From the NCBI GenBank assembly GCA_004138175.2, contig RYFE02000050.1:1-35728 (forward strand): DNA of 35,728 nucleotides, in the 5' to 3' direction. This document shows positions 1-35,728 of the stretch, piece by piece. Below the pieces are notes generated by a model. It was not told the DNA's origin. It searched no databases and saw only the letters and a program-made list of their open reading frames with translations. The number at the start of each line of letters is the position of its first letter. The stretch's first letter is position 1. A program made the position numbers and the translations under genes. Source of the stretch: Chloroflexales bacterium ZM16-3 (GTDB taxonomy: Bacteria > Chloroflexota > Chloroflexia > Chloroflexales > Chloroflexaceae).

Positions 1-562
1 GCCCAGCCACCTCGTAGCTCGCCCGGTCGAGGAGCACGCCCACCTCGCGGCCATCGGCCAGCGTCAGCGCCGGGGTTGCGCGGATCTCTATAAAGAAGTC
101 GCTAGCCTTGTAGATCCCAGAGCGCACCGGAAGGCTCAGCTCCTCCCAGTCCCCGCTGGCCGCAAACTCAGACAGCACCTCAGCGCCGTTCAGCAGCACC
201 GTCACACGGGGCGGCGGGCCATCGGGGCGCCAGCCGCGTAGGCGCAGGCTGATCATGCCGGGCAGGCCGGCCTGGGGGAAGAGCAGGGCCGAGGATGCGG
301 GGCGCGACCAGCGGGCGGTGCCGTCGGAGCCCGCCAGGTAGGTCGCAGGGCCGCCGGGGTCATCGACCCGCTCAGCCTCGTAGAAGCCCTGGACGTAGGC
401 CGCATCATAGCCGCCGATGTCTACCTGATGGCGAACGGGGATCTGCGCGAGCAGAGCGATCAGGATCGCACCGGCCAGCGCGGCCAGCAGTGGAGGGAGC
501 AGGGCACGGAAGACCGGCCGCGCACGAGGCGCGAACCGGCCAGTTTCAGCGCCAAGCGTCAT
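1..562 (-). CDS. Membrane-anchored hypothetical protein, 3' end beyond window
   Basis: This reading frame opens with ATG at 562 on the minus strand and stays open to the window edge (about 187 codons visible). Its start overlaps the stop of the upstream HEAT/SH3 gene in an ATGA arrangement, so the two are probably translationally coupled. After about 20 residues rich in Arg and Pro there is one hydrophobic segment (roughly residues 21-40), followed by an extracytoplasmic-looking region with no obvious catalytic motif. The layout of a short cytoplasmic tail, one membrane helix and a beta-rich outer domain resembles the N-terminal part of large Chloroflexi membrane proteins, some of which are glycosyltransferases, but the diagnostic part lies outside the window. 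I do not assign a function. Confidence 0.7.
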   Translation of the reverse strand, partial: MTLGAETGRFAPRARPVFRALLPPLLAALAGAILIALLAQIPVRHQVDIGGYDAAYVQGFYEAERVDDPGGPATYLAGSDGTARWSRPASSALLFPQAGLPGMISLRLRGWRPDGPPPRVTVLLNGAEVLSEFAASGDWEELSLPVRSGIYKASDFFIEIRATPALTLADGREVGVLLDRASYEVAG

Positions 563-1722
563 GGGGAAGCGGTCGGCTCAAAGGCAGGCGCGGGAGATGG
601 CTCAATGGCGACCGGCTCCTGGACAGGCAGGTCGCCATCGGGCGACGTGACAAGGGCGCGGTTCACCCAGCCGGTGCCGCTGCCGTCGGGGTTGTCGATG
701 CGCGAGGCGCTCGCAAACTGGGTGCCCAGGCGCACCAGGTACCACTGGCTATTCGACGTGCGCGCCAGAAAGATCACCTCGTCGCCCTGGTTCACCTGAC
801 CGATTGGCTGGTTGTTCGTATTCGGCTGCGGGCGCACATTCGAGATCTGCAACACCGTGCCGGTGATCGCGCTCGATGCCCCGAACTCGCTCGTAGGCAC
901 CGGCTCAGCCGTCAGCTCAACCGACGATGACGGGGACGACGCCAGGCCCGTGGTGGTTGGCAGGGTCGGCCGAGTGGCCGTGGGCGCAACCGTCGGCAGC
1001 ACCAACTGCGGAAGCTCCGTCTGCCCAGGGATAAACAGGCCAAAGTGATCCAGCTCAGCGCGCACCGTGCTCACCACGCTGAAAGCCAGCGTCAGAGCCA
1101 AGATCATCAGCACCGAGGTGACGGCGGTCTTGATCAGCTCGACGCTCTGGCCCCAGACGCTGCGCTGGTTAAGCTGATCGAGGGCGCTCTGGGCCGCGCC
1201 AGCCACCGGCTCACCCCAGCTCGTGCGGCCCTGGTCGTTGCGGGCAAGCCGACGCAGCTCAAAGAGCGCGCGCACATCACCAACGGTTGTCAGAGCGCGC
1301 ACGGCGCTCCAGCGCACATTGCTATTCGGATGGTTGAGCGCGCTGAGCAGCGGCCCGGCGGCCCGCCCGTCGCCGATGCGACCGGCCGCGTCGGCCGCGC
1401 GGTAGGCCGCCAGCCAGGGCCGGTTCGGGCCGATCACGTCACACAGCAGCGGCACCGCAGGCGACCCGATCTCCACCAGCTCATCTACCGCCACAGCGTG
1501 CAGCGGGTGGCCAGTATCGCCAAGAGCTGCCACCAGGTTCACGATCTGATCGCGGGGCGGCGCAGGGCGACCGCTGCGATAGGGCCGAGGACGCCGCCCG
1601 CGCGTGCTCGGCAGGCGCCGGGTCAGTCGCTCCAGCCCGCTGATCACCTGGCCGACCTGCGTTGTGCCGCTCGACGCGCCCTTCTCGGCAGGGGTCTCGG
1701 GGTCCTTACGCTCTGTGGTCAT
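559..1722 (-). CDS. HEAT-repeat / single TM / SH3-like domain protein
   Basis: 387 aa. Residues about 55-185 are helical repeats of HEAT/PBS-lyase type (for example the AVDELVEIGSPAVPLL and NSNVRWSAVRALTTVGD units). A single membrane helix follows at about 200-220, then a Pro/Ser/Thr-rich linker (235-285), and a bacterial SH3-like domain at about 287-360 with the usual QGDEV and GWV elements. The predicted arrangement is a cytoplasmic HEAT scaffold joined through the membrane to an outer SH3 module that may bind cell-wall material. The ATG at 1722 has an AAGGGAA ribosome-binding site. The gene is coupled to the downstream membrane protein through an ATGA overlap. It looks like a structural or sensory adaptor; no enzymatic residues are visible. 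Confidence 0.85.
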   Translation of the reverse strand: MTTERKDPETPAEKGASSGTTQVGQVISGLERLTRRLPSTRGRRPRPYRSGRPAPPRDQIVNLVAALGDTGHPLHAVAVDELVEIGSPAVPLLCDVIGPNRPWLAAYRAADAAGRIGDGRAAGPLLSALNHPNSNVRWSAVRALTTVGDVRALFELRRLARNDQGRTSWGEPVAGAAQSALDQLNQRSVWGQSVELIKTAVTSVLMILALTLAFSVVSTVRAELDHFGLFIPGQTELPQLVLPTVAPTATRPTLPTTTGLASSPSSSVELTAEPVPTSEFGASSAITGTVLQISNVRPQPNTNNQPIGQVNQGDEVIFLARTSNSQWYLVRLGTQFASASRIDNPDGSGTGWVNRALVTSPDGDLPVQEPVAIEPSPAPAFEPTASP

Positions 1723-1734
1723 AGTTCCCTTGTA

Positions 1735-1800
1735 ATTACAGATTGCAGATTACAGATTGCAGATTGGTCAATCTGCAATCTGCAATCTGCAATCTGCAAT
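1735..1800. repeat. Inverted heptamer repeat (GATTGCA)n, long hairpin
   Basis: The left arm 1735-1765 consists of GATTGCA/GATTACA heptamers. The right arm 1770-1800 consists of AATCTGC heptamers, the reverse complement. The arms pair over about 31 bp with two mismatches around a 4-nt loop (GGTC). The repeat fills the gap between the coaBC stop and the HEAT/SH3 gene's ribosome-binding site, with its last base inside the coaBC stop codon. A smaller piece of the same heptamer lies at 12629-12643. Confidence 0.9.
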
Positions 1801-3002
1801 CAGGCATGCCAGCGCTCAAAGCGCGCCACGATCTCATCAAGCAGAGAAGCCGCCGCCGTGGCCTTAGGCTGCCTCGGCAGGCTCGCCACACCGCCCCGGT
1901 CGATCAGGGTCAGCGCAATCTCCGGCTGCCCGATGCTCGACACCGCATCGTTTGCCACAATCAGATCCAGCCCCTTACGCTCCAGCTTGCCCTGCGCGTT
2001 AGCCAGCAGGTCGTTCGTCTCAGCGGCGAAGCCAACCTTAAAAAACTCGCGCCGCTCGGCCAGCCCGCCGATAATATCCGGGTTCGGCACCAGGTGCAGC
2101 GTCAGCCCCGCGTCGCCGCTCTTCTTGATCTTCTGGTCAGACGACTCGGCCGGGCGGAAGTCAGCCACCGCCGCATTCATAATCAGGATATCAGCGTCAC
2201 CCACAGCCTCGACGAGAACCGCCTGCATCTGGAGGGCCGTCTCCACCCGCACGAGGGCCACGGCAGCCGGGGGCGTCAGCGCAGTCGGCCCGCTCACCAG
2301 CGTCACCCGCGCGCCCAAGTCGCGGGCGCGGGCGGCCAGGGCATAGCCCATCTGCCCCGACGAGCGGTTGCCAATATAGCGCACCGGGTCGATCGGCTCC
2401 TGGGTGCCCCCGGCGGTGATCACCACATGACGCCCGCTCAGCGGGCCATGTGTACGACCGAGCAGGGCGCGGATCTCGGCCTCAAGCACAGGCGGCTCAG
2501 GCATACGCCCCTTGCCCACCACATGCTCAGCCATGCGCCCATCGTCCGGCTCAATCACCGTATAGCCCCGCGCACGCAGCGTGGACACATTCGCCACCGT
2601 GGCCGGGGCCGCATACATCTGCGGGTTCATCGCCGGGGCCAGCAGCACCGGGGCGCGCGTCGCCAGGATCGTCGTCGTCATCAAGTCGTCGCTCATGCCG
2701 GCGGCGATCTTCGCGATCCGGTTCGCCGTTGCCGGGGCCACCACCACAATATCGGCCTGCGCGCCCAGCGCCACATGGCCCACCACGCCATCCTCGGGCA
2801 GCGCCCACATATCGCCCAGCACCGGCCGGCCGGTGAGCGCCTGGAAGGTAGCCGCGCCCACAAAGCGCGTCGCCGCCTCGGTCATAATCACATCTACCTG
2901 GGCACCAGCCAGCGTCAGGTCGCGCGCAAGCTGCGCCACCTTGTAGGCCGCGATGCTCCCGCAGACCCCGAGCACGATCTTCTTGCCGCTAAGCACATCC
3001 AT
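1800..3002 (-). CDS. coaBC: Bifunctional phosphopantothenoylcysteine decarboxylase / phosphopantothenate-cysteine ligase
   Basis: About 400 aa, the usual CoaBC length. It makes 4'-phosphopantothenoylcysteine from phosphopantothenate and cysteine and decarboxylates it (coenzyme A pathway, cytoplasm). The N-terminal flavoprotein domain shows GVCGSIAAYK and the PAMNPQM motif; the C-terminal ligase domain shows ITAGGTQEPIDPVRYI, NRSSGQMG and a late ANDAV motif. I chose ATG 3002 because it is preceded by GGGAGG; the longer frame needs a TTG at 3020 without a site. In the flap before GRMPEP, where the E. coli enzyme has a catalytic Cys (ACGxxGxGRM), this protein reads AEHVVGKGRM, so that Cys appears to be replaced. 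Family assignment is secure. Confidence 0.95.
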   Translation of the reverse strand: MDVLSGKKIVLGVCGSIAAYKVAQLARDLTLAGAQVDVIMTEAATRFVGAATFQALTGRPVLGDMWALPEDGVVGHVALGAQADIVVVAPATANRIAKIAAGMSDDLMTTTILATRAPVLLAPAMNPQMYAAPATVANVSTLRARGYTVIEPDDGRMAEHVVGKGRMPEPPVLEAEIRALLGRTHGPLSGRHVVITAGGTQEPIDPVRYIGNRSSGQMGYALAARARDLGARVTLVSGPTALTPPAAVALVRVETALQMQAVLVEAVGDADILIMNAAVADFRPAESSDQKIKKSGDAGLTLHLVPNPDIIGGLAERREFFKVGFAAETNDLLANAQGKLERKGLDLIVANDAVSSIGQPEIALTLIDRGGVASLPRQPKATAAASLLDEIVARFERWHA

Positions 3003-3125
3003 AGCGCCACCTCCCGCCAAAACCGCGCGGGCATTGTAGCATAAAGATGATTGCCGGGAATCTCAGGGCGCAGATGCTATAATTCCGAAAAACACAATGC
3101 CGCAGAAGAAGCACTATGCCGATCA

Positions 3126-3217
3126 CCCGGCGGCTGAAGCCACGGGCTAGGGTCTACGAAGCCCGCCTGCGCGGGCTGTCCGAGGCCGCGTAGGCGGCCT
3201 TTGCAAACAAGAGCCCG
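3126..3217 (+). repeat. Dispersed GC-rich palindromic repeat, copy 1
   Basis: A segment running from CCGGCGGCTGAAGCC through GGGCTA and GGTCT to ACAAGAGCCCG contains two internal dyads (3161-3176 and 3184-3199). It is nearly the same, in opposite orientation, as 5375-5470. A further dyad (about 3213-3235) follows. It lies directly upstream of the DUF1801 gene. It looks like a REP/ERIC-type intergenic element. Confidence 0.8.
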
Positions 3218-3264
3218 CCCGTTCACGGGCCGGGCACCTACGGATACAGGATGGAGCGACCCCC

Positions 3265-3660
3265 ATGGAAACAAGCAAAGCTGGCTTTAGCACTATCGAC
3301 GCATATATCGCGACCTTCCCCGGAGAGATCCAGGAGAAGCTCGAAGCCATACGGGCGGCTATCCGCGCCGCCGCACCCGATGCCCACGAGAAGATCAGCT
3401 ATCAGATGCCCACCTTCGCCCTGCATGGCAACCTGGTCCACTTTGCCGCCTTTAAAAACCACATTGGGTTCTACCCAGCGCCAAGGGGGATCGAAGCGTT
3501 TAAAGATGAGCTGTCGGTGTATAAAGGTGCCAAGGGCTCGGTGCAGTTCCCCCTCGACCAGCCCATGCCGCTGGATCTGATCCGCAGGATTGTTCAGTTT
3601 AGGGTCGCCGAGAACCTGGCCGCCGCCGCCGCAAAGCCGCGCAAGGGCAAAGAGCGATGA
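3265..3660 (+). CDS. DUF1801 (YdhG-like) small protein
   Basis: 131 aa. The pattern STIDAYIATFP, then IRAAIRAAAPDAHEKISYQMPTF, then HFAAFKNHIGFYP, is typical of the DUF1801/YdhG family, whose members are small cytoplasmic proteins of uncertain function, sometimes compared with frataxin-like folds. The full family length is present; the C terminus ends in an Ala/Lys-rich tail. The start at 3265 follows a GGAG-containing site (GGATGGAGCG). The stop overlaps the next start (ATGA at 3657-3660), so this gene and the methyltransferase are co-translated. The dispersed repeat at 3126-3217 forms its leader. Confidence 0.85.
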   Translation: METSKAGFSTIDAYIATFPGEIQEKLEAIRAAIRAAAPDAHEKISYQMPTFALHGNLVHFAAFKNHIGFYPAPRGIEAFKDELSVYKGAKGSVQFPLDQPMPLDLIRRIVQFRVAENLAAAAAKPRKGKER

Positions 3661-4523
3661 ACCAGCAGTTTGCCCAGGCCCTGCGCGCCTTCGGCGACGG
3701 GGACTACGCCGCCGCCGAAGGTGCCGCCCGCCAGGCCGCCGAGGAGTGCCCAGACAGCCTGGTCTACCCCGCCGCCGCCACCTACCTGCGCCGCGTGGCG
3801 ACTCACGGCAAGGCTGGGGTCTATGTCACTGGCGAGGCATTCGCCGCCTTCGTGCGCGGCGGCGGCAACCTGCCGCTCTACGCCAACACCAGCGCGGCCC
3901 TGCGCGCCGCGTACACAAGCTACAGCCACGTCGGCATCCTCGACATCGGCGTCGGCGACGGCATGGCCCTTCTGCCCGCCCTCGCGCCCCAGGTCGTCCG
4001 GATCGACCTCGTCGAGCCCTCGGCCCCGATGCTCGCCCAGACCCGCGCCGCCCTCGATGCGCGCGGGATCGCCTACTCGGCATTCAACGGCACCCTCCAG
4101 GAGTTCACCGACGAGGGCGGCCTCTGGGAGCTGGCCCAGGCCACCTTCAGCCTCCAGTCGCTGGAGCCCATCGACCGCCAGATCATGCTGGCCTGGCTGC
4201 GCGGCCACTGCGCCCGCCTGCTGATCGCCGAGTTCGATGTGCCTGAACTCGGCGAGCTCTACGCGCCCGAGCGCGTGGCCCACTTCACCGCCCGCTACGA
4301 GCAGGGTCTCGCCGAGTACACCGACGAAGGCGACCTGGTCGCCCAGGGCTTCCTGATGCCCGTCTTCTTCGGCTACTTCGACCAGAGCGCCGCCCGCGCA
4401 AACTACGAGCAGCCCATCGCCGTATGGGAGGCCGACCTGCGCGCCGCTGGGTTCGCCTCAATCGAGCGTCGGCCAATCTACGACTACTGGTGGGCGCCCG
4501 CCTACCTGCTCGACGCACGGTAG
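3657..4523 (+). CDS. Class I SAM-dependent methyltransferase
   Basis: 288 aa. The Rossmann-fold motif I is seen as DIGVGDGMALLPAL, followed by RIDLVEPSAPMLAQTRAAL, which carries the acidic residue that binds the SAM ribose. An N-terminal helical extension of about 85 residues precedes the domain. The C-terminal part (YEQGLAEYTDE, QPIAVWEADLRAAGF, YDYWWAP) looks like a substrate-covering region. The substrate is unknown. The gene is coupled to the DUF1801 gene by a 4-nt overlap and converges on the minus-strand methyltransferase with a 22-nt tail-to-tail overlap. Confidence 0.85.
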   Translation: MNQQFAQALRAFGDGDYAAAEGAARQAAEECPDSLVYPAAATYLRRVATHGKAGVYVTGEAFAAFVRGGGNLPLYANTSAALRAAYTSYSHVGILDIGVGDGMALLPALAPQVVRIDLVEPSAPMLAQTRAALDARGIAYSAFNGTLQEFTDEGGLWELAQATFSLQSLEPIDRQIMLAWLRGHCARLLIAEFDVPELGELYAPERVAHFTARYEQGLAEYTDEGDLVAQGFLMPVFFGYFDQSAARANYEQPIAVWEADLRAAGFASIERRPIYDYWWAPAYLLDAR

Positions 4524-5371
4524 GCTGCTTGCTGGTCGCCAGAGGCGACCAGCAGGCTAAAGACCACCACCCCGTACTGCCACTGGGCGCGCAGACGCAG
4601 CCCGGCTTCGGCCATGCGCCGGTTCAGCTCGGCCAACGGCCAGAAGCCGACCCCGCCAACGCCGAGGACACCCTGGAGCGCCCGGCCCGCCTTCCTCTCC
4701 GCCCGCACCAGCCCCATCATCATGCAGCGGCCAGCGGGCGCGAGGGTGCGGTGCAGCTCAGACAGAGCGCCATCAGCATCGCCAATCTCATTCAGCGAGC
4801 CGCCCATCACCAGGCCAGCCGCGCTACCGGATGCAATCGGCAGTGCCTGGGCCTTCGCCCGCACATAGCTGATCCGCAGCCCCTCAGCGCGGGCAAACGC
4901 CTGCGCTTGGCGGAGCATCGGCATCGAGTGATCGATCCCGATGGTGTGGCCGACGGCGCCGCCCCGCGCCCGCTCGATCGCCCGCGCGTAGAGGCCGTTG
5001 GAGCAAGCCACATCAAGAAACAGCCCGCCCCGCTCCGGCGCCACCAACCCAACGATCAGCGGCAGCTCACGCTTATAGCCCAAGGGCTCGCCCGAGAGCA
5101 GCGTCAGCGCACGTGGCCGCCAGAGCCGCTCATAGCCCCAGGCAGTGACCGCCAAATAGTTAACCAGCTGGGTGGGGCTATTGGGCAGAGCCAGGGGGCC
5201 GAGCAGATCGAGGATGCCATCGCGAATAACGTAGCGCGCGCCGCAGGCCGGGCAGCGCATCCGCCCGCGCAGAATCGCGCCGCCGACATCAGCGCGCGCC
5301 CCCCTCTCAAGGGCGAGCGGCGTATCGGCGTGGCGCGGACAGGTGAGAAACTTCAGCGATTCGGGGTACAT
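4502..5371 (-). CDS. SAM-dependent methyltransferase with N-terminal zinc-ribbon-like segment
   Basis: 289 aa. The first 70 residues contain CPRH and CPACGARY, a Trm112-like arrangement of Cys pairs, ending in IRDGILDLLG. This architecture is common in type-11 methyltransferases and rRNA guanine methyltransferase-like proteins. The methyltransferase domain follows with FLDVACSNGLYARAI (motif I), GIDHSMPMLRQA and a GGSLNEIGD motif. The substrate is unknown. ATG 5371 lies just downstream of the dispersed repeat copy 2, which forms its 5' leader. The ribosome-binding site is weak (AAGAG). Confidence 0.85.
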   Translation of the reverse strand: MYPESLKFLTCPRHADTPLALERGARADVGGAILRGRMRCPACGARYVIRDGILDLLGPLALPNSPTQLVNYLAVTAWGYERLWRPRALTLLSGEPLGYKRELPLIVGLVAPERGGLFLDVACSNGLYARAIERARGGAVGHTIGIDHSMPMLRQAQAFARAEGLRISYVRAKAQALPIASGSAAGLVMGGSLNEIGDADGALSELHRTLAPAGRCMMMGLVRAERKAGRALQGVLGVGGVGFWPLAELNRRMAEAGLRLRAQWQYGVVVFSLLVASGDQQAAYRASSR

Positions 5372-5374
5372 GAA

Positions 5375-5470
5375 ACGGGCTCTTGTTCGACAAAGGCCGC
5401 TTGCGCGGCCTCAGGCAGGCCGCGCAGGCGGCCTTCGCAGACCGTAGCCCGCGGCTTCAGCCGCCGGGCG
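5375..5470 (-). repeat. Dispersed GC-rich palindromic repeat, copy 2
   Basis: Read on the minus strand this matches the 3126-3217 element from CCGGCGGCTGAAGCC to ACAAGAGCCCG, with few differences. The internal dyads at 5394-5409 and 5418-5433 are conserved in position. In both places the element ends shortly before a start codon in the same relative orientation to the gene. Confidence 0.8.
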
Positions 5471-5496
5471 ACGCCGCACCGGGCGAGTTTTGCGGT

Positions 5497-6495
5497 CTAG
5501 AAGATCAGCTCACTGACCCGCAGCACATCCTCGCAACGCGGCTCAAGCAGCAGGCTCGCCTCGATCATCGAGATAAAGAGGTCAAGCAGCTGAGGGTCCC
5601 ATTCACGACCACGCCCCGCACGCAGACGGCGCAGAGTCTCACCAAGGCCCAGCGAGCTGCGGTACGGGCGATCCGTCATCATCGCATCGTAGGCGTCCAC
5701 AATCGCCACGATCCGCGCCCCAATTGGAATCGCCTCACCACACAGACCGTGCGGGTAGCCCTTGCCATCCCAGCGCTCGTGGTGGTGCATAATGATCGGC
5801 CCCACATCAGTGGCAAAGCGCATTGGCGCGACAATCCGTGCGCCCTCCTCGGGGTGGCGCTTGATATGGCAGTACTCCTCCTCGGTGAGCTGCGTCGGCT
5901 TCCCCAGGATCGCGTCGTCAATTGAGATCTTGCCAATATCATGCAGCAGGCCGCCCAGGCGGATCGCCTTCACCTGTGACGAGGAGAGCTGCGCCGCGAT
6001 AGCGAGCTGCTCGCTGTAGCTGGCCAGCCTGCGCAGATGGCCCTCGGTGTAGGCATCCTTCGCCTCGACCGCCAGGGCCAGCATAAAGATCACACTCTCC
6101 GTGCGGTCAAGCTGGTCGGTCAGGCGCTTGATCCGCAGCTGCGAGCGCAGCCTAGCCCGCAGCAGGCTCTGCTCAATCGGCTTGGTGAGGAAGTCATCGG
6201 CCCCCACCTCCATCCCTCGCTTGCGGTGCTCGCGATCATCGAGGCCGGTCAGCATCGTCACCGGGATCAGCGCCGTCTGCTCGTTATCCTTCAACCGCTT
6301 ACAGACGGCAAAGCCATCAAGCATCGGCATCGTCACATCGAGCAGGATCAGATCAGGCGACTCGCTCAGCACAAGATCAAGTGCCTCAATGCCGTTCGCA
6401 GCGGTGATCGTCGTATAGCCCTCACCCTGCAAAATACGCACGAGGATGTTGCGGATAGCCGGTTCGTCATCCACAACAAGGATTTTTGCTGACAC
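5497..6495 (-). CDS. Response regulator with HD-GYP phosphodiesterase domain (RpfG-like)
   Basis: About 332 aa. The N-terminal receiver domain has KILVVDDEP, the phospho-acceptor in LILLDVTMP and the conserved Lys in DDFLTKP. The C-terminal HD-GYP domain has LLHDIGKISIDD, HHERWDGKGYP and ARIVAIVDAYDAM. HD-GYP proteins hydrolyse cyclic di-GMP, so the predicted role is phosphorylation-controlled lowering of c-di-GMP, relevant to motility or adhesion in a gliding filament. I prefer the GTG at 6495, which has an AAAGGG site 8 nt upstream and begins immediately before the receiver domain; the frame extends to a GTG at 6558. No sensor kinase gene is adjacent. Confidence 0.9.
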   Translation of the reverse strand: MSAKILVVDDEPAIRNILVRILQGEGYTTITAANGIEALDLVLSESPDLILLDVTMPMLDGFAVCKRLKDNEQTALIPVTMLTGLDDREHRKRGMEVGADDFLTKPIEQSLLRARLRSQLRIKRLTDQLDRTESVIFMLALAVEAKDAYTEGHLRRLASYSEQLAIAAQLSSSQVKAIRLGGLLHDIGKISIDDAILGKPTQLTEEEYCHIKRHPEEGARIVAPMRFATDVGPIIMHHHERWDGKGYPHGLCGEAIPIGARIVAIVDAYDAMMTDRPYRSSLGLGETLRRLRAGRGREWDPQLLDLFISMIEASLLLEPRCEDVLRVSELIF

Positions 6496-6565
6496 AGTGG
6501 GAACCCTTTCGGATGAGACGTTCCCGGGCGCGTCACACAAACGCTGGACGCTCGGCACAGCTCAC

Positions 6566-6606
6566 AGTTGCAAGCAACTATGCAGCATAGAGCTGCAAGT
6601 ATAGCA
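6566..6606 (-). promoter_or_regulatory. Extended -10 promoter with two adjacent palindromes upstream of the HD-GYP gene
   Basis: On the minus strand TGCTATACT (6598-6606) is an extended -10 element. Just downstream lie CTATGC-A-GCATAG (6578-6590) and AGTTGC-AA-GCAACT (6566-6579), two perfect, abutting dyads between the -10 and the start codon. They are candidate operator sites. No good -35 is visible, which fits an extended -10 promoter. Confidence 0.45.
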
Positions 6607-6662
6607 CAGTGAACGTGGGCAGGCGTCGTTTCGGTTAAAAATTATAAACCTGTCAGATCAGG

Positions 6663-6989
6663 CTAATCAAGGAGGGTGATCTGAGGGAATTCATCGCTCT
6701 GGAGGGAAATAACCCGGTCGATCTGGGTGCGAAGATCGACGAGATCAAGGCCAAGGTAGCGTAGAGGGAGGAGGTCGAGGTGGGCGCAGCTCTTCGCCCA
6801 GTTGCGAGCAAGGCCGACAGCGTTACCCTGCCGCCACTTCACCAGCGCGGCGGCGGCCTGAATGATCGCCTTGTAGTACAGAGCATCGTCGCCATCAGAC
6901 TGGAGCCAGCAGCGCTCCCACTGCTCGTGGGCGTGCCAGTAGTGGCCCTGGTTGAAGAGGCGGATGCCTTCGAGGTACTCAGGTGTCAT
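6663..6989 (-). CDS. DUF309 family protein
   Basis: 108 aa from ATG 6989; the frame also offers ATG 7007. The motif LFNQGHYWHAHEQWE followed by YYKAIIQAAAALVKW is characteristic of DUF309, a small all-helical family widespread in cyanobacteria, Chloroflexi and Firmicutes with no established function. I prefer 6989 because the family motif follows directly and because ATG 7007 would lie inside the perfect hairpin at 6998-7034. Neither start has a strong ribosome-binding site. It is downstream of the A-type Fe-S carrier gene on the same strand. Confidence 0.8.
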   Translation of the reverse strand: MTPEYLEGIRLFNQGHYWHAHEQWERCWLQSDGDDALYYKAIIQAAAALVKWRQGNAVGLARNWAKSCAHLDLLPLRYLGLDLVDLRTQIDRVISLQSDEFPQITLLD

Positions 6990-6997
6990 GAATCCGA

Positions 6998-7034
6998 CAT
7001 GCGACATGTGGCTTACTCAGCCACATGTCGCATG
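6998..7034. promoter_or_regulatory. Perfect 16-bp inverted repeat between Fe-S carrier gene and DUF309 gene
   Basis: Arms 6998-7013 (CATGCGACATGTGGCT) and 7019-7034 are exact reverse complements around a 5-nt loop. The element lies 16 nt after the stop of the Fe-S carrier gene and immediately before the DUF309 start. There is no T-run after it on the minus strand, so it is not a classical terminator. An operator, RNA stabiliser or attenuator is possible. Confidence 0.6.
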
Positions 7035-7050
7035 TTCAATTTTGCATTGA

Positions 7051-7491
7051 TTACGAGCCGCAGGTGCCGCCGCATCCGCCGCCGGCGGACTCGGCATCAT
7101 CAGCACCATCATCGGCGGTGCGGAACGAGTGGCCACAGCCGCAGCTAGAGACCGCGTTCGGGTTATCGATCTTGAATCCGCCGCCCATCATGCTATCGAC
7201 AAAGTCGATCGACGCACCCATCATGTAGCCAGCGCTGACCGGGTCAATCACCACCCGCAGATCGCCCACGGAGAAATCGTTGTCGCCCTCACGCATCTCG
7301 TCGTCAAAGGTCATCCCATACTGGAGGCCGGAGCAGCCGCCGCCCGACACGAAGACGCGCAGCGCGTACCCTTCCAGCTCCTTCTCACGCATCATGGAGA
7401 GCAGCCGACTTGACGCCGTCTCAGTCACCAGAATCATCGGCTGGGGCATGGCCGACTGCGGAAGGTTCAGATCCTGCTCGATCATCGCCAT
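7051..7491 (-). CDS. A-type iron-sulfur cluster carrier (ErpA/IscA/SufA family)
   Basis: 146 aa. Proteins of this family carry Fe-S clusters to apo-enzymes using three Cys. Here they are seen in LRVFVSGGGCSGLQYGM and in SCGCGHSF near the C terminus; DFVDSMMGGGFKIDNPNA between them is the standard family stretch. ATG 7491 has a GAGGAGG site nine bases upstream. The odd part is the tail: after the usual end at GHSFR there are about 25 extra residues, acidic and then Gly/Cys-rich (GGGCGGTCGS), adding two Cys. Such tails occur in some A-type carriers, but a metal-binding role here is only a guess. The gene stands next to genes for haem A synthesis but is separated from them by about 130 bp. Confidence 0.9.
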   Translation of the reverse strand: MAMIEQDLNLPQSAMPQPMILVTETASSRLLSMMREKELEGYALRVFVSGGGCSGLQYGMTFDDEMREGDNDFSVGDLRVVIDPVSAGYMMGASIDFVDSMMGGGFKIDNPNAVSSCGCGHSFRTADDGADDAESAGGGCGGTCGS

Positions 7492-7622
7492 AACTCAAAT
7501 CCTCCTCACCAGAATGCGTGTGGCCAAGAAAGGCCAGTAAAGTTCCACTATCAGTATACCAGATCTCGATTGGAATTGCTAGTATTTGCTTTCGTAAGTC
7601 GGCCATCGTCAGCGTGATCCAC

Positions 7623-9383
<1,761 letters not shown>

Positions 9384-9433
9384 AGCGAAAGCTGAAGCGC
9401 GCCGAGAGCGAAGCGACCTCGCCCAAGCCCGCC

Positions 9434-9646
9434 CTATAGAAGCGACTGAGCCACAAAGGCGAGGAAAGCAACCGTGCCGATAGCAGTCACGAGCGTCCAG
9501 GCAAGGTCGCCGCGCGGGTCGCTGCGCGAGATGCCGGGGGGGAGGATAGCGAGAGTCTTCCGAAAGCGCCACGCCGAGCGGATCAGCAGGGCCTGGCCGA
9601 CCGCGACGACGATGGCGACGATCACCACAAGAGCCCAGGAGAGCAT
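9434..9646 (-). CDS. Small two-helix membrane protein upstream of ctaA-ctaB
   Basis: 70 aa. Two hydrophobic helices (about residues 4-21 and 49-67) flank a basic loop with RFRKTLAILPPGISRSDPRGDLAWTL. ATG 9646 has a GAAGGG site eight bases upstream. The hairpin shape and the W-T pair at the beginning of the second helix recall the membrane part of cytochrome oxidase subunit II, but there is no copper-binding domain. It ends 50 bp before the CtaA-CtaB fusion on the same strand, so a role in haem-copper oxidase assembly is plausible by context only. Confidence 0.7.
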   Translation of the reverse strand: MLSWALVVIVAIVVAVGQALLIRSAWRFRKTLAILPPGISRSDPRGDLAWTLVTAIGTVAFLAFVAQSLL

Positions 9647-9827
9647 GGCTCACACCCTTCACTGCCACTGCGCCGCAAGCAGCGCATTAATGGCCTCAAC
9701 TCGTGTCTTTATTCACAAGATTGATATGACTGGGATTATACCATGCGCCCAACGACTGCCGCAATCATGCAACAGTCGCTGGGCGCAATCTATTCGATCT
9801 ATGAGTGATACCTAAAAGATATGCTTA

Positions 9828-9858
9828 CCCCCAACCCCCAACCCCCAACCCCCAACCC
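9828..9858 (-). repeat. Heptamer (CCCCCAA)4 tract, G-rich on the minus strand
   Basis: Four C5 runs separated by AA and a final C3 give a 7-bp tandem array. On the minus strand it reads GGGGGTT repeats and could form a G-quadruplex in RNA or DNA. It overlaps the last base of the FHA gene's stop codon, so it would be the start of that mRNA's 3' untranslated region. Confidence 0.85.
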
Positions 9859-10724
9859 TACCGCCCGACAAACTCCAACTCCGCGCCGCCGATACGAATA
9901 CGGTCGCCGCTACGCAGCGGGCGAGACGACCCAGGCTCCACCGCCAGCTCACCGACCTGCGCCAGCCCATCGGTATTCGGCAGCACCGCCAGCTCAAAGC
10001 CGGAGTCGGCCCGGCGCACCACCGCGTGACGCCAGGCCACCCCGGCGTCCGGCAGATACAGGTCATTGCCATCATAGCGACCAATCGACGCGCTATCTGT
10101 CACCTCGCGCACCAGCCCTGCCTGCTCGCCGACGATCACCCGCAGCTCACCGCGAGCGAACACCTGGCGCGCCAGCGGGATCAGCCCGCCAATACACGCC
10201 CCAATAATCACCAGGCCAACCCCGCTCAGGGCCACCTGTGCCACACCGGCCTGCGCACGAAACAGCTGGGTCAACCCCTCGTAGAGCAATCCGCCCGCCA
10301 GGCCACCGACAAGCCCGCCCAGCGCAGCATAGGTCGCCCGCTGGGGACGCCGGCTCACCAGCAGATCGCCGAGGCCGATCAGCAGGCCCAGCAGCATCCA
10401 GCTCAGCGCGCGGCCAGCCCAGCCACCCAGCAGCGCAAGGAAGACGCCCTGAGCCAGCAGCATCCCCAGCGCCCCAGCGGCCACGCCGGCCAGCCCACCC
10501 AAAATACCATCGCGCACGGCCCGCAGCGGCTTCCCCTTCACCATCGCCCCATCGGCGGCGGCAACCAGCGCGCCAATACAGAGGCCCAGCCCCGCGCCGA
10601 CAAACGCCGCCGCCGGCCAGATCCCCCAGGTCTGGGTGACAAAGCTCCCAACCGACCACCAGCCTGCCAGCCCACCCAGCGCCCCAAACACCGCCGAGTA
10701 ATAGACCTGTAGCCGCTTACTCAT
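9858..10724 (-). CDS. Polytopic membrane protein with C-terminal FHA domain
   Basis: 288 aa. Residues 1-190 are Gly/Ala/Leu-rich helices with repeated GG-x-AGG patterns, typical of glycine-zipper membrane segments. The C-terminal 85 residues form an FHA domain (ASIGRYDGNDLYLPDAGVAWRHAVVRR, later LRSGDRIRIGGAELEFV). FHA domains bind phosphothreonine; the usual S-x-x-H is replaced by AWRHA here. The start overlaps the end of the VWA/zinc-ribbon gene by 8 nt, so the two form an operon. Together they look like a membrane signalling or surface module; the ligand is unknown. Confidence 0.85.
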   Translation of the reverse strand: MSKRLQVYYSAVFGALGGLAGWWSVGSFVTQTWGIWPAAAFVGAGLGLCIGALVAAADGAMVKGKPLRAVRDGILGGLAGVAAGALGMLLAQGVFLALLGGWAGRALSWMLLGLLIGLGDLLVSRRPQRATYAALGGLVGGLAGGLLYEGLTQLFRAQAGVAQVALSGVGLVIIGACIGGLIPLARQVFARGELRVIVGEQAGLVREVTDSASIGRYDGNDLYLPDAGVAWRHAVVRRADSGFELAVLPNTDGLAQVGELAVEPGSSRPLRSGDRIRIGGAELEFVGR

Positions 10725-12120
10725 CGCTCACCCCATTTCCTGTTCGCGCCCCTTCGCGCTCCCCCGCGTTCGTGATCCGAGCAACCACCTCTGCGCCACA
10801 CTCGGCGCAGAACGTAGCGCCGGGGAGCAGCGGGCGACCGCACATATCGCAGAACGTGCGTCGTTCGTGAGAGGCAGTGGCGGGTGCCGGCTGCGTCGCG
10901 CCACAGCGGCCACAGAACCTCGCCCCCGGCCGCAGCTGCGCGTCGCAGCTCACGCAGCGCTGGCTCGCCACAGCGGGCGCGCGGTCAGGCACAGGTGCCA
11001 CCACAATCACCGGGGGGACGACCGCCACCTGGGGCGGCGCGGATTCGGCGGCAAGCGAGGGTGCATCGCGCCGTCGCGCGGACAGGAAGCCCGGCAGCAG
11101 CAGCAGCCCGAGCAGCGGGAGAAGGAGCGCCGCGCCAACCAGCGGGCTCGAGGTTACATTAATCAAGTGGCGCTCGGTATAGCCCGCCCCCGCGCTGATG
11201 CCCGCCGCAGTCACCTGAATATCGCGCCGCGTCCCATCATAGAAAGGCCGCGGGCTCGCATAGGTCAGCTGATACTCGCCCTGTATGCTCCCGGCGAGCG
11301 AGGTGTAGAGATCAGCCAGGTCGGCCGCATCTGGGCTATAGTAGTAGGTGCCATCCGTGCCCGTGGCGATCTGGCGCAGCACACGCTCATCAACCCCGCT
11401 GTCGCCGCCGCCACTCCGCTCACCCAGGCCGACCACATACACCGGCTGGCCGGCCGCACTGGCGTAGTCGATCGCCTCGCGCATGCTGTGCGAGCTGCCG
11501 GCGTCAACTGGGCAAGAGTTTGGTTCGCGGCAGTCCTGTCCATCGGTGAGCACCAGCAGCACCCGTCGGCCCGGCTGGCCCCGCAGCAGATCAACCCCCG
11601 CAACAATCCCATCGTAGAGCGCAGTGCCGTCAGCGGGGTTCAGACGATCAATAGCATAGTGCAGAGCGCTCTGGTCATCCGTGAAGGGCGCGACCGTCCG
11701 CACACTATTGTTGAAGCTGATCAGGGCGGCATGGTCACCGGGACGCAGCAGCTGCACAAAGGCGTCAGCCGCCGCGCGGGCACCCTCGATCTTACCCGCG
11801 TCCTCCATACTGCCGGAGCGGTCGATCACCAGCGCGGTGCTGATCGCGCTGCCGCCCGCGCCAACGAAGCCAGTCAGATCGACCGACGAGCCGTCCTCAA
11901 TAATCTGGAAGTCGGACTGGGAGAGATCGGCGCGCGGGGCACCGGCGGGGTCATCCACCGAGGTGAAGATCGACACCTGCGGGTAGGCGCTCGTATCGAC
12001 CTGCGTGACACGCACCTGCCCACCGTCGCCAGAGTCCAAGCGATTGGTCGGCAGAAGCAGGGCAAGGCCCAGCATAAGGGCAAGAAAGAGGGCGACAATA
12101 ATCAGAGGTAAGCGGCGCAT
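10717..12120 (-). CDS. VWA-domain membrane protein with tandem C-terminal zinc ribbons
   Basis: 467 aa. An N-terminal hydrophobic segment (about 5-23) is followed by a short beta region, then a von Willebrand A domain with the MIDAS motif DRSGSMEDAGK and LVLTDGQDC, then a second membrane helix (about 325-345, VGAALLLPLLGLLLLPGFL). The cytoplasmic tail carries two double-Cys modules, CVSCDAQLRPGARFCGRCG and FCDMCGRPLLPGATFCAECG, which would each bind zinc. The VWA domain would lie outside the membrane and bind a metal-dependent protein partner. ATG 12120 has GGAGG eight bases upstream. The gene overlaps the FHA gene at its 3' end. Confidence 0.88.
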   Translation of the reverse strand: MRRLPLIIVALFLALMLGLALLLPTNRLDSGDGGQVRVTQVDTSAYPQVSIFTSVDDPAGAPRADLSQSDFQIIEDGSSVDLTGFVGAGGSAISTALVIDRSGSMEDAGKIEGARAAADAFVQLLRPGDHAALISFNNSVRTVAPFTDDQSALHYAIDRLNPADGTALYDGIVAGVDLLRGQPGRRVLLVLTDGQDCREPNSCPVDAGSSHSMREAIDYASAAGQPVYVVGLGERSGGGDSGVDERVLRQIATGTDGTYYYSPDAADLADLYTSLAGSIQGEYQLTYASPRPFYDGTRRDIQVTAAGISAGAGYTERHLINVTSSPLVGAALLLPLLGLLLLPGFLSARRRDAPSLAAESAPPQVAVVPPVIVVAPVPDRAPAVASQRCVSCDAQLRPGARFCGRCGATQPAPATASHERRTFCDMCGRPLLPGATFCAECGAEVVARITNAGEREGARTGNGVSDE

Positions 12121-12222
12121 AGGCGGCCTCCAGGAGTCTGAGCAATCCAGTATCTACATCGTCAGACGTAGGAGGCGCAGCAGTGGTTGCAATTACGATG
12201 GGGCTTGGGCAAAGCCCGCGCC

Positions 12223-12603
12223 TCATCGGACCGAATTGATCATCGCCGTGGCGGCATGCTCAAAATAGCCGCGCATGATCGACCGTGCCGGCTCAGCGAT
12301 TCCGACCGCATCGATCGCGGCGAGCATATGGCCTAGCCAGGCATCACGCTCGGCCTGCCCAATCACAAAAGGGGCGTGGCGCATGCGCAGGCGCGGATGT
12401 CCACGGCGCTGGCCGTACGCACCCGGCCCACCAAAATACTGCACAAGGAACAGGTACTGGTGCTCTTTGCCTGGGCCGAGATCATCGGGGAAGAGCGACC
12501 GTAGCAGCGGATCTTGCTCAACCTGGGCATAGAAATAATCCACCAGGCGTCGAAATGTCTCGGCACCGCCAACAGACTCATAGACGCTCATCTCGTCTGG
12601 CAT
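12223..12603 (-). CDS. glbO: Truncated haemoglobin (group II, GlbO-like)
   Basis: About 126 aa. The sequence YESVGGAETFRRLVDYFYAQVEQDPLLRSLFP, then HQYLFLVQYFGGP, RGHPRLRMRHAPF (containing the proximal His region) and ARDAWL-type helix G is a classic 2/2 globin of group II. The role is oxygen/NO/peroxide binding; in a phototroph facing oxygen it may protect metabolism. ATG 12603 and ATG 12591 are both reasonable starts; a TATGATAAT element at 12619-12627 on the minus strand suggests a promoter that excludes the longer reading frame starting at 12657. A 6-bp hairpin (12201-12217) lies just after the stop. Confidence 0.9.
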   Translation of the reverse strand: MPDEMSVYESVGGAETFRRLVDYFYAQVEQDPLLRSLFPDDLGPGKEHQYLFLVQYFGGPGAYGQRRGHPRLRMRHAPFVIGQAERDAWLGHMLAAIDAVGIAEPARSIMRGYFEHAATAMINSVR

Positions 12604-12879
12604 AGAATGGTACAATCCATTATCATACATCTGCAATCTGCAAGAATAGTGTAGCACGATGAAGATGACAGGGCTGGCTTACAAATCATACAAGGTGGGA
12701 GCCCGCCCCCACCGATATCCCGCACCGATCAGCGCACAGATAACAGGCGCAGGATGCGAGAAATAATGACATGAGCCACCGTATGACACGACGCATTACG
12801 CACAGCTTCTGAGCAGATTCGGCGCATTAGAGCCGCACAATGCGCCCTAGCCATAGCCCGTTCATACGAGCAATTTTGG
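12604..12879. other. Intergenic region between divergent globin and chlorosome cluster
   Basis: This part of the 488-bp gap before the first ArsA gene has no convincing coding frame. It holds the probable globin promoter (about 12619-12646, minus strand), a copy of the ATCTGCA heptamer found at 1735-1800, and a GGTGGG/CCCACC hairpin (12694-12713). I see nothing else recognisable. Confidence 0.6.
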
Positions 12880-12908
12880 TTGACACTCCCTGACAATCGT
12901 GGTACTAT
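12880..12908 (+). promoter_or_regulatory. Sigma-70-type promoter of the chlorosome cluster
   Basis: TTGACA (12880-12885) and TACTAT (12903-12908) are separated by 17 bp, a near-consensus housekeeping promoter. It would start a transcript about 180 nt before the first ArsA-type gene. All genes from here to 30985 are on the plus strand, so this may drive at least the csmA end of the cluster. Confidence 0.7.
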
Positions 12909-13091
12909 TGCAGCACAGCCAGAGAGACGCTACAACTATTTTGATACGAGTCACTTTTGGCATTTAAGCAAAAAAGCTGACCGTCCATCACAAAGCTCTC
13001 TATTATGCGGCCTCGTTGCCGCAGCGCGGTCGGTTCAGGCTACCCGCTCGCTTGGTACTAGTTTGTGCATCGCGAACCAGGAAAGGCTCAA

Positions 13092-14291
13092 ATGCGTACT
13101 CTTATCTTTACGGGAAAGGGCGGCGTGGGGAAGACCAGCGTCGCTGCGGCAACTGCACTAAGGGCTGCCGACATGGGGTTGCGCACCTTGGTTATGAGTA
13201 CCGACCCGGCGCATAGCCTGGCGGACTCGCTTGATCTCGAAGGTCCGCTCGGGCCAGATCCCGTGAAGATTGCACCCAACCTAGACGCGCTTGAGGTCAG
13301 CATCTACCACGACATCCAGTCAAACTGGGGTGTGGTGCGCGAGCACTTCTCCCAACTGATGGCCGACCAGGGCGTGCAGGGCATCCTCGCCGACGAAATG
13401 AGCGTCCTCCCCGGCATGGAGGAGGCGCTGCCGCTCATTCGCATCAAGAAGCACAAAGATGAGGGCACCTACGATCTGCTCGTGATCGACTGCGCCCCCA
13501 CCGGCGAGACGCTGCGGCTGCTCTCCTCGCCCGAGACCTTTAAGTGGGCCATGGGCATGCTGCGCGGGGCCGAGAAGTTTGTGATCAAGCCGCTCCTGCG
13601 GCCGATGAGCAAGCTCAATCCCGCCCTCAACAAGATGGTCGCCCCCACCGAGGTCTACGAGGCCGTTGACGATATGTTCGAGCAGATGGTTGGCGTCACG
13701 CAGATCCTGACCAACCCGCTTGAGACATCGGTTCGGCTGGTGATGAACCCCGAGAAGATGGTTATTAAGGAGAGCCAGCGCGCCCTCACCTATCTCTCGA
13801 TGTATGGGATGACCGTTGATACAGTGGTGGTCAATAAGATTCTACCGGTCGACCAGGACAGCGGCTACCTGAACCACTGGAAAGACGTGCAGCAGCGCTA
13901 CCTCCAAGAGGTGCAGCACTCGTTCAACCCGCTGCCCATCCGTCACGTACCCTACTATAGCGAAGAGGTTGTGGGTATCGAGAAGCTCCGTGCGATGGGC
14001 CTTGATATCTATGGCGATGTAGATCCGACGGCGATCGTCTATAAAGAGGCACCGATGGATCTTGCGAAGCTGGCCGATGGGACGTATCGCGTCAAGCTAA
14101 AGCTGCCCTTCGCCGATGTTAGCCAACTCGACCTATTCCAGAATGGAGATGAGTTGGTGGTGCAGATCGGCGATTTCCGGCGGATTATGACACTGCCGGT
14201 GAGTCTGGCCGGGCTCGAAGCGGGCCAGGCCGAGATGGAGGGGCAGTGGCTGATCGTGCCCTTCTTCGCAGCCCAGGGAGTTACGAACTAA
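13092..14291 (+). CDS. ArsA/Get3-type ATPase with C-terminal HSP20-like domain (first copy)
   Basis: 399 aa. The deviant Walker A GKGGVGKTS at residues 8-16 carries the signature Lys. Switch I is STDPAHSLADSLD, switch II DCAPTGETLRLL, and the adenine-loop motif MNPEKMVIKESQR is present, so it should be an active dimeric ATPase. The last 65 residues (from YRVKLKLPFADV to WLIVPFF) match the HSP20-like module found in bacterial ArsA homologues. No Get3-type CxxC zinc motif is seen. ATG 13092 is preceded by AGGAAAGG. Arsenical efflux is unlikely: no arsB, arsD or arsR is present and csmA follows 71 bp downstream. I infer a role in delivering or inserting chlorosome envelope proteins. Confidence 0.92.
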   Translation: MRTLIFTGKGGVGKTSVAAATALRAADMGLRTLVMSTDPAHSLADSLDLEGPLGPDPVKIAPNLDALEVSIYHDIQSNWGVVREHFSQLMADQGVQGILADEMSVLPGMEEALPLIRIKKHKDEGTYDLLVIDCAPTGETLRLLSSPETFKWAMGMLRGAEKFVIKPLLRPMSKLNPALNKMVAPTEVYEAVDDMFEQMVGVTQILTNPLETSVRLVMNPEKMVIKESQRALTYLSMYGMTVDTVVVNKILPVDQDSGYLNHWKDVQQRYLQEVQHSFNPLPIRHVPYYSEEVVGIEKLRAMGLDIYGDVDPTAIVYKEAPMDLAKLADGTYRVKLKLPFADVSQLDLFQNGDELVVQIGDFRRIMTLPVSLAGLEAGQAEMEGQWLIVPFFAAQGVTN

Positions 14292-14300
14292 CACAGGGGT

Positions 14301-14322
14301 CTACCGGGGCTCCGCCCCGTAG
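14301..14322 (+). promoter_or_regulatory. Hairpin in the csmA leader
   Basis: CTACCGGGGC and GCCCCGTAG pair with one bulged C around a 3-nt loop. It lies between the ArsA stop and the strong csmA ribosome-binding site (AGGAGGT at 14350-14356). Without a T-run it is more likely an RNA-processing or stability element than a terminator. It could raise the csmA message relative to the upstream gene. Confidence 0.5.
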
Positions 14323-14362
14323 CCTATAAGGGAGCGTCCGGTTTACCTGAGGAGGTATTTGT

Positions 14363-14608
14363 ATGGCCACGTCACGAGGCTGGTTCTCGGAGTCCGCAGG
14401 TCAGGTGGCGCAGATCGGCGACATCATGTTCCAGGGGCACTGGCAGTGGGTTTCCAACGCGCTGCAGGCCACGTCGGCAGCGGTGGAGACGATCAATCGC
14501 AACGCCTACCCCGGCATTTCCCGCAGCGGCAGCGGCGAGGGTGCGTTCAGCGCCCCCACCGTGAGCAGCTTCCGCCCGAAGCGCATCAGCTCGCGCTTCA
14601 ATCGCTAG
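14363..14608 (+). CDS. csmA: Chlorosome baseplate protein CsmA precursor
   Basis: 81 aa. CsmA binds bacteriochlorophyll a and forms the paracrystalline baseplate of the chlorosome. The segment RGWFSES, VAQIGDIMFQGHWQWVSNALQ and INRNAYPG is nearly that of Chloroflexus aurantiacus CsmA as I remember it. His26 (His25 after Met removal), in QGHWQW, is the conserved pigment ligand. In Chloroflexus the primary product is about 80 aa and the mature protein 51 aa, so a C-terminal extension is removed; here the corresponding tail begins after about residue 52 and is basic (RPKRISSRFNR). The AGGAGGT site six bases before ATG is among the best in the window, as expected for an abundant protein. Confidence 0.97.
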   Translation: MATSRGWFSESAGQVAQIGDIMFQGHWQWVSNALQATSAAVETINRNAYPGISRSGSGEGAFSAPTVSSFRPKRISSRFNR

Positions 14609-14616
14609 CCAGCTAT

Positions 14617-14704
14617 AGGGTGCAGGGGACAGGAAACAGGGAACAGCGGGCACCACGCCTCGCCACACTCTGCGTCCTGTGCCCTGTACCCTGTACTCTG
14701 TAAC
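14617..14704. repeat. Degenerate inverted heptamer repeat after csmA
   Basis: The left arm has five 7-bp units of the type GGGNACA (14617-14652). The right arm has five units of the reverse complement type (CTGTACC, 14670-14704). The array fills the gap between csmA and the next gene and its right arm ends just before ATG 14708, where no Shine-Dalgarno sequence is present. Confidence 0.8.
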
Positions 14705-14707
14705 CTC

Positions 14708-15838
14708 ATGATCAATCTGCTCTACCATAGTCATACGGTCGTCCCCGCCCACCTCGAAGAACTCGAGACGCTGAGACTGCTGGAGCGTGATGAGCAGGTG
14801 CTCGTCGCGCTTGACGGTGTGCTCCTGAACGCCGCAGGACATCGCCTGAGCGGTCCCACACTTCATGACTACTGTCTGGTGACGACGCTGCGTGTGCTGC
14901 TCTGGGCGCGCGACTACAGCGGTCACACATGCTACGCATTCCCGCTCACTGAGCTCGAATTGGTGCAGGGGGCTGGTCTCGACCCGCTCCACGCCCAGAT
15001 CTCGCTCACCTTCACGGCCTCTGAAGACGATGAAGAGGAACAGAGCTTCACGCTGACCCTGCTGCCCGTCGCCAATCTTCAGGCCGCGCTGAAGCTCATT
15101 CGTAGCGCTGCCGAGACCGCCCGAGAACTAGCTGCGACCGGAGTGGACGCACGCGAGGCCGGGCCAGAGATTCTCTCGGTGCTCGGTGAGCAGATCTATG
15201 GGCATGTCGATGGGCTCCGCCCAGGGGAGAAGCCATATCGCTGGCCCGGTGCCCCCGCACAGCCCCTGACGCCCGTTCCGGGGTTCTACCAGGACGTCGT
15301 ATCGCTGCCGCCCGAGAAGATCTATTCCGCCAGCCGACTGGCTCGTTCGGCATGGGACACGCTGCGCCGCTCATTGCGCGAGGCGGAGTTGCCCTTCGAC
15401 CTGAATGGCTCTAGTCTGCGCGATCTTACCGAGGCGGTGCGCGCCATCAACGATCTGGTGCATACGGTAGCGACCAATCCGAGCGCCCAGCAAATGGCGA
15501 TGGCGTTCCTGAACAACCGGCAGGGATCGCGCAGTGCCCCCGCCGCACCCGAAGGCCCCGCCGCAGCAGCGCCCCCGCCGCCACAGCCCGCAGCGGCTGA
15601 TGCTGCCGGTGTGTATCACGAAATCCCGTTGCGCCGCCGTGAGAATCAAGCTTCTGCGAGTCCGAAGCCCCCCACTGCCCCGCCGATGGCCGCCGCTGCC
15701 CCGCCGACGGAGCCGCCCGACCGCCGCGAGATCCCGCTGCGACGTCGCGGACCTGCCAGCTCTGGCCCACGGCCGTTCTCCCGAACCCCCATACCCATCA
15801 GCGGTTCCGGCGACGCTGATGTTGACGATGGCCGGTAG
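14708..15838 (+). CDS. PH-like domain protein with repeated EIPLRRR tail motif (paralogue of next gene)
   Basis: 376 aa, not a family I can name. Residues about 15-130 resemble a bacterial pleckstrin-like (bPH/YokE) fold: LLERDEQVLVALDGVLL, YCLVTTLRVLLWARDYSG, YAFPLTELELV. A helical middle (about 130-280) follows. The tail from about 280 is disordered and Pro/Ala-rich and holds the motif EIPLRRR twice (HEIPLRRREN and REIPLRRRGP). The next gene has the same N-terminal pattern, so the two are diverged duplicates. There is no signal peptide or membrane helix. Its place between csmA and a second ArsA gene suggests a chlorosome-associated adaptor, with the Arg motifs contacting lipid or partner proteins; this is inference. 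Confidence 0.85.
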   Translation: MINLLYHSHTVVPAHLEELETLRLLERDEQVLVALDGVLLNAAGHRLSGPTLHDYCLVTTLRVLLWARDYSGHTCYAFPLTELELVQGAGLDPLHAQISLTFTASEDDEEEQSFTLTLLPVANLQAALKLIRSAAETARELAATGVDAREAGPEILSVLGEQIYGHVDGLRPGEKPYRWPGAPAQPLTPVPGFYQDVVSLPPEKIYSASRLARSAWDTLRRSLREAELPFDLNGSSLRDLTEAVRAINDLVHTVATNPSAQQMAMAFLNNRQGSRSAPAAPEGPAAAAPPPPQPAAADAAGVYHEIPLRRRENQASASPKPPTAPPMAAAAPPTEPPDRREIPLRRRGPASSGPRPFSRTPIPISGSGDADVDDGR

Positions 15839-15910
15839 CTCGATGGGCCTGTGGATATGGCCTGTGCCGCCGACCAGCCCCCGTCAACAGACCTAGGAGG
15901 TAGTAAGATC

Positions 15911-17359
15911 ATGAGTACTCGCCCATACCTTGGCATCAATGTCGATCCGGCTAGCGCCGAGGAGATACGCCACCGAGGCATCCTCAATGAGGACGAGACC
16001 TTACTGGCGCTTTTCGACGGTATGCTGCTGGACGAGAATCGCCGCCGTATTGGAGGAGTTTCCCTCTCCGATTTTATTGCCCTCACCGACCGTAGGCTCA
16101 TTACCTGGGCGCGCGGCTTCTTCAACGACGTGATCGATAGCTTCCTCTGGCAGGATGTTGATGTGGCGAAGGCTGAGACCTGGGACCCCTGGCACGGGCG
16201 GGTGGTGCTCGCCTTCCGCTTACCAGCTGTCGCCCCACGCACTCGCCGCATCGCCGTCAAGGGGACGGCGGATGAGCGGCCCGAGGGTGAGCGCGTCATG
16301 GTCAATACGCTCGACTATATGCCTGCCGATGATGTCTCGCCGCTGTCGAACATGATCGCATGGACGGGCGACCAGGTTATCTCAAAGGTGCCCAGTCAGG
16401 CGATCATCGAAGCCTTCGCCGAGCAATTCCCCGCGCATGATCGGCAGGCGTTCTCGCCCTTCTTCTCGTCTATGACGCCAGAGCCGGCAGCTCCGCCCCC
16501 GCCGCCCACACCCATCGAGGAGCCTCGGCGGCGCTGGTGGCAGCGCAAGGCGAGCAGCGCTAGCGATTCGGCATCGGTAAACAGTGGCAACTTGATCGCT
16601 GACTATGAGAGCCGCCGTAGCGCCCAGCCCGCTGGTGATGGCACGCCAGCTCTGCCTATGTCAAACGCCGGCCAGATGCCGATTATGGTAAATCAGCCGA
16701 GCATGTACGAGGTAAGTCGCACGCTCCGGCTGCTCCTGGAAGCTCCACGCCGCCTCGCTGGGGGCGCGCGCCGCGCTGGCGAGATGATGAGCGGTGCAGG
16801 CGAACTCGTAAACGGCCTTCAGGATCCCCACGTTCGCCGCAACGCCATGCTCGGCATCTACCAAGCCGCCGCTCAGCAGGAGGCCGAAAATGGCCCCCTC
16901 GCGCCAGTAGGGCCGGTGGTGCGGGCCGTCGTTCGCTTCAGCGAGCCTCTGCCCAACGAGGATGGTGGCCAGGCACAAGTGCAAGCCCAGTCCCGTCGCC
17001 TCCAGGTGCGTGCCGCTGTCAGGCGTGACCCGCCCGTCTATGCTGGAGCCGCTGCGTCGGCAGACCTCGCGCCGGAACCTACCGCACCAGCGGTAAGACG
17101 TGCCCCGCCCGTCTATGCTGAAGCCGCTGCGTCGGCAGACCTCGCGCCGAAACCAACTGCACCAGCCACAACCGGATCGGTGCGACGTAGCATTAGCGTA
17201 CGCCGCGCTGAACCAGAGCCGATCGCTGAAGTGGAAGAGGCCGCCCCTGTACTTCGGCAGGTGCCCGTCGTCTCGCGCCGCATCACCCCTAATCGCGACA
17301 ACGCGAATCTCGCACCTCAGCAGCATCCCGTTCCAGCAGGTGTCAGCGAGGAAGAGTAA
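15911..17359 (+). CDS. PH-like domain protein with Pro/Arg-rich repeated tail
   Basis: 482 aa from ATG 15911, which follows AGGAGG; the frame is open further upstream but without a site. Residues about 15-165 match the N-terminal domain of the preceding gene (ILNEDETLLALFDGMLLDE, FIALTDRRLITWARGF, DPWHGRVVLAFRL). A Pro-rich linker with PAAPPPPPTPIEEPRRRWW follows, then a helical block, then a low-complexity tail with a 25-residue tandem duplication (VRRDPPVYAGAAASADLAPE type, DNA 17018-17092 and 17093-17167). The tail contains several Arg-pair motifs (SVRRAEPEP, VVSRRI). Soluble, no catalytic motif visible. By position it is a candidate chlorosome envelope or assembly factor acting with the flanking ArsA proteins. 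Confidence 0.85.
   Translation: MSTRPYLGINVDPASAEEIRHRGILNEDETLLALFDGMLLDENRRRIGGVSLSDFIALTDRRLITWARGFFNDVIDSFLWQDVDVAKAETWDPWHGRVVLAFRLPAVAPRTRRIAVKGTADERPEGERVMVNTLDYMPADDVSPLSNMIAWTGDQVISKVPSQAIIEAFAEQFPAHDRQAFSPFFSSMTPEPAAPPPPPTPIEEPRRRWWQRKASSASDSASVNSGNLIADYESRRSAQPAGDGTPALPMSNAGQMPIMVNQPSMYEVSRTLRLLLEAPRRLAGGARRAGEMMSGAGELVNGLQDPHVRRNAMLGIYQAAAQQEAENGPLAPVGPVVRAVVRFSEPLPNEDGGQAQVQAQSRRLQVRAAVRRDPPVYAGAAASADLAPEPTAPAVRRAPPVYAEAAASADLAPKPTAPATTGSVRRSISVRRAEPEPIAEVEEAAPVLRQVPVVSRRITPNRDNANLAPQQHPVPAGVSEEE
17018..17167 (+). repeat. 75-bp in-frame tandem duplication
   Basis: Two adjacent 75-bp units inside the Pro/Arg-rich tail encode near-identical 25-residue blocks. The second differs at a few codons (DPPVYAG to APPVYAE, PEPTAPA to PKPTAPA). 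This indicates recent expansion of the tail. Confidence 0.85.
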
Positions 17360-17425
17360 TTCGGTGCCTACGTCCCCGCTCCCACACCGGCGCGGGCACA
17401 TGGCCACGAGCACCCGGAAGGCACC

Positions 17426-18670
17426 ATGACGCGAGTCATTATCTACTCAGGTAAGGGCGGTACCGGCAAGACGACCATCTCGGCCGCCACAGCAACGATG
17501 CTCGCCGGTATGGGTCGGCGAACGCTGGTACTCTCTAGTGACCCTGCTCACTCACTGGCTGATGCGCTCGGGGCCGAGATTAGCCGCGACCGGGTCACCC
17601 TGATCGCGCCATGCCTCTATGGCCTTGAGATTGATACGATCTACGAGTGGCGACAAAATCTGAGTGGATTTCAGCAGTTCGTTACCTCGACCTATTCCAA
17701 CCGCGGCGTCGAGCGATCAACGGCCGCCGAGTTGGCGAACCAGCCAGGGCTTGATGAGATCCTCGCCCTCCAACGGGTGATGTCTGAAGCTCAGAGCGGT
17801 CGCTGGGACGCGATCGTGCTCGACACCGCACCAACAGGTAATACGCTGCGCCTTCTGGCCTACCCCGAGCTGATCATCGGCGGCGATGCAGGCAAGAAGT
17901 TCTTCCGAGTCTACCGAGGGCTCGCCAATGTCGCCCGGCCCTTCCGCCGCGACCTGCCCGAGGATCGCTTCTTCGATGAGGTGAGCACGCTCCTGGAGCG
18001 TATGGAGCAGTTGGCAAACTTCTTGCTGAGTCCGGAGGTGAGCCTCCGGTTGGTGCTGAACCCTGAGAAGTTGCCGCTCATGGAAACGCGCCGCGCCTAT
18101 ACCTTCATCAACCTCTATGGCCTCATGCTCGACGCAGTGATGGTGAATAAGATTCTGCCCCGCCGCGCCGACCTCGGCCCCTACTTCGACTACTGGGTCA
18201 AACTACAGCAAGGCTACCTCGATGATATCGACGGCAGCTTTGCGCCAACGCCAATCTTCCGCACGGTGCTTCAGGAGGGCGAGCCGATCGGGATCGCCGC
18301 CCTTGATGCGATCGCCCATGCGACATTCGGCGAGACTGACCCAGGCGGGATGCTTTTCGACGAGCGGCCGATCTGGCTCGATCAGTGGAATGATGAGGGA
18401 GAGCCTGGCCTGTTCGACCTCTGCCTGCGCCTGCCCTTCCTTAATGAAGACGAGGCAGTCGATATCGCCCGCGATGGCACCGACCTGACCGTTACCGTCG
18501 GTCGGATTCAGCGCACCTTCGCCCTGCCACGAATTCTCTATGACTGCACGCTCGGAAACCACCGCTATGAGGATGGCGTGCTCCGCCTGGAGTTCTACGA
18601 AACCTCAGATGGCAGACGGTCAGAGCGCACGCCCGAGCCCGCTGATAACATGCGCGTTGAAGCTGCTTAA
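17426..18670 (+). CDS. ArsA/Get3-type ATPase with C-terminal HSP20-like domain (second copy)
   Basis: 414 aa. It has SGKGGTGKTT near the N terminus, switch I SSDPAHSLADALG, switch II DTAPTGNTLRLL and the loop LNPEKLPLMETRR, so all ATPase motifs are intact. The C-terminal module runs from FDLCLRLPFLNE to LRLEFYE, followed by a short charged tail. It is clearly paralogous to the copy at 13092 (shared NLYGLMLDAVMVNKILP-type region) but diverged. ATG 17426 has GGAAGG seven bases upstream. It lies between the PH-like proteins and the motif-less ArsA paralogue, which starts 91 bp later beyond an inverted repeat. Proposed role: ATP-driven chaperoning of chlorosome envelope proteins, perhaps as a heterodimer with one of the other two. 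Confidence 0.92.
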   Translation: MTRVIIYSGKGGTGKTTISAATATMLAGMGRRTLVLSSDPAHSLADALGAEISRDRVTLIAPCLYGLEIDTIYEWRQNLSGFQQFVTSTYSNRGVERSTAAELANQPGLDEILALQRVMSEAQSGRWDAIVLDTAPTGNTLRLLAYPELIIGGDAGKKFFRVYRGLANVARPFRRDLPEDRFFDEVSTLLERMEQLANFLLSPEVSLRLVLNPEKLPLMETRRAYTFINLYGLMLDAVMVNKILPRRADLGPYFDYWVKLQQGYLDDIDGSFAPTPIFRTVLQEGEPIGIAALDAIAHATFGETDPGGMLFDERPIWLDQWNDEGEPGLFDLCLRLPFLNEDEAVDIARDGTDLTVTVGRIQRTFALPRILYDCTLGNHRYEDGVLRLEFYETSDGRRSERTPEPADNMRVEAA

Positions 18671-18675
18671 CGAAC

Positions 18676-18761
18676 AAGGGTGAACGGCGAAGGATGAAGG
18701 GTGAAGCTCAACCGCTTTAGACCTTTGTGTTTCCATCCTTCATCCTTCACCCTTCACCCTT
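18676..18761. repeat. Inverted heptamer repeat (AAGGRTG)n between ArsA genes
   Basis: The left arm 18676-18706 has units AAGGGTG, AACGGCG, AAGGATG, AAGGGTG. The right arm 18734-18761 has four reverse-complement units (CATCCTT, CACCCTT). The arms can pair around a loop of about 27 nt. The right arm directly abuts the ATG of the third ArsA paralogue, so that gene lacks a normal ribosome-binding site while the left arm is rich in SD-like AAGG. Confidence 0.88.
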
Positions 18762-19862
18762 ATGAGACTACTGATCTTCTCTGGACACACGATGCTCCAG
18801 CAGAGCGCCGCAGCGCTCGCCACGGCATGTCACGCCGCCCGGCGCGGGCAGCGCGTCCTGCTCGCATCGACCGGCCCTAGTCACCTGATCGGGGCGCTGC
18901 TTGGGCAGAACCTTAGCCCACGTCCGCTTGAGCTAGAGCCAAATCTGGCCGCAGTAGAACTCGGCCCGCTCGATGAGATCGGCGAGCGCTGGGAGCAACT
19001 GCGCCCAACATTCCGCAGCGGGCTGGCCTCGCGCCTGCGCGATATTGCCAGCGACGAACTGCCGAGCTTCCCCGGCATCGATGCCGTAAGTATGCTGCTG
19101 GTGGCCGAACGCGCCCGCCAGACTGGTCGTTTTGACGTGATGGTCATCGATGGGCCTTCGCCCGACAACCTCGTTCGCGCACTCGCCCTGTCCGATGCCA
19201 TGCGCTGGCTGCTCCGGCTTGTCTTCGGGCTTGATCGCGGCCCCGGTCGTTCGCGCACATCCCAAGAGTCGGCACTCATCCCCACCGCACTTATCCCTGT
19301 CAGCACATCGTCGCCGCTCCAGGATCTGCGCGCTGAGTTTGAGGAGTATCGCGCTCGGCTCGACAGCTCTACTGGGGCACGGGTGCGGCTGGTGACAAGC
19401 CCCGGTGAACTCCATCTGCCGCCCCTGCGCAATGACCTCATCTCCCTGGGGCTCCACGGGATAGCTGTGGACGAGGTGCTTGTGCAAGCAGAGCCCGTGG
19501 AAGTGAACCTAGAAACGCGTCACATCTTCGCCCCTGAGGGAGGCTCTGTCCGCCCGACGCTCCGTGTTGGCCCCCTGCCCACCGCCCCGGCAGACCGCGA
19601 CACATGGGCGCTACGCGGCGCAGCATTCTACCGCGATGGTGATATTGGCACGCCTGCGCCACCCGCGCATAGTGCCGAGCGAGAGCTACGCCTAGCAATC
19701 CCCTTCCTCGATGCCAAAACGCTCGATATCGCCGTGGCAAATGAAGAGGTGGTGATCCGGCTTGGGCAGTTGCGGCGTCACGTGCTGCTGCCCGGCCTGA
19801 GCGAGGGCGGACGCCTGCGTGCCCGCGTCGAGGGCGAGACTCTTCGCCTGTGGGTTGAGTAA
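18762..19862 (+). CDS. ArsA-type paralogue lacking nucleotide-binding motifs (pseudo-ATPase) with HSP20-like domain
   Basis: 366 aa. It aligns along its length with the two ArsA-type neighbours: N-terminal MRLLIFSGH strand, STGPSHLIGALLG in place of STDPAHSLAD, FPGIDAVSMLL in place of the PGxxE region, DGPSPDNLVRAL in place of DTAPTGNTLRLL, and the C-terminal module ELRLAIPFLDAKT to LRLWVE. The Walker A is replaced by GHTMLQQSA (no Gly-rich loop, no Lys), the switch I Asp is Gly, switch II TG is lost, and the NPEK loop is SPGE. It cannot bind ATP in the ArsA manner. The frame is intact, so it is not a decayed pseudogene. A regulatory or structural partner of the active copies is the simplest reading. 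Confidence 0.9.
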   Translation: MRLLIFSGHTMLQQSAAALATACHAARRGQRVLLASTGPSHLIGALLGQNLSPRPLELEPNLAAVELGPLDEIGERWEQLRPTFRSGLASRLRDIASDELPSFPGIDAVSMLLVAERARQTGRFDVMVIDGPSPDNLVRALALSDAMRWLLRLVFGLDRGPGRSRTSQESALIPTALIPVSTSSPLQDLRAEFEEYRARLDSSTGARVRLVTSPGELHLPPLRNDLISLGLHGIAVDEVLVQAEPVEVNLETRHIFAPEGGSVRPTLRVGPLPTAPADRDTWALRGAAFYRDGDIGTPAPPAHSAERELRLAIPFLDAKTLDIAVANEEVVIRLGQLRRHVLLPGLSEGGRLRARVEGETLRLWVE

Positions 19863-19863
19863 C

Positions 19864-19979
19864 GCTGAGTGCTGAGTGCTGAGTGCTGAGTGAGATGCCC
19901 AGCGCTTCATGGAGGTCGGCAATGAAGAGCCAGGTTGTAGAGATGCCAAATCTCAACACTCACCATTCAACGCTCAGTA
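19864..19979. repeat. Inverted heptamer repeat (GCTGAGT)4, right arm inside coding sequence
   Basis: Four perfect GCTGAGT units occupy 19864-19891, directly after the ArsA paralogue's stop. A degenerate inverted arm of the same period (CTCAACA, CTCACCA, TTCAACG, CTCAGTA) lies at 19952-19979 and falls within the N-terminal codons of the next gene. The loop contains that gene's GGAGGT site and ATG. Confidence 0.75.
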
Positions 19980-20923
19980 CGCAGAAGTATGAAACCTACC
20001 GGGCCGAGATCGAGGAGAAGCTGGCAGGCAAGCTCCGCCAGGGCGAGCGCCGACGCCTTGAGCACGAGCGCACCATGCTCAGCCGGGCACAGTTTATAGA
20101 GGTGAATGGGATCGTCCATCACTATCAGGATATTGGCCCACGGAATGGCGAGCCCCTGGTGCTTATCCATGGCTGGGACTGCTCAGCGCTCTGGTGGCAT
20201 CATATTGTTGAGCCGCTGGCTGCCGCTGGCTACCGCGTGATTAGCTACGACCTGAAGGGGCACGGATTCTCCGATAGCGACCCGGCAAATGGCTACACGG
20301 TCAATGGGTTCAGCAACGACCTCCGCGCCCTCAGCGCGGCCCTCGGACTCGGCCCGCACCATGTGGCTGCCTTCTCGCTCGGCGCGTTCGTCGCCCTGCA
20401 CTACGGGGCAACCTTTCCCGAACAGGTGCGCTCACTGACCTTCTTTAACTTCAGCCTGCTCACGTACAACCGGATCGCCTCGGCGTTGATCCCGATAACG
20501 CTCGACACGGTCTTCAACCGGCTGCTGCGACCGATCACGCAGCGCGGGCTGTGGTGGGTCCCGTTTGTCTATGCCCGTCTGGTGCTGGCGCAGAACACAC
20601 CGCCGGTAGGCGATATTAAGCTCGGCGCGCTCAGCCTGCGCTGCTGCGACCCCGAGGCGGTGCGCGTCTCGGCCCACGAGCTCTCCCGCCGCGAAATACT
20701 TGATGCAGTGCCCGATCAGATGCGCAAAGTGACCCACCCGATCCTGCTTGTCGCCGGTGCCGGCGACCCGATTATGCGGCCCGCTGACGGGCGTAAACTG
20801 ATGAGCCTGGCACAACACGGTACCTACCTGGAAGTCCCTAAGTGCGGACACCTGATCTTGTTCGAACTGCCTGAGCAAGTGACGCAGATCCTGCGCCTAT
20901 TTCTGCGCGGCGTAAAGGGGTAA
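19922..20923 (+). CDS. Alpha/beta-fold hydrolase
   Basis: 333 aa. The fold is seen from LVLIHGWDCSALWW through VISYDLKGHGFSD, the nucleophile elbow AAFSLGAF, GAGDPIMRP (acid) and KCGHLILFE (catalytic His), so the triad is complete. The elbow reads A-x-S-x-G rather than G-x-S-x-G. ATG 19922 is chosen for its GGAGGT site; about 60 residues including a charged helix (YRAEIEEKLAGKLRQGERRRLEHER) precede the hydrolase domain. The first codons overlap the right arm of the heptamer repeat, so the true N terminus may be slightly later. The substrate is unknown; position in the chlorosome island suggests an ester of lipid, wax or pigment. Stop and next start are 2 nt apart. Confidence 0.88.
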   Translation: MKSQVVEMPNLNTHHSTLSTQKYETYRAEIEEKLAGKLRQGERRRLEHERTMLSRAQFIEVNGIVHHYQDIGPRNGEPLVLIHGWDCSALWWHHIVEPLAAAGYRVISYDLKGHGFSDSDPANGYTVNGFSNDLRALSAALGLGPHHVAAFSLGAFVALHYGATFPEQVRSLTFFNFSLLTYNRIASALIPITLDTVFNRLLRPITQRGLWWVPFVYARLVLAQNTPPVGDIKLGALSLRCCDPEAVRVSAHELSRREILDAVPDQMRKVTHPILLVAGAGDPIMRPADGRKLMSLAQHGTYLEVPKCGHLILFELPEQVTQILRLFLRGVKG

Positions 20924-20925
20924 AT

Positions 20926-21810
20926 ATGCAACTGCATCTTCGTTCCGGCGGCCAACGCATGGCCATCGATATGGAGCGGGCTGGCGATCAGCGGGTGGCG
21001 GTCGGTGAGTATACCTACCGCCCCCTCCACATGGCCCGCAAGGTGCGTCGCATGGCCACCCAGATGTGGGGGGCCAGCCTCACTCCCGGGATCCTTGAGC
21101 AGCGGCTGATCTTCGAGGTGCCTGAAGGCAACTCTCCGATGAGCCTCTGGAGCGATAGCGGGAGCTTCTCACCCGCCACCGGGTCGATTGTGAGCCTCGG
21201 ACGCTGGGACGAGGACGACAGCGTTGGGATCGCCCTGCACGAACTCGCACACGAGATGCATATGCGGTGCGGCGGCTACGACAATAGCGACGGTGTTATC
21301 CGCGAGGGGCTCTCGCTGCTCGCCGAGCGCGAGGCGGGGATGCGTCGCACCTTCGAGCGCGAGCCATACTACACGGCAAGTAACCTGATCAGCCAGCTCT
21401 GTGAGCTTCCTACATTCTCTCGCCAGCCCTTCGCAAAGCGCTGGGATGAGATTGCCGCTCTCAGTAGCGACGTTGGCCTCTCTGATCTGGTCAATTTCTA
21501 CCTCGACCGCAGCGAGCGCTTTGGGCTGGGCCGCTGGCTCAAGCGCTATAGCGACAACCTCGAACTGCGCGACGCTATGCTCAATCATATAGCGGCCGTA
21601 ACACTTCGCTATAGCCTGAGCTACCGCCGCCATATCCTTGAGCAAACCGTGCGCTGTGAGCGCGAGATCACGCCTGAGCAGTTCTCCTATGTACTCGACT
21701 CGATCTCTACTCTTGATCGGCGCTACCCAAACGATGATCTCGATCAGATTATTGATTTCTGCTTTGCACCGCACACCCGCCAGAGGCGGCGGCTGCTCGC
21801 CTTAGGCTAA
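20926..21810 (+). CDS. HExxH metallopeptidase-like protein (gluzincin type)
   Basis: 294 aa. The motif ALHELAHEMH places a zinc-type HExxH at residues 105-109, and REGLSLLAERE follows with Glu127 about 18 residues later. This is the arrangement of gluzincin 'peptidase MA-like' proteins, where an EGL/EGxA segment supplies the third ligand. A beta-rich region (YRPLHMARKV, ILEQRLIFEVPEG) precedes the site and a helical region follows. No signal peptide or membrane helix is visible, so it probably acts in the cytoplasm, where chlorosomes lie. The start has an AAAGGGG site. Its place in the chlorosome island makes it a candidate for the unknown protease that removes the CsmA C-terminal extension; that link is inference. 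The remaining sequence was not recognised. Confidence 0.82.
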   Translation: MQLHLRSGGQRMAIDMERAGDQRVAVGEYTYRPLHMARKVRRMATQMWGASLTPGILEQRLIFEVPEGNSPMSLWSDSGSFSPATGSIVSLGRWDEDDSVGIALHELAHEMHMRCGGYDNSDGVIREGLSLLAEREAGMRRTFEREPYYTASNLISQLCELPTFSRQPFAKRWDEIAALSSDVGLSDLVNFYLDRSERFGLGRWLKRYSDNLELRDAMLNHIAAVTLRYSLSYRRHILEQTVRCEREITPEQFSYVLDSISTLDRRYPNDDLDQIIDFCFAPHTRQRRRLLALG

Positions 21811-21860
21811 TGTATCGTTTGGCGCATCGCGCCATCTATGTGCGAGAATGAGGTAGTGCT

Positions 21861-22529
21861 ATGGCCAAGTATGATCAGAGTAACAACCCGTACAGCTGGA
21901 TGCCAGATTTCCTCCGCCGCTTCCTGAACCTCGATTATGCTGATTCGCAGAGCAATGAGCCAAGCGTTGCCTCTCGATCAGCAAGCTTCACACCGACATC
22001 AACAGGCGCTGCGGGCACAACTTGGTCGCCACCGAACGAGCCGACCTTCAAGCCTTCCGGTATGGAAAGCTACACACCGCCAGCCGGTGGCTTCACTCCC
22101 TCGGCGACCACGATGGCCCCGCCCGCGCCGGCACCTCGCCCATCCAGCAGCGACGCCAGCGCGAGTCCTGTCACTCCATCTGTGCAGTTTGATGGCCCCA
22201 TCCAGCCAATAACCTTCCTGGTGCGCGCCTTCGCTCGCGGCGTGCTCCCCCCTCAGGGGCTCGATGCGTTTACCAAGGAGCTTGGCGCCACAAGCACCGA
22301 TGTCTGGAATATGTATACCCACTGGGCGCGCTTCCAGACAGAGGATGTCTTCCGCTTTGGCCGTGAAATGATCACGACTATCTCCAATGCGCTACCTGCG
22401 GGTAACCCGCAGATGTCACAATCCCGCCGCATCAAGGTGACGGTTGCCGATGGCAATGTAGTGCCGATATCGTCAGTTGCCACTGATGATCCTAAGCCAG
22501 CCACGGGCGCGGACAAGGCGAAGAGTTAG
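21861..22529 (+). CDS. Disordered Pro/Ser/Thr-rich protein with short phasin-like helical region
   Basis: 222 aa, not recognised. The first 25 residues (NPYSWMPDFLRRFLNLDYAD) form a short amphipathic aromatic segment. Residues about 30-110 are low-complexity Pro/Ser/Thr/Ala. A conserved-looking helical block (about 112-185: ITFLVRAFARGVLPPQGLDAFTKEL, VWNMYTHWARFQTEDVFRFGREMITTISNAL) follows, and a short charged tail ends the protein. Amphipathic helices on a disordered protein resemble phasins or other lipid-monolayer-coating proteins. The chlorosome is bounded by a lipid monolayer, so a coat protein is a reasonable hypothesis. The start has a GAGG site. It could equally be a scaffold of no known class. 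Confidence 0.75.
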   Translation: MAKYDQSNNPYSWMPDFLRRFLNLDYADSQSNEPSVASRSASFTPTSTGAAGTTWSPPNEPTFKPSGMESYTPPAGGFTPSATTMAPPAPAPRPSSSDASASPVTPSVQFDGPIQPITFLVRAFARGVLPPQGLDAFTKELGATSTDVWNMYTHWARFQTEDVFRFGREMITTISNALPAGNPQMSQSRRIKVTVADGNVVPISSVATDDPKPATGADKAKS

Positions 22530-22605
22530 CACGTCCTTCAGCAGAACATTAGGTGACACGTGTACAGGGAGCGCTACGCCCCTCCATATGCACCTAGAGG
22601 AAAGA

Positions 22606-22636
22606 AGCCTGGAGCGGTCTACGCCCACTCCAGGCT
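22606..22636 (+). terminator. Hairpin before lipase-like gene, possible terminator/attenuator
   Basis: AGCCTGGAG (22606-22614) and CTCCAGGCT (22628-22636) are exact inverted repeats with a 13-nt loop, 23 nt before the lipase-like ATG. Only a short CCCTT follows, so termination would be weak. Confidence 0.35.
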
Positions 22637-22658
22637 CCCTTCAGCGAAAAGAGCACCT

Positions 22659-23405
22659 ATGAGCCGGCCAATTGTCATCGTGGGCGGGTGGCTCTCGTCG
22701 ACCGCCGACTACGCCGGGATGGCCCGCACCCTCGCATCACCGCCCTATAACCGCATTGTCTACATCACCGATATCAGCCGCACCGAGTGGCTCAGCCTGC
22801 GTGACCCACACTTCACCCCAGTGCTCAATCTTGTAGCCCGCACCGTTGCGGTTGCCCTCAACGAGACGGGGGAAGATCAGGTCGATCTGATCGGCCACAG
22901 CGCAGGCGGGCGCGTCGCCCGCGCCTACCTCGGCCACCTTCCCTTCGCAGGCATCATCTATGATGGCCATCGCTCTGTGGCCAGCCTCACCACCCTGGGC
23001 ACCGCCCACGAAACCTATGAGGTCTGGGTCAAGGAATTTGCCGGCTATGTCAACCAATCCTACCCCGGTGCCTTCTACAAACATATCAGATACCAAGCTG
23101 TGGCCGGCGAGAGCGTTCGCGGAAGGCGGCTGGGCAAACCCGAGGAGATCCTGGCCTACCGCTCCTATAAGACATCCTTCGGCGACGGCCATCATATCGG
23201 CGACGGGATCATCCCAACCGCTAGTTGCTACCTGGCCGGAGCCAGTAATCTGGTGATTAGGGGTGCCCGTCACGCCCCCTACAACGCGCCGCGCACCTGG
23301 TACGGAGCGCGCAACGTCATCCCGCTGTGGTTTGACGTAGGAGCGCAGCAGCACGAGCGTTCGTGGCGCAATGACTCAGTTATTCCGCTCAATGATGGTA
23401 AATGA
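22659..23405 (+). CDS. Lipase-like alpha/beta hydrolase (first of a tandem pair)
   Basis: 248 aa from ATG 22659. The N terminus PIVIVGGWLSSTADYAGMA and the elbow DLIGHSAGGRVARAYLG (Ser81) resemble triacylglycerol-lipase/PGAP1-type hydrolases. DGIIPTAS and RHAPYNAPR could supply the acid and His. Aligned stretches such as FAGYVNQSYPGAF are shared with the next gene (IGFVNETYPGAF), showing a tandem duplication. There is no signal peptide, so action is on an intracellular lipid or pigment ester. The longer upstream frame overlaps the 22606-22636 hairpin and is unlikely to be used. Confidence 0.85.
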   Translation: MSRPIVIVGGWLSSTADYAGMARTLASPPYNRIVYITDISRTEWLSLRDPHFTPVLNLVARTVAVALNETGEDQVDLIGHSAGGRVARAYLGHLPFAGIIYDGHRSVASLTTLGTAHETYEVWVKEFAGYVNQSYPGAFYKHIRYQAVAGESVRGRRLGKPEEILAYRSYKTSFGDGHHIGDGIIPTASCYLAGASNLVIRGARHAPYNAPRTWYGARNVIPLWFDVGAQQHERSWRNDSVIPLNDGK

Positions 23406-23409
23406 TAGC

Positions 23410-24114
23410 ATGAACCCACTTGTCATCATTGGGGGGTATCTCACCAGCCCTGGCGACTTTACCGACCTGGCCCAGGTTCTAGCTGCACCTCCTTATGGGT
23501 ATCAGGTCTTTGTTGCACCGATTAGCCGACTGCGGTGGGCAATCACGCGTGATTGGGACTTCCGCAAGGTACTCGCCATCGTCCGTGACACAGTTGCGCA
23601 GGCGCTGAGCGCCAGCCGGGCCAAGCAGGTCGATATCCTGGCCCATAGTGTTGGCGGGACGATCGTGCGCATGTACCTGGGTGAAGAACGGTATCAGGGA
23701 GAGGTGTATGGGGGATGGCGCTATGTGCGTCGCCTCATCATGCTTGGGACACCCCATCATAGCCTGGAGCGCTGGACACGGCAATCAATCGGCTTTGTGA
23801 ATGAGACGTATCCGGGTGCCTTCCACCCCGAGGTGCGCTACACATCAGTGGTTGGACATGCCATTCGTGGCAACCCGCACGGAACCTTCATCGAGCGAAT
23901 GTCAAGCCAGAGCTATGTCACCGTCTCGGGGCCAGACTATGGCCAGGCATGGGGCGATGGCATCACGACCCTAGAGTGTGCAGCGCTGAGCGGCGCTGAG
24001 TACCTGTCGGTGCGCGGGGTTACGCACTCGCCATTTCATGGGCATCCATGGTATGGCGACAAGGCCGGCCTCGAACAGTGGGGACGGGTGCTCCATGATC
24101 ACAGTGGATCATAG
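23410..24114 (+). CDS. Lipase-like alpha/beta hydrolase (second of a tandem pair)
   Basis: 234 aa from ATG 23410, 4 nt after the previous stop. The elbow is DILAHSVGGTIVRMYLG (Ser80); the presumed acid lies in GDGITTLE and the His in VTHSPFHGHPW. It is paralogous to the upstream gene throughout. No signal peptide or membrane helix. Chlorosome envelopes contain galactolipids and wax esters, and bacteriochlorophyll c carries an esterified alcohol, so an acyl or alcohol ester is a plausible substrate, but nothing in the sequence fixes it. The GTG-like or ATG starts further upstream (from 23371) overlap the previous gene and are less likely. Confidence 0.83.
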   Translation: MNPLVIIGGYLTSPGDFTDLAQVLAAPPYGYQVFVAPISRLRWAITRDWDFRKVLAIVRDTVAQALSASRAKQVDILAHSVGGTIVRMYLGEERYQGEVYGGWRYVRRLIMLGTPHHSLERWTRQSIGFVNETYPGAFHPEVRYTSVVGHAIRGNPHGTFIERMSSQSYVTVSGPDYGQAWGDGITTLECAALSGAEYLSVRGVTHSPFHGHPWYGDKAGLEQWGRVLHDHSGS

Positions 24115-24437
24115 CCTGGTCTTTGTCCACGTGCGCGCACGCACATTGCGCGAGAGCCAGCGCTTGGGCAGCACCATGTGACCGTGACGGCACCCTGGAG
24201 TTGCGCGGCCTGTTGTTTGAAAGATCCGCTTTTTGTACTATAATACAAAAGCATGGTCTAGAAGGCATCTGCCCATCAGGTAATCCACCTCCTGTGCCCA
24301 AGGAAGTAAGGGCCACAGGCTCATCATATAACGGCGCTTGCCGCTCTACGATGATCGCGAACACGCTGTTCATAGAAGAAACGTATTGCGAGCAGGCACC
24401 ACGTAAAATTCGGAACCCACCACCAGAAAGCGACAGG
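24115..24437 (+). other. 323-bp leader region of bchU
   Basis: No convincing gene lies here; the open frame that continues from bchU has no family similarity. The region holds the promoter/dyad at 24217-24250 and a leader of about 185 nt before bchU. I see no riboswitch that I can name. Confidence 0.6.
24217..24250 (+). promoter_or_regulatory. bchU promoter with -10 box inside a perfect dyad
   Basis: TTGAAA (24217-24222) and TATAAT (24239-24244) are spaced by 16 bp. The -10 lies within TTTTGTA-CTATAA-TACAAAA (24231-24250), two exact 7-bp arms. A protein bound there would block RNA polymerase directly, so this looks like a repressor-controlled second promoter for the bchU-bchK-csmM-csmN part of the island. 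Confidence 0.7.
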
Positions 24438-25532
24438 ATGATGACCAACGTTACCCTCCCACAAGAGACTCCGGCTATTACGGCTCACCCATGCTCCCCA
24501 GGTTGCCGCTGTAGCCAAAATGAAGATGAGCTACTCGCTGGTGCCGAGCGGGCCTACGACATGGTCTTCAAAGGCACGATTGACTTCTTCGCACTCAAGG
24601 CGGCGTTTGACCTCGGCCTCTTCGAGGCAATGCGCGATGGCGCACACGACCTTGGCACCCTCGCGGAGGCCACCGGCACCGTAGGACCGCGCCTGGAGAA
24701 GTTCCTGATCACGCTGAAGGAGATCGGCCTCACCCGCCAGGCCGAGGGTGGATGGGTGCTTACGCCCTTCGCCGAGCAGTTCTTCACAGACGCCGAGCAC
24801 CACCGCAACCTGACGATGGTTCCCTTTGTGGACTATATCAGCAGCCTGGTGCAGAGCTTCTATGTGAATCTGGCCGATGTTGTCCGCGGCAAGATGGACT
24901 TCACCAGCCTGGTACCCTACCCGCCGCGCACCCGCGAGGATAACGTCTTCTACGAGACGATCCACCGCAGCAATGTGCATTTCCCGATCCGGCTGCTGCG
25001 TGAGCATGCCAACCTGGAAGGTGTCAGCAAGCTCCTCGACGTCGGCGGTGGCATCGGCGATATTGCATCCGCTATGTGCGAGCAGTTCCCCGAGATCAAC
25101 GTCACCCTGATCAACCTGCCAAGCGCCCTTGATCTTGTGTCAGAGAATGTCGCCGCACGTGGCCTGTCCGAGCGGATCACCGCGCAGGCAGTAGACATGT
25201 ACAAGGACGACTACCCCAAGGCCGACGCCGTCATCTTCGCGCGCATCCTCTACCCGATGAACGCGCAGTTCTGCACCATGCTGCTCAAGAAGGCGTACGA
25301 TGCGCTTGAGTCGGGCGGGCGCGTGCTCATCCTCGATATGATCATCAGCGACCCGGAGAAGCCGAACTACGACTACCTGACCCACTATATCTGCTCGGTC
25401 GGGATGGGCTTCACCGTGCTCGATTTCAAAGATCACGCGATCTACCCCGATGTACTGCGCAGCGTGGGCTTCAGCGATGTGACCTTCAACGAGGCATACG
25501 ACTACGTGCTCTACCAAGCAGTAAAGCCGTAG
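24438..25532 (+). CDS. bchU: Bacteriochlorophyllide C-20 methyltransferase BchU
   Basis: 364 aa from ATG 24438 (ATG 24441 is equally possible). BchU methylates C-20 of the bacteriochlorophyllide d ring with SAM, giving bacteriochlorophyll c. The N-terminal helical dimerisation region (YDMVFKGTIDFFALKAAFDLGLFEAM) and the SAM motif KLLDVGGGIGDIASAM are those of O-methyltransferase-fold enzymes; FARILYPMNAQ and GGRVLILDMII follow. Length agrees with the Chlorobaculum enzyme apart from about 25 extra N-terminal residues with CSPGCRCSQ, whose three Cys are unusual. The assignment is supported by bchK and the csmM/N genes directly downstream. The last codon and the next start are joined by a duplicated heptamer. 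Confidence 0.9.
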   Translation: MMTNVTLPQETPAITAHPCSPGCRCSQNEDELLAGAERAYDMVFKGTIDFFALKAAFDLGLFEAMRDGAHDLGTLAEATGTVGPRLEKFLITLKEIGLTRQAEGGWVLTPFAEQFFTDAEHHRNLTMVPFVDYISSLVQSFYVNLADVVRGKMDFTSLVPYPPRTREDNVFYETIHRSNVHFPIRLLREHANLEGVSKLLDVGGGIGDIASAMCEQFPEINVTLINLPSALDLVSENVAARGLSERITAQAVDMYKDDYPKADAVIFARILYPMNAQFCTMLLKKAYDALESGGRVLILDMIISDPEKPNYDYLTHYICSVGMGFTVLDFKDHAIYPDVLRSVGFSDVTFNEAYDYVLYQAVKP

Positions 25533-25544
25533 GCGATAGGCGAT

Positions 25545-26468
25545 ATGATCACGACTTCAGAGCAACAAGTGCCCCTCGCCAAACGCATCAAGGCACATAT
25601 TGAGCTGGCAGATCCGATCACCTGGATCTCGCCCGCGATGATGTGTATCTGTGGTGCGATAGCCTCCTCAGCGCAGGCCGGGGGTTTTGAGTGGTCGAGC
25701 AGTCGGCATTGGGGGCTGGCGATGCTCGGAGCCCTGATGATCGGCCCGCTGGGCACCGGATTTAGCCAGAGCATTAACGACTACTATGATCGCGATATCG
25801 ACGCGATCAACGACCCTTCGCGGCCAATCCCAGCTGGGCTAGTAACTCTGGCTGGGGCGCGGCTTAACTGGATCATCCTCGGCGCGAGCTCCTTCCTGGT
25901 ATCGCTGGTGTTTGGCAACCCAGTGATCACGGTCCTGGCCGTACTTGGGATCATCATCTCGGTGATCTACAGCGTGCCGCCGATCAAGCTGAAGAAGAAC
26001 TACTGGCTTGGCCCACCTGCGGTAGGGATTGGCTATGTGAGCATCAGCTGGATCGCAGGTCATCTAATCTTCGCGCAGGTCACGTGGCAAAGTGCTATAG
26101 TAGCCTGCATTAACGGCGGCCTTACCGCCGGGTTGCTCTTGCTCAACGACATAAAGAGCGTTGAGGGCGACCGCCAGCACGGCCTACAGTCCCTTGCGGT
26201 GGCGATTGGCGTGAAGAAGACCCTGATTGTCGCCTATGGGGTAATCAATGGCTTTGAGGCACTGCTGATGGTGCTGGCACTCATCTGGGGCAGCTACTGG
26301 GTGGCAGCGTTCATCCTCTTCGCCCTGGTTGCACCAATCTACAGCCAGGTCAAGCTCTACCAGGAACCTAACCATAAAAACTTCATGCGCTACCTGATAG
26401 CTAGCAACCCATTCGTAGCGCTTATCCAGTTGGTCTCGGCGTTTCTTGTCGGTGGATATTTCGGATGA
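25545..26468 (+). CDS. bchK: Bacteriochlorophyll c synthase BchK (UbiA family)
   Basis: 307 aa, about eight or nine membrane helices. UbiA prenyltransferases bind a prenyl diphosphate through two Asp-rich motifs, seen here as NDYYDRDIDAINDPSRP and NDIKSVEGDRQHGLQSL. SVPPIKLKKNYWLGP and the rest of the pattern are those of chlorophyll synthases (ChlG/BchG/BchK). BchK attaches the alcohol tail to bacteriochlorophyllide c, the final pigment step. BchG (for bacteriochlorophyll a) is similar; I favour BchK because bchU precedes it directly and csmM/csmN follow, the order I recall in Chloroflexus. The start is preceded by AGGCGAT twice (25531-25544), whose second AGG may serve as the ribosome-binding site. 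Confidence 0.9.
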   Translation: MITTSEQQVPLAKRIKAHIELADPITWISPAMMCICGAIASSAQAGGFEWSSSRHWGLAMLGALMIGPLGTGFSQSINDYYDRDIDAINDPSRPIPAGLVTLAGARLNWIILGASSFLVSLVFGNPVITVLAVLGIIISVIYSVPPIKLKKNYWLGPPAVGIGYVSISWIAGHLIFAQVTWQSAIVACINGGLTAGLLLLNDIKSVEGDRQHGLQSLAVAIGVKKTLIVAYGVINGFEALLMVLALIWGSYWVAAFILFALVAPIYSQVKLYQEPNHKNFMRYLIASNPFVALIQLVSAFLVGGYFG

Positions 26469-26544
26469 TTGTGCATCGTAGAGGTTGACCATCTGCGATA
26501 CACTGTCGAGGCGTTTAATCGGTGATAGACAAGGGAGGTCTGCA

Positions 26545-26862
26545 ATGTCCGAAACTCAGGGCGAGGTGCGGGTGCGCAGCGTCCGCACGCAGCGGAGCGA
26601 CAACCTCATGGAGACGGCGATGGAGTTTGGCGGCGGGATTGTGCGTGCGGGCCTCTCGGTCGCCACACTGCCCCTAGCGATCCTCCCCAGCGCATCGCGT
26701 GAGCATCTGCGCAACGCAACAAAGGATGTGATGTACGCCCTTGCCGGCCTGCCAGGTGATCTTGCCAAGGTTGCCGACACAGTGATCGAGGAGTGGGAGG
26801 CCAAGGGCGACAGCAGCGCTGCGGCGAAGACCGCTCCGAAGGACGAGTTGACGGCCAGCTAG
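26545..26862 (+). CDS. csmM: Chlorosome envelope protein CsmM-like
   Basis: 105 aa, about 11 kDa, the size of the CsmM protein of Chloroflexus chlorosomes. ATG 26545 has an AGGGAGG site; the frame is open upstream without one. The core is a hydrophobic/amphipathic block (MEFGGGIVRAGLSVATLPLAILP) followed by SREHLRNATKDVMYALAGLPGDLA and a charged tail. It is related to the next gene (TLPLAILPSASREHLRNA against STPLILLPSNTRTRVRHA). The protein should lie in the lipid monolayer of the chlorosome. I assign it from size, paralogy and gene order after bchU-bchK; the symbol is likely but not proven from sequence alone. Confidence 0.82.
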   Translation: MSETQGEVRVRSVRTQRSDNLMETAMEFGGGIVRAGLSVATLPLAILPSASREHLRNATKDVMYALAGLPGDLAKVADTVIEEWEAKGDSSAAAKTAPKDELTAS

Positions 26863-26909
26863 TGAGGTCGGCGCGGCGTGCCGCGCCCCAGTGAAAGCGA
26901 GTATTCGTA

Positions 26910-27335
26910 ATGAGCAATACCGAGCGTGATGGTCTGTTCGGGGTCGGTGCCGCCCTGATAGGCGGCGCAGTCCGCCTGAGCCTGACGGCCGTTTCCACTC
27001 CGCTGATTCTGCTGCCCAGCAATACACGCACCCGCGTACGGCATGCGATGGCAGAGACCGCCCGCGCTATCGTCGCCATTCCCAAGGAGATCTCCACTGT
27101 CTCCGAGCGCGTCGTGGACGATATCTTCAGCGACACGGAGACCACGATCAACCTGCCCAGCGCTGAGCAGATCGGCGATCGCGCCCGCGCGTTCACCGAC
27201 CGCCTCGCCCGCGCTGCCGATGAGTTCGGCACCAGCATCGGTCGCGTCGCCAATCGCGCCGCCGATGAGGTAGGGCGCACGGCAACCCGGGTCGATGAGT
27301 GGATTGAGAAGCCGACGACCCCGCCCAGCAACTAG
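26910..27335 (+). CDS. csmN: Chlorosome envelope protein CsmN-like
   Basis: 141 aa, about 15 kDa; CsmN runs near 18 kDa. The N-terminal half (LFGVGAALIGGAVRLSLTAVSTPLILLPSNTR) repeats the CsmM core; the C-terminal half is a longer amphipathic helix (IGDRARAFTDRLARAADEFG, then GRVANRAADEVGRTATRVDEW) reminiscent of apolipoprotein or phasin-like lipid-binding helices. It starts 47 bp after csmM and is followed by an inverted octamer repeat that may end the bchU-csmN transcript. Function: structural protein of the chlorosome envelope, lying on the monolayer facing the cytoplasm. Confidence 0.82.
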   Translation: MSNTERDGLFGVGAALIGGAVRLSLTAVSTPLILLPSNTRTRVRHAMAETARAIVAIPKEISTVSERVVDDIFSDTETTINLPSAEQIGDRARAFTDRLARAADEFGTSIGRVANRAADEVGRTATRVDEWIEKPTTPPSN

Positions 27336-27352
27336 TCCTCTGGTGACACAAT

Positions 27353-27420
27353 GGCAGGGTGGCAGGGTGACAGGGTGACGGAATCCATCACCTTGTCACC
27401 CTGTCGCTTTGTCGCCATCG
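27353..27420. repeat. Inverted octamer repeat after csmN
   Basis: The left arm 27353-27380 has three and a half 8-bp units (GGCAGGGT, GACAGGGT). The right arm 27389-27420 has CACCTTGT, CACCCTGT, CGCTTTGT, CGCCATCG, the degenerate reverse complement. It is similar to the 7-bp arrays but with period 8. Confidence 0.75.
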
Positions 27421-27486
27421 TGCCATAGCGCACAAGAAAACCATGGTATCCTAGACAAGAGTTTTTGCTTTACTGAGCCACTCACC

Positions 27487-28662
27487 ATGAATATTGTCAT
27501 CCTCGGCGCCGGCTACGCTGGCCTACGTACAGCCCTCGATCTCGACCGGCGAATCCGTGAGCGAGGCTTGGATAGTCTGGTCACGCTGATCGACCAGAAC
27601 CCCTACCACCAACTCATTCAAGAGATACACCTCACCGCCACAGCTGGGATCGACAGCCTTGATGCGATCTATGACATTCGGCACCTGCTCAATAGGCATG
27701 GAGTTCGCTTCATCCAGGGCCGCGTGCGAGAGATCACCCCGCTCAATCACGAGGTACACCTCGAAGATGGACAGAGCCTAACCTACGACCGGCTCGTGCT
27801 CGCCCTCGGCAGCGAGACGGCTTACTACGACATCCCCGGTGCCCGCGAGCATAGCTATGCCCTGCGCACCTACGACGATGCCATTGCCCTCCGCGACCAT
27901 ATCATCGCACAGTTTACGGCTGCAGCAGCAGAAAATGACCCCAAGCGGCAGCGGCAACTCCTTACCACAGCGATCGTTGGCGGCGGATTCACTGGCTGTC
28001 AGATCGCCGGGGAGCTACCTGCATGGGCCGATAAACTCTGCAAGGAGACAGGCGCGCCCCGCAGCGAGGTACGCATCGCACTGCTCGACCACAACAAGCT
28101 GCTGCTCAAGCAGTTTGGCAACTGGGCATCTCGCGAGGCGGAGCGCGCCCTCGATCAACGCGGCGTAAGTATCTACCTTGAGACGGCGGTCAATGCTGTG
28201 GAGCCTGGCCTGATCCGCGTCAGCGGGGGGCGCGTCCTGCGCGCTGGCACCATCATTTGGGCGGCAGGGATCCGTGCGCCGGGCATCATCGCCGCAGCAG
28301 GGATCACGGTCGATAGAGCGGGACGCGCGATTGTGGATCGCTACCTGCGTGTCGAGGGCCAGTCCGCAATCTTTGCCCTCGGCGATTGTGCCTCTATCCC
28401 CAGCGGCGCGGATGGTGCCACAGTCCTCGCAACGGCCAGCTATGCGATGCGGCAGGGCGAGTATCTGGGAGGAGCTCTCTTCTCCGAGATTCTAGGCGAG
28501 CCCCTCCGCGCCTATGAACCCATCAGGCTCGGACAGCTGGTCTCAATTGGCCCCGACTATGGGGTCGGCAACCCGCTCGGCATGCCACTGCTCGGGTACC
28601 CGGTCATCTTGATGAAAAAGGGCGTCGAGCAGTACTATCGCGCATCGATTGAGGGAGCGTAG
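27487..28662 (+). CDS. NDH-2-like FAD-dependent NAD(P)H:quinone oxidoreductase
   Basis: 391 aa. The N-terminal FAD-binding GAGYAGLRTALDL, the second dinucleotide motif VGGGFTGCQIAGEL and the FAD-closing FALGDCASIP are the standard type II NADH dehydrogenase pattern. YHQLIQEIHL near residue 40 is also typical. Such enzymes pass electrons from NAD(P)H to quinone as single-subunit peripheral membrane proteins. Chlorosomes contain quinones that quench excitation under oxic conditions, so a chlorosome-associated quinone reductase is an attractive inference from the position after csmN. ATG 27487 has no clear ribosome-binding site; the frame extends upstream into the octamer repeat and is unlikely to be used. 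A carotenoid or general respiratory role is possible. Confidence 0.88.
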   Translation: MNIVILGAGYAGLRTALDLDRRIRERGLDSLVTLIDQNPYHQLIQEIHLTATAGIDSLDAIYDIRHLLNRHGVRFIQGRVREITPLNHEVHLEDGQSLTYDRLVLALGSETAYYDIPGAREHSYALRTYDDAIALRDHIIAQFTAAAAENDPKRQRQLLTTAIVGGGFTGCQIAGELPAWADKLCKETGAPRSEVRIALLDHNKLLLKQFGNWASREAERALDQRGVSIYLETAVNAVEPGLIRVSGGRVLRAGTIIWAAGIRAPGIIAAAGITVDRAGRAIVDRYLRVEGQSAIFALGDCASIPSGADGATVLATASYAMRQGEYLGGALFSEILGEPLRAYEPIRLGQLVSIGPDYGVGNPLGMPLLGYPVILMKKGVEQYYRASIEGA

Positions 28663-28754
28663 AGCAGCCTCAGCAGGTACACCATCGCCACTATCAATTC
28701 ACAAAGCCGAGGCATCGCACAAGCTGAAATCGCAAGCTAACAACATCATTCCTT

Positions 28755-29618
28755 ATGACCACCCACACTATTCATGAGCACTGGCTCGAAGGGCTTCACG
28801 GCCCAATGCGCTACTGGCACTCGGCACCGCAACGCGGCATTCCAGTCGTACTCATCCACGGCTACGGCGCGATGATTGAGCACTGGCGGGCAGTGATGCG
28901 GCCCATCGCCCGCCAGCACTGTGTCGTGGCCCCTGACCTCTACTACTTCGGGCAATCAGCTATCCCCCACGTGCCGCCCAGCCGACGCCTCTGGTCTGAC
29001 CAGATCGCTGAGCTGATCGCCGATGTCAGCCACGGGCCAGCCATCGTCATCGGCCACTCAATGGGCGGGATGGTTGCAGCCCAGGTGGCCCACGACTACC
29101 CGCAGCTCGTACGTGGTCTGGTGCTTGTTGATAGCACTGGCCTGAATAACCCTCAGAAACAGGCACCTGGCCTAGACAGCCTGTTCTTCAACTTTGTTAG
29201 CTCGCCGGGCGTCGGTGAGATTCTGGCCGGGCTCCTCGGGAATCCATTGGGTGCGCGCCAGGGGCTCTTCTCTGCATACTACCATAAGGATCGCATCACC
29301 CCCGAGCTCATCGAGCAATTCAGTGCGCCCCTGCGCCGCCGGGGAGGCCGCGAGGCTTACCTGGAGGTTAGCCGCACCTTCCCTGAGCTCTTCCTCGATT
29401 TTCAGAAGGGCGATGTGACAATACCGACCCTCCTGATCTGGGGCGAACACGATGGCTCCGTACCACCGGCCCTCGCCGCCACATTCAAGCGCACCCTGCT
29501 TCCCCAGGCAGAGATCGCGATCATCCCAAAGAGCGGTCACTGCCCTTTCGATGAGACTCCCCAGGAGTTCTGCGACATCCTGCTGCCTTGGCTCGATAAG
29601 CTAAGCACTGAAGCGTGA
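28755..29618 (+). CDS. Alpha/beta hydrolase
   Basis: 287 aa. The sequence VVLIHGYGAMIEHWR (oxyanion region), VIGHSMGGMVAAQV (Ser102 nucleophile), GEHDGSVPP (acid) and KSGHCPFDE (His) forms a complete triad of the haloalkane dehalogenase/epoxide hydrolase-like branch, which includes plant pheophytinase and other pigment esterases. The substrate cannot be told. It starts 92 bp after the flavoprotein and ends 16 bp before the next gene, so it forms part of the same run. No signal peptide. The start lacks a good ribosome-binding site. Confidence 0.87.
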   Translation: MTTHTIHEHWLEGLHGPMRYWHSAPQRGIPVVLIHGYGAMIEHWRAVMRPIARQHCVVAPDLYYFGQSAIPHVPPSRRLWSDQIAELIADVSHGPAIVIGHSMGGMVAAQVAHDYPQLVRGLVLVDSTGLNNPQKQAPGLDSLFFNFVSSPGVGEILAGLLGNPLGARQGLFSAYYHKDRITPELIEQFSAPLRRRGGREAYLEVSRTFPELFLDFQKGDVTIPTLLIWGEHDGSVPPALAATFKRTLLPQAEIAIIPKSGHCPFDETPQEFCDILLPWLDKLSTEA

Positions 29619-29634
29619 GCATGTGGAGGTTCAT

Positions 29635-30600
29635 ATGCCGATGAAGCGTGAGTGGCAACAGATTCTTGAGCAGAAACTGCCGCTAAAAGATCGATACACT
29701 GATCGGAACCGTGCGATTACGGCGTACTATGCCCAATGCTACCTACAGCAGCCGGATGTGTTCAAATGGGCGGGCATGGCCGCGTTTGCCTCCAATCAGG
29801 TAGGGATCGCCCTACAAGTAGCGGAGATGCTGATGGCCCCGCGCGTCCTGGCTGCTGTGCCGGATGGCGGGGGCGATGACGGAGTGCTTGCGCACGGCAT
29901 GCGGCTGTACCAGATGGGGTTGAGCCTCGCCTTCATCGTACCGATCGCACTCCACGATGCGACAACCCGACCGCTGCTGCTCAACGACCTCGATCTGTTA
30001 AAGCAGGGCAATGATCAGATCTTCGATGATATTGCCTGGGCGCACCTTGCCTATATGCAGGCCGGCATTGACGAGATCGAGGCGAATGTATCCGAGAGCG
30101 AGCAGCCCTATCTCATCCAGGGCTTCCGCATGATCGACGCGGGCGTGAAGAAGCTCGCTGATCCAGCCCAGCGCGAAGCCGGTAAAGAGCAGATCCGCCA
30201 AGGGAATCTCACCCTGCTCAAACATGAGCAGAAGCTCACCCTGCCCGGCTTTATGGATCGGCTGACGTACATTGGTAAGCTGATCGTCTCGCTCGGCGGC
30301 GCAATGGACTTCCAGGATGCCAAGCGCAATGCGGCTGGAGGGTCGTGGTTCGCTAACTATTTTGGCATCCTGCCGATTCTTTCCGGGCAGGTCTCGCTTG
30401 CACGGTTCGAGGATCGCTGGAAGTGGCTAGAGGGTGAGGCGCTGCCGCTCTGGGATCAGATCGACACGGCCTATGCTCCCGCAACATCATTCCACCGGCG
30501 GCTCGTATCGATGGCCGAGCGCGAGCCGTCGCTGCTCCAGCAGATCACCGACCTGATGAAGAGCGGCTACCAGACAGTGGGGCTACAGCTGACTCTGTAA
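29635..30600 (+). CDS. Unrecognised helical protein
   Basis: 321 aa from ATG 29635, with GGAGGT upstream. The sequence is all-helical in appearance, with an NRAITAYYAQCYLQQPDVFKWAGMAAFASNQVG stretch and later GNDQIFDDIAWAHLAYMQAGI. The spacing of aromatic and small residues suggests a globular helical bundle; there is no membrane helix and no catalytic motif. A faint resemblance to DUF2515-type proteins of Bacillus (the NR..AY..Y motif) is noted but not strong. Position near the end of the chlorosome island is the only functional clue. Confidence 0.75.
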   Translation: MPMKREWQQILEQKLPLKDRYTDRNRAITAYYAQCYLQQPDVFKWAGMAAFASNQVGIALQVAEMLMAPRVLAAVPDGGGDDGVLAHGMRLYQMGLSLAFIVPIALHDATTRPLLLNDLDLLKQGNDQIFDDIAWAHLAYMQAGIDEIEANVSESEQPYLIQGFRMIDAGVKKLADPAQREAGKEQIRQGNLTLLKHEQKLTLPGFMDRLTYIGKLIVSLGGAMDFQDAKRNAAGGSWFANYFGILPILSGQVSLARFEDRWKWLEGEALPLWDQIDTAYAPATSFHRRLVSMAEREPSLLQQITDLMKSGYQTVGLQLTL

Positions 30601-30644
30601 CCAGAGATCTCGCTGAAAGCATGTATACAAGCGGACACCTTCCC

Positions 30645-30674
30645 TTGGCGCAAAGGCGCTGCCTGTGATACGAT
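30645..30674 (+). promoter_or_regulatory. Promoter of the small membrane-protein gene
   Basis: TTGGCG (30645-30650) and TACGAT (30669-30674) are 18 bp apart, the latter preceded by TG at the extended -10 position. It is 30 nt before the ATG, suggesting that this gene has its own transcript. Confidence 0.5.
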
Positions 30675-30703
30675 AGGGCATCCCTTAGCAGAAGGAGTGT
30701 TGT

Positions 30704-30985
30704 ATGGCTCAGCGACCGCGATTCAGCCCGCGCGATGAGGTCTACCTCGCGAGCACCAGCTTCGAGGTCTATATGGTCACCGGGCTGGTCTTTCTCTTTA
30801 TCTTTACTGCCACCTTCATCACCAGTATCAAGATCCACTTCGAGTGGCTGATCTGGCCGGGCAGCTTTGTGGCCGTCGTTGCTGCCTACGCGACGCTCAA
30901 GATCCTCGAACGCCGCGAGCAGGCGCGTAAACTGGCCGAGATCAGGGCCAACCTCCTCACCGCAGAGGACGCCATCGTTCAGTAA
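30704..30985 (+). CDS. Small two-TM membrane protein
   Basis: 93 aa. The ribosome-binding site AAGGAG stands seven bases before ATG. Two hydrophobic helices (about residues 24-43, VYMVTGLVFLFIFTATFITS, and 50-68, WLIWPGSFVAVVAAYATLK) are followed by a charged amphipathic helix (ILERREQARKLAEIRANLL). It belongs to no family I can name. It is downstream of the chlorosome run but has its own promoter, so a link is not proven. Confidence 0.8.
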   Translation: MAQRPRFSPRDEVYLASTSFEVYMVTGLVFLFIFTATFITSIKIHFEWLIWPGSFVAVVAAYATLKILERREQARKLAEIRANLLTAEDAIVQ

Positions 30986-31028
30986 CCTTCCTGTTGGCGT
31001 CCTGTCATCCATATGTGGGCCTCTGCTG

Positions 31029-31062
31029 GCGGCGACATGCTACTCTGAAAGCATGTCGCCGC
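31029..31062. promoter_or_regulatory. Perfect 13-bp inverted repeat before the M23-like gene
   Basis: GCGGCGACATGCT (31029-31041) and its exact complement (31050-31062) surround an 8-nt loop. The core GCGACATG is also present in the hairpin at 6998-7034. It lies 44 bp after the small membrane protein's stop and 20 bp before the next ATG. Confidence 0.55.
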
Positions 31063-31082
31063 TCTGCATCTAGGGAGGCCCA

Positions 31083-32066
31083 ATGACACCCCTCCGCGCC
31101 CTGCGCACCAGCCGCTCGCTAACCTTCATCGATCTCTCAGATCTCACCGGCATATCGGCCCGCAGCATCGCCGAGGCCGAGTATGGCCTGCGACCGCTCT
31201 CCTGGCATGAGCAGGATCTGCTGGCATTTGTGCTCGGAGTTCGCGCCACAGATATTGCTCCGCCGCCGCCGCTGGCGCGCGCGCAAAGTCTCGCACGACC
31301 CGACACAGCAATGGCGGGCGTGTCAGCCCTAATCACCATCGCCCTTGCCACAACGCTCGCCACAGCAGCGATCCAGGGCGAGCTGCCACAGATCAGCGTG
31401 ACACTACCTAACCTGCGCGCGCCAATCTCTACGCCCCTGCTGGCAACGGGTAGGGCCGGTGCTGTGGGAGATCTAGCCCTCAGCTCCGCAAAAGATGTGG
31501 CCGTCGCGGCATACAGAGCCAACCTAGAGGCACTGGCCAAGCACGCGGCGATCCCAACCGAGCCGATTACTCCGTCGCTCCTGCGCACTCCCATGCTCGC
31601 AGAGCAGGCACCAATATTCCAGATCACCACCGCAGGTCCCGAGGGGTGCCCCGTACAGCCGACGCAGGGACGCGTGGTGATCACCCAGGGCTACGGGGTC
31701 GGAAGCCACGCCCCGGCGAACATCTGGGGGGCCATCGACCTTGCCGTGGACGGCGACGGCGACGGGTACGCCGATCTGGGTGCCAGCTGGTACGCGCCGG
31801 TGGTCGCAACTCACGACGGCACGGTGCAGGTCGACCTTAACAGCTACCCGGCGGGCAACCACGTCTGGGTGAACAATAGGGACAGCTCCTGGAGAACAGG
31901 CTACTCCCACCTGTCCATCGTCACCGTGATCAGCGGGCAGTACGTGCGAGCGGGCGAGGTGATCGGGATGATCGGCAGCACAGGCGATTCCAGTGGCCCG
32001 CACCTCGACTATCAGGTCTGGGATGGCGAAACAAATGTTGACCCGACGGGGCTTGTTGGCTGCTAA
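31083..32066 (+). CDS. Membrane-anchored HTH/M23-like protein with altered metal ligands
   Basis: 327 aa. Residues 1-57 form a helix-turn-helix of XRE type (FIDLSDLTGISARSIAEAEYGLRP); a membrane helix follows at about 76-97. The C-terminal domain is lysostaphin/M23-like: VITQGYGV, GAIDLAV, YAPVVATHDGTVQV, YSHLSIVTVISGQYVRAGEVIG and GPHLDYQVWD. The usual first zinc ligand His is Trp in NIWGAID and the second His of HLH is Asp in PHLD, so peptidase activity is doubtful. A DGDGDGYADL loop typical of calcium binding is inserted after GAID. It has GGGAGG before ATG. It could be an inactive cell-wall-binding sensor that links to the HTH domain. Confidence 0.85.
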   Translation: MTPLRALRTSRSLTFIDLSDLTGISARSIAEAEYGLRPLSWHEQDLLAFVLGVRATDIAPPPPLARAQSLARPDTAMAGVSALITIALATTLATAAIQGELPQISVTLPNLRAPISTPLLATGRAGAVGDLALSSAKDVAVAAYRANLEALAKHAAIPTEPITPSLLRTPMLAEQAPIFQITTAGPEGCPVQPTQGRVVITQGYGVGSHAPANIWGAIDLAVDGDGDGYADLGASWYAPVVATHDGTVQVDLNSYPAGNHVWVNNRDSSWRTGYSHLSIVTVISGQYVRAGEVIGMIGSTGDSSGPHLDYQVWDGETNVDPTGLVGC

Positions 32067-32158
32067 GGCAAGGTCTCAGGCGGTGCGCGGGGTAGCCACA
32101 TATCCAGCGGCACTAATTCCTGTCGCCAGATATACGCACCGCCCGCCTAGATAGCAAG

Positions 32159-32914
32159 TCAGACGCGGATGCTGCGCCGGAACAGGCTCAGGGCCAGCCA
32201 GGTGCCGAGGACGGCGAAGAGAAGGACAACCACCAGGCTGAGCAGCAGGGGCAGCGTAGGAGCCACGCCGAAGGCCAGGGAGCGCACGGCATCGATCAGG
32301 TAGGTGGTCGGGTTCAGCAGCACAATCACACGCATCCAGCCGGGGAGCACCGACAGCGGGTAGAGCGCGTTTGAGGCGAAGAGCAGCGGAAGGTTGAAGA
32401 GAAAGATCATGCCGTGGTATCCGCCGATCGAGCGCGACACGGCAGCGACCGCCAGAGCCAGCCCACTGAAGCCTATCGCAAAAAGCGCCAGGAGCAGCAG
32501 GGCTGCGAGCCAGCCCAACGGGTTCACCGTCAGGCGAGCGCCCATCAGCACGCCTACGATCAGCATGATCGTCGCCTGGATGAGCGCCTTGGTGGCGGTG
32601 CTGCTAGCATTTCCGAGCAGAATGCTCAGCCGAGGGATGGGCGCGGCCAGGTACTCCTTGGTGATCCCGCGCAACCGCTCATCAAGCAGCACCATCCCAC
32701 CGCCCACAGCGCCGCCAAGAGCGCTCAGGGCAATAATTCCGGGCAGGATATAGGACATATAGTCGCTCCCGCCCACATCCGCCACCATCCCGCGCATGCC
32801 CACCCCAAACAGCACAACCCACAGCACCGACTGTAGCGCCAGGCCAACCAACTCCTCAGTGCTGCGCCAGAACTTCGTCATATGCTTCGACCAGATCACA
32901 TAGGTCGCATACAT
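32159..32914 (-). CDS. ABC-2 type transporter permease
   Basis: About 251 aa, six predicted helices. The sequence SDYMSYILPGIIALSALGGAV, LLDERLRGITKEYLAAPI and LFNLPLLFASNALYPLSVLPGWMR is the ABC-2 permease pattern of DrrB-like exporters. ATG 32914 is preceded by AAGGGG; the frame is open upstream but overlaps the ATPase gene's end region. It pairs with the ATPase gene 13 bp upstream on the same strand. Exported substrate unknown; drugs, antibiotics or lipids are usual for this class. It converges with the M23-like gene. Confidence 0.9.
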   Translation of the reverse strand: MYATYVIWSKHMTKFWRSTEELVGLALQSVLWVVLFGVGMRGMVADVGGSDYMSYILPGIIALSALGGAVGGGMVLLDERLRGITKEYLAAPIPRLSILLGNASSTATKALIQATIMLIVGVLMGARLTVNPLGWLAALLLLALFAIGFSGLALAVAAVSRSIGGYHGMIFLFNLPLLFASNALYPLSVLPGWMRVIVLLNPTTYLIDAVRSLAFGVAPTLPLLLSLVVVLLFAVLGTWLALSLFRRSIRV

Positions 32915-32927
32915 AGCCCTACCCCTT

Positions 32928-33875
32928 CTAATCTCTGAGCGCCCGACCCGTGTGGTGCAGGAAGGCATCGCCGAGGCTCGGCCGGGCCACGGTCACATCC
33001 TCCACGCTATAGCCATTGCCGCCGCCCGCCCCAACGATCTCCACCAAGCGCCGGCTGCCGCTATCGACATACACCGAGACATTGCCGCTATCGCCATCGA
33101 ACTCAACCCGCTCGACGAAGGGCATCCGTTTGATCTCCTCAACAAAGTGCGCAGAATCGCCGTGGCCGCGCACCCGGATCACATCGGCGCCAAGCTGTGC
33201 GACCAGGCCGGACGGTGTTCCCTGCGCGACCAGCTTGCCGCGGTCAACAATGCCCACCTGGTGCGCCAGCGCATCGGCCTCCTCCATATAGTGCGTCGTC
33301 AGCAGAAGCGTCAGTCCACTCTGCCGGTTCAGATCTCGAATATAGCTCCAGATGCTCGTGCGGTTCTGCGGATCGAGTCCCTGAGTAGGCTCATCAAGGA
33401 AGAGCACCGATGGGTCGGTCATCAGACCACGGGCAAGCTCAAGGCGTCGCTTCATGCCGCCGGAGTAGGTCTTGACAATGCGATCAATCGCATCGCCGAG
33501 CTGCACGAGATCAACCAGATCCACGATCCGCTTGCGGCGAAGCTCACCATCCTGTCGGTAGAGCCTCCCGTGAATATCGAGCACCTGCCGACCAGTAAGA
33601 TCCTGATCGAGAACAATATCCTGAAAAGTCACGCCGATGTGGCTACGCACCTGCTTGGCCTGGCGAACAACATCGAAGCCAGCCACGCGAGCCTCACCAG
33701 CCGTAGGCTGCACCAGCGTGGTCAGCATCCCAATCGTCGTCGTCTTACCAGCGCCATTCGGGCCAAGCATCGCATAGATAGCTCCGGCCTCAACATGAAG
33801 ATCGATCCCATCGACAGCCGTCAGATCGCCATAGCGCTTTACGAGACCACGGGCCTCGATCGCCATATCGCTCAT
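32928..33875 (-). CDS. ABC transporter ATP-binding protein (DrrA-like)
   Basis: 315 aa. It shows Walker A GPNGAGKTTT, the signature TYSGGMKRRLELARG, Walker B LFLDEPTQGLDPQ and the H-loop TTHYMEEAD. The C-terminal 90 residues are the accessory domain of DrrA-type exporters (VIRVRGHGD, VSVYVDSG). ATG 33875 has GAGGAAG before it; the track of the frame from 33887 is without a site. It energises the permease gene directly downstream. Regulation by the PadR gene 102 bp upstream is likely. Confidence 0.93.
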   Translation of the reverse strand: MSDMAIEARGLVKRYGDLTAVDGIDLHVEAGAIYAMLGPNGAGKTTTIGMLTTLVQPTAGEARVAGFDVVRQAKQVRSHIGVTFQDIVLDQDLTGRQVLDIHGRLYRQDGELRRKRIVDLVDLVQLGDAIDRIVKTYSGGMKRRLELARGLMTDPSVLFLDEPTQGLDPQNRTSIWSYIRDLNRQSGLTLLLTTHYMEEADALAHQVGIVDRGKLVAQGTPSGLVAQLGADVIRVRGHGDSAHFVEEIKRMPFVERVEFDGDSGNVSVYVDSGSRRLVEIVGAGGGNGYSVEDVTVARPSLGDAFLHHTGRALRD

Positions 33876-33976
33876 CAACTTCCTCATTCATCTAGCGCAA
33901 CGTATGCGGGATTGACAAAACTGGAACGGACACACCCGTCGTGAGATACATCAAGAGGACACCCCAAAGCGACGGA

Positions 33977-34525
33977 TTAGGAGGAGGCCGTGTCTGTGGC
34001 CTGGGGAGATGCGTGGGAGGAACGGGTAGCAATCAACCGATCAATCCAGGTGATCTCAGCATCAAGGTGCAGCAGGTGATGCTCAATCACCGCAGTGTGA
34101 GAAGGTGGCAGGCTCACATGGAGTGCCTCCATCGTGGCGCGGTGGGCCAGAATCGCCTCGCGCCGCATGCGCATCAGACGCAGGCTCTCGTCGGGAGCAA
34201 GCTGGTGTTCGAAGATAATCCCAATATCTTCCGCGTAGACAGACGGCTCGTAGGCCGCTAAATTCTGACGAAGCAACTCCTGAAAGCGCTCCTCGCCAGT
34301 CGGAGTAATCCGATAAACCTTTCGCTCAGGGCGGTTGCCCTCACGCTCAACCTCCTCAGCCACATACCCATCGCGGCAGAGCTTATCGAGCAGATAGTAG
34401 GCCGTTGAGCGCTTCAAGTCAACACAGAAGTTCATCTGCTCATCAATAAACTCATTCAGCTGATAGCCGTGCATCTCTTGAGCGCGCAGCAGGCCGAGCA
34501 GCAGCAGTTGACGATCCATGGTCAT
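33977..34525 (-). CDS. PadR-family transcriptional regulator
   Basis: 182 aa. The winged-helix segment QLLLLGLLRAQEMHGYQLNEFIDE, DLKRSTAYYLLDKLCRDGYVAEEVEREGNRPERKVYRITPTGEERF is the standard PadR pattern; the C-terminal coiled region (Vir-like dimerisation) follows. PadR proteins often repress a neighbouring multidrug ABC exporter until it is induced, which fits the two genes directly downstream. ATG 34525 is nine bases after AAGGGA. The gene has a near-consensus promoter with a dyad overlapping the transcript start, so autoregulation is likely. Confidence 0.92.
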   Translation of the reverse strand: MTMDRQLLLLGLLRAQEMHGYQLNEFIDEQMNFCVDLKRSTAYYLLDKLCRDGYVAEEVEREGNRPERKVYRITPTGEERFQELLRQNLAAYEPSVYAEDIGIIFEHQLAPDESLRLMRMRREAILAHRATMEALHVSLPPSHTAVIEHHLLHLDAEITWIDRLIATRSSHASPQATDTASS

Positions 34526-34537
34526 ACACACATGTCC

Positions 34538-34588
34538 CTTAGTTGAATAATCAGAACTGAGTATATCGCCAAGCTATTGTCTTGTCAA
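34538..34588 (-). promoter_or_regulatory. PadR promoter and candidate operator
   Basis: On the minus strand TTGACA (34583-34588) and TATACT (34560-34565) are 17 bp apart. Immediately downstream CTCAGTT-N10-AACTAAG (34538-34561) is a dyad with one mismatch. It would overlap the transcription start and is a good autoregulatory PadR operator candidate. Confidence 0.7.
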
Positions 34589-34592
34589 ACAC

Positions 34593-35636
34593 TCACCCGA
34601 TCACATCATCAATCAGCTCACGCAGGGCGGCCGCATCAACATCTTTCTTATCGAGGAAAGCCACGGCACCGGCAGCAATACCCTGACGATGAAATTCCTT
34701 ATCGGGATACGCGCTAAAGAGCACAACGCGCACCGACAGCATCGCGCCGTGCAGAACACGAGCGCAATCGATACCACTCTCGTCGCCAAGCACCACATCA
34801 ACAAGCGCAAGCTGAGGAGGGTTGGCCTGAGCCAGGCGCAACGCCTCTTGCGTACCGCTCGCTTCAAGGATCAATGCTGCCGGATATGCCTTGCCAATCA
34901 TACGACGAAGTTGTGTGCGGTAGCGCACATTATCATCGACGATCAGCAGCACAAAGCGCGAAGGATAGCGCTCGCTCTCGCGCTCAAGCGATTGAGTGGA
35001 GGAGGAGGTCACACCTAAGCCGATAGCGGCAGCGTGCTGATGCACATAGCTCACCGCCTCAAGGCGGCTCTGCACCCCGAGCTGCCGATAAAGGCGAGTC
35101 AGATGATTCTCCACCGTCTTCACGCTCAGCCCGGTGCGACGAGCAATCCCAAGGTTATCGAGTCCTTCTTGAAGACAGATCAGCAGCTCACGCTGGCGGT
35201 CCGTAAGAGATAGCGGCGACATCTCGCGTAGCCGCACCAGCTTATCCACCAATGGGCTACAGATCCAACGCTCACCAGCAAGCACACGCTGCACCGCCAA
35301 CTGAAGATCCTTCAGCGGCTGATCTTTCAAGTGGTAGCCATTAACCCCAGCAGCAAGCAAGCCCTGCACATAGACATCATCATCATAGGCACTCACCACG
35401 AGAATCTTCATCTGAGGGTACATCTCATGGGCGCGCCCAATATCACCAATTGGCTCAAAGTTGGGCATCGTCACATCGATCAACAGACAATCGGGCCGTA
35501 GGCTTTGCAGAGCGGCAAAGAGCGTGAAGCCATCACCAACCTCGCCCACAACTATAAGATCAGGGATGCCAGATAGTGCATTTGCGATACCAGCACGAAC
35601 CACGGCGTGATCATCAGCAAGGAGAAGACGAGACAT
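34593..35636 (-). CDS. Response regulator with REC-HTH(LuxR)-REC architecture
   Basis: 347 aa. The N-terminal receiver has LLADDHAVVRAG, the phospho-acceptor in LLIDVTMPNFE and the Lys in HLKDQPLK. A NarL/FixJ-type LuxR HTH follows at about 150-205 (LTDRQRELLICLQEGLDNLGIARRTGLSVKTVENHLTRLYRQLGV). A second complete receiver domain then occupies about 230-347 (LLIVDDNVRYRTQL, LALVDVVLGDESG, AFLDKKD). The order receiver, DNA-binding domain, receiver is uncommon, since LuxR regulators usually end with the HTH. It is likely controlled by two phosphorylation inputs. No kinase gene is seen in the window. ATG 35636 is the first start in frame. Confidence 0.9.
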   Translation of the reverse strand: MSRLLLADDHAVVRAGIANALSGIPDLIVVGEVGDGFTLFAALQSLRPDCLLIDVTMPNFEPIGDIGRAHEMYPQMKILVVSAYDDDVYVQGLLAAGVNGYHLKDQPLKDLQLAVQRVLAGERWICSPLVDKLVRLREMSPLSLTDRQRELLICLQEGLDNLGIARRTGLSVKTVENHLTRLYRQLGVQSRLEAVSYVHQHAAAIGLGVTSSSTQSLERESERYPSRFVLLIVDDNVRYRTQLRRMIGKAYPAALILEASGTQEALRLAQANPPQLALVDVVLGDESGIDCARVLHGAMLSVRVVLFSAYPDKEFHRQGIAAGAVAFLDKKDVDAAALRELIDDVIG

Positions 35637-35728
35637 TCTTATCGCTCCGCACGAGAGAAAGCTGTACTAATCTATAAATAGCCGATCCATGTACAGAACG
35701 CAACTAAGGGTTCAGGGACAACAAAAAG

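Follow-up and report, generated by a model that had tools for sequence, protein, structure and literature searches.

The Get3d family, to which we assign two proteins of the locus described here and whose fold a third one shares, is already known. As far as the accessible sections of its main description go (Barlow et al. 2023; PMC10248533), it occurs across phototrophs including plants, and in green sulfur and green nonsulfur bacteria with several copies in some genomes; its members are ATPases able to bind tail-anchored proteins, and in some the catalytic residues are degenerate. The described structures (NosGet3d/All4481, PDB 3igf and 8egk; AtGet3d, 8elf) join a Get3 body to a C-terminal α-crystallin domain, as do our Ars1, Ars2 and Ars3. 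Those sections make no mention of linkage to csmA.

Some of these proteins had been catalogued earlier as ArsA homologues. The part of the survey by Castillo and Saier (2010; PMC2963123) that we could draw on gives a four-member cluster from Chloroherpeton, Chlorobium tepidum, Chloroflexus aurantiacus and Chloracidobacterium, lists C. aurantiacus proteins of 399 aa (cluster 8) and 407 aa (cluster 11), obtained no functional clue from gene context and deemed orthology within cluster 11 unlikely; ‘chlorosome’ and ‘csmA’ are absent from its main text. Ars2 of genome G007 is 407 aa long, as is the cluster 11 member, and the two C. aurantiacus proteins would be the Ars1 and Ars2 that flank csmA, P3 and P4, because their record numbers in that part of the survey differ by four, as expected. 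Elsewhere an ArsA insertion was reported as peculiar to the suborder that bears chlorosomes (PMC6180586), and six ArsA homologues of a green sulfur bacterium were read in terms of arsenite export (PMC11269200). For the building of chlorosomes, the bag-like light-harvesting bodies of green bacteria, two rival models are named in the sections seen of PMC9316378, and, apart from CsmA, conservation of chlorosome proteins from phylum to phylum is rare according to what was seen of that paper and of PMC10972752. Among titles and abstract openings of the open-access papers listed (at most 20 per search) we found no report of csmA linkage or of a pseudo-ATPase lineage, and no paper in that literature combined ‘chlorosome’ with ‘tail-anchored’; subscription papers and book chapters fall mostly outside that search and may hold an earlier mention.

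The window, meaning the whole stretch of 35,728 nt analysed, comes from Chloroflexales bacterium ZM16-3 (contig RYFE02000050.1). Its forward strand encodes in succession Ars1 (13092–14291), the chlorosome baseplate protein CsmA (14363–14608; PF02043, E 3.8e-27), P3 (14708–15838), P4 (15851–17359, with a probable ATG start at 15911), Ars2 (17426–18670) and Ars3 (18762–19862). The conserved next gene, for an alpha/beta hydrolase (19949–20923), has BchO as its best NCBIfam match, below cut-off, and is followed on the same strand by the conserved P8 (20926–21810), which has no Pfam match and is zinc-metallopeptidase-like in its HELAH motif (HExxH in 20/20 orthologue frames), and by the conserved P9 (21861–22529), function unassigned, which synteny places in the same gene string. 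Beyond them, also on the forward strand, lie an O-methyltransferase (24123–25532; Methyltransf_2 E 5.5e-26; 66% over residues 133–469 in G007) and a UbiA prenyltransferase (25545–26468; PF01040 E 1.4e-38), which we call bchU-like and bchK-like because bchU and bchK have been grouped with chlorosome genes (PMC3150298). Upstream of Ars1 there are three sigma-70-like promoter matches on the forward strand (12740–13006; best 10/12 at 12880–12908); with 7 such matches in 12600–22600 against 2.6 expected by shuffling, these are weak evidence and the promoter and terminator scan is mildly informative at most. Within the family, and with the window itself not counted, this gene order recurs in 17 of the 18 csmA loci that are complete (21 loci were fetched, 3 being cut by contig ends).

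Two of the three paralogues keep their active-site motifs where the original prediction had placed them: GKGGVGKT in Ars1 and GKGGTGKT in Ars2, with DPAHS, APTG and NPEK in both. Each carries the Get3/ArsA ATPase domain with the intradimeric Walker A, GKGGhGK[ST], and a C-terminal α-crystallin/HSP20-like domain, all above curated Pfam cut-offs (ArsA_ATPase E 1.8e-93 and 3.2e-68; ArsA_HSP20, PF17886, E 8.4e-22 and 4.4e-16, or 77 and 58.7 bits against a cut-off of 22.5, for Ars1 and Ars2 respectively), and the Ars1 P-loop has a mean conservation of 1.00 over 18 loci. Their naming as ArsA/Get3-type was thus sound as far as it went, the published Get3d architecture having been missed. With 145 and 72 bits against the 325-bit cut-off of NF050088 (the Get3_fold_NosAFP equivalog model of NCBIfam), they are relatives rather than equivalogs of the Nostoc protein. 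An arsenical pump is rejected: Ars1, Ars2 and Ars3 are single-domain and score 103, 76.5 and 20.4 bits against a TIGR04291 cut-off of 650, and, as had been said at the outset, no ars genes occur among the window proteins scanned, which were part of the window's frames.

Ars3 differs at these positions, having GHTMLQQSA, GPSHL, GPSPDN and SPGE for the four motifs, in an intact frame that keeps the ATPase-type body (ArsA_ATPase E 2.2e-20) and the HSP20-like module (E 1.2e-7; PF17886 31.6 bits, cut-off 22.5), both above curated cut-offs; the original description of this third copy holds throughout. In all 30 orthologues checked the two lysines of Walker A are missing, as is the aspartate of switch I, and residues 7–15 have no lysine in any of these 30 loci, which are a subset of 33 close orthologues. 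As to the other three, Ars3 of G020 has no Walker lysine, that of G018 has one lysine two residues off the first Walker position, and that of G021, from a genome 71% complete, is split over two frames with no P-loop in frame. Sequencing error or a local oddity is out, and the motif loss and the cluster are neither chance nor an assembly effect, because the lysines are missing in 30/30 loci and the gene order recurs in 17/18. Most orthologues keep GPxH in place of switch I and DGPxPD in place of switch II while the P-loop drifts (motif alignment of 22 rows, one of them without P-loop); among the conservation values used, which are those for P-loop, HSP20 domain and whole protein, the P-loop is lowest at 0.58 and the HSP20 domain reaches 0.82, against a whole-protein mean of 0.73. 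Mean column conservation is 0.89 for Ars1 and 0.85 for Ars2, so that Ars3 evolves faster, and with dN/dS of 0.02–0.14 in six pairs it is under purifying selection. The AlphaFold2 model (pLDDT 87, pTM 0.87) has the Get3 fold, and its best structural matches are Get3d structures (Z 26.7, to NosGet3d, and 21.3). From the lost ATP-site residues we predict Ars3 to be a conserved pseudo-ATPase. The idea that it is an orthologue of cyanobacterial and plant Get3d, suggested by its best NCBIfam match (NF050088, 87.7 bits, below cut-off), did not hold up: the tree keeps the pseudo-ATPase clade apart (98/95), with the placement of the Nostoc fragment unsure, as it covers only 43% of the alignment and long branches come together there.

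The two proteins interleaved with csmA stand where the original prediction put them; what has to be given up is the epithet ‘unknown’, as both carry PH-like domains. Residues 12–140 of the P3 AlphaFold2 model adopt a PH-like fold (Foldseek/VIA; PH matches at Z 9.1–11.5, moderately above the typical best of 7–8 quoted for models with no clear match), followed by helices and a disordered tail with two EIPLRRR motifs. P4, a probable PH paralogue, is assigned by homology to P3 (HHalign 98.9%), and its tail has an RRLQVRA-type motif. Neither matches Pfam at 1e-3; for P4 bPH_3 gives E 0.027 and 15.4 bits, below its cut-off of 23, and P3 has no bacterial PH match. This homology extends across phyla to the PH protein of Chlorobiota csmA loci (P4 against the csmA neighbour: HHalign 97.4%, E 1.3e-11). 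The tails carry repeated motifs, EIPLRRR in P3, RRIQVRA in P4 and RKKIQIK or RRKKISIK in the Chlorobiota PH proteins. Strict I-x-[IV] is enriched only in P4 and Chlorobiota tails, being at 0.25 per tail against 0.20 shuffled in P3 and not enriched in the two tails of G335 (a genome of Chloroflexota that has csmA and is not of this order), and the basic motif is absent from 20 of 68 Chlorobiota tails (P3/P4 frames of >330 aa were used; truncated frames and the G017 P3, split over two frames, were dropped).

How closely does this set follow the chlorosome? The genomes behind all counts given here are related to one another, and no count is independent. Among 400 Chloroflexota genomes, drawn evenly from a larger group for the csmA and Ars2 screens alike (with the listed genomes in agreement, and four Ars2 candidates scored per genome), Ars2 at E<=1e-152 is in 22/22 genomes with csmA and 0/378 others, the next match lying at 7e-77. 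Within the order P3 is in 34 of 82 genomes: all 33 with csmA, plus G026. The 26 f4 genomes, taken as the Roseiflexus family, have no Ars2 at E<=1e-80, no P3 and no close Ars3, so that the trio, whose presence there beside other neighbours had been named in advance as the finding to look for against a chlorosome role, does not occur in them. Within family f1 chlorosome evidence and Ars3 go together (32/35 and 1/6; Fisher p 4e-4, shared ancestry ignored). Ars2, P3 and the cluster thus track csmA and not the order at large.

The linkage reaches beyond the order. Chlorobiota-type csmA loci with enough contig have an upstream Get3d in 62/62, a PH protein in 68/68 and a downstream Get3d in 65/65. 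This sample is 72 loci (L143–L214; L199 and L213 are one genome, and one contig bears a Latescibacterota label that is probably a binning error) out of 80 kept of 100 confirmed, L215–L222 being Chloroflexales. Over all 72 the upstream Get3d is seen in 69 (62 with room and 7 without) and missed in 3, all without room, the PH protein is seen in 69 and missed in 3, and the downstream Get3d is seen in 68 and missed in 4. G335 has the order Ars1-csmA-P3-P4, its P3-like and P4-like proteins matching at 99.8% (E 1.3e-28) and 99.3% (E 1.2e-20). No pseudo-copy is among the proteins examined, GKGGxGKT being present in 51/51 Chlorobiota records (duplicates included) and 6/6 from G335. The family reaches beyond csmA operons, because Chlorobiota also have Ars1-type and other Get3d copies away from csmA, and the Ars2 orthologues of Chlorobiota and G335 are not beside it; around two of these (L253 of Chlorobiota and L257 of G335, from 11 regions) the neighbours reveal nothing telling by eye. 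The four organisms of the four-member ArsA cluster are presumably all chlorosome bearers. With the same csmA–Get3d linkage in Chlorobiota and G335, the chlorosome link of this Get3-type system looks stronger than the original prediction knew.

Gene content, cross-phylum linkage, homologies, ATP-site loss, purifying selection and predicted folds are the basis on which we consider the cluster, with some confidence, to encode a module for chlorosome biogenesis, made up of active Get3d ATPases and PH scaffolds together with a single Get3-like subunit that is non-catalytic. We infer that Ars1 and Ars2 would bind hydrophobic chlorosome proteins post-translationally, CsmA first and probably other envelope proteins, and pass them on, through a cycle driven by ATP, to the chlorosome as it forms; a lipid monolayer makes up the chlorosome envelope. 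To our knowledge CsmA does not count among the classical tail-anchored proteins. P3 and P4, each a PH-like head with a disordered tail of repeated hydrophobic-x-hydrophobic-basic motifs, may be envelope or membrane-side scaffolds, and Ars3, predicted to keep the Get3 body and α-crystallin-like domain and not the ATP site, may be a non-catalytic adaptor or holding chaperone on them, possibly as heterodimer with an active copy. A bolder version, which we rate as decidedly improbable, has the tail motifs as IxI/V-like ligands for the α-crystallin groove of Get3d, so that Get3d dimers and Ars3 would sit in arrays along a PH scaffold bound to the membrane, much as BAG3 carries small heat-shock proteins, with Ars3 a dead docking subunit tuning how small hydrophobic coat proteins are handed over to the lipid monolayer around a bacterial organelle; if true, there would be a GET-like pathway for monolayer insertion common to chlorosome bearers of different phyla. 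The lack of I-x-[IV] enrichment in the P3 and G335 tails and the Chlorobiota tails without the basic motif speak against this version.

Does Ars3 need a partner? It is quite possible that it acts alone, as an ATP-independent homodimeric holding chaperone pairing with neither Ars1 nor Ars2. It groups with a second pseudo-ATPase of phototrophic Chloroflexales, ‘D’, which likewise is without both Walker lysines; since the two are one clade, the ATP-site loss is probably older than the csmA linkage, and Ars3 itself is a Chloroflexaceae addition. Genomes such as G064, G069, G056 and G022 have D and a single further Get3/ArsA match (E<=1e-8), no neighbour of D being common to more than 4 of 12 loci compared (the G020 Ars3 locus included), and G020 has Ars3 with no csmA, P3, Ars1, Ars2 or bchU match. 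Against solitary action, Ars3 is directly behind Ars2 in 17/18 complete csmA loci, which fits a functional pair without proving one.

That same adjacency, the conservation of GPxH and DGPxPD while the P-loop drifts and the precedent of the solved entry 6bs3, where two different Get3-like chains (A and B) occur together, suit what was originally proposed, a true heterodimer in which Ars3 regulates Ars1 or Ars2. We find this somewhat doubtful, as G038 (81% complete) keeps csmA, Ars1, Ars2 and a bchU match with Ars3 cleanly absent, and Ars3 is therefore dispensable; moreover the csmA-linked active copies of Chlorobiota and G335 manage with no pseudo-copy seen among their proteins, and G020 and the D-bearing genomes with a single other Get3d, such as G064, tell against an obligate partnership.

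It is unlikely that the proteins work for photosynthetic membranes at large, with csmA nearby incidentally. The reported spread of Get3d across phototrophs (plants included, in the sections seen of PMC10248533) and the presence of D in 40/64 genomes with reaction-centre matches against 1/18 without them lean that way, but Ars2 tracks csmA in 22/22, csmA-less genomes of the order with reaction-centre genes (such as G004, G005 and all f4 genomes that have these genes) have no Ars2, and csmA–Get3d–PH linkage is present in two phyla. Finally, that Ars3 is a decaying pseudogene has next to nothing to recommend it: lost ATP-site residues and faster evolution would fit, but no stop lies within the listed orthologue matches (the G021 copy being split over two frames), the C-terminal domain is conserved, and open frames together with the low dN/dS rule decay out.

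Returning to the chlorosome-biogenesis module, what the cluster suggests is machinery dedicated to chlorosome assembly, because a conserved Get3-type and PH set adjoins csmA, including a copy without ATP site that evolution has kept. With it a concrete role can be proposed for the bacterial form of Get3d, a protein that plants keep in chloroplasts, and Ars3, as a natural Get3 with no ATP site, could serve to tell binding and ATPase functions apart. The csmA-linked Get3d and PH set common to Chlorobiota and Chloroflexota supplies definite genes for deletion work, for which the tractable Chlorobaculum tepidum is the first choice.

Among known systems, M. tuberculosis 6bs3, which the Ars3 model matches at Z 18.1, holds two different Get3-like chains, A and B, in one structure; we take these to be BagA and BagB, and know of no chlorosomes in mycobacteria. 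From the described Get3d proteins the pseudo-ATPase lineage departs in one telling respect: in the sections seen of PMC10248533 those of Chloroflexi have a lysine at Walker A, whereas Ars3 and D are without both Walker lysines. The other likeness is to gas vesicles, in whose operons, according to the accessible part of PMC2963123 (cluster 4, and 1/2 members of cluster 6), a gene for an ArsA-like ATPase and one for Hsp20 adjoin those for a different cell inclusion, one coated with protein; there, however, the ArsA protein is two-domain, of about 640 aa, with a separate Hsp20 and other partners.

A tightly spaced plus-strand gene string in the window carries Ars1 (13092-14291), followed by the chlorosome baseplate protein gene csmA (14363-14608; PF02043 match), P3 (14708-15838), P4 (15851-17359, probable ATG at 15911), Ars2 (17426-18670) and Ars3 (18762-19862). 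All three Ars proteins match ArsA_ATPase and, at the C terminus, ArsA_HSP20, both above the Pfam cut-offs. The original observation of two intact ArsA/Get3 copies and one pseudo-ATPase with an HSP20-like module around csmA is confirmed, with loss of the ATP-site residues in 30/30 Ars3 loci. The string continues 3' of Ars3 with genes encoding an alpha/beta hydrolase and an HExxH protein, among others. The HExxH protein (HELAH; 20926-21810) is encoded directly 3' of the hydrolase and its motif is kept in 20/20 orthologue frames. Since CsmA loses a C-terminal extension (59 residues in the PDB chain versus 80 codons in the Chlorobaculum gene of locus L152), the HELAH protein is a candidate for a CsmA-processing protease. 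Upstream of the cluster, on the minus strand, are a VWA-like protein with zinc-ribbon-like ends (10717-12120) and a globin-like protein (12223-12657), both named by reading only, with homologues near Ars1 in several relatives. Downstream are a methyltransferase and a UbiA prenyltransferase (24123-26468); because PMC3150298 places Chloroflexus bchU and bchK among the chlorosome genes of that organism, we take these to be bchU and bchK, and the cluster therefore sits in a chlorosome and bacteriochlorophyll c neighborhood.

Among the 82 genomes of the Chloroflexales, csmA is present in 33, P3 in 34, Ars2 (E<=1e-80) in 34 and a close Ars3 in 33. csmA occurs without Ars3 in G030 and G032, where it is at a contig end, and in G038, where the hydrolase directly follows Ars2, Ars3 is absent and the rest of the cluster is complete (L087); G038 is also the exception to the order Ars1-csmA-P3-P4-Ars2-Ars3-hydrolase, kept in 17 of the 18 complete loci fetched. 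Ars3 occurs without csmA in G021 and G026 (71% and 84% complete, with cluster genes present) and in G020, where csmA, P3, Ars2 and bchU were sought with no match. The G020 copy (L090:9078-10196), in a genome also lacking D, the second pseudo-ATPase of the order, is diverged, has lost the switch-II aspartate too and has unrelated neighbors. Of 400 Chloroflexota genomes, 22 have csmA, and exactly these 22 have Ars2 at E<=1e-152; beyond them the best Ars2 match is at 7e-77.

A search for csmA across GTDB genomes yielded 72 loci of Chlorobiota type. Wherever the contig left room, an Ars1-type Get3d is upstream (62/62), a PH protein downstream (68/68) and a second Get3d after the PH gene (65/65). 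In L152 a small gene separates the first Get3d gene from csmA and is presumably csmC. One of the 72 loci (L187), on a contig labeled Latescibacterota, has a CsmA 98% identical, and the contig is probably a mis-binned Chlorobiota one. G335 belongs to another family of the class and is taken here as Candidatus Chlorohelix. Its Ars1, which shows 62% to the nearest Chloroflexaceae Ars1, is followed in order by csmA, a P3-like gene and a P4-like gene, with its Ars2 orthologue elsewhere in the genome. HHalign relates its P3-like protein to P3 (99.8%, E 1.3e-28) and to the Chlorobiota PH proteins (98.4%, E 9e-15), and its P4-like protein to P4 (99.3%, E 1.2e-20). The csmA linkage of this Get3-type system, which had been proposed as a dedicated chlorosome one, spans phyla and takes in PH proteins. 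For Chlorohelix, PMC10972752 describes a csmA homologue; of the other Chloroflexus chlorosome proteins, just two have homologues according to that paper.

Judged by its sequence, Ars3 is a conserved pseudo-ATPase. The P-loop is without any lysine and switch I without its aspartate in 30/30 loci; of three further close orthologues, that of G020 has no P-loop lysine, that of G018 has one lysine at neither Walker position, and that of G021 has the P-loop stretch missing from its frame. There are no internal stop codons among the orthologue matches listed, and dN/dS is 0.02 to 0.14 in six closely related pairs, values that are approximate with dS near or above 1 in several. Across 18 loci carrying all three ATPase genes, conservation in Ars3 is 0.58 for the P-loop (the lowest of the regions measured), 0.73 for the whole protein and 0.82 for the HSP20 domain, against 1.00 for the P-loop of both Ars1 and Ars2, whose HSP20 domains score 0.90 and 0.78. 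An AlphaFold2 model from 20 orthologues (pLDDT 87, pTM 0.87) has NosGet3d as its best structural match (Foldseek E 7e-22; VIA-align Z 26.7, rmsd 3.7, 326 residues).

The dead copy of the window belongs to a wider pseudo-ATPase lineage comprising Ars3 and D. In the window's own genome D (G000:C1:250003-251124; L094) is 36% identical to Ars3, and both lysines are missing from the D proteins (11 aligned rows). Set apart from other copies by an E-value gap (7.6e-67, then 2.4e-48), D is found in 41 of the 82 genomes, 40/64 with a reaction-center match and 1/18 without, including G064, which we take to be Roseiflexus. A 96-protein tree places Ars3 (100/100) and D (100/97) jointly opposite all other copies (100/100), and a 43-protein tree including a Nostoc fragment does so with 98/95. 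Loss of the ATP site just once is likely, short of proven given the long branches and odd composition flagged in the treekit output. GKGGxGKT is kept in 51/51 Chlorobiota Get3d records examined (duplicates included), so the pseudo-copies seem to have arisen within the Chloroflexales. Two more intact Get3d copies are in the window's own genome at G000:C62:36.4-44.2 kb (L095), one of a type common to csmA-less relatives and the same as the second csmA-flanking copy in Chlorobiota.

In its model, P3 has a disordered tail behind a confidently predicted PH-like head that spans residues 12-140 (Z 9.1 to 11.5 for PH matches). HHalign relates P3 to P4 (98.9%) and the Chlorobiota csmA-neighbor protein to P4 (97.4%, E 1.3e-11) and to P3 (82.8%, E 9e-6). 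Chlorobiota PH proteins are 451 to 1036 aa long over 68 loci; that at L152:10501-12813 (770 aa) has six RKKxxIK-type tail repeats. Tail motifs, their observed counts inflated by relatedness, are hydrophobic-x-hydrophobic-basic-basic in P3 (1.95 per tail versus 0.02 shuffled; in 19/20), basic-basic-h-x-h-basic in P4 (0.95 versus 0.01; in 18/21) and a basic motif in Chlorobiota (1.66 versus 0.02; in 48/68). Only the P3 of G038, the genome lacking Ars3, is without a standard copy; in place of the 1-3 copies in the others it has one variant, IPLRHR, and this is one case. The motifs resemble the IxI/IPV peptides that, according to PMC6212398, bind alpha-crystallin domains in their beta4-beta8 groove, BAG3 being an example. 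Counting against such binding, P3 and G335 tails show no enrichment of the strict I-x-[IV] pattern over shuffled sequence, and the Get3d alpha-crystallin domain, as described in PMC10248533, packs on the Get3 body and is without several usual features. The basic motifs may instead bind lipid or pigment.

In the mechanism proposed here, the active Get3d copies would be client-binding ATPases and the PH proteins a scaffold on the envelope side, with Ars3 a non-catalytic subunit that may act in a heterodimer, in a homodimer or as an adaptor. The dead copy had been envisaged as regulating or heterodimerizing with an active one; we argue against Ars2 and Ars3 being an obligate pair, because D occurs in genomes with a single other Get3d and because of G020 and G038. 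The earlier interpretation is supported in part, and the linkage across phyla, the PH proteins, the pseudo-ATPase lineage and the Get3d identity widen it.

The family is not new: the architecture of the window ATPases is that already published by Barlow et al. (2023; PMC10248533) as Get3d, in which an alpha-crystallin domain forms the C terminus of Get3. Chloroflexi Get3d are described in that paper as having a Walker A lysine, to which Ars3 is an exception. Castillo and Saier (2010; PMC2963123) had a four-member cluster, with no functional clue, made up of proteins from Chlorobium, Chloroherpeton, Chloroflexus and Chloracidobacterium; on our reading, the Chloroflexus member is Ars2 and all four members come from chlorosome bearers.
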